Under the pieces are notes generated by a model, which saw only the letters and a program-made list of their open reading frames with translations, searched no databases and was not told the DNA's origin. Positions 1 through 32,997 of a stretch of 32,997 nucleotides of DNA are shown here, piece after piece (positions within the stretch are counted from its first letter, which is position 1; the number at the start of each line of letters is the position of its first letter). The DNA comes from an uncultured Thermomicrobiales bacterium (GTDB lineage: Bacteria; Chloroflexota; Chloroflexia; Thermomicrobiales; UBA6265). The position numbers and the translations under genes were made by a program. The stretch covers positions 1 through 32,997 of the forward strand of contig CADCWI010000041.1 of NCBI GenBank assembly GCA_902806355.1, in the 5' to 3' direction.

Positions 1-104
1 ATGCGTCGATCGAGATCTGGAGTCCGGATCGATGGAGCGCTGTGGATGCCTCGCTTGCGTCGGATGGCGATGAGATAGCTGCCCGGCTGGCGGAGATGCT
101 GTAG
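1..104 (+). CDS. mraZ: MraZ, C-terminal fragment (gene starts before the window)
   Basis: An open frame runs in from the window edge and stops at TAG 102-104. It reads ASIEIWSPDRWSAVDASLAS and then DGDEIAARLAEML. The motif (I/L)EIWsPeRW followed by an acidic helix ending in LAE is the hallmark of the C-terminal AbrB-like repeat of MraZ. MraZ is a DNA-binding transcriptional regulator that heads the dcw cluster in most bacteria and binds upstream of its own gene. Its position 187 bp before rsmH is exactly the expected one. Only about 33 residues are visible, so neither the N-terminal half nor the operator can be assessed. The identification rests on this short motif plus synteny. Confidence 0.82.
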   Translation, partial: ASIEIWSPDRWSAVDASLASDGDEIAARLAEML

Positions 105-196
105 CATCTTGGGAGTCATGAGCGGACCACCTGGCTCATTGCAGCCTCCAGTGGTGTGCATTGATCCGACCTTAATCAATCAGAATGAAGGTGCCC

Positions 197-217
197 GGTG
201 TGGTGCTGAGGTGTGGT
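197..217. repeat. Direct repeat GGTGTGGT x2 in the mraZ-rsmH gap
   Basis: The 187-bp gap between mraZ and rsmH holds two exact copies of GGTGTGGT at 197-204 and 210-217, a 13-bp period. MraZ operators in other bacteria are GTGGG-type direct repeats, so a regulatory role is conceivable, but the period and core differ. No convincing -35/-10 pair is visible in the gap. A TTGACA at 264-269 lacks a matching -10. Confidence 0.25.
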
Positions 218-291
218 TCGCAACATTGCAGCAGGGTTGCTCGACTTCGGGCAACCGTCACCGTTGACACTTTACGTTCTGGATCCGGAAC

Positions 292-1347
292 ATGATGGCG
301 ACCACGCCGATGCCTCACAGCTACACCAGCCGAAACCTTCCGGCCTCCGACACCGAATCGGTTCCTGATCTGAAAAGCCCTTCGCATACGACAGTACTCC
401 TCGAGGAGGCGGTCGACTCGCTTAGGCTGCGTCCCGGCGGCACATACGTCGACGGCACGTTCGGTGGAGGTGGGCATTCGCTCCGGATCCTGAACGACCC
501 GATCGATGTTGCCCGCGTGATCGCGATCGATGCCGACGGTGCAGCTCGCCTCCGGGCAGAAGCCCTCCATCAGCAGCTACGCATTGGCAACCGCCTCCGG
601 TTCGTCCACGCCAACTTCCGAGATCTCGTGCAGGTCGTCTCCGATCTCGACATCGGACATGTCGATGGCATCCTGCTCGATCTCGGTCTATCGTCGTTTC
701 AGCTCGATGAGGGCGATCGCGGGTTCTCCTTCCGACACGATGCCCCGCTCGACATGAGGTTCGATCAGTCAACCGGGCAGTCCGCAATGGAGTTGGTCAA
801 TACCGCCTCGATGGAGGATCTCACCCGGCTTATCCGGGAGTACGGCGAGGACCAGCAGGCACGGCGGATCGCGGCCGGTCTGGTCCGGGAGCGTAGCAGC
901 GCACCTCTGACCACAACCGGGCAAGTCGCCGGCATCATCGAGTCGATCGTGGGAGGCCGCCGCGGGCGAACGATTCATCCGGCCACGCGGACGTTTCAGG
1001 CCCTGCGGATCGCGGTCAACGATGAGCTCCAGGCGCTGCGCGAGGTACTGGGGGCGGCGATCGACATCCTGGCCCCGGGTGGACGGCTGGTGGTGATCGC
1101 GTTCCATTCGCTCGAGGACAGGATCGTCAAGCGGGCGATCGAAGCGGAATCGACCCGATGCGTCTGCCCTCCCGAGCAGCCGATCTGTACGTGCAATCAC
1201 ATCCCCCGGCTGCGCCGGCTGGGCAAGCCGATTCGGCGGTCCGCGGCGGAGGTCGCCGCCAATCCGCGGAGCCGGAGCGCGATCATGCGAGTCGCCGAGC
1301 GCCTTGACGAGGGCGGCCGGACGGTCAGCGTGGAGCCGGGAACATGA
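292..1347 (+). CDS. rsmH: 16S rRNA m4C1402 N4-methyltransferase RsmH (MraW)
   Basis: A 351-aa SAM-dependent methyltransferase that modifies N4 of C1402 in the 16S rRNA P site. The N-terminal HTTVLLEEAV is followed by the SAM-binding loop YVDGTFGGGGHS (about residues 53-64). Later come LDLGLSSFQLDEGDRGFSFR and PLDMRFDQ, the RGRTIHPATRTFQALRIAVN segment and VVIAFHSLEDRIVK, all diagnostic for MraW. A Cys-rich stretch (CVCPPEQPICTCNH) lies near the C-terminus, as in many actinobacterial and Chloroflexota homologues. The start may be ATG 292 or ATG 295; an in-frame TGA at 265 excludes anything further upstream. About 35 residues precede the conserved core, a modest N-terminal extension. The 3' end overlaps murF by ATGA. 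ftsL and ftsI, which normally follow, are absent. Confidence 0.96.
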   Translation: MMATTPMPHSYTSRNLPASDTESVPDLKSPSHTTVLLEEAVDSLRLRPGGTYVDGTFGGGGHSLRILNDPIDVARVIAIDADGAARLRAEALHQQLRIGNRLRFVHANFRDLVQVVSDLDIGHVDGILLDLGLSSFQLDEGDRGFSFRHDAPLDMRFDQSTGQSAMELVNTASMEDLTRLIREYGEDQQARRIAAGLVRERSSAPLTTTGQVAGIIESIVGGRRGRTIHPATRTFQALRIAVNDELQALREVLGAAIDILAPGGRLVVIAFHSLEDRIVKRAIEAESTRCVCPPEQPICTCNHIPRLRRLGKPIRRSAAEVAANPRSRSAIMRVAERLDEGGRTVSVEPGT

Positions 1348-2789
1348 GTCGATATCCTCTACGCGACGTACTCGACGGCACTGGTGGCCAGTTGCGTGGC
1401 GAATTGCCGGGCGACCACGTCTTCAAGACGCTGCAACGCGATGCGCGCAAGATTCGCCCGGGTGACCTCTACCTGGCAGTGCGCGGTGAGCGTTTCGACG
1501 GCAATACCTTCACCGGTGATGCCGCGGAGCGCGGAGCCGCCGCCGCCATCGTCAGCCGAGAATGGGCCGATGCGCAACTGACCTTGCCATTGCCGGTCGT
1601 GGTGGTCGATGACACGATCGGGGCACTGCAGCGCTGGGCAACGTGGCGGCGCGAGCGTATGGACGCGATCGTGGTCGGAGTCACGGGAAGTGTCGGAAAA
1701 ACGAGTGCCAAGGAATCGATCGCCGCGGTGATTGGCCGGTCGCGAAAGACCTACCGAAGCCCCGGCAGTTACAACAACGAGATTGGCCTCCCGTTGTCGC
1801 TGCTCGAAGCGGAGGATGACGTCGGGGCGATCGTGCTCGAGATGGGCGGGGCCTATGCATTGGGCGAGATCACGATGTTGGCCGGGATCGCGAAGCCACA
1901 AATCGGCGTTGTGACGAATGTCCATCCGGTACATCTCGAACGGATGGGAAGCATCGAAGCGATTGCGCAGACCAAGACGGAGTTGCCGGCCGCGTTGCCT
2001 TTGGACGGTATCGCCGTGCTCAACGGCGACAATCCATGGGTGCGGGCGATGGCGGAGGCAACCCCGGCTCGTGTCGTTTTCTATGGACTGGAAGCGCACA
2101 ACCATGTGCGAGCCGATTCCATCACGACTGACGGGCTGAAGGGAAGTACCTTCTGGTTGACGGTCGACGGAGAGCGAAACTTCGTCCGGGTCCCGTTCGT
2201 CGGGGGTCCGGGGGTCCAGGTGGCGCTTGTCGCCCTCGCAGTCGGCTATGCTCTCGGGCTACACATCTCGGAAATGCTGACGGCTCTGCAGGACCCTGCG
2301 ATCCAGGTGCGCTTGCTGTTCGCTCCGGGACCTGACGGGTCGGAAATCATCGACGACACGTACAACGCGAGCACACCTTCGGTTCTGTCGGCATTGAGCT
2401 TGCTTGAGGAGGTTCCGGCACAACGACGGATCGCCGTCCTCGGGGATATGCGGGAGCTCGGACGAAACTCCGACGACGAGCACCGGATCGTCGGTCGGCG
2501 CGCGGCGAACATCGTCGACATGCTCATCACGTACGGTGAATCGGCGCGGATCGTCGCCGAGGAAGCGGCGATGATCACGCCGGACCGGACCCGTCTACTC
2601 GTGCGGGCCTTCGCCGAATCGGAAAAGGACACAGTGGTCGCGATGCTTCGACGGGAATTGCGCAAGGGAGATATCGTGCTCGTCAAGGGATCTCGCGGAC
2701 TCGAGATGGAGACCATCGTCCAGCAGCTGAGATCCGACGTCGGACCACACGATGGTCTCCAGGCCGACCCGGTGGAAGGTCAGGCGTGA
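1344..2789 (+). CDS. murF: UDP-MurNAc-tripeptide--D-Ala-D-Ala ligase MurF
   Basis: A 481-aa cytoplasmic Mur ligase that adds D-Ala-D-Ala to UDP-MurNAc-tripeptide with ATP. The N-terminal domain has DARKIRPGDLYLAVRGERFDG. The P-loop is VTGSVGKTSAKE (about residues 113-124), the variant used by many MurF proteins where other Mur ligases have GTxGKT. YNNEIGLPLSLL, EMGGAYALGEI and DTYNASTPSVLSALSLL are MurF-specific and separate it from MurE. The start ATG overlaps the rsmH stop (ATGA at 1344-1347), with GGGAA just upstream, suggesting translational coupling. The stop overlaps the GTG start of mraY. murE, the usual upstream neighbour that makes this enzyme's substrate, is not here. Confidence 0.95.
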   Translation: MSRYPLRDVLDGTGGQLRGELPGDHVFKTLQRDARKIRPGDLYLAVRGERFDGNTFTGDAAERGAAAAIVSREWADAQLTLPLPVVVVDDTIGALQRWATWRRERMDAIVVGVTGSVGKTSAKESIAAVIGRSRKTYRSPGSYNNEIGLPLSLLEAEDDVGAIVLEMGGAYALGEITMLAGIAKPQIGVVTNVHPVHLERMGSIEAIAQTKTELPAALPLDGIAVLNGDNPWVRAMAEATPARVVFYGLEAHNHVRADSITTDGLKGSTFWLTVDGERNFVRVPFVGGPGVQVALVALAVGYALGLHISEMLTALQDPAIQVRLLFAPGPDGSEIIDDTYNASTPSVLSALSLLEEVPAQRRIAVLGDMRELGRNSDDEHRIVGRRAANIVDMLITYGESARIVAEEAAMITPDRTRLLVRAFAESEKDTVVAMLRRELRKGDIVLVKGSRGLEMETIVQQLRSDVGPHDGLQADPVEGQA

Positions 2790-3823
2790 GCGATTTTCTC
2801 CCCGCCGGTATGGTGCTCGGGGCGGCGCAGATCATGCCGTCGGATCCTGCGGAGAATATGGCGGTATCGCTCGCCATATCGGCCCTTGCCTTTGTCATGA
2901 CGATCATCATCGGACGTCCGATCATCACCTACCTGCGGCTCAAGAAAGTAGGCAAGAAGGTCCGTCTCGAGCTCGAAAAGCATCAGGGCAAGGCGGGTAC
3001 GCCGACGATGGGCGGCATCATGATCTGCCTGTCGGTGGTCGTCATCACGCTGGTCTTCAACACGGTGGGCCGGCTCTCGATGCTGCTTCCGGTCGGGGTC
3101 CTGATCGCGGCGGGTGTGCTCGGGGCGATCGACGACCGCATGAATCTCGTCGGTGGCAAGCAGAGCGGGATGACGGCCCGCTTCAAGTTCACCTGGCTCA
3201 GCGTGTTCGGGCTCGTTGCGGCGATGGTGTTGCACCTTCCCGATCCGTTTGGCCTCGCTCTTCACCACATGTACATTCCATTCTTTGGACGATTCGATAT
3301 CGGCTGGATCTATGTCCCGATCGCCGCGTTCTCGATCATCGGGATGGCGAATGCGGTCAACCTCACCGATGGCCTCGACACGCTGGCCGCCGGCACGGCG
3401 GCGATCGCATTCTGCGCGTACGGAATCATCGCCTACCGCCAGGGCCAGGTCGGTGTTGTGGCGTTCTGCTTCACGATGGTAGGGTCCCTGGCCGGTTTTC
3501 TCTGGTTCAACGCTCATCCCGCACAGGTCATCATGGGCGACACCGGCGCGCTGGCGATCGGGGCGGCGCTTGCTACCGCGGCGTTCATGACCGGACAGTG
3601 GCTCCTGTTGCCAGTGGTGGGCGCAGTGTTCGTGGCCGAGACCGTATCGGTCATGATCCAGGTCTCGTACTTCAAAGCCACGAAGGGCAAGCGAATCTTC
3701 CGAATGACGCCGCTGCATCACCATTTCGAGCTGTTGGGGTGGTCGGAGACGCAGGTCACGATGCGCTTCTGGATCGCGGGAATGATGGCTGGCCTGCTGG
3801 GGGTCGCACTTGCGTTGCTCTAG
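2786..3823 (+). CDS. mraY: Phospho-MurNAc-pentapeptide transferase MraY
   Basis: A 345-aa polytopic membrane enzyme that transfers phospho-MurNAc-pentapeptide to undecaprenyl phosphate, making lipid I. About ten hydrophobic segments are visible. Family motifs are KAGTPTMGGI, GAIDDRMNLV (the Asp pair), NAVNLTDGLDTLAAG, GDTGALAIGA and the terminal FRMTPLHHHFELLGW, whose HHH motif is typical of MraY. The start is GTG 2786 inside a GTGA overlap with murF. The N-terminus carries a slightly long first segment (MSDFLPAGMVLGAAQIM) before the first clear TM. The next gene, murD, begins 21 nt downstream. MurG, which would convert lipid I to lipid II, is not encoded in this window. Confidence 0.96.
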   Translation: MSDFLPAGMVLGAAQIMPSDPAENMAVSLAISALAFVMTIIIGRPIITYLRLKKVGKKVRLELEKHQGKAGTPTMGGIMICLSVVVITLVFNTVGRLSMLLPVGVLIAAGVLGAIDDRMNLVGGKQSGMTARFKFTWLSVFGLVAAMVLHLPDPFGLALHHMYIPFFGRFDIGWIYVPIAAFSIIGMANAVNLTDGLDTLAAGTAAIAFCAYGIIAYRQGQVGVVAFCFTMVGSLAGFLWFNAHPAQVIMGDTGALAIGAALATAAFMTGQWLLLPVVGAVFVAETVSVMIQVSYFKATKGKRIFRMTPLHHHFELLGWSETQVTMRFWIAGMMAGLLGVALALL

Positions 3824-3844
3824 ACATCGCCCGGGTGACTGCTT

Positions 3845-5278
3845 ATGAATGATCCACGTTCGCCAGCCTGGTTTGCAGGCAAGCGCGTTACGGTCATGGG
3901 ATTGGGCGTGCTCGGTGGTGGCGTCGGTGTCGCGAGATACCTCGCCAGGCATGGCGCGATCGTCACTGTCACGGACATGCGGGACAAGTCTGCTCTCGGC
4001 GACTCGGTGGAGGCATTGCGGGATCTTCCGATCGCGTTCCATCTTGGAGGGCACCAGATGGACGATTTTCGAGCTGCCGGTGCGGACGTTATCGTCCGCA
4101 ATCCCGGTGTTCCGATGACCTCGCCGTACCTGCGGGCCGCGAAGGGCGAGGGTGTCGGGATCGAGATGGAGATGTCGCTCTTCTTCCGATTCTGTCCGGC
4201 GCCGATCCTTGGCGTGACAGGCACCAAGGGGAAGACGACGGTCACGGCCCTGATCGGAGAGATCCTGCGCCACTGGCGACCCGAGAGTGTCGTGGCGGGG
4301 AACATGGGCGTCTCGGCGATGATGGAACTCGATCGGCTCGATTCATCGACGCCGGTCGCGATCGAGCTGTCGAGCTTTCAGATCGAGGCGTTGAACGAGC
4401 ACCACCTCTCGCCGCATGTCGCGGTCCTTACCAACATATCCGAAGATCATCTCGACCGGTACGGTGACTTCGCGCAGTATGCGGAGACGAAACTGGGACT
4501 TGCCCACTCCATGCGGGATCAAGATGTCGTGGTCTACAACAGTGAAGACGTGATCGTGAGAACCGTGGAACACCAGACCCGGGCGCGCCTGTTCCCGTTT
4601 GGGTTACGTCACCGAAATGGGGAAGGTGCATGGCTGTCTGGCAATCGGCTGGTGGTCCGCGACAGCGCGAACGAGCTGGCGGTTCCACGATCCAGCGTGT
4701 TGGCGCTGAATGGCGACCATGGCGCGCTCAACACGCTCGCGGCAATCGGCGCGGCGCACGTCTATGGAGCTCCCGCCTGGGCGATCGAGCGGGGGATCGA
4801 ATCATTCAGAGGGGTGCCGAACCGCCTCGAAGACATTGCCACGATCGATGGCGTGCGGTATGTCAATGACACTTCGGCGACGGCTCCGGCGGCGGCAGTC
4901 GCTGGGGTCAGGGTGTTGACGTCGCTCACCCCCGGGTTGCATCTGATCGCGGGCGGGGCGGACAAGCGGACCGATCTCGCGCCGTTCGCCGACGCGGTCC
5001 ACGAGTCACACGCACACGTCTATCTGCTGAACGGCTCGGCCACGCCGGCACTTGCCGCCATGCTAGCCGAGCGTGATGTCGCGGTGGCTGGCACATTCGA
5101 CTCGATGGCCGACGCAGTCGATCATGCCGCGAATAGGTCGACGCCGGGGGACATCGTGGCGTTGTGTCCCGGATGCGCCAGCTTCGGCATGTTTCGTAAC
5201 GAGTTCGATCGTGGTGAGCAATTCCGGGCAGCCGTCACCCGGATAGGACGGGCAGTGCGGGAATCGGCTCATGAATGA
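3845..5278 (+). CDS. murD: UDP-MurNAc-L-alanine--D-glutamate ligase MurD
   Basis: A 477-aa cytoplasmic Mur ligase that adds D-Glu to UDP-MurNAc-L-Ala. The N-terminal Rossmann-like domain has VMGLGVLGGGVGVARYLARH and VRNPGVP. The ATP-binding P-loop is GVTGTKGKTTVTALIGEIL (about residues 120-138). ELSSFQIE and LTNISEDHLDRYGDFAQYAETK are the MurD signatures around the catalytic Lys. C-terminal GGADKRTDLAPF and LCPGCASFGMFRNEFDRGEQF are also MurD-like. The start ATG 3845 has a weak GGGTGA site upstream. The 3' end overlaps murC by 8 nt. ftsW and murG, which usually follow murD, are missing at this junction. Confidence 0.95.
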   Translation: MNDPRSPAWFAGKRVTVMGLGVLGGGVGVARYLARHGAIVTVTDMRDKSALGDSVEALRDLPIAFHLGGHQMDDFRAAGADVIVRNPGVPMTSPYLRAAKGEGVGIEMEMSLFFRFCPAPILGVTGTKGKTTVTALIGEILRHWRPESVVAGNMGVSAMMELDRLDSSTPVAIELSSFQIEALNEHHLSPHVAVLTNISEDHLDRYGDFAQYAETKLGLAHSMRDQDVVVYNSEDVIVRTVEHQTRARLFPFGLRHRNGEGAWLSGNRLVVRDSANELAVPRSSVLALNGDHGALNTLAAIGAAHVYGAPAWAIERGIESFRGVPNRLEDIATIDGVRYVNDTSATAPAAAVAGVRVLTSLTPGLHLIAGGADKRTDLAPFADAVHESHAHVYLLNGSATPALAAMLAERDVAVAGTFDSMADAVDHAANRSTPGDIVALCPGCASFGMFRNEFDRGEQFRAAVTRIGRAVRESAHE

Positions 5279-7727
5279 ATACGCACCAGCACATCAACCG
5301 CTGGCGTTACCCGCGCCTCCCGCAACGGTCCACTTCATCGGAATCGGTGGAGTGAGCATGAGCGGTATCGCCCAGATGCTGGTTGCGCAGGGCTATGCCG
5401 TGACCGGCTCCGACATTGCCCGATCGGCTCAGACACGGGCACTCGAAGAGCACGGCGTGACTCTCGTGATCGGGCACTCCGATCCGGCCCTCGCCGGTTC
5501 GGCCGATATCGTCGTTTCAACTCGTCGGGCTGAGCTCCAGGCCGCCACGGAACTGGCGGCGGCACGGGCGAATGGGGCGCTAATCGTGAAGCGCGGGCAA
5601 CTCCTCGGGATGCTCGCGAACGTCAAGCGGTCACTCGCGGTTGCTGGTACCCACGGCAAGTCCACCACGACCGGAATGGTTACACATGCCCTCGCCGAGA
5701 TGGGCGCGGACCCGAGCTATGCCACCGGCGCGGTGATCCCGTCGCTTGGCGGCACGACTGGTTTCGGAGCAGGACCGTTCATGACGGTCGAGGCGGACGA
5801 GTTCGACCGGTCCTTTCTCTGGCTGCGTCCAGAAGTTGCCATCATCACGTCCGTCAGCTTCGATCACCCCGATATCTACGAGTCACAGGACGAGTACGAC
5901 GATGCGTTCCAGACGTTCGCCCGGGGCATTTCGCCAGGCGGAACACTGGTGATCGCGGGAGACGATCTTGGAGCGTCGCGGGTGCTCCAAGGATTGGGGG
6001 AACCTCGGAATTTGCCTTTCGCGGTTGTCACATTCGGAGAGGGCGGTGACAGGGTCAGTGACTGGAGACTCGAGTGGGACGGCAGAAGCTGCACGTTCAT
6101 CGAACCCAACGCGCGATCGCATTCCGTGCGCCTTGCGGTCCCTGGAAAACACAACGCGCGCAACGCGATCGCCGCGACGGCGGCTCTCGTCGCGCTGGGG
6201 TTCAGCGCCTCGGAATCGATCGCGGCAATCGAGACGTTCACCGGAGTCGGTCGGCGCTTCGAGCATAAGGGCACCTTCAACAGTGTTGATGTTGTAGACG
6301 ACTACGCTCACCATCCCGACGAGATCGCGGCCGTGCTTGCTGCAGGCCGCGACACATTTTCCGGGCGGCGCATCGTGGCGGTGCATCAACCGCACACCTA
6401 CTCTCGCACGAAAAAGCTCCTCGCCGAGTTTGCTGTGTCGCTGGACGATGCCGACGAAATCGTGTTGCTCGATATCTATCCCTCAGGAGAGCAGGACACG
6501 CTTGGAATCTCCTCTGCCGATATCCTCTCCCGGCTCCGGAAGCCCGCACATCCCGCATCGGGGCCCGAGGATGCCGCTCGGATCACCGCCAGCATCGTCC
6601 GGCCAGGTGACGTCGTGCTCACACTCGGCGCAGGTGACATCACACGAACCGGCGCCCTCCTCGGTTCGTTGCTGCGCGAGGCAGGTACGAACCAGGCAGA
6701 GAAGGACGGCGGCAGGCGGGACGGAACAGCAGATGCCGCACCGCGAACGCCTCCTCGCCCGAAGCGGAAAACGGCTCCTTCCTTCGCGCTTCCCGGTGCC
6801 CCGGATCTTCGAGTCATCGAAGGCGCGTCGATGGCGATGTACACCACGGTGAGGCTGGGAGGAAACGCCGACTTCCTGATCCGCGTCCAGCACCCTGATC
6901 AGTTCGCGACAGCCGTGCGTTGGGCCTACTCGGAGGAAATGCCGCTCACCGTGATCGGCGGAGGCAGCAACCTGCTCGTCAGCGACGAAGGGATCCGTGG
7001 AGTGGTGATCGTCGCTCGCACGCCCGGGGATCGAGCGATGCCCTTGCTGGACGCTGAAGACCGCGACGACCATGTCCGGGTGTCGGTGGCGGCGCAGGCG
7101 CCTCTCTCATGGGTAGGACGCCATTGCGCCGAGCAGGGATGGTCCGGCATGGATTGGGGCGTTGGTCTTCCAGGTCAGATCGGTGGTGCGACGGTGAACA
7201 ACGCGGGAGCTCATGGTACGGAGCTCAAGGATCATCTCGCCGCGATCGATATCCTGCTCGACTCCGGCGAGATCGAACGCAAGCCTGCGTCCTGGCTGGA
7301 GCCAGCCTATCGCATGACGCGGATCAAGGGAGCACCGCGTCCACGCCCATGGCTGGTCGTGCGTTCGATCTTCGATCTCCGGAAAGATGACCCACAGAAG
7401 CTGATCGCGCTCGCCGATGATCATGCCGCATTCCGCAAGCGAACCCAGCCGACTGGCGCATGCTCAGGCTCGACGTTTGCCAATCCGCCCGGGGACTTCG
7501 CTGGCCGGCTGCTCGAAGAAGCCGGGCTCAAGGGGCACAAGATCGGTGCGATGCAACTCTCCCCAAAGCACGCGAACTGGGTGGTCAACACGGGTGGCGG
7601 TACCGCTGCCGATGCCTGGACACTGATCCAGTTCGCGCGTTCCACCGTCGCGGAGCGGTTTGGCGTCGATCTGCGGCCGGAGATCGAGCGCGTGGGAGAA
7701 GGCGTGGAATTCAACGCCGGACACTGA
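5271..7727 (+). CDS. murC-murB: Fused MurC-MurB: UDP-MurNAc--L-Ala ligase / UDP-MurNAc dehydrogenase
   Basis: An 818-aa bifunctional protein. Residues about 1-473 are MurC: VHFIGIGGVSMSGIAQML, P-loop AGTHGKSTTTGM (about 124-135), EADEFDRSFLWL, VSFDHPDIYE and DDYAHHPDEI. A charged Pro/Arg/Lys-rich linker spans about 474-515. Residues about 516-818 are MurB, the FAD enzyme: YTTVRLGGNADFLI, VIGGGSNLLVSDEGIRG, GLPGQIGGATVNNAGAHG and SGSTFANPPGDFAGRLLEEAGLKG, where the catalytic Ser is expected in GSTFANP. MurB reduces enolpyruvyl-UDP-GlcNAc to UDP-MurNAc, and MurC then adds L-Ala, so the fusion joins consecutive steps, with the later enzyme at the N-terminus. There is no stop or frameshift at the junction. 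The start overlaps murD by 8 nt. Fused MurB/MurC proteins are known elsewhere, so this is uncommon rather than unique. Confidence 0.94.
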   Translation: MNEYAPAHQPLALPAPPATVHFIGIGGVSMSGIAQMLVAQGYAVTGSDIARSAQTRALEEHGVTLVIGHSDPALAGSADIVVSTRRAELQAATELAAARANGALIVKRGQLLGMLANVKRSLAVAGTHGKSTTTGMVTHALAEMGADPSYATGAVIPSLGGTTGFGAGPFMTVEADEFDRSFLWLRPEVAIITSVSFDHPDIYESQDEYDDAFQTFARGISPGGTLVIAGDDLGASRVLQGLGEPRNLPFAVVTFGEGGDRVSDWRLEWDGRSCTFIEPNARSHSVRLAVPGKHNARNAIAATAALVALGFSASESIAAIETFTGVGRRFEHKGTFNSVDVVDDYAHHPDEIAAVLAAGRDTFSGRRIVAVHQPHTYSRTKKLLAEFAVSLDDADEIVLLDIYPSGEQDTLGISSADILSRLRKPAHPASGPEDAARITASIVRPGDVVLTLGAGDITRTGALLGSLLREAGTNQAEKDGGRRDGTADAAPRTPPRPKRKTAPSFALPGAPDLRVIEGASMAMYTTVRLGGNADFLIRVQHPDQFATAVRWAYSEEMPLTVIGGGSNLLVSDEGIRGVVIVARTPGDRAMPLLDAEDRDDHVRVSVAAQAPLSWVGRHCAEQGWSGMDWGVGLPGQIGGATVNNAGAHGTELKDHLAAIDILLDSGEIERKPASWLEPAYRMTRIKGAPRPRPWLVVRSIFDLRKDDPQKLIALADDHAAFRKRTQPTGACSGSTFANPPGDFAGRLLEEAGLKGHKIGAMQLSPKHANWVVNTGGGTAADAWTLIQFARSTVAERFGVDLRPEIERVGEGVEFNAGH

Positions 7728-7770
7728 TGTCTGTCGATGTCATCACACAGATGAACGAAAGAGCCAATGT

Positions 7771-8922
7771 ATGACCACTGATTCGAATGGAGCGCGAAAG
7801 ATCCGGGTGGCCCTTCTGTTCGGGGGCCAGTCGGCCGAGCATGATGTGTCGTTGCGGTCCGCGCAGACAATCATGCGCGCATTCGATGATCAGCGGTACG
7901 ACGTCGTCCCGATCGGCATCACCCGTACAGGGCGTTGGGTTTCCGGCGGAGATCCGATGGCGGCCCTCACCGCTGCGTCGCCGATGTTTCACCTCGGTGA
8001 GGGGGAGCAGGCTTCGGCGGTAGGTCTCGACGAGGAGGACACGTTCGCATTGGTGTCGGCTTCCGGTTCAGACGCGTCACCGGCTGTTCCAGCGAGCATG
8101 ACGCAGGATGTGGATGTCGTGTTCCCGGCACTCCATGGACCGATGGGAGAGGATGGGACACTGCAGGGCATGCTGGAGCTCTCGGGAGTTCCCTATGTCG
8201 GGGCGGGTGTGCTTGGATCGTCCGTGGCGATGGACAAGGCGATGACGAAGACCGTGCTTGCCCAGGCGGGTCTGCCGCAACTGCCGTGGCGGATGGTGCT
8301 GCGCAGGGACTGGGGGCGTGACCCATCTGCGATCACCGGGTGGATTACCGACGAGATCGGATTCCCGTGCTTCGTCAAGCCCGCGAACATGGGATCGAGT
8401 GTTGGCATTTCAAAAGTGACCAGCCCGGCGGAACTGCCGGCGGCGATGGATCTCGCGGGTCATCACGATCGCAAGATCGTGATTGAACAAGGTGTCGACG
8501 CGCGCGAGATCGAGATGGCGGTCCTGGGCAACGATGATCCGGTTGCGTCCGTCGCTGGCGAGATCGTTCCCAGGGACGGGTTCTACGACTACGAGGCCAA
8601 GTACATCGATGACTCGGCGGAATTGATCGTGCCCGCCAGAATCGATCCGGGCGTGCTTGCGACACTGCAAGGGTTGGCGATCAGGGCTTTTCAGGCATTG
8701 GACTTGGCGGGCCTGGCAAGAGTCGACTTCTTCGTCGAGCGAGATACCGGTCACGTGTATATCAACGAGGTGAATACCCTGCCGGGCTTCACGTCCATCA
8801 GTATGTATCCGATGCTTTGGGAAGCCAGTGGTGTACCGATTGCGGAGCTCGTCGATCGGCTCGTTGGACTCGCGCTGGAGCGGTATGCGGACCGACAGCC
8901 GGGAGACTATCAGCATGGCTGA
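7771..8922 (+). CDS. ddl: D-alanine--D-alanine ligase Ddl
   Basis: A 383-aa ATP-grasp ligase that makes the D-Ala-D-Ala dipeptide used by MurF. Motifs in order are LLFGGQSAEHDVSLRSA, PALHGPMGEDGTLQGMLELSGVPYVG, GSSVAMDKAMTK, CFVKPANMGSSVGISKV, IEQGVDAREIEMAVLG, FYDYEAKYIDD and YINEVNTLPGFTSISMYPMLWEASG. The YDYEAKY tyrosine in the omega loop is the residue set of true D-Ala-D-Ala ligases, which argues against a VanA-type D-Ala-D-Lac enzyme. ATG 7771 is chosen because homology begins about 10 residues later and a GAAAGAG site precedes it; the frame stays open upstream to 7660. It begins 43 nt after murC-murB, with a 15-codon reading frame bridging the two. Confidence 0.94.
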   Translation: MTTDSNGARKIRVALLFGGQSAEHDVSLRSAQTIMRAFDDQRYDVVPIGITRTGRWVSGGDPMAALTAASPMFHLGEGEQASAVGLDEEDTFALVSASGSDASPAVPASMTQDVDVVFPALHGPMGEDGTLQGMLELSGVPYVGAGVLGSSVAMDKAMTKTVLAQAGLPQLPWRMVLRRDWGRDPSAITGWITDEIGFPCFVKPANMGSSVGISKVTSPAELPAAMDLAGHHDRKIVIEQGVDAREIEMAVLGNDDPVASVAGEIVPRDGFYDYEAKYIDDSAELIVPARIDPGVLATLQGLAIRAFQALDLAGLARVDFFVERDTGHVYINEVNTLPGFTSISMYPMLWEASGVPIAELVDRLVGLALERYADRQPGDYQHG

Positions 8923-9045
8923 TGGGCGACGGCTTCGGGACAGAGACGTGCACACGTGCCAGGCGATACCGGTGCTCGACTGGCTCGCCGGCACTGGCAT
9001 TCGTACGCGCTGATCCAACATTCATGCTAAATGTTGTCGTGTGCG

Positions 9046-9074
9046 TCAAGGGCGTACGGGCACCGTGCTATACT
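9046..9074 (+). promoter_or_regulatory. Probable ftsZ promoter (extended -10)
   Basis: In the 359-bp ddl-ftsZ gap, TATACT at 9069-9074 is preceded by TG one base upstream (TGcTATACT), an extended -10. The -35 region at 9046-9051 (TCAAGG, 17-bp spacing) is weak, as tolerated by extended -10 promoters. The predicted start near 9081 would give ftsZ a leader of about 200 nt. Nothing else in 8923-9281 looks coding. Confidence 0.5.
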
Positions 9075-9225
9075 CTGGACGTTATGCGCGTCACTTGACA
9101 TTCGGCCCGCGTGTCGCCATGCGTGAAGGCGCGCCACGTGATCGTGGGCGTTTGGCGATCTCGGGAGCCGTGCACATGGTGCCAGAGTCGTACGTTGGAT
9201 TCCCGATATCGAAGTTGTCGCCGAA

Positions 9226-9252
9226 AGTGTCTCCGGACGGAATGGAGACATT
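9226..9252 (+). promoter_or_regulatory. Hairpin in the ftsZ leader
   Basis: TGTCTCC at 9228-9234 and GGAGACA at 9244-9250 form a perfect 7-bp inverted repeat with a 9-nt loop. One G-U and one A-U pair extend the stem to 9 bp (9226-9252). It ends about 30 nt before the ftsZ ATG, close to its ribosome-binding site. There is no T-tract, so a terminator is unlikely. A translational control element or protein-binding site is possible. Confidence 0.4.
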
Positions 9253-9281
9253 CTCCTTGAAATGTGGATGGTGAAGGGACG

Positions 9282-10562
9282 ATGCAATCCCGCGGACAGA
9301 ACCCGGCTCGGCGGCAGCAAGGCGTGCGCGTTCATGGGGCACCCGGCTCGGCACAGGGACAGCCCCGGCAGGGCGACGCACCTGCTCCCCAGGACGGAGC
9401 AGGCGCCCCTTCGCCCCGGTGGAGTTCGTTCGAATCACTAGCCCAGGCGTTTGCCCGGATCAAGGTCATTGGTGTTGGCGGGGCGGGAGGCAATGCGATC
9501 AACCGGATGGTGCGATCTGGTGTCGACGGCATCGAGTTCGTTGCCGTCAATACTGATGCCCAGGCGCTGATGACCAGTGAGGCGACCATCGCTATCCGCA
9601 TTGGTGACAAGCTCACCAAGGGTCTGGGGGCCGGTGGGCGACCAGAGATCGGTGAGCGGGCGGCGGAGGAGAGCTCCGAGAGCCTGACCGAGGTGATGAA
9701 GGATTGTGACATGATCTTCATCGCCGCGGGTATGGGCGGGGGGACGGGCACCGGCGCCTCACCGACCATCGCCCGGCTCGCCAAAGCGGCCGGGGCACTG
9801 ACGGTCGCGGTGGTCACGAAGCCCTTTGAATTCGAGGGGGGCCGACGCCGCCGAGCCGCCGAGGAAGGCATCGCCCTGCTTCGCGAGACGGTCGACGCCC
9901 TGATCACGATCCCGAACGAGCGCCTCCTTCACATGGTCGATCCCAAGACGACCGTCACCGAAGCGTTCCAAATCGCGGACGATGTGCTGCGGCAGGGTAT
10001 CGCGGGAATTTCCGATCTCATCACCAAGCCAGGTGTGATCAACCTCGACTTCGCCGACGTGAAGACGATCATGCATGATGCCGGGTCGGCCCTGATGGCG
10101 ATCGGGTACGGGGAGGGCTCGGACCGCTGCGTCAATGCCGCTCGGGAGGCGATTGAGAGCCCGTTGCTGGAGATGAACATCCAGGGTGCCAAAGGTGTCC
10201 TCTACAACATCAGCGGGGGCGGAAACCTGACCTTGTTCGAGACGAGCGAAGCGGCCGATGTGATCAGGGCCGCCGCCGATGACGACGCCGAGATCATCTA
10301 CGGGACGTCGATCGATGAAGCGCTAGGCGATGGGGTGATGATTACCCTGATCGCGACCGGCTTTGATGAGCACGATCAGCTCGACAACTACGGCATCCGG
10401 AACCTCGGACGCGACGACGCGCGGATGATCGATCGAGCGCCGCAGCGGTCCGCTGGCAATCAGCCGGTCCAGGCTCGGCCGGCCGCGAACGAGCCACCGG
10501 TCTATCCCGATGATGATTGGGAGACCGAGTCGTCGATCATCCGCTTCCTGCGCGAGCGCTAA
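9282..10562 (+). CDS. ftsZ: Cell division protein FtsZ
   Basis: A tubulin-like GTPase of 426 aa that polymerises into the division ring. IKVIGVGGAGGNAINRM, VNTDAQAL, GMGGGTGTGASPTIARLAK (the tubulin G-box), ALITIPNERLL and GVINLDFADVKTIM are diagnostic. The C-terminus ends SSIIRFLRER, a recognisable but diverged form of the conserved partner-binding tail (usually ..PxFLRxR). ATG 9282 is preferred because GAAGGG lies at 9273-9278; a GTG at 9264 in the same frame has no such site. About 55 residues rich in Gln, Pro, Gly and Ala precede the globular domain, longer than in most FtsZ proteins and probably disordered. ftsQ and ftsA, usually directly upstream, are absent. The gene has its own promoter and is followed by tandem hairpins, so it may be an independent unit. 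Confidence 0.96.
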   Translation: MQSRGQNPARRQQGVRVHGAPGSAQGQPRQGDAPAPQDGAGAPSPRWSSFESLAQAFARIKVIGVGGAGGNAINRMVRSGVDGIEFVAVNTDAQALMTSEATIAIRIGDKLTKGLGAGGRPEIGERAAEESSESLTEVMKDCDMIFIAAGMGGGTGTGASPTIARLAKAAGALTVAVVTKPFEFEGGRRRRAAEEGIALLRETVDALITIPNERLLHMVDPKTTVTEAFQIADDVLRQGIAGISDLITKPGVINLDFADVKTIMHDAGSALMAIGYGEGSDRCVNAAREAIESPLLEMNIQGAKGVLYNISGGGNLTLFETSEAADVIRAAADDDAEIIYGTSIDEALGDGVMITLIATGFDEHDQLDNYGIRNLGRDDARMIDRAPQRSAGNQPVQARPAANEPPVYPDDDWETESSIIRFLRER

Positions 10563-10568
10563 GCTGTG

Positions 10569-10605
10569 TGCCACTGATCGTGGCAGCGCTCGTCCTTCGG
10601 GACGA
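10569..10605 (+). terminator. Tandem hairpins after ftsZ
   Basis: Seven bases past the ftsZ stop, TGCCAC (10569-10574) pairs with GTGGCA (10580-10585) across a 5-nt loop. Next, TCGTCC (10590-10595) pairs with GGACGA (10600-10605) across a TTCG loop, the very stable UUCG tetraloop type. No T-run follows, so this is a U-less terminator, an attenuator or an RNA-stabilising structure ahead of nrdR. Confidence 0.5.
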
Positions 10606-10683
10606 AGCCATCACGTCTGCGTCTTCTCTGGCGTGGACATTGCGCGACGCGGTTCGTGACGCCGTTGGAGAGGAGCCCGAGCG

Positions 10684-11154
10684 ATGCGATGTCCCTATTG
10701 CAGGACTCGCGACTCTCGCGTGATCGATAGCCGGGAGTTGAGCGGCGGCGATTCGATTCGACGTCGTCGCGAATGCGTGGGTTGCCATCGCCGCTTCACG
10801 ACGTATGAGCGAGTGGAGTCGGTATCGCTCGTGATCGTCAAGAAGGACGGGCGCCGAGAAGAGTTCAATCCTGACAAGCTCCGGCAGAAGATGCGCGTTG
10901 CCCTTACGAAGCGACCAGTGAGCGAGGATCAGCTCGATGCGCTGGTAGGCAGGATCGAGGGCGAGTTGCTTGCACTGGGCACGAAGGAAGTCCCTTCGAA
11001 GGCAATTGGCGAGGCCGCGTTGCGAGAGTTGAAGGCGCTCGATCAGGTCGCGTATATCCGATACGCATCAGTCTACCGCGAGTTTGCCGATATCGAAGAC
11101 CTCCGGCGCGAGATGGAGGGGTTGTCGACCCCCGCCACAGAACGCAACCGGTAG
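10684..11154 (+). CDS. nrdR: Transcriptional repressor NrdR
   Basis: A 156-aa regulator of ribonucleotide reductase genes. The N-terminal zinc ribbon is MRCPYCRTRDSRVIDSRE followed by RRRRECVGCHRRFTTYE (two CxxC pairs, residues about 3-34). The ATP-cone domain occupies about residues 46-136, with VKKDGRREEFNPDKLRQKM and DQVAYIRYASVYREF. Length and motifs match the family. The ATG has a strong AGGAG at 10671-10675. ftsZ lies 121 bp upstream with hairpins in between, so nrdR may be read through from ftsZ or transcribed separately. No ribonucleotide reductase gene or NrdR box was found in the window, so its targets are elsewhere. It converges with trxA, which encodes a typical electron donor for ribonucleotide reductase. 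Confidence 0.95.
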   Translation: MRCPYCRTRDSRVIDSRELSGGDSIRRRRECVGCHRRFTTYERVESVSLVIVKKDGRREEFNPDKLRQKMRVALTKRPVSEDQLDALVGRIEGELLALGTKEVPSKAIGEAALRELKALDQVAYIRYASVYREFADIEDLRREMEGLSTPATERNR

Positions 11155-11179
11155 GGCTGAACGCACGCCCCAGAGGCGG

Positions 11180-11225
11180 GAACGGAACAGGCCGCTGATC
11201 GTGCGATCAGCGGCCTGTTCCGTTC
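11180..11225. terminator. Perfect 21-bp hairpin between nrdR and trxA
   Basis: Positions 11180-11200 and 11205-11225 are exact reverse complements with a 4-nt loop (GTGC). The site lies 25 nt after nrdR (+) and 33 nt after trxA (-), ideally placed as a bidirectional terminator for convergent genes. Neither strand has a T-tract, so if it terminates it does so without the classical U-tail. Confidence 0.75.
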
Positions 11226-11258
11226 AACGATGATAGGTCACAACTTCAGGCCAGTCGA

Positions 11259-11585
11259 CTAGCTGAGATGCGGCTCGATCCGATCGAGAATCTGCTGCTT
11301 GGGAAGGGCGCCGACGATCTTCTCGACCGGCTGACCACCCTTGTAGAGCACCATTGTCGGGATGTTGAAGACGCCAAGCTGACCGGCATACTGCTGGTTC
11401 TCATCGACGTTGACCTTGACGATCTTCACCCGCGCATCCTGCTCTTCAGCAATCTCGGCAAGGACCGGACCGACGATCCGGCATGGACCGCACCAGGGGG
11501 CCCAGAAGTCGACCAATACCGGCTTGTCGGCGTCGATCACTTCCTTTTGGTAAACGGTATCAGTGATTTCGAGCGGCTTGGCCAT
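11259..11585 (-). CDS. trxA: Thioredoxin
   Basis: A 108-aa cytosolic disulfide reductase. The active site is DFWAPWCGPCRIVGP with Cys32 and Cys35. The cis-proline motif IPTMVLYKGG, VDENQQYAGQLGVFNIPT and a terminal amphipathic helix complete the thioredoxin fold. There is no signal peptide, and the length is canonical. GGAGGAATAG directly precedes the ATG on the minus strand, a very strong ribosome-binding site. An extended -10 lies about 45 nt upstream. The gene is monocistronic: it faces nrdR across a strong hairpin, and the glycosyltransferase behind it is divergent. Likely clients include ribonucleotide reductase and peroxiredoxins. Confidence 0.97.
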   Translation of the reverse strand: MAKPLEITDTVYQKEVIDADKPVLVDFWAPWCGPCRIVGPVLAEIAEEQDARVKIVKVNVDENQQYAGQLGVFNIPTMVLYKGGQPVEKIVGALPKQQILDRIEPHLS

Positions 11586-11627
11586 CTATTCCTCCACAGG
11601 CTGAGCATTCAGGTTATTACTTCCCAA

Positions 11628-11636
11628 ATGATAGCA
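11628..11636 (-). promoter_or_regulatory. trxA extended -10 promoter element
   Basis: Read on the minus strand this is TGcTATCAT, an extended -10 of the same TGc-TAT form as the ftsZ promoter. The predicted start near 11621 gives a leader of about 35 nt that includes the GGAGGA site. The -35 region around 11651-11656 is weak. Confidence 0.5.
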
Positions 11637-11761
11637 TAGGCTGGGCTCCAATACGACCAGTGATGAGGGTCGCATCCAGGACCATCGTTCGATTCCGCTT
11701 TGCACAGTGCACGTCGGATGCCTCCACTGGCACGCCTCTACATGGAAGCACGCGCGTGATG

Positions 11762-11790
11762 TTGGCACGCGACGTGGCAGCCCGTATCCT
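11762..11790 (+). promoter_or_regulatory. Promoter for a leaderless glycosyltransferase mRNA
   Basis: TTGGCA at 11762-11767 and TATCCT at 11785-11790 are separated by exactly 17 bp. The expected start point, about 7 nt past the -10, is the A of the ATG at 11797. The transcript would therefore have no 5' leader, which agrees with the lack of a Shine-Dalgarno sequence before this ATG. Confidence 0.55.
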
Positions 11791-11796
11791 CTGCGT

Positions 11797-12942
11797 ATGG
11801 AACCACTCGAGATCGCCTCATTCGATCGTCCGGTGCGCGTCGTGATCGACGGCAACTTTCTCAGGTTGCCGCCGTCCGGCATCGGCACCTACGTTCGTTG
11901 CCTGGTCGATGCGCTGCGCGCCGATCAGGAACGACTCGGCATTTCCCTTGATGTCCTCGATCATTCCCGGGCTGACATCCTGCGGCCGGGAAGCCGGCTG
12001 CACCGGTTCGCGTGGGACACGATCGGCTCGGGCGTAAGTGTCGCGCGTCGGCGGCCACGACCGAGCGTGCTTCACCTGCCACAGATGAGTGCCCCAATCG
12101 TCTCTCCCCTGCCTATCGTCGTTACGATTCATGATGTCATTCCGCTCGTGCTCGAAGAGTACAGGGTGTCGCGGGCGATGCAGGCATACCTCGCGCTGAT
12201 GGCACGAACGGCTCGGAACGGCCGGGTGATCATCGCGCCTTCCCAGGCGTCGGCAGGTGACATCCAGCGTGTCCTCGGCGTAAGCGTCGAACGGATTACC
12301 GTGATTCCCGAGGCGGCTTCTCCTGATCTGGAGCCAGACCATACGGGAGTGGCCGCCATCGCGGTTCGGGATCGCTTCGGGATCGAGGGACCGTTCCTCT
12401 TCAACATCGGCGGCCTCGATATCCGCAAGAACGTTCCGCTTCTCGTCGAATCCTTCGCGGACGCGCTGACCGAGCTCCCGCCGGCGATGTCGCTCGTGAT
12501 TGCCGGGCGGGCGCACTCCGACAATCCCCGCATGTTTCCGCCGATCGAACCGATCATCAAGGCACGAGGGCTCGAAGGCCGAGTCCACTTGCTCGGTCAG
12601 GTCACGGATGATGAGCGACGGTCACTGCTGCAGGCGGCAATGGCGTGCATCACCCCGTCCATGTACGAGGGGTTCGGGCTTACCCCACTCGAAGCGATGG
12701 CATGTGGAACGCCAGTCATTGCGGCCAATTCGTCGAGCTTTCCGGAGGTTATCGGCGGCGCCGGGATGCTCGTCGAGCCGGAGCGAGGTGCGTTGGCAAG
12801 GGCGATGATCCAGTTGACGACGGATCCCCGGCTCATGCGTGACCTCGGCGCGGCCGGTCTGGAGCGGTCGCGGCAGTTCAGCTGGGCCAGGGCCGCCGAA
12901 GCGACCGCATCGGTCTACCGGACCGTCGCCGCGCAGCACTGA
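11797..12942 (+). CDS. Glycosyltransferase family 4 (GT-B fold)
   Basis: A 381-aa retaining glycosyltransferase of the large GT4 family, which transfers sugars from nucleotide-sugar donors. The N-terminal acceptor domain begins VVIDGNFLRLPPSGIGTYVRCLVDAL, with a PSGIGTY loop. VTIHDVIP and IAPSQASAGDIQRVLGV follow. The C-terminal donor domain has FNIGGLDIRKNVPLLVESF and the signature PSMYEGFGLTPLEAMACGTPVIAANSSSFPEV, whose EGFGLTPLE supplies the EX7E motif (about residues 289-296). No TM or signal sequence is present, so it acts at the cytoplasmic face. The start ATG 11797 is favoured over upstream in-frame codons by homology and by the leaderless promoter. The substrate cannot be inferred: no lipid carrier or polysaccharide genes are adjacent. 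Confidence 0.9.
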   Translation: MEPLEIASFDRPVRVVIDGNFLRLPPSGIGTYVRCLVDALRADQERLGISLDVLDHSRADILRPGSRLHRFAWDTIGSGVSVARRRPRPSVLHLPQMSAPIVSPLPIVVTIHDVIPLVLEEYRVSRAMQAYLALMARTARNGRVIIAPSQASAGDIQRVLGVSVERITVIPEAASPDLEPDHTGVAAIAVRDRFGIEGPFLFNIGGLDIRKNVPLLVESFADALTELPPAMSLVIAGRAHSDNPRMFPPIEPIIKARGLEGRVHLLGQVTDDERRSLLQAAMACITPSMYEGFGLTPLEAMACGTPVIAANSSSFPEVIGGAGMLVEPERGALARAMIQLTTDPRLMRDLGAAGLERSRQFSWARAAEATASVYRTVAAQH

Positions 12943-12962
12943 CCGTTTCAGTTCCAGGGGCA

Positions 12963-14132
12963 TTATCCGGCTGGCTGGCAGCCCGCACTGAGGAACAACT
13001 GCAACTGGACCTCCCCGGCGGGATCAGTGCCCGGCAGCGCGATCGACTCGCTCGCCAGTTGCGGCTCCGAGCCGTCGGTCGGCTCGGGCAGAAGCTGTTG
13101 GAAGCTTGACTGGATCAATCGGGCGATCGCATCCGAGAGGTCGACTCCGGGACCAACGTCGGGAGCACGCGACGAAATGTTGACGAACCCGATCCGGCAA
13201 TTCTCCCCCCGGATATACGGTGCAAGGGCGGTGCTGAGTTCCTGCCGTGCGTTGTTGATGGCTCCCTGATCTCCGCCAAGCACGCCATTGAGGTCGACCT
13301 GAATTGTTGCCGAGACAGAGACCGGGTTAAGGGAGTTCAGTTGCAGCTGCTGATCGAGCGCGACAGACGTCGCGTTGGCGTTCGATATCTGGGCACCAGC
13401 GGCCTCAGCGGTCGCTTGCGCGGCGGCGGACTGCGCCTGGCTCGTCGCGAGCGAGTTTTGGGACGCCGTGATAGTCGCCTGAGTGTTGACCCCGGCGTTG
13501 GCGCTCTCGGTAGCGGACGCTTGGAGCGCTGCCTGCTCGGTGGCTTGTGTGTTGACGACGTTGGCGCTCTCGGTGGCGGATGCCTGCAATGACGCTTGCT
13601 CGGTCGCCTGGGTGTTGATGGTATTGGCGATCTCGGTCGCCTGGGCAACACTGGTGGCGAGGTTGCTGTTGAGATCAGCGACGCTCGAGTCCGTGCTTGC
13701 GCGCTCCGTAGCGAGGGCGGCGATCGTTGCCTCGGCCGACGTTGCGCTTTCGGTGGCCTGGGCATCGGACGTCGCACGCTCGTCCGCGGTCATCGCTTCC
13801 CTGGTCGCGGCTTCGTTGGCCATCTCCGTTGCTTGGGCTGATTGCTCGTCGGCCGCGGCCTGTGTCTGTTGTGCCGCGGTATCCGCTTGAGCGACCTCAT
13901 CCTCCAGCGCTTCGACGGTCTGCCGGTTCTGGGCCGCGGCGCGGGAGAAGTTTGCCTCCGCCGTCTCTAACTCATTTGGGGTGGAGGTCGGCGTTGGCGT
14001 TGGCGGTTCCTGCCCCACCGTGTTGGCGACAGCGAAGAGCATGGCCAGCCCGAGCAGGAGGTCGGCGAAGAGCCAGCCGCCGAGCACGAACATGTCGTTG
14101 CGTGTCCGTCGTTTCCGTTTGTAAGGCTGCAT
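12963..14132 (-). CDS. Membrane-anchored stalk protein with MotB-like TM helix
   Basis: 389 aa, not a family I can name. The basic N-terminus (residues 1-12) is followed by one TM helix at about 14-38, FVLGGWLFADLLLGLAMLF, with Asp24 inside the membrane. The pattern W-x-F-A-D-L-x3-L resembles the ion-binding helix of MotB, TolR and ZorB-type stators. A PTPTPTSTP linker follows (about 44-52), then an Ala/Thr/Gln/Glu-rich region of predicted helix or coiled coil (about 55-270) with a repeated NTQATEQA(S/A)LQASATESAN unit. The C-terminal globular domain (about 271-389, ending in GCQPAG) starts VSVSATIQVDLNG. It sits where OmpA-like domains sit in MotB, but I do not see the peptidoglycan-binding motif. 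GGAGATAT precedes the ATG. It follows the coiled-coil gene by 71 nt in one apparent operon. Confidence 0.82.
   Translation of the reverse strand: MQPYKRKRRTRNDMFVLGGWLFADLLLGLAMLFAVANTVGQEPPTPTPTSTPNELETAEANFSRAAAQNRQTVEALEDEVAQADTAAQQTQAAADEQSAQATEMANEAATREAMTADERATSDAQATESATSAEATIAALATERASTDSSVADLNSNLATSVAQATEIANTINTQATEQASLQASATESANVVNTQATEQAALQASATESANAGVNTQATITASQNSLATSQAQSAAAQATAEAAGAQISNANATSVALDQQLQLNSLNPVSVSATIQVDLNGVLGGDQGAINNARQELSTALAPYIRGENCRIGFVNISSRAPDVGPGVDLSDAIARLIQSSFQQLLPEPTDGSEPQLASESIALPGTDPAGEVQLQLFLSAGCQPAG
13482..13624 (-). repeat. In-gene 63-66 bp tandem repeat
   Basis: GTTGGCGCTCTCGG recurs exactly at 13497-13510 and 13560-13573, with a third diverged copy near 13623. 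The period is 63 bp, then about 66. It encodes the 21-22 residue NTQATEQA..ASATESAN unit of the stalk protein. In-frame unit changes would lengthen or shorten the stalk without breaking the gene. Confidence 0.75.
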
Positions 14133-14203
14133 CAGATATCTCCGCTGGCCTCAGCCGACAGTGCCGAAGGTCGCTCTCCACCCCGCGTTGTGCCAGAGGC
14201 ATG

Positions 14204-15904
14204 TCAGGAGCGCGCGCCGCGGCCCCAGGCGGGCCGGGAACCTCCACTTACCGGCTCTTCCGGGGATGGCTCCGGATCGCGGTCGACGCGGATGGAACCG
14301 GGTGATTGCTGGATCAGCCGGTTGAGCGTGGTCGCAAGTCCGTCGAGTCGCTGCACGAGGTGCTGCAGATCCTGGTTGATCTCGCGTTGGCGCTGAGCGG
14401 TGTTCAGGCCAACCGAGCCCATATCCCGGGCGACTTGCGAAATCTCCTTGGCGATGTCGCCCTGGCGGGAAAGCAGTCCGGAAAGGGCGTTGGCCTGCTG
14501 CCCGGTCTGCGTGCCCAGTCGCTCGAACTCTTCCTTGATCCGCTCCAGCCCGGTCCCGATCTCGTCCAGGGCGCGCGTGTTCGACTGCGTACCGGCGGTG
14601 GTCACGCGCAGCGCCTCGGCCAACCTCCCGTTAGCCTGGGTGTCGCCGGCGAGCGTCTGTTCGACACGCTCCTGGCTCTGGCCGATCTGACGCGCGATGT
14701 CGCCGATCGCGCGCACTGCTTCGGAGGCGATGCGTCCGGCCTGGGCAGCCGACTCGGCACCGGTGATGGCTTTGTCCGCGGTATCGGATAGTGAGTTGGC
14801 GGCAAGCGCGAGTTGCCTTGTCACCGCCTGATCGCTCTGCACCGCCGAGGAAGTCATCCGCTCCAGGTGCGAGATTGCCGTGAGCATGCTCTTTTGCTGA
14901 TCGGCAGCCGAACTCACCTCTCCGGTCAGGTCCTGGAGGGCCGTTTCCAATCCGGAAGAGACCTGACGGAGATCCACAAGGAGCCGGTGCATCTCTTCCG
15001 CTCCGGAGCGCATGCCCGAGGCAAACTTGCCGAAGTCGGCGAACTCGCGTTCCCTGCGCGTCGCCAGGTTCTCGAGTCGATCGTGCTCGACCTGGAGCTG
15101 CGTCAACAACTCCTGGCTGCTTCTCTCAAAGCGGTCTGCCAGGCGCTCGACACTGTCACTGAGCTGCGCCGGGCGATCGGAACGGTCACCGGCAAGGATT
15201 ACTGTCGCTTCGGCGAGGACGTTGTCGAATTCCGCCTGGAACGCTGATGCGGTGTCGGTGATCCGGTCCTCCTGTGTCTCGCGGCGACCATGCGTGTAGA
15301 ACGTGAGCAGGATCATCACGACGATCACCACCGCGTCGATGATCGCGACGGTTGAGAACGTTGGCGAGAGGACGCTGGCCTCGCCACCGAAACCGCGTTG
15401 CCAGAGGAGCAGGAACGGCGTTCCCGCTTCGTCCGGATTTGCATTGATGTAGCGGTTATACGCGAGCGCGGCTTCCGCCAATGCCGCCCAAGTCAGCAGG
15501 ATCGGCACGAGCACCAGAACGTTGCGAATCTTGTCGGCGATCTCGATCGATGACGGAGCGTAGCCGCCCTCACGGCGAACCGCATACACCAGCGACAACC
15601 GGTCAGTGTTGAAGGCTCGGCTCAGATCGACATCGGACCAGCGTTGTCGCCCGCGCTCGGTCGCCAGCGCATTGCCGAGGTCGCGCAGTCGTGCCGAGGA
15701 GCGGGGATCGACTTCCGCGAGTGAAGCCGCCATGCCATTGATCTCGCTGGAAATGTTGGCGGGGCTGGTCCAGACACTCTGCCCGCGATCGGGGTCAGCG
15801 GCGGCGGTGCGAAATGTTGCCTGGGAGCGTTGCGTACGAGGTTCGAGTGGCTGCTCGTTGAACGAGTCTGGGGATGACTGGGTTTTTCGGGTGCGTAGCT
15901 GCAA
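14204..15904 (-). CDS. Two-TM membrane protein with a long coiled coil
   Basis: 566 aa, unrecognised family. A soluble region of about 125 residues is followed by TM1 (about 128-149, VLVLVPILLTWAALAEAALA), a loop with NPDEAGTPFLLLWQRGFGG, and TM2 (about 184-204, STVAIIDAVVIVVMILLTFY). A roughly 300-residue region of heptad-rich helix (about 245-535) resembles chemoreceptor or ZorA-type cytoplasmic rods. The tail is Pro/Glu/Arg-rich. The MotA/ExbB signature GLLGTVxG is absent, so a proton-channel assignment is not supported. The start is TTG 15904, chosen because GGAAAGG lies 9 nt upstream and no earlier ATG fits. It is the first gene of a two-gene operon with the MotB-like stalk protein and is divergent from the kinase-repeat gene. 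Together these suggest a membrane complex with a cytoplasmic rod and an extracytoplasmic stalk. Confidence 0.82.
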   Translation of the reverse strand: MQLRTRKTQSSPDSFNEQPLEPRTQRSQATFRTAAADPDRGQSVWTSPANISSEINGMAASLAEVDPRSSARLRDLGNALATERGRQRWSDVDLSRAFNTDRLSLVYAVRREGGYAPSSIEIADKIRNVLVLVPILLTWAALAEAALAYNRYINANPDEAGTPFLLLWQRGFGGEASVLSPTFSTVAIIDAVVIVVMILLTFYTHGRRETQEDRITDTASAFQAEFDNVLAEATVILAGDRSDRPAQLSDSVERLADRFERSSQELLTQLQVEHDRLENLATRREREFADFGKFASGMRSGAEEMHRLLVDLRQVSSGLETALQDLTGEVSSAADQQKSMLTAISHLERMTSSAVQSDQAVTRQLALAANSLSDTADKAITGAESAAQAGRIASEAVRAIGDIARQIGQSQERVEQTLAGDTQANGRLAEALRVTTAGTQSNTRALDEIGTGLERIKEEFERLGTQTGQQANALSGLLSRQGDIAKEISQVARDMGSVGLNTAQRQREINQDLQHLVQRLDGLATTLNRLIQQSPGSIRVDRDPEPSPEEPVSGGSRPAWGRGARS

Positions 15905-16009
15905 GGGTAGAAACCTTTCCGCGACCGATGCAGGGGGTCGGATGTCTAGCGTGGTCCGCTACAATCGCGTGAGTTGTGAGGACACTCTACCATTCTACGT
16001 TGACAGTGT

Positions 16010-16019
16010 TGAACGTTCA
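16010..16019. promoter_or_regulatory. Palindrome TGAACGTTCA in the divergent promoter region
   Basis: The 154-bp gap between the coiled-coil gene (-) and the kinase-repeat gene (+) must hold both promoters. TTGACA lies at 16000-16005 and TACAAT at 15960-15965, but neither has a good partner. The perfect 10-bp palindrome sits 40 nt before the + start. Its GAACGTTC core recurs in the intergenic palindrome at 20979-20988. Confidence 0.3.
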
Positions 16020-16058
16020 TAATCGCCATGAGACTTCTACGAAACGAGGGAGCACACG

Positions 16059-18416
16059 ATGGACAGGATCGCTCGCTTCCAGAACGCGCTGCTCCAGCCT
16101 GACGTTCCAGAGTTCCAGATTCTTGGTGTGCGACCGGAACTCGACCATGCCGGACGACCGGTAGTTGTAGCGGGCAACAACGCCATGGTTGCCAAGCTGA
16201 TCCGCCGTGATGGCAGGCACGTCGCGTTCCGGGCAGTCGACAACTCCGACATGGGTGGTGACTGGCTGCTACGGCATACCGCGCTTCAGCAAGGGTTGAA
16301 TCAGGGGATCAGGCAGTGGATCCCGGCGGGCATTCGCGTCGTCCGAGGCCGCTCGTTCGCCGATGTCGTTCACCCTGGAGACGATGTCCGAGCAGGGCGT
16401 TCCACCGCTGCGGTAGCGATGGAATGGATCGAGGGACCGACCCTCATGCACACGGTCGACCGTGCCGCCAGGGCTGGTAACGCCGCCGTGCTGCGGGCGC
16501 TCGGCAAGGCGCTGCGCGAGTGCATGGAGGGGCTCGCCGCCGAGTCGTTCGTTCATGGTGACATCACCGCGCACAATATCATTGTCCGGCCCTCTGGCAG
16601 GCTCACCGTAGTGGACTTCGATACCGCAACCTGGCCGGGTTCGCCGCTTGGTCCGGGAGGAACAGGAGCACCCGGATATCGACATCCGACTGCCACGCTT
16701 CCCGGAAGCCAACGTGATGAGTTCGCGACGCTCGTTCTCCTGACGTCCCTCGCGGTGCTGGCCGATGAACCGGATCTGCGCCGGTCTTTCGGCGACCCGG
16801 TCTCGGCGCCGGATGGTGTCCTGATCTTTTCACCCTGGGATCTTCAGGACCTCCAAGCGTCACCCGCATATGCCGACATATCTGCCCGCGTGAGCGGAGA
16901 AACCGCCGAACTGATGCAACGGTTGGCACAGGCATGCCAGAGCACTGCGGACAACCTGCCGGGCGTGCTTGACGGCACGTTGCGTGTTGCTGTCTCGCCG
17001 GTGTCTCAACAGCCGGAGCCTTCGTTCGAAAAGACCTGGCATCTCGATTCGGCGCTCGAGCGCATTCGTTCCAGATACGGACCCGCGACGCTCGACGGTG
17101 CCCCTGCTGGTGCGAGCGTCTCCAAGAAACGAGATGGCGAGACGTTGTCACGCTCAGGTGCGGGAGGCTGGCCCGAGGTGGTCAGTCCGGATGTCTCCGG
17201 GAGCGGTCTCTGGCGACCGGGTAACGAGGACGATCGCATTCGACTGGTGAAGGCCATCGAGCGAGATGACGAAAACGAGGTGGCGTGGCTATGGGCGCGC
17301 CTTGCATCTGATCCTTTCGCGGTGATGCATGCGGGCCGTGTAGAGGATGTGCTTGCCCGGGGGTACCACCGCCGGATCGACCATGAGGTGAACCGTGGGC
17401 ATGACGACCAGGTGATCGCACTTGCGGAGGAAGCGTCGGAGCGGAACCTTCCGCTACCCAGGACTGCCCGTGTCGCCGTTCGTTCCGCACGGGAGCGACG
17501 AGATGTGCGGGCCGAGCTCGAGCGAGCCTTGCGGGAGGATGATACGGAGGCGCTTGCTGATCTTGCGGTCTCCGGAAGGCTGGTCGTGCTCGGTGATGCC
17601 GACCGGATTTCCCTGCAACGGGTGCTGCGAGCCATCGAGCGGCCCATCCTGGATCGGGCACTCGCCACCGACGATGACCGGATCATCATGCACGCGTACG
17701 ATCCAGCGCTGTTCGACGGCGATCTTTCCCTTGGCAGGGAGGAGCGCGAGCGGATCGAACTCGCAAGCACGCGTCAGGCCTGGGTGGATGCGGTCCGAAC
17801 GGCGCTCAAGCAGCGGCGAACGCACGAGTTGTTCGACCTCTTCACTTCTCCGCCCCAGGGAGGGGCCGAGCGTCTCGGTCTCGCCGAGCGGCGCCGGATC
17901 CGGCGGGAGATCGAGCGACGTCGAGCTCTCGACGATCTGGCACAAGCCGTCAAGGGGGAGGACGATGAGGCGATCATCGTTGCCTTGAACAAGGTCGAAC
18001 GCGTCGGCGCGCGAATCACTGACCGCTTCACCTGGGGCGCGATTCAGCGCGTGGTGGAACGTGTTTCGGTGATCGAGGAGCTCAGCGATGTGATCGAGCA
18101 GCGTCCGTTGGATTACGTGCGCCTGGCACAACTCCTCTCCGTGGTGCGATCGCTTGGCCTGACTGGTGATCCGAGATTGCAGGGCGACGTTTCGGTCGAT
18201 GCCCTGCAGCGGCATGTAGTGCGCTTTGCGCATGTTCGGCGACTGCGGGCGGCGCTTCAGCGTGACAACGATATCGCGATCGTGGTGGCGGCGATTCCCG
18301 ATCCGTACGATGCGCTCGATGAGCTCACCGAAGAGGAGCGGGATCGCGTCGCCGCCGCGATCATCGCCCGTCGAGCAGTGGATCGGCACTTCGTCGATGC
18401 CCGAGTCGCGAGCTGA
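16059..18416 (+). CDS. Kinase-fold protein with eight C-terminal helical repeats
   Basis: 785 aa. Residues about 15-290 form a protein-kinase-like domain. The catalytic loop is VHGDITAHNI (His166, Asp168, Asn173), the metal-binding motif is DFD (Asp186) and APGYRHP follows. The VAIK lysine is replaced: the matching strand reads HVAFRAV with Arg58, and no glycine-rich loop is evident, so it may be an atypical kinase or a pseudokinase. After a disordered linker (about 330-390), residues about 393-780 contain eight repeats of about 46 residues, each a helix like LxxALxxDDxxII followed by RxRIxxAxxRxxxxx. There is no TM. GAGGGAG precedes the ATG. Divergence from the two-gene membrane operon suggests joint function. 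It converges with the oxidoreductase gene. The substrate is unknown. Confidence 0.85.
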   Translation: MDRIARFQNALLQPDVPEFQILGVRPELDHAGRPVVVAGNNAMVAKLIRRDGRHVAFRAVDNSDMGGDWLLRHTALQQGLNQGIRQWIPAGIRVVRGRSFADVVHPGDDVRAGRSTAAVAMEWIEGPTLMHTVDRAARAGNAAVLRALGKALRECMEGLAAESFVHGDITAHNIIVRPSGRLTVVDFDTATWPGSPLGPGGTGAPGYRHPTATLPGSQRDEFATLVLLTSLAVLADEPDLRRSFGDPVSAPDGVLIFSPWDLQDLQASPAYADISARVSGETAELMQRLAQACQSTADNLPGVLDGTLRVAVSPVSQQPEPSFEKTWHLDSALERIRSRYGPATLDGAPAGASVSKKRDGETLSRSGAGGWPEVVSPDVSGSGLWRPGNEDDRIRLVKAIERDDENEVAWLWARLASDPFAVMHAGRVEDVLARGYHRRIDHEVNRGHDDQVIALAEEASERNLPLPRTARVAVRSARERRDVRAELERALREDDTEALADLAVSGRLVVLGDADRISLQRVLRAIERPILDRALATDDDRIIMHAYDPALFDGDLSLGREERERIELASTRQAWVDAVRTALKQRRTHELFDLFTSPPQGGAERLGLAERRRIRREIERRRALDDLAQAVKGEDDEAIIVALNKVERVGARITDRFTWGAIQRVVERVSVIEELSDVIEQRPLDYVRLAQLLSVVRSLGLTGDPRLQGDVSVDALQRHVVRFAHVRRLRAALQRDNDIAIVVAAIPDPYDALDELTEEERDRVAAAIIARRAVDRHFVDARVAS

Positions 18417-18456
18417 CCGCCACCGGAATCCGGATTGCAACCGGAGACCAGAGGCG

Positions 18457-18478
18457 GCCAGCCAACGGTCAGGCTGGC
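18457..18478. terminator. Hairpin between convergent genes
   Basis: GCCAGCC (18457-18463) and GGCTGGC (18472-18478) form a perfect 7-bp stem with an 8-nt loop. It lies 40 nt after the kinase-repeat stop and overlaps the end of the oxidoreductase gene. There is no T-tract, so its terminator role is inferred from position. Confidence 0.4.
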
Positions 18479-19638
18479 GGCGGAACCGGCTTCTCCCATG
18501 TGCCGGACGCGTTGCTGCGCTCGACGGCGTCCAGCACCGCCTGGCAGCGGAAGCCGTCTTCAAATGTCGGAGCCGGGTTCACGCCGCTCTTGATCCCGTC
18601 GAGCACATCCTTGACGGCGTGAATATGCGAGTGCTCCCATCCGATGATGTGCCCGCTTGGCCACCAGTTGCCGGTGTAGGGATGCACCGATTCGGTCACG
18701 TTGATCGTCCGGAATCCCTGCAATCCAGCGTCGTCATCGTTCAGGTAGACGCCAAGCTCGTTCATCCGCTCAAGGTTGAACGCGACCGACCCCTTGGAGC
18801 CGTTGATCTCGAAGCTGTTGAAGTTCCTCCGTCCACTGGCCATGCGGGACGCTTCGAAGGTCCCCGTCGTTCCGCCCTCGAAGCGGGCGAGAAACGTGGT
18901 CGAGTCGTCGACGGTGACCTCGCCCATCTCGTCGCCTGATTGCCAGCTAAGACCGGCGCCGCCAGAACCAGCGACCTCAACCGGTCGCTGCTTGATGAAG
19001 GTGTCGAGCGTACCCACGACCTCTGTCACTGGCCCGATCAGGAACTGGGACAGGTCCAGGATGTGCGCGCCGATGTCTCCGAGCGCCCCGGAGCCGGCGA
19101 GCTCCTTCTTGAGGCGCCAGGCCAGCGGGATCGTGGGATCGACGAGCCAGTCCTGCAGATAGACGGCTCGCCAATGGCGTATTTCGCCGAGCGCGCCAGC
19201 ATCGATGAGCTGCTTGGCGAACATGACCGCCGGCACGCGCCGGTAGTTGAAATTGACTACCACGATCGTCCCGGCCCGCTTCGCCGCGGCCAGCATGTCC
19301 GACGCTTCGTCGAGTGTGTTGGCCAGCGGTTTTTCACAAAGGACGTGCTTGCCCGCGTCGAGCGCGGCGACCACGACATCGCGGTGCGTATATCCAGGGG
19401 TCGACACGTCGATAAGGCCGATGTCATCGCGCTTCATGAGGGTGTGATAGTCCGTCTCGATCGATTCCCAGCCAAGCGTCTTCGCCGCTTTGGTAACCGC
19501 TTCCTCGTTCCGTCCGCAGATCGCGCGCATCCGCGGCTGTGGGTCCACATCGAAGAAATGGGACACCTGCCGGTAGGCGTTGGAATGGGCACGCCCCATG
19601 AACTTGTATCCGACGAGTCCGACACCGATCTCGCTCAT
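18469..19638 (-). CDS. Gfo/Idh/MocA family NAD(P)-dependent oxidoreductase
   Basis: 389 aa. The Rossmann domain starts GVGLVGYKFMGRAHSNAY (a GxxGxxGxAH-type motif), with STPGYTHRDVVVAALDAGKHVLCEKPLANT containing the family EKP motif. The catalytic-domain GDIGAHILDL carries the conserved His. Members oxidise or interconvert sugars and cyclitols such as myo-inositol, glucosides and amino sugars; the exact substrate cannot be read here. The start ATG 19638 is chosen for its GAAAGGA site 8 nt upstream and because homology begins at once; an in-frame extension to 19692 lacks both. It is probably co-regulated with the TIM-barrel isomerase on the same strand. That pairing is typical of inositol- or polyol-like catabolism (inference). 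A 160-bp repeat element separates the two. Confidence 0.92.
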   Translation of the reverse strand: MSEIGVGLVGYKFMGRAHSNAYRQVSHFFDVDPQPRMRAICGRNEEAVTKAAKTLGWESIETDYHTLMKRDDIGLIDVSTPGYTHRDVVVAALDAGKHVLCEKPLANTLDEASDMLAAAKRAGTIVVVNFNYRRVPAVMFAKQLIDAGALGEIRHWRAVYLQDWLVDPTIPLAWRLKKELAGSGALGDIGAHILDLSQFLIGPVTEVVGTLDTFIKQRPVEVAGSGGAGLSWQSGDEMGEVTVDDSTTFLARFEGGTTGTFEASRMASGRRNFNSFEINGSKGSVAFNLERMNELGVYLNDDDAGLQGFRTINVTESVHPYTGNWWPSGHIIGWEHSHIHAVKDVLDGIKSGVNPAPTFEDGFRCQAVLDAVERSNASGTWEKPVPPPA

Positions 19639-19715
19639 AATGTGTCCTTTCGAAGTATGTTCATGGCCGATGGTCAGTCGGTATCCACGCATTCAGTTCG
19701 CGGCCATCTGAGACC

Positions 19716-19875
19716 GTCCCTCTGAGCGTAGCGAAGGGCCGCATCCGCTCGATGGCTGTGCCATCGCCTGTGAAGAGTCCGCACGCGAAGCGCAGTTACC
19801 TCAGATGGGTCCTTGCATATCCAGACCTGCCAGACCGGCTTCGCCGGGTGATCTTTCGCTATCGCTCAGGATGAC
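19716..19875. repeat. REP/MITE-like inverted-repeat element
   Basis: The ends are imperfect inverted repeats of about 25 bp. The left end (19716-19740) has GTC then CTGAGCGTAGCGAAG at 19722-19736. The right end (19851-19875) reads CTTTCGCTATCGCTCAG then GATGAC, whose complement is GTCATC then CTGAGCGATAGCGAAAG. Inside is a further perfect hairpin, CGATGGC (19750-19756) with GCCATCG (19760-19766). CTGAGCG-AGCGAAG cores are, from memory, a common dispersed repeat in several phyla. No open frame is present. It fills most of the 256-bp gap between two same-strand genes. Confidence 0.6.
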
Positions 19876-19894
19876 AAGCGCTGGCAGCTGCGCA

Positions 19895-20857
19895 TCAGAC
19901 CCACCAGGCCTCGCCGGGTGATTCGCGGATGACCGTGTCCTTGAGGAAGTCCACGGCCTTGGTGAAACCTTCGTTGATGCTCATCAGCGAGTCCTCGTGC
20001 TCGATCGAAAGGGCACCGTCATACCCGGCAAGTCGCAGCTCGGAGACAAGTGACCGCCAGAATTCCGGCCCGTGACCGTAGCCGACGGTCCGGAAGATCC
20101 ACGAACGATTGACTTCATCGGTGTATGGCTTGGTATCAAGGACACCGTTGCGGTTGATGTTTGGCTTGTCTAGCCAGGTGTCCTTCATGTGAACGTGGTA
20201 GATCGCATCCTTGAGCTCACGGACGCAGACGAGCGGATCCATTCCCTGCCAGAACAGGTGGGAGGGATCGAAGTTGACTCCAAGGGCCTCGCCGCCGATC
20301 TCCCGAAGTTTCCAGAACGATTCGGTGTGGTAGCCGAGGAAGCCGGGATGCAGCTCGATCGCGACCCGGACGTTATGGTCTGCCGCGAACTTGCCGGCTT
20401 CCGACCAGTAGGGAGTGGCGACTTCCTTCCACTGCCACTCCAGGATTTCGAGGAAATCGGTGGGCCACGGGCATGTCACCCAGTTCGGATATTTCGCGTT
20501 CTCGGAATCACCCGGACAGCCGGAGAACGTGATCACATTCCGGACGCCGATCTGGTTCGCGAGCGTGACGGTCTTTCGGAACGCGTCATCGTCGGCGCGG
20601 GCGGCTTCCTTGTTGGGATGCAGCGGATTGCCGTGGCAGGAGAGCGCACTGATCTCGAGCCCCCGGCTGGTGATCGCATCCATGAACGTCTTCTGGCCTG
20701 CGCTGTTGTCGACCAGCTCGTCGACGTTGCAGTGGCTGTTTCCGGGCGCGCCACCCGTTCCGATCTCGACGGCCTCGACGCCGGCCTGCTGAATGTAATC
20801 GAGAGCCTCCTCGAAGGGGCGATCGGCGAAAAGCACCGTGAACACTCCGACTTTCAT
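19895..20857 (-). CDS. Sugar phosphate isomerase/epimerase (TIM barrel)
   Basis: 320 aa of the AP-endonuclease-2-like xylose-isomerase superfamily. Metal-site motifs are visible in barrel order: AIELHPGFLGYH, VNFDPSHLFWQGMDP, IYHVHMKDTW and ALSIEHED, supplying Glu, Asp/His, His and Glu ligands. Relatives include IolE, hydroxypyruvate isomerase and tagatose/psicose 3-epimerases; the substrate cannot be chosen from sequence. No signal peptide is present. The start ATG 20857 (MKVGVFTVLFADRP) has AAAGGA 8 nt upstream, and an ORF extension to 20875 has none. It is the first gene of the minus-strand pair with the Gfo/Idh/MocA enzyme and has a good promoter at 20903-20931. Such isomerase and dehydrogenase pairs commonly act together on polyols or keto-sugars. 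Confidence 0.92.
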   Translation of the reverse strand: MKVGVFTVLFADRPFEEALDYIQQAGVEAVEIGTGGAPGNSHCNVDELVDNSAGQKTFMDAITSRGLEISALSCHGNPLHPNKEAARADDDAFRKTVTLANQIGVRNVITFSGCPGDSENAKYPNWVTCPWPTDFLEILEWQWKEVATPYWSEAGKFAADHNVRVAIELHPGFLGYHTESFWKLREIGGEALGVNFDPSHLFWQGMDPLVCVRELKDAIYHVHMKDTWLDKPNINRNGVLDTKPYTDEVNRSWIFRTVGYGHGPEFWRSLVSELRLAGYDGALSIEHEDSLMSINEGFTKAVDFLKDTVIRESPGEAWWV

Positions 20858-20902
20858 TGGGCATCCTTTCGTCACATCGTCGAATGTCTCGGCTATCGCC
20901 GC

Positions 20903-20931
20903 ATGATACCGACCGGTTTGCGGAAGGGCAA
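20903..20931 (-). promoter_or_regulatory. Promoter of the isomerase/oxidoreductase genes
   Basis: Read on the minus strand this is TTGCCC (20926-20931), a 17-bp spacer, then TATCAT (20903-20908). The predicted start near 20896 leaves a leader of about 38 nt with the AAAGGA site. Confidence 0.55.
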
Positions 20932-21236
20932 CGCAATCGATCGCGGCGCATGCGGGTCATGTGCCGGGAAGCAGGAGTGGAACGTTCCCTGATTGCGCCG
21001 GCGGAGCCGGGGTGGTGTCGTCATGGACGGGCGGACCGTCCGCCTCCTGATCGTGTGCACGGCCACCGGAGTGAGCGGTCGGGAGAGTATCATGAGCGTC
21101 ATCGGGGTGACGGTCACTTGCGTACGTTCGATCCTGAAACGTCCCGGTGGCTACGCACCTTTTCGGCTGATCCGCTTGCATCCGCGCTCCGCCAACCCTG
21201 AGGCCGGCACCACATGCAGCTCAGCATCATCCCGGC
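20932..21236. other. Intergenic stretch with two palindromes
   Basis: No gene is visible between the minus-strand promoter and the Ser/Thr kinase gene. Two perfect palindromes occur: GGAACGTTCC at 20979-20988 and GGCGGACCGTCCGCC at 21030-21044. Either could be an operator. TATCAT at 21088-21093 could be a -10 for the kinase gene, but no -35 matches it. Confidence 0.35.
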
Positions 21237-22787
21237 ATGACGATGTCCGCTTCTCGCACGATCGTCGCTGGTCGCTACGAAGTCGATCTGGGTCACCCCC
21301 TGGGAACCGGTGGCATGGCCACGGTCTACCGGGGGCGGGATCTGCGCGCGCGGCGAACGGTGGCGATCAAGATGCTGCGTCCCGAGTATCAATCCGATCC
21401 GGAGTCACGACGGCGGTTCCGCCAGGAAGCTCGCCTGATGGCGTTTGTCTCGCATCCGAACCTGGTTACGGTCTACGACCTGCACGAAGAATCCACCGGT
21501 TCGTGGGTCGTGATGGAATATGTTCCCGGTGAGAACCTCAAGAAGTTGATCGAGCGACACGGACCCCTGCCGCCGGAGGAGGTATTGCCCCTTTTGGAAC
21601 AGATCTCGGGAGCACTAAGTCATCTCCATGGCCGCAATCTCGTGCATCTCGACATCAAGCCACAGAATCTGATCGTAACGCCGGATGCCAGCGTCAAGCT
21701 CATTGATTTCGGTCTTGCCCAACCGCCGGGTCCGCGGCAGGAGATGGTGGGCGGAACGGCGTTTGGAACCGTGGCGTACCTGGCTCCGGAGCAGGCCAGC
21801 GGCGAGCCGGTCGATGCCGCGACCGATGTCTATGCACTGGGGTGTGTCGTCTACGAGCTGTTGACCGGTCAGCCACCGTTCCGGGCTCCGGAAGGACCTG
21901 AGCACAAGCGCCAGCTGATCCAGGCCCATCTCGAGCAGTTGCCTGTAGCGCCATCGACGGTGAGGTCGGAACTGGGACTGCCATCGTGGGTCGACGACGT
22001 GCTTGGATGGGCGCTCGCGAAATCCCGGCGGGATCGGTATCACGACGTCGCGACGTTCGCCCGCATGTTTCGGTTAGGCATCGAAGGGGAGGTGCTTCCC
22101 GAGTCGCAGCGCACCAGCGCACTGCCGGCTTCCGCCCCGTCGACGGGGCAGACGACCTGGCGCGCTCCCCGGATCGTGCTCCGGCGCAGGCCGGTTGAGA
22201 AGTACGACGACGATAACTTGGCGGATGACGCTGATGAGGCGCAGGCTGGTCCACCGAGGCGACCCATCCGCGCCGCCTGGCGAATGGGCGGTCGCGTGGC
22301 ACGACGCACGCTACCGATCCGCGGCGCGCTCTGGCGGTTGGTGCTCATCTTCGCGCTCGGCAACGCGCTGCTCGGCATCGTCCTGATAGTCCGGGACGGT
22401 CCGGCCGCGCTGGTCGAGCGGTTTCTTTCCGTTGCCCCTGGTGCGACTACGGAGGTTACTGTCGACAGCCTGAACCTTCGAACGGGCCCGGGAGTCGATT
22501 ACGACGTGGTCCAGGCCCTCGAATCGGGAGACGATGTTGACGTCACGGGCCTGTCAGAGTCAGCTGACGGTGAGCGCTGGTGGCCAGTCGAAGTGCAGAC
22601 CGAGGCCGGAGTCGTCCGGGGTTGGGTGTGGGGCGAAGGGTTGCGGCCGAACGAATGGACCGGACGCCTGTCGTGGATGCAGGGAATCGTGGAGCGCGGG
22701 CAGCGCATCCGGGATGATGTGCAGGACATGCTGGGAGATCTGCGCACCGTCGGGCCGCTGGGACATGTGCTGCGCCCGTGGTCGTGA
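21237..22787 (+). CDS. Transmembrane Ser/Thr protein kinase with SH3b domain
   Basis: 516 aa, PknB-like. The kinase domain (about residues 13-275) is complete: glycine loop LGTGGMATVY, VAIK Lys45, alpha-C Glu64, catalytic loop HLDIKPQN (Asp139), DFG (157-159) and APEQ. The usual HRD is HLD, so this is a non-RD kinase. A basic/acidic linker precedes one TM helix (about 368-388, LVLIFALGNALLGIVLIV). The extracytoplasmic part has a bacterial SH3 domain (about 402-470, SLNLRTGPGVDYDVVQAL) like those that bind cell wall or peptides. The topology is kinase inside, SH3b outside, suggesting envelope sensing. ATG 21237 or 21243 may be the start; neither has a clear ribosome-binding site. Downstream lie a small membrane protein and a two-component system on the same strand. 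Confidence 0.94.
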   Translation: MTMSASRTIVAGRYEVDLGHPLGTGGMATVYRGRDLRARRTVAIKMLRPEYQSDPESRRRFRQEARLMAFVSHPNLVTVYDLHEESTGSWVVMEYVPGENLKKLIERHGPLPPEEVLPLLEQISGALSHLHGRNLVHLDIKPQNLIVTPDASVKLIDFGLAQPPGPRQEMVGGTAFGTVAYLAPEQASGEPVDAATDVYALGCVVYELLTGQPPFRAPEGPEHKRQLIQAHLEQLPVAPSTVRSELGLPSWVDDVLGWALAKSRRDRYHDVATFARMFRLGIEGEVLPESQRTSALPASAPSTGQTTWRAPRIVLRRRPVEKYDDDNLADDADEAQAGPPRRPIRAAWRMGGRVARRTLPIRGALWRLVLIFALGNALLGIVLIVRDGPAALVERFLSVAPGATTEVTVDSLNLRTGPGVDYDVVQALESGDDVDVTGLSESADGERWWPVEVQTEAGVVRGWVWGEGLRPNEWTGRLSWMQGIVERGQRIRDDVQDMLGDLRTVGPLGHVLRPWS

Positions 22788-22876
22788 CACTTTCACAACA
22801 CCTTGTCAGCAAATCGTGATCGCTTGTCGGAAGGGCCACAACAATCGATGCCCATACTCATGAGTGTCAGGGATGC

Positions 22877-22895
22877 GGAAGGAACGATTCCTTCC
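22877..22895 (+). promoter_or_regulatory. Inverted repeat before the small membrane protein
   Basis: GGAAGGAA (22877-22884) and TTCCTTCC (22888-22895) form an 8-bp stem with a 3-nt loop. A competing pairing is GGAACG (22881-22886) with CGTTCC (22899-22904). It ends 14 nt before the AAAGGAG ribosome-binding site, so it may be an operator or a leader RNA switch. No clear promoter is visible in this 133-bp gap. Confidence 0.35.
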
Positions 22896-22920
22896 AGGCG
22901 TTCCGCAAAGGAGAGACACC

Positions 22921-23103
22921 ATGATAACCGTACTTGCGATCGTGCTCTTGATCATCGTCGGCGCACTGTTCGTGATGATGGCCGTTACGCCGATGGTCGC
23001 TGAAGCGGCACGACGGAGTGCACCGACACCAAAGTCGCTCGTCTCGCTGGAGCGGCCGGTGCCCGCCTCCTCGCGGCGGGATAATCATCAGCACGCTGCG
23101 TAG
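22921..23103 (+). CDS. Small single-TM membrane protein, 60 aa
   Basis: The ATG at 22921 follows a near-perfect AAAGGAGAG site, which supports this start over an upstream in-frame ATG at 22864. Residues 2-24 form one strong TM helix (VLAIVLLIIVGALFVMMAV). A 35-residue tail with Arg, Lys and Pro then ends NHQHAA. I recognise no family. It precedes the response regulator by 50 nt and is probably co-transcribed with the two-component system. Small membrane proteins in this position often modulate sensor kinases, but nothing in the sequence proves it. Confidence 0.72.
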   Translation: MITVLAIVLLIIVGALFVMMAVTPMVAEAARRSAPTPKSLVSLERPVPASSRRDNHQHAA

Positions 23104-23153
23104 CTTCGACACTGTGATGTTCGAATTCGAAGACTTCGATCCGGAAGGTGCAT

Positions 23154-23861
23154 GTGGCTTCGATCCTGCTCGTTGAAGATGAACGCGAACTCGCATCCCT
23201 CATCAAGCGGGAGCTGGAGCTGGTCGGGCACACCGTCCACGCGGTGTTCGATGGGCCGTCGGCTGTCGAGGCCGCGAACCGGCAGGTGCCTGACCTGATC
23301 GTGCTCGATGTGATGCTGCCAGGATTCGACGGTCTGGAAGTCACCAGGCGCATCAGGAGCACGCAGGCGACACCGATTCTGATGCTCACCGCGAGGTCGA
23401 TGGAGATCGACAAGGTCGTCGGGCTCGAGCTCGGAGCGGACGATTACCTGACCAAGCCCTTTTCGATGCGGGAGCTTCAGGCACGGATAGCCGCCATCCT
23501 GCGCCGGATCGAGCTGATCAAGGCACAGTCGCAACCCAGGACCGTTGTCGAGCGCCTCGATTTCCCCGATCTCTCGATCGACGTTGCCGGGCATGGGGTC
23601 AGGAGCCAGGGCCAGCCGGTGCAGCTCACCGCCACGGAATTCGCGTTGCTGCATTTGCTGGCCAGCAATCCGGGGCGCGTCTTCAGCCGGGAATTCCTTC
23701 TCGAAGAGGTGTGGGGCGACGATGTGGCGGTGTTCGATCGCACGATCGACAGTCACATCCAGCGTCTTCGAAAGAAGCTCGGCGGGACCGACTCCCCGGG
23801 TGACCTGATCGAAACGGTCTGGGGGGTCGGCTACCGTTTTGCCGCCCGACGGTCACCGTGA
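23154..23861 (+). CDS. OmpR/PhoB-type response regulator
   Basis: About 235 aa. The receiver domain begins ASILLVEDERELASLIKREL (acidic Glu/Asp pair), with LIVLDVMLPGFDGLEV (phospho-acceptor Asp), the LTAR switch residue and DYLTKPFSMREL (conserved Lys). The C-terminal winged helix is LTATEFALLHLLASNPG through DRTIDSHIQRLRKKLGG, the OmpR DNA-binding fold. The start is probably GTG 23154 because GGAAGG lies at 23143-23148; GTG 23148 in the same frame would overlap that site. The stop overlaps the GTG start of the sensor kinase (GTGA), so the pair is translationally coupled and very likely cognate. Target genes cannot be deduced. Confidence 0.95.
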   Translation: MASILLVEDERELASLIKRELELVGHTVHAVFDGPSAVEAANRQVPDLIVLDVMLPGFDGLEVTRRIRSTQATPILMLTARSMEIDKVVGLELGADDYLTKPFSMRELQARIAAILRRIELIKAQSQPRTVVERLDFPDLSIDVAGHGVRSQGQPVQLTATEFALLHLLASNPGRVFSREFLLEEVWGDDVAVFDRTIDSHIQRLRKKLGGTDSPGDLIETVWGVGYRFAARRSP

Positions 23862-25261
23862 CGCATCCGCCTCGGCCGCGACCGGAAGGCGTTCCCGAGC
23901 ACAACAGGGAACGGGAACCGGGTTACACGCACTCGCTGGTTCCGCGAATGGTCGTCATTACGGTGACGGCCCTCGTGCTCGGCGGTGTCATCCTCGTCGT
24001 CCTCGCACTGCTGGGGACGGGCTACTCGCTCTCGTCGCAGCCATCCTTGCTGCCCGATCTTGTCCGGATCAGCATCTTCTTGCTCGTGCCGAGCGCCTTC
24101 GTCCTGGTGGCCGGGGTCGTCGCCGTGCGGTGGGCGAGCACATCCATGTTCCGGATCCGGGTGCGGACCTCGATCCGCACCCGACTGATGGTCTCCCATT
24201 TGATCGCGGTGACTGCCAGCACGTTCATCTACGCGACGGGTGGATTCGTACTCCTTCTCCTTTTGCTGTTCTACTCCGGGTACACATGGTCCCAGATTCC
24301 GTTGCTCCTCCCGGAGTTCGCGGGCATAACGATCTTCGTTCTCCTTCAGATCGGGTTGATCACCTTGTGCGGCGTGGTCGTCGCCCGGTGGGCAAGTGGG
24401 TACCTCTCGAGACGGATCACGCGCCAGATCACCGAACTCGAAGAAGCGACCATGGAGTTCGCGGCCGGGCGGCTGGACCGTCGCGTCCGGGTGTTGTCAT
24501 CGGACGAGCTCGGACGGTTGGCGGAACGATTCAACTTTCTCGCCGGCCGGCTCGACGATCTTGACAAGCAGCGACGATCGTTCGTTGCCAATGTCTCGCA
24601 CGACTTGCGGACGCCGATCACGATCATGCGCGGGCATATCGATGCCCAGCTTCATGGGTCTGGACCGGACGCGCTCGACCCCCGCACGTCGTTCATGGTG
24701 ATCGAGCGCGAGACGCAGACGTTGGCCAAGCTGATCGACGACCTGTTTACGTTGTCACGGGTGGAAGAGGGTGCGCTCCCGGTGGCCCGCCTGCCGGTTC
24801 GGCTCCAGCCCCTGGCCGAGCAGATCGTGGAGAGCCTCCGTCCATATGCGCTCAAGACTGGCCGCGTGAGCGTGAATGCGAGCGTGCCGGAGGATGTGCC
24901 GTCGGTGCTGGGCGATGAGACGCGCATCACGCAGATCCTGAACAACCTGCTGCACAACGCGGTCCGGCACACTCCCGCCGGTGGTGTCGTGATGCTCACG
25001 GCACATGCCATCCGGAACGGAGCGGAGGTGGAGATCAGCGTTGAGGACACTGGTGTCGGAATTGCGCGGGACGACCTGCCCCGGATCTTCGACCGGTTCT
25101 ATCAAGGCGAGTCAGTCCGCGAGACCGGCGGAACAGGGCTGGGATTGAGCATTGTCAAGCAGCTCGTCGAGATCCAGGGAGGGAGCGTCGCCGCGACGTC
25201 CACGCTCGGCCAGGGCACACGAATCTCGCTTCGGTTGCCGGCTGCTCTTCCCGCTCCCTGA
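23858..25261 (+). CDS. Sensor histidine kinase with duplicated 2-TM sensor
   Basis: 467 aa. Two TM pairs (about residues 31-92 and 110-179) precede a HAMP domain (about 180-235). The HisKA motif is FVANVSHDLRTPI with phospho-acceptor His248. The ATPase domain has the N box NNLLHNAVRHTP, G1 DTGVGIA, F box FDRFYQ and G2 GGTGLGLSIV. The two TM pairs are internally similar: residues 56-103 align without gaps to 142-189, sharing LLP..., I.IF.L and GVV..RWAS. Almost no extracytoplasmic domain exists, which suggests sensing within or at the membrane. The start GTG overlaps the response-regulator stop. It converges with the HAD gene, the stops being 11 nt apart. Confidence 0.95.
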   Translation: MTHPPRPRPEGVPEHNREREPGYTHSLVPRMVVITVTALVLGGVILVVLALLGTGYSLSSQPSLLPDLVRISIFLLVPSAFVLVAGVVAVRWASTSMFRIRVRTSIRTRLMVSHLIAVTASTFIYATGGFVLLLLLLFYSGYTWSQIPLLLPEFAGITIFVLLQIGLITLCGVVVARWASGYLSRRITRQITELEEATMEFAAGRLDRRVRVLSSDELGRLAERFNFLAGRLDDLDKQRRSFVANVSHDLRTPITIMRGHIDAQLHGSGPDALDPRTSFMVIERETQTLAKLIDDLFTLSRVEEGALPVARLPVRLQPLAEQIVESLRPYALKTGRVSVNASVPEDVPSVLGDETRITQILNNLLHNAVRHTPAGGVVMLTAHAIRNGAEVEISVEDTGVGIARDDLPRIFDRFYQGESVRETGGTGLGLSIVKQLVEIQGGSVAATSTLGQGTRISLRLPAALPAP

Positions 25262-25273
25262 GCATCGGCTCAG
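25258..25273. terminator. Small hairpin holding both convergent stop codons
   Basis: CTGAGC (25258-25263) and GCTCAG (25268-25273) form a 6-bp stem with an ATCG loop. It contains the TGA of the histidine kinase (25259-25261) and, on the other strand, the TGA of the HAD gene (25270-25272). It is short and has no T-tract. Confidence 0.3.
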
Positions 25274-26013
25274 CCTGGGAAGAGCTGGGCAAGGTTGGAG
25301 AAGCGGGCCAGGCGTACCAGCCGGCCCCGGCCATCGGGTGAGGTGGCGATCTCGGCCTCTTCCAGGCGCCAGGTGTGCGGGTGTGGAATGAAGACGGCGT
25401 TGATCCCCGCCTCCAGCGCGGGATTGATATCCGACCGCGGCGAATTGCCGATCATCCACGTCTGCGCCGGCGTAAGACCGAGCGATGCGACAGCGTCGTG
25501 ATACGTTGCAGGCGATTTCTCGTGGGTGATGATCACACCAGCGAACATCGGCTCCATCCCGGAAGCATCGACCTTGAGGCGCTGTTCCTCGTACTCGCCT
25601 TTCGTCACGATGTAGAGGTCATGGTGCTTGCCGAGACGTTCCAGTGTCGGGATCACATCCGGGAGGGGCTCGATCGTCGTGCCCAGGATGCTGAGACCCA
25701 GCTGTTCGATCTCGTCCGCTTCGGCCGCCGTGGCGTTGCCTTCGGTGAGCGTCATGAACGTCGTCCTGAGCGTATGCGCGAACGCCTTTGCCCCGTATCC
25801 GTGGGTAGCCCGAGTGGCGATTTCTACCTCATCGAAGATGGTCCGCACCTCGGCGGGAGTGAGATGCTCGTGATCGAGCATGGCGATGAATCGTTCGATC
25901 GCTCGCTCGAAATAGATGTTGTTCTCCCAAAGCGTGTCGTCGGCATCGATCAGGAGATGTTGTGGTCCGGGAATGAGCTGGACTGCGGCGACCTCGGAAT
26001 CTGAGATTGACAT
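25270..26013 (-). CDS. HAD-family hydrolase
   Basis: 247 aa. HAD motif I is LLIDADDTLWENN (nucleophile first Asp, general acid third residue of DADDT). Motif II Thr lies in YIVTKGEYE, motif III Lys in THEKSPATYHDA, and motif IV is MIGNSPRSDINPALEAG. A helical cap sits between motifs I and II (C1 type). The DADDTLWENN start is typical of YjjG-like phosphatases acting on nucleotides or small phosphate esters; the substrate is not predictable. The start ATG 26013 has GGAGAG 8 nt upstream. An in-frame extension to 26127 encodes low-complexity basic sequence and is rejected. It is single, divergent from nadA, and shares a 278-bp upstream region with it. Confidence 0.9.
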   Translation of the reverse strand: MSISDSEVAAVQLIPGPQHLLIDADDTLWENNIYFERAIERFIAMLDHEHLTPAEVRTIFDEVEIATRATHGYGAKAFAHTLRTTFMTLTEGNATAAEADEIEQLGLSILGTTIEPLPDVIPTLERLGKHHDLYIVTKGEYEEQRLKVDASGMEPMFAGVIITHEKSPATYHDAVASLGLTPAQTWMIGNSPRSDINPALEAGINAVFIPHPHTWRLEEAEIATSPDGRGRLVRLARFSNLAQLFPG

Positions 26014-26193
26014 CTTGGTGCTCTCCGATACTCGAATGCAGAAGATGATCTCGTGCCAGGTCGTGATGGGAGACGCATCACCACGCCGGGAACGGGACGG
26101 CAATCCTACATCACGATGAAAGGTCATGGCGGGAATCGGCTTGGTGCACGGAGCGATGGCCGGGCTATTGCGTCCAGTCGACTTAGTGTCATG

Positions 26194-26222
26194 TTGACAA
26201 TTACTCCGGACGCCCGTACCAT
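26194..26222 (+). promoter_or_regulatory. nadA promoter
   Basis: A consensus TTGACA at 26194-26199, a 17-bp spacer and TACCAT at 26217-26222 make one of the best sigma-70-type promoters in the window. The predicted start near 26229 gives a leader of about 63 nt with AGGAGA at 26277-26282, 9 nt before the nadA ATG. Confidence 0.65.
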
Positions 26223-26291
26223 TCGCGAGTCATCGGGGGCGATCCGCTTCCCGCACTCGCCAGATCACGTTGTGACAGGAGATCTCCAACC

Positions 26292-27581
26292 ATGGCCGTC
26301 AACCGGAACCAGGCCACTTTCAATCTCTGGCCAGACTCCTCCTCCGCAACGTCCACCATCGACGACTCGAGACCGGATACGTCTCGCGACAAGGCGACGC
26401 TGTGGCTGGTCGATCCACAAATGGAATCGGCCTCATGCGTGCCAGAGGAAGGGACTGGTGCGTACGATCAGCTCCATGCCTATGGCGTCGAGCCCCTCCA
26501 GCAGGAGCGCATCCCACGTGAATACTTCAAGATGCCAGCGGAGGAGCGTGATGCCCGGATCTGGGCACTGCGCCATGAGCTCGGTTCCCGGCTGACCATC
26601 CTCGGACATCATTACCAGCGCGATGAGGTCATCCAGTTTGCGGATTTCCAGGGCGATTCCTACAAGCTGTCGCAACAGGCAGCCGTGCAGACCTCGTCCG
26701 AGTTCACCCTGTTCTGTGGTGTCCATTTCATGGCGGAAAGCGCGGACATCCTTGGCGGCGCCGACCAGCATGTGATCCTCCCAAACCTGGAAGCGGGATG
26801 CTCGATGGCGGACATGGCCAAGCCGGAAGATGTAGAGGCTGCCTGGAACGAGCTGGAACGACTCGGGATCGCTGGTGTCGTTCCAATCACCTACATGAAC
26901 TCGGCGGCGTCCCTGAAAGCCTTCTGCGGTCGCAACGGCGGGATCGTCTGTACATCGTCGAATGCGGCGCGGGTGTACGACTGGGCGTTCGAGCGTGGCG
27001 AGCGAATCTTCTTCTTCCCGGACGAACATCTCGGCCGGAACACCGCCGTGCGCAAGGGCATTCCGACGGAGGACATGGTTGTCTGGGATCCGTTCCAACC
27101 GCTAGGCGGCAACACCGAAGCGCAACTTCGCGCCGCCCGGGTAATCCTCTGGAAAGGCTACTGCTCCGTCCACGCGCGGTTCTCGGTTGAGCAGATCGCG
27201 AACGCGCGGGAGCGTTATCCTGACGTCAATGTCGTCGTTCATCCCGAATGCCGGCTCGAAGTGGTCCAGGCCTCGGATCTCGACGGTTCAACGGAGTACA
27301 TCATCGATGTAATTCGTGCGGCGGAACCCGGAACGGTGTGGGCTGTCGGAACGGAGATCAACCTCGTCCGGCGATTACAGCAGCAGATGCCAGACAAGAC
27401 GATCTTCTGTCTCGACCCGGTCATCTGCCCCTGCTCGACGATGTATCGCGTTCATCCGTCGTACATCCTGTGGACGCTGGAGCACCTGGTAAAGGGCAAG
27501 ATCGTCAACGAAATCAAGGTTGAGACGAAGATCGCCGAAGAGGCTCGGGTTGCCCTTGACCGGATGCTCGCCGTCCCCTGA
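26292..27581 (+). CDS. nadA: Quinolinate synthase NadA
   Basis: 429 aa. It condenses iminoaspartate with dihydroxyacetone phosphate to quinolinate in de novo NAD synthesis, using an oxygen-sensitive [4Fe-4S] cluster. LTILGHHYQRDEVIQFADFQGDSYKLS is the family N-terminal motif. Probable cluster ligands are Cys170 (LEAGCSMAD), Cys291 (WKGYCSVHARF) and Cys381 (CPCSTMY). HPECRLEV, VGTEINLVRRL and TSSNA are also conserved. About 95 residues precede the core, longer than the E. coli enzyme, including an unconserved Ser/Asp/Thr-rich N-terminus. The start ATG has AGGAGA 9 nt upstream. nadB and nadC, usual partners, are not here. The next gene, a peroxiredoxin, begins 14 nt later and is probably co-transcribed. 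Confidence 0.95.
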   Translation: MAVNRNQATFNLWPDSSSATSTIDDSRPDTSRDKATLWLVDPQMESASCVPEEGTGAYDQLHAYGVEPLQQERIPREYFKMPAEERDARIWALRHELGSRLTILGHHYQRDEVIQFADFQGDSYKLSQQAAVQTSSEFTLFCGVHFMAESADILGGADQHVILPNLEAGCSMADMAKPEDVEAAWNELERLGIAGVVPITYMNSAASLKAFCGRNGGIVCTSSNAARVYDWAFERGERIFFFPDEHLGRNTAVRKGIPTEDMVVWDPFQPLGGNTEAQLRAARVILWKGYCSVHARFSVEQIANARERYPDVNVVVHPECRLEVVQASDLDGSTEYIIDVIRAAEPGTVWAVGTEINLVRRLQQQMPDKTIFCLDPVICPCSTMYRVHPSYILWTLEHLVKGKIVNEIKVETKIAEEARVALDRMLAVP

Positions 27582-27595
27582 CGATCTGGAGAACG

Positions 27596-28066
27596 ATGAT
27601 GTTGATCGATGTAGGGACCGAGGCGCCTGACTTCTCGCTGAAGGCGGACGACGGCGAAGACTTCCGCCTGAGCGACCTTCGTGGATACATCCGCGCGATG
27701 CTTGTCTTTTACCCGAAGGATTTCACGCCCGGCTGTACCGATCAACTGATTCAGGTGCGGAAGAACATCCGGCACTTGCGCGGGGTCGGGATCGAGCCGA
27801 TGGGCGTCAACTCCGGTGATGCCGAAAGCCACCGGGCGTTCCGGGAGGCACATGCACTGAACTTCCCGCTGCTCGTCGATGAGGGGTCGGACGTCGCAAG
27901 AATGTACGGCGCGATCAAGAACGATGGAGAGAGTATCCAGCGTGCCGTCGTGATCGTCGGCAAGAATGGCAAAATCATCTTCGCGGAGCAGGGTGCTCCG
28001 CCCTGGCAGCGCGTCCTCAGCGTGATGCGGACGACCGACGATACGCCAGCGCCGGTCGAGGCGTAG
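27596..28066 (+). CDS. Peroxiredoxin, BCP/PrxQ-like, one cysteine
   Basis: 156 aa. It reduces hydroperoxides. The thioredoxin-like fold begins GTEAPDFSLKADDGEDFRLSDLRG, and the active site is FYPKDFTPGCTDQL with peroxidatic Cys47. PrxQ proteins normally have a resolving Cys five residues later; here that position is Ile, and no other Cys occurs in the protein, so it must work by a 1-Cys mechanism with an external thiol such as thioredoxin. The start is ATG 27596 or 27599, after GGAGAA. It lies 14 nt after nadA in an apparent operon. Protection of the NadA Fe-S cluster is an attractive but unproven reason. It converges with the PRC-barrel gene, 7 nt away. Confidence 0.92.
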   Translation: MMLIDVGTEAPDFSLKADDGEDFRLSDLRGYIRAMLVFYPKDFTPGCTDQLIQVRKNIRHLRGVGIEPMGVNSGDAESHRAFREAHALNFPLLVDEGSDVARMYGAIKNDGESIQRAVVIVGKNGKIIFAEQGAPPWQRVLSVMRTTDDTPAPVEA

Positions 28067-28073
28067 CATCGGA

Positions 28074-29201
28074 TCAGTGTTGGGAGGATGCCGTCCCGCT
28101 ACGCTGATTCTGAAGCCAGTACTGCGGCACCTCGAAGTGCGTGCAGAGGCGAACCTCGTCCTGACGGCTCATGGGAGACAAATCGTCGAACCGTGGGGCG
28201 CTCTGGATGACATGTTTGGTGACGGAGAGCACAATCCGGGTGCTCGTGACTTCGGCGATGCGTTCGGCCGGTATCGCCACGCGCTGGCGCGCCAACCGGA
28301 GCACGCCCCCGAAGCTGAGAACGACATAGCGGACGATGTCTGGCGCGGATGTTGGTGCATGATGCGAGTCGGAATCTTCCCTGATCCGTCGCTCGAAGAG
28401 GACATCGGACACCTTTCCGAGCGGCTCCCCCCGAGTACTGACAACTTCCCTGCCGCGAAAGTCGATGCCGCGTAGCGCGATCGAGATGCTTTCGGAAAGC
28501 CGGTGCAATGGCGAGATCGCGTCGGCGATCACGACCGTGCCGCCGATCTGCGGCCCGGTCCGAAGCAAGCGAGCGGCGGTGCGGTTGATCGAGCTTTCAG
28601 TACGCGCCAAACCCAGGTGCACCGCGGTGTGCGTGGAGAATGCTCCATGCGCGCTTCGCAACGTTTCCGCGTCAGCGGATGTAATCGCGATCAGCGGTGA
28701 ACCGGCAACGACGCGCTGCTCCAGGTAGCCCGCCTCCTCCCTGCTGAATCCAAACGCGGCCAGCGCGAGGGCGAGCTGTCGGCTCGAGCCCTGGGACGCT
28801 TCCGCCTCCGCGGTGAGTCTAGAGGAGCGTGACTCGCGGATCGTCGCCAGCACCGCACCGATCGGACCGGCGACGAGGTAACTGGCACGGTCCGGGAGGA
28901 TAAGCGACGCCAGCCCTTCGAGCCAGCCGCCGACGGCTTCGAGCGCGGACGACGCGACGACCCGCGCGAGGACTGTCTGCTGCCTGATCGAGGATTCGTC
29001 GGTGAGAACGCGCTCGCGAAGGATGACCGAGATTTGCTCGGGCGGTTGATCGGACTTTCGCAACGAGGAGAGCGCATGCTCGGCGTCAATGATGTCGTCG
29101 AACAGCGCGATCACCGTGTGCATCAGCGTCGGATCTTCAGCCGTGGGTTCAGAGGAGACGACCTGGTCGATACCAGAGGTGTCGATTGAGACCACGATCA
29201 C
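28074..29201 (-). CDS. Stress-type protein with C-terminal PRC-barrel domain
   Basis: 375 aa. Residues about 27-60 (MHTVIALFDDIIDAEHALSSLR) look like the start of the YflT/general-stress-17M type domain. A Gly/Ala-rich segment follows (about 85-120, ALEAVGGWLEGLASLILPD and VAGPIGAVLATI), as in glycine-zipper-containing relatives. The region about 140-200 repeats a similar fold. The C-terminal part (about 245-345, LRGIDFRGREVVSTRGEPLGKVSDVLFE through IVLSVTKHVI) is a PRC-barrel, a small beta domain that binds other proteins or RNA. The start is GTG 29201 in a GTGA overlap with the permease gene; GTG 29195 is equally possible and better spaced from AGGAG at 29203-29207. It is translationally coupled to the upstream permease. 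Its function is unknown. Confidence 0.8.
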   Translation of the reverse strand: MIVVSIDTSGIDQVVSSEPTAEDPTLMHTVIALFDDIIDAEHALSSLRKSDQPPEQISVILRERVLTDESSIRQQTVLARVVASSALEAVGGWLEGLASLILPDRASYLVAGPIGAVLATIRESRSSRLTAEAEASQGSSRQLALALAAFGFSREEAGYLEQRVVAGSPLIAITSADAETLRSAHGAFSTHTAVHLGLARTESSINRTAARLLRTGPQIGGTVVIADAISPLHRLSESISIALRGIDFRGREVVSTRGEPLGKVSDVLFERRIREDSDSHHAPTSAPDIVRYVVLSFGGVLRLARQRVAIPAERIAEVTSTRIVLSVTKHVIQSAPRFDDLSPMSRQDEVRLCTHFEVPQYWLQNQRSGTASSQH

Positions 29202-30406
29202 TCCTGACGTGCGGGCAAGCCGTGTTGCCGCGTGATCGGTAAGGCATCGCTCGTTTCGGAGGCATCTGCTTCGCCGGGCGCGGGACGACCAACCGAAATC
29301 GGCACGAACGGCGATCCGAACTGTGCCGCCGACAGCGGCGCCATGTCCATGCTGCGGAGCTCGCCCGCGATCCGGTCATCGCGCAGGCGCAGGAGATTGC
29401 TGACCAGGACCTGGAACGCGGCCCCGATCGGAATCGCCAGCAGGGAGCCTAAGGCACCGGCCAGCGAGCCACCGATGAGCACCGCCAGCACGACGGTCAA
29501 TGGGCTCATTCCCACCGCGTTCTTCATCACCCGGGGAACGAGTACCGCGCCTTCCAACTGCTGCAGGACGACGGCGAAGATCACCACCTGCAACGCTTTT
29601 TCGGGCGAATCCGCGAGCGCGATCAGGGCAGCAGTCCCGCCTCCGATAAACGGACCGATGAACGGGATCGCTTCCGTGATGCCGGCCCAGATCGCCAGCG
29701 CCAGCCAGAAGCGAAGGTCGATCGCGTAATAGGCGAGACCGGAGCAGATGCCAACGATGAGCATGAGCAGCAATTGGCCGCGCGTCCAGCCGCCGATCCG
29801 AAACTCGATCTCGTCCCAGATCGCGTGTGCTCGGCCCCGACGCGAAAGGGGAAACAGGCCAAGGGCAACCCGCTTGATCGTTGCCTTCTCGGTCATCCAG
29901 TAAAAGGCGACGATCAAAAGTGAGACGACGGCGAAGAGGATGCCGAGGACGGATGTCGCTGCACCCACGGCCTCGTCCTGTCCGATCTGCGGTGAGGTCC
30001 GGATACGGTTGTATGTGTATTCGATCCGCGAGATCGCATTATAACCAGCGTCCTGAATGAACGCATTGCCGTTATCAAGTGCCCGCTGACGCAACTGCTC
30101 GAAGATCTCGGGAACGGCTTCATCAAGCGCGGCTATCTGCCCGACCAGCTGGGGAACCAGAAAGTAGAATGCGGCGCCAGTGATCGAGAAGATGGCGATG
30201 TACACCAGCAGGATCGCCTGACCGCGCCGGAGCCCCGAGCGCCGGAGCCGGAACACGATCGGCTCGATGGCGGCGGCAAAAATGATGCCGAGCAGCATGA
30301 GGAAGATCACGGAACGGATCTGGATCAGCACCCAGGCGATCGCGATGACACCAAGGGCGACAGTCGTGTTGATGACGATGCGAGAAGGAGTCATGGTTGA
30401 TGTCAT
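29198..30406 (-). CDS. AI-2E family (PerM/TqsA-like) membrane permease
   Basis: 402 aa with seven to eight TM segments: an N-terminal pair (about 12-48), one near 60-85, a long amphipathic periplasmic-type stretch (about 90-145), and C-terminal segments from about 150 to 335. The family signature ITEAIPFIGPFIGGGTAALIAL (about 238-259) and LEGAVLVPRVMKNAVGMSPLTVVLAVLIGG are clear. Members export autoinducer-2 or act as Na+/H+ antiporters; the substrate cannot be chosen. The C-terminal 60 residues are a soluble Pro/Ala/Glu-rich tail. The start ATG 30406 or 30394 lacks a strong ribosome-binding site. Its stop overlaps the PRC-barrel gene start, so the two proteins are made together. Confidence 0.9.
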   Translation of the reverse strand: MTSTMTPSRIVINTTVALGVIAIAWVLIQIRSVIFLMLLGIIFAAAIEPIVFRLRRSGLRRGQAILLVYIAIFSITGAAFYFLVPQLVGQIAALDEAVPEIFEQLRQRALDNGNAFIQDAGYNAISRIEYTYNRIRTSPQIGQDEAVGAATSVLGILFAVVSLLIVAFYWMTEKATIKRVALGLFPLSRRGRAHAIWDEIEFRIGGWTRGQLLLMLIVGICSGLAYYAIDLRFWLALAIWAGITEAIPFIGPFIGGGTAALIALADSPEKALQVVIFAVVLQQLEGAVLVPRVMKNAVGMSPLTVVLAVLIGGSLAGALGSLLAIPIGAAFQVLVSNLLRLRDDRIAGELRSMDMAPLSAAQFGSPFVPISVGRPAPGEADASETSDALPITRQHGLPARQE

Positions 30407-30532
30407 GCCGATTCCGGGAAGCTCGTATTGACGTGCGATGACCTCGTGTCTGCGACCCCATCATGGCACCATTGGCGCAGGAAGAGCATGCCCATTCTAC
30501 TCCCATATGTCACAAGGATGCGGCCACGAGTC

Positions 30533-30550
30533 AGTGCCCTGAAGTGCCCT
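30533..30550. repeat. Direct repeat AGTGCCCT x2 at a 10-bp period
   Basis: The 301-bp divergent gap 30407-30707 holds no gene and no convincing promoter pair. It does contain AGTGCCCT at 30533-30540 and again at 30543-30550, one helical turn apart. This arrangement suits a protein binding one DNA face as a tandem dimer. It could control the permease operon, the aminopeptidase gene or both. Confidence 0.3.
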
Positions 30551-30707
30551 CTCAAGGTGGCGAAGCGGGAGGCCGTGAAGCACTCCAGGGTTAGGTCGGT
30601 GAAACGCGATAGCTCGGCAGGGGTCCCGATTTGGGAGTATTGAGCCTGGGGGGTGACCGCTCATCATGCGGGTCGCCCTGGAACTGGGAGGAAGGGAGAG
30701 GTGACGG

Positions 30708-31676
30708 ATGCTGGACCGATCTCCGGCAATTGAACCCTATGACAGCGGCATGCTCGACGTTGGTGACGGCCACCGGGTGTATTGGGAGTGTTGCGGCAAC
30801 CCCAATGGCAAACCCGCGATCTACCTCCACGGCGGCCCCGGTTCAGGCTCTTCATCAGGCCAGCGTCGGTTCTTCGATCCGGGCGTCTATCGTGCCGTGC
30901 TGTTCGACCAGCGTGGGTCCGGGCGAAGCCGGCCTCTGGCGGACGAGCCAGAGGCCGATCTGAGCGCCAACACCACCGCTCACCTCATCGCCGACATTGA
31001 AGCGCTGCGCGAGCTCCACGAGGTCGAGAGCTGGACCATCCTCGGCATGTCCTGGGGAACGACCCTCGGCCTGGCTTACGCCCAGGCATACCCGCAGCGG
31101 GTCGACGCCATGGTGCTGGCCCTGGTGACCTCCACATCGCGACGCGAGGTGGAGTGGCTGACCCGCGACGTTGGACGCATCTTCCCGGAAGCGTGGGACC
31201 GGTTCCGCGCGGCTGTGCCTGGCTCACTGCAGCACCTGCCGCTAGTCGATGCCTACGCCACGCTGCTGTTCGACGATGATCCCGCGGTTCGTGACCATGC
31301 GGCGCGAGCGTGGTGCGCATGGGAGGATGCCCACGTCTCCCTTGCCCCAGACCATCGTCCGAACCCGCGTTTTGAAGATCCGGAGTTTCGTCTCCGCTTC
31401 GCGCGGCTCGTGACCCATTATTGGCGGAACGCCGCCTTCCTCGAAGAGGATCAGTTGCTGCGCGAGGCGGCGACGCTGAACGGCATCCCAGGTGTGCTGA
31501 TTCACGGGCGCTACGATGTCAGCAGCCCGCTGGAAACCGCCTGGAGGCTATCCCAGAGCTGGGCCACCAGCCGTCTCTCCGTCATGGAAGGCGCTGGGCA
31601 TGGTGGCGGTGACACCTTGCTCACGCTCATCGATGATGCCCTTGCCGACTTTGGGTTGAGGGAACCGATCGGCTGA
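30708..31676 (+). CDS. pip: Prolyl aminopeptidase (proline iminopeptidase)
   Basis: 322-aa alpha/beta hydrolase of peptidase family S33 that removes N-terminal proline from peptides. The oxyanion motif is IYLHGGPGSGSS, DQRGSGRS follows, and the nucleophile elbow GMSWGTTLGLAYA holds the catalytic Ser. HGRYDVSSP supplies the Asp and GAGHGG the His. The cap region (about 135-215) has AWCAWEDAHVSL, including the WE motif that recognises the substrate N-terminus. No signal peptide, so cytosolic. The start ATG 30708 is preceded by GGGAGAGG. It is a single gene, divergent from the permease operon and convergent with pgi. Length and motifs fit the classical enzyme. Confidence 0.94.
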   Translation: MLDRSPAIEPYDSGMLDVGDGHRVYWECCGNPNGKPAIYLHGGPGSGSSSGQRRFFDPGVYRAVLFDQRGSGRSRPLADEPEADLSANTTAHLIADIEALRELHEVESWTILGMSWGTTLGLAYAQAYPQRVDAMVLALVTSTSRREVEWLTRDVGRIFPEAWDRFRAAVPGSLQHLPLVDAYATLLFDDDPAVRDHAARAWCAWEDAHVSLAPDHRPNPRFEDPEFRLRFARLVTHYWRNAAFLEEDQLLREAATLNGIPGVLIHGRYDVSSPLETAWRLSQSWATSRLSVMEGAGHGGGDTLLTLIDDALADFGLREPIG

Positions 31677-31715
31677 CAGGCAATCAGCTCGCTTGGTACG
31701 TTGCAGACACGCTCA

Positions 31716-32997
31716 TCAAGGGGCATTCCGATACGTCGCGTCGTCGTCATTCCTGGATGTCAGCTCTTCCCGGAGATCCTCGTACCCCTTGCGGCCCATG
31801 AGTGCATAAGTCGCGTTCTTGCCCGCTTCGACGCCTGGCTGGCCGAACGGATTGATCCTGTAGAGTGCGCCGGCCATGACCGTCTGCAACTGGTGAAGAT
31901 AGAAGAACTCCCCCATCGCGAAGGCGTCGATCGTCGGCGTGGTGATCGTCAGGTTGGGTCGCCCCGCCTGCGTAAGTGCCCAGGCCGTGGCCGTGCGTTC
32001 CCGGTCGAGCAACTGTCCGAGCTCGCCTCCCGAGAAGTACGACAGCTCCGGCATGCTTTCGGGCGGATCCGGGATCGCGACGGACTCTCGATAGGCACCG
32101 ACCGCGATCAACTGGATCAGTTTGTCGTTCGGCCCCTCTGTATAGAGCTGGATCTGGGAATGCTGGTCGATCGCGCCGAGCGCCTTGATCGGCGTCTGCC
32201 CGGCGTGCACGATCTCACCATCCATCGAGAGGCGCTTGCCAAGGCTTTCGGCCCAGAGCTGACGGAACCAGTCCGACAAGCCGAACAGGCCATCGGCATA
32301 CGGCATCGTCACCAGCATCGACTTGCCATGCCTGGTGTCGGCCAGGACCGAGAGTGCGGCGAGAAGATAGGCGGGATTGTCGCGGAGATCGGCCGAAGTC
32401 GCGCGTTCCCGCATGGCGGCGGCACCGGAGAGGAGGCCGAGGATGTCCACACCAGCAAGTGCGGCGGGAAGCAGGCCGACGGCGCTCAGCACCGTCTGAC
32501 GGCCGTCCACCCCGGGAGGAACCGGGAATGTTCGATAGCCCTCCTGATCGGCCAGCTGACGGAGCAATCCTTCCTCGGGATCGGTGGTCGCAACGATCTG
32601 CTCACGTGCCTTGTCACGCCCGATGGCGTTGATGAGCGCATCCCGCGCGACGAGAAAATTGGCCGCCGTCTCAGCGGTCTGGCCGGACTTCGAGACGACA
32701 TTGATCAGCGTCGTGTCGAGGTTGACGGTGTCGAGGGTGGCCGCGACCTTCTCGGGATCGGGGTTGTCCAGCACGAAGAAGCGGGGACCGTTCCGGCGCT
32801 CGGGCGAGAGAAGATTGCGAAAGGGATGCGTCAGCGCCTGGATGGTCGCGATCGCACCCAGCGACGAACCTCCGATCCCGATCAGGATGAAGTCAGTGAA
32901 CCGGGTGCGCGCATCGTCGGCAAAGGCGGCGATCTCGTTCGCCAATGCGATGTCATCCGGGAGGTCTTGCCATCGCTGAACCCCTGAGCCGTGTTCG
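31716..32997 (-). CDS. pgi: Glucose-6-phosphate isomerase, N-terminus beyond the window
   Basis: About 427 residues are visible, and the frame stays open to the right edge (GSGVQRWQDLPDD before 32945). A TTG at 32945 is therefore not taken as the start. The enzyme interconverts glucose-6-P and fructose-6-P. Motifs are LIGIGGSSLGA, VVSKSGQTAETAANFLVARD (sugar-phosphate SIS loop, with SKSGQT instead of the commoner SKTGTT), GRQTVLSAVGLLPAALAG, LWAESLGK (catalytic Glu), AIDQHSQIQLYTEGPNDK (catalytic His) and QPGVEAGKNATYALMG (catalytic Lys). The conserved residues all look present. Compared with typical enzymes about 50-120 N-terminal residues are missing off the edge. It converges with pip 39 nt away. 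Confidence 0.94.
   Translation of the reverse strand, partial: EHGSGVQRWQDLPDDIALANEIAAFADDARTRFTDFILIGIGGSSLGAIATIQALTHPFRNLLSPERRNGPRFFVLDNPDPEKVAATLDTVNLDTTLINVVSKSGQTAETAANFLVARDALINAIGRDKAREQIVATTDPEEGLLRQLADQEGYRTFPVPPGVDGRQTVLSAVGLLPAALAGVDILGLLSGAAAMRERATSADLRDNPAYLLAALSVLADTRHGKSMLVTMPYADGLFGLSDWFRQLWAESLGKRLSMDGEIVHAGQTPIKALGAIDQHSQIQLYTEGPNDKLIQLIAVGAYRESVAIPDPPESMPELSYFSGGELGQLLDRERTATAWALTQAGRPNLTITTPTIDAFAMGEFFYLHQLQTVMAGALYRINPFGQPGVEAGKNATYALMGRKGYEDLREELTSRNDDDATYRNAP

Follow-up and report, generated by a model that had tools for sequence, protein, structure and literature searches.

A conserved three-gene unit encoding a kinase-fold protein and a pair of membrane proteins in Thermomicrobiales

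Introduction

The systems closest to the locus described here belong to three groups. In TerY-P triads, a TerY protein with a vWA domain is combined with a PP2C phosphatase and a serine/threonine kinase, and the accessible part of one report describes a C-terminal OB fold or zinc ribbon in these kinases (PMC11090510). The second group comprises the ion-driven MotAB, TolQR, ExbBD and ZorAB complexes; ZorAB is portrayed, in the available sections of its description, as a rod with a wall-linked partner (PMC11890865). The third consists of the GAP1-N2/DO-GTPase conflict systems. Operons of the vWA-PP2C-kinase kind and of the GAP1/GTPase kind have both been tied to conflict and defence by other authors, as far as the accessible portions of their papers go (PMC11090510, PMC7699616, PMC7159879).

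We have analysed a stretch of 32,997 nt, here called the window, from an uncultured Thermomicrobiales bacterium (UBA6265; assembly GCA_902806355.1, contig CADCWI010000041.1, positions 1 to 32,997). The host belongs to a lineage of the Chloroflexota that is known mostly from metagenomes. Three of its genes, for a kinase-fold protein, a protein with two transmembrane helices (2-TM) and a protein with one (1-TM), form a conserved, unnamed unit; no description of it was found in the accessible portions of the literature on TerY-P, ZorA/ZorB, GAP1-N2, MotA/TolQ/ExbB and Thermomicrobia wall or kinase biology.

Results and discussion

Layout of the locus

All three open reading frames (ORFs) are intact, and none of the proteins attains a Pfam cut-off. 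The numbers of matched proteins make chance frames untenable.

12963..14132, minus strand: 1-TM protein, 389 aa (intact ORF; 174 homologues)
14204..15904, minus strand: 2-TM coiled-coil protein, 566 aa (intact ORF; 388 homologues including the query)
15905..16058, no strand: intergenic region of 154 bp between the divergent kinase and 2-TM genes
16059..18416, plus strand: kinase-fold protein with C-terminal helical repeats, 785 aa (intact ORF; 28 homologues including the query)

The 2-TM gene is the upstream member of the operon that it shares with the 1-TM gene, at a gap of 71 bp. A simple promoter scan that covered the flanks and part of the 154 bp between the divergent genes found nothing sigma-70-like.

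The kinase-fold protein

16146..16988, plus strand: kinase-fold domain, about residues 30-310 (PADLOC match, alignment, shared features)
17217..18284, plus strand: eight helical repeat units of about 46 residues each, with start residues 387 to 720 (repeat scoring against shuffles)

The original prediction of a kinase-fold protein with eight helical repeats is borne out by our data. Kinase matches in Pfam remain below threshold (E 0.0014-0.012), and the PADLOC profile STK_OB matches residues 117-305, the kinase part only, at E 4e-11; this alignment covers profile positions 107-292 of 562, and the C-terminus of the window kinase consists of the helical repeats. Arg58 replaces the beta3 Lys, and His166-Gly-Asp168, Asn173 and Asp186-x-Asp188 are present; the HGD...N and DxD residues do not vary among 28 aligned sequences, the query among them. 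Judged by its sequence, the window kinase carries TerY-P-type features, namely HGD, DxD and an Arg at the position of the beta3 Lys. The best NCBIfam labels, LanL (36 bits, cut-off 650) and LanKC (35 bits, cut-off 575), were dropped. The repeats gave a best mean pair score of 7.0, whereas 60 shuffles averaged 0.25 (sd 1.16) and reached at most 5.68. Their spacings are 44, 47, 44, 48, 48, 68 and 34, which implies that the seventh unit may be misplaced.

The 1-TM protein

14022..14090, minus strand: TM helix, about residues 15-37, motif GGWLFADLLLGL (hydropathy, alignment)
14061-14063, minus strand: Asp24, inside the TM helix
13338..14012, minus strand: Ala/Thr/Gln-rich periplasmic stalk, residues 41-265 (composition, alignment, model)
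12978..13331, minus strand: C-terminal periplasmic domain, residues 268-385, predicted beta-alpha-beta-alpha-beta-beta

Hydropathy reveals a single hydrophobic peak at residues 15-33, preceded by six Lys/Arg, with Asp24 inside it, and the stalk is composed of 28% Ala, 14% Thr and 12% Gln; the expected one-TM protein with an intramembrane Asp and a long Ala/Thr stalk is thus confirmed by hydropathy and composition. The run from G18 to L29, including Asp24, is invariant across 28 aligned 1-TM sequences, and the TM motif is found again in nearly all distant 1-TM proteins. The stalk is predicted to be helical in the model, and its length differs among homologues in the alignment. The C-terminal domain is probably OmpA-like. 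When a profile of the membrane region was ranked against 485 ORFs, MotB rows came directly below the protein's own family, with a best E of 0.19; there are seven such rows from five distinct genes, as two genes are present twice. A search of the PDB with the 1-TM alignment gave no match.

The 2-TM coiled-coil protein

15569..15763, minus strand: N-terminal cytoplasmic helical domain, residues 48-112 (model)
15464..15520, minus strand: first TM helix, residues 129-147, with Pro134 and Thr138 (hydropathy, family alignment)
15299..15355, minus strand: second TM helix, residues 184-202, with Asp190 and Thr201 (hydropathy, family alignment)
14312..15277, minus strand: cytoplasmic coiled coil, about residues 210-531 (periodicity and model)

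A two-TM protein with a coiled coil of about 300 residues had been proposed, and this description holds: there are two hydrophobic peaks (129-147 and 184-202), a heptad periodicity in residues 210-535 (autocorrelation 0.296 at 7 and 0.251 at 14), and a model that is nearly all helix from 183 to 531, with a pLDDT of 46-80 over most of the coiled coil. Both TM helices contain conserved polar residues, namely Thr/Ser138 in 32/32 sequences of the 2-TM protein family, Asp190 in 31/32 and Thr/Ser201 in 30/32. Shorter forms of 250-260 aa that lack the long coil are encoded at four distant loci (L159-L162).

Neither MotA_ExbB (PF01618) nor a chemoreceptor (MCP) signalling domain is among the Pfam matches of the 2-TM protein up to E 1, and a profile comparison with MotA, which included only two MotA sequences, gave nothing. 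A fold search with the model returned ExbB rows at E 0.49-1.1 amid unrelated helical proteins; MotA and ZorA are not among the listed matches of this uninformative search. The PADLOC match to ZorA (E 0.001) is confined to the coiled coil, and the coiled coil also matches chemoreceptor rods in the PDB at E 5e-11, as do designed coiled coils there. The labels SMC, JetC, DndD, LmuB and chemoreceptor, being matches to the coiled coil, were dropped.

Conservation in the family and beyond

Among 32 genomes of one Thermomicrobiales family, mostly MAGs of unstated completeness, 25 have all three genes, five have none and two have a single piece, so that presence is all-or-none in 30/32. The kinase and 2-TM matches lie head-to-head, on opposite strands of the same contig, in 25/25, and in 24/25 a 1-TM and a 2-TM match share a contig. 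In this family the locus adjoins the mur-ddl-ftsZ-nrdR-trx cluster, a position that is fixed in the window's lineage; synteny extends over the entire region, so that adjacency alone carries little weight there. A contig scan with patterns from close relatives retrieved 20 loci, all labelled Thermomicrobiales, Chloroflexia or Chloroflexi.

A wider search matched 36 of 400 genomes, six of them (G217, G243, G287, G288, G385, G443) by weak matches in the coiled-coil region only. From 16 of the 36 genomes we took 20 regions, and from a class-level search eight more; of the latter, L111-L115 were kept and L116-L118, which have no 2-TM gene, were dropped, leaving 25 distant loci. With neighbours labelled by small home-made profiles and motifs, part-checked by Pfam or PADLOC, an adjacent 1-TM match is seen in 20/25 loci and a kinase or repeat relative within 9 kb in 12/25. 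Co-occurrence as a unit, the check originally proposed, stands inside the family and partly fails outside it, where 13/25 loci have a 1-TM match without any A3-type kinase within 9 kb, and at five the kinase is present but an adjacent 1-TM gene is not.

The 1-TM/2-TM pair recurs beside several kinds of regulatory module. Kinase relatives elsewhere in Chloroflexota occur in vWA-PP2C-kinase-2TM operons, and at L112 the kinase and the repeat protein are separate genes, compared with one fused gene in the window. In 10/25 loci the pair lies, by motif, beside GAP1-type genes; Pfam confirms GAP1-N2 and DO-GTPase2 at two of these (L149 and L156), and some also have HSP70 genes and some vWA-PP2C-kinase genes. 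The pair occurs without GAP1/GTPase operons as well, and no description of it was found in the accessible part of Kaur et al. 2020 (PMC7159879).

A proposed mechanism and its alternatives

We suggest, with a probability of about 0.45, that the three genes make up one envelope-signalling device, in which a minimal Zor/Mot/Tol-like envelope sensor or motor is coupled to a kinase by a cytoplasmic rod. The 1-TM protein, with its TM Asp, long stalk and probable OmpA-like domain, would be a MotB/TolR/ZorB-type partner extending into the envelope; several 2-TM proteins would encircle it, supplying in reduced, two-helix form what the pore-lining helices supply in MotA/TolQ/ZorA, and the rod would be a bundle of their coiled coils. 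A wall change or tension on the stalk could then shift the pair, whether or not ions flow, and the rod would relay this shift to the kinase, docked through its repeats; alternatively, phosphorylation by the kinase might switch the pair. This proposal is supported by the three-gene unit in the family, the re-association of kinase and 1-TM genes in distant loci, the MotB-like ranking, the probable OmpA-like domain, the polar 2-TM residues and the fixed place beside the mur-ddl-ftsZ-nrdR-trx cluster. Against it speak the 2-TM protein, with no detectable MotA homology, and the five kinase-2TM loci that lack an adjacent 1-TM gene.

The same two observations would be expected of a non-conducting receptor, a serious contender in our view. 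Here the 2-TM protein would act as a coiled-coil signaller spanning the membrane and the 1-TM protein as a passive stalk in contact with the wall; the signal would be purely mechanical and the MotB-like motif convergent. The resemblance of the coiled coil to chemoreceptor rods and the 2-TM forms without a long coil point the same way, whereas the invariance of the TM Asp and its flank, the return of the motif in distant 1-TM proteins and the polar residues in both 2-TM helices do not.

We consider it improbable that the unit serves in phage defence or another conflict, as a system of TerY-P or Zorya character. Relatives of its parts do sit in the vWA-PP2C-kinase and GAP1/GTPase operons that the accessible literature ties to conflict and defence, and the rod with a wall-linked partner is like ZorAB as partially described (PMC11890865). 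However, in the family the locus is found in 25/32 genomes at one fixed place, unlike a patchy defence island. A Pfam scan of 20 neighbouring ORFs in the window found no helicase, nuclease or other effector of the ZorC/ZorD/ZorE type, no PP2C phosphatase, no GAP1-N2 or DO-GTPase and, at E 1e-8 or better, no TerY-like vWA. Viral contigs gave 49 pattern matches, none confirmed as a relative, and plasmids gave no match for the kinase query or for one distant 2-TM query. For the window's lineage, the defence machine of the original prediction is a poor fit, because the locus has a fixed place next to a cell-wall and division cluster; given this placement, envelope or division homeostasis is likelier as the daily role than phage defence.

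It is very improbable that kinase and membrane pair should be no more than stable neighbours with no common function: family-wide synteny and the 13 distant loci without a kinase would allow it, but kinase or repeat relatives adjoin the 2-TM gene again in 12/25 loci of other settings, and presence within the family is all-or-none in 30/32 genomes.

Returning to the envelope-signalling device, we speculate, with considerable doubt, that the pair represents a class of minimal ion-driven envelope motors or gates with a two-helix channel subunit, which plugs into vWA-PP2C-kinase and GAP1-N2 systems across Chloroflexota and, in one Thermomicrobiales family, has become part of the core cell-wall and division region under a fused kinase-scaffold protein. 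If so, TerY-P-type kinases and GAP1-N2 GTPase systems would gain a membrane sensor or output, for which the accessible literature yielded no description, and a Zorya-style motor with a cytoplasmic rod would be joined to phospho-signalling. A candidate envelope regulator would also be marked beside the cell-wall genes of this Chloroflexota lineage.

Comparison with known systems

The window kinase shares A-x-R, HGD...N and DxD with the kinase of a TerY-P-like locus (L118), where PADLOC matches TerY, PP2C and STK_OB. The window differs from the TerY-P triad in having no vWA or PP2C gene among its 20 scanned neighbours, in helical repeats that probably take the place of the OB fold or zinc ribbon given for these kinases in the available text, and in the added membrane pair. 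The GAP1-N2/DO-GTPase "GTPase-centric" conflict systems are linked to the window by the 2TM-1TM pair beside GAP1-type genes in other Chloroflexota, but neither GAP1 nor DO-GTPase lies among the neighbours scanned. Unlike a chemoreceptor, the 2-TM protein has no MCP signalling domain.

With Zorya, a kinase stands in place of ZorC/D/E. A 5:2 assembly and ion flow belong to the Zorya, MotAB and TolQR complexes; in the window pair either would be putative. The predicted likeness to MotAB/TolQR/ZorAB does not extend to the partner protein, whose TM helices number two and in which no MotA_ExbB domain was detected; it does extend to the 1-TM protein, whose TM Asp is shared with ZorAB, MotAB, TolQR and ExbBD and whose C-terminal domain is probably OmpA-like, and as in ZorAB the partner combines TM helices with a long cytoplasmic coiled coil.

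Three genes conserved as one unit

The kinase gene stands head-to-head with a two-gene operon, 154 bp separating them:

16059-18416, plus strand: kinase-fold protein with helical repeats (785 aa)
14204-15904, minus strand: 2-TM coiled-coil protein (566 aa), upstream member of the operon
12963-14132, minus strand: 1-TM protein (389 aa), 71 bp past the 2-TM gene

In a Pfam search none of the three proteins scored as high as a cut-off. Every feature measured agreed with the original prediction: the TM helices of both membrane proteins, and Asp24 of the 1-TM protein, were borne out; the coiled coil of the 2-TM protein showed heptad periodicity and long helices in the predicted model; the proposed 1-TM stalk is rich in Ala, Thr and Gln; the kinase fold was recovered by profile matches and by alignment, and the eight helical repeats scored above all 60 shuffles. 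The stalk contains a 63-bp tandem repeat (13474-13637; 2.6 copies, 76% matches), so that its length may vary by 21-residue units. One source annotates 2-TM relatives as 'methyl-accepting chemotaxis protein', apparently on account of the coiled coil alone.

Homologue searches gave 28 kinases and 388 2-TM proteins (queries counted), and 174 1-TM proteins. Of the 158 genomes in the class, 30 have a 2-TM match, 30 a kinase match (threshold 1e-10) and 31 a 1-TM match. Within the order, 25 of 61 genomes carry the 2-TM protein, all 25 in one family (32 genomes), to which the window probably belongs, as judged from its homologues. The genes co-occur in this family: 25 of the 32 genomes have all three genes, with kinase and 2-TM matches on the same contig, on opposite strands and head-to-head, in 25/25, and 1-TM and 2-TM matches share a contig in 24/25 (in the exception, G145, the 2-TM match is at a contig end). 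The three genes are thus one unit. G135 has a 1-TM match alone, G138 a kinase fragment alone, and G140, G149, G150, G154 and G158 no match to any of the three; sequence missing from the MAGs may account for these absences.

The locus is kept in place and is not a defence island. Before the unit runs a series of rsmH, Mur ligases, a MurC-MurB-type fusion, ddl, ftsZ, nrdR, thioredoxin and glycosyltransferase genes. In 18 family loci, with all neighbour counts limited by contig ends, thioredoxin is located past the 1-TM gene in 10; the remaining 8 contigs run out ahead of the 1-TM gene, inside it or shortly past it. A glycosyltransferase is present in 5, nrdR in 5, ftsZ in 3 and ddl in 3, and the kinase side has an oxidoreductase in 8 and an isomerase in 7.

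The cell-wall and division cluster itself (292-10562) comprises rsmH, two Mur ligases, the fused gene (5271-7727), ddl and ftsZ. At 21237-25261 lie a second, ordinary serine/threonine kinase, then a response regulator and a histidine kinase; several family loci likewise have this second kinase close to the unit.

Distant relatives and the kinase

A search of 400 Chloroflexota genomes with an extended 2-TM alignment gave matches in 36, of which 6 are doubtful. Among 25 distant 2-TM loci outside the family, a 1-TM match adjoins the 2-TM gene in 20 and a kinase or repeat relative lies within 9 kb of it in 12; vWA, PP2C and (by motif) GAP1-type proteins occur in 10 each, GAP1-N2 and DO-GTPase2 being confirmed by Pfam in both loci tested (L149, L156).

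Gene arrangements in distant loci
L164-L167: vWA-PP2C-kinase-2TM, no adjacent 1-TM gene
L156-L158, L163: vWA-PP2C-kinase-GTPase-GAP1-2TM-1TM
L149-L153: GAP1-2TM-1TM with HSP70 genes
L112: vWA, PP2C, kinase and repeat as separate genes, then 2TM-1TM
L114: the parts of L112 in different order
L159-L162: short 2-TM proteins and 1-TM gene

The kinase and repeat, separate genes in L112, are a single protein in the window, which argues for a working link. The L113 1-TM match lacks a TM part in that frame. L149-L153, with HSP70-like genes, come from large Chloroflexota genomes; the short 2-TM relatives (250-260 aa) have no long coiled coil. At L168:8196-10375 the pair sits amid an apparent SMC/Rad50-type ATPase and helicases (from sequence starts only), a possible defence setting.

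Across 28 aligned kinases there is no variation at Arg58, His166, Gly167, Asp168, Asn173, Asp186 or Asp188. The window kinase has A-x-R at the place of the beta3 Lys, as well as HGD...N and D-x-D, in common with the L117 and L118 kinases; the L112 and L114 kinases have the usual Lys. In PADLOC, the trio of L118 matches the models TerY (E 1e-93), PP2C (E 3e-42) and STK_OB (E 3e-66); no PADLOC model matched the L112 and L114 vWA and PP2C proteins. We read the window protein as a putative TerY-P-type kinase, with no vWA or PP2C gene among the 20 neighbouring ORFs scanned. Past the kinase, the L118 TerY-P locus (6243-10811) has an apparent second vWA gene, judged by its sequence start only.

Interpretation and comparison with known systems

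We favor, tentatively (probability roughly 0.45), a kinase-linked envelope sensor or motor. The main alternative, a non-conducting receptor, is a real possibility. Two findings weigh most heavily against an obligate motor pair: five kinase-2TM loci without an adjacent 1-TM gene (L155, L164-L167) and one genome, G440, with no detectable 1-TM gene, but the other four genomes of these loci have a 1-TM gene elsewhere. Defence, the other role suggested, is a plausible function of those relatives that stand in GAP1-N2 or TerY-P settings, which other authors link with conflict (PMC7159879, PMC11090510, PMC7699616, PMC4978471), but it has little support for the fixed locus in the window.

The portions of the literature searched gave no account of the 2TM-1TM pair or the three-gene unit. 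For comparison, ZorAB is described as a 5:2 motor that has a tail in the cytoplasm and domains that bind peptidoglycan (PMC11890865), and non-flagellar MotAB relatives as structurally diverse (PMC12505986).
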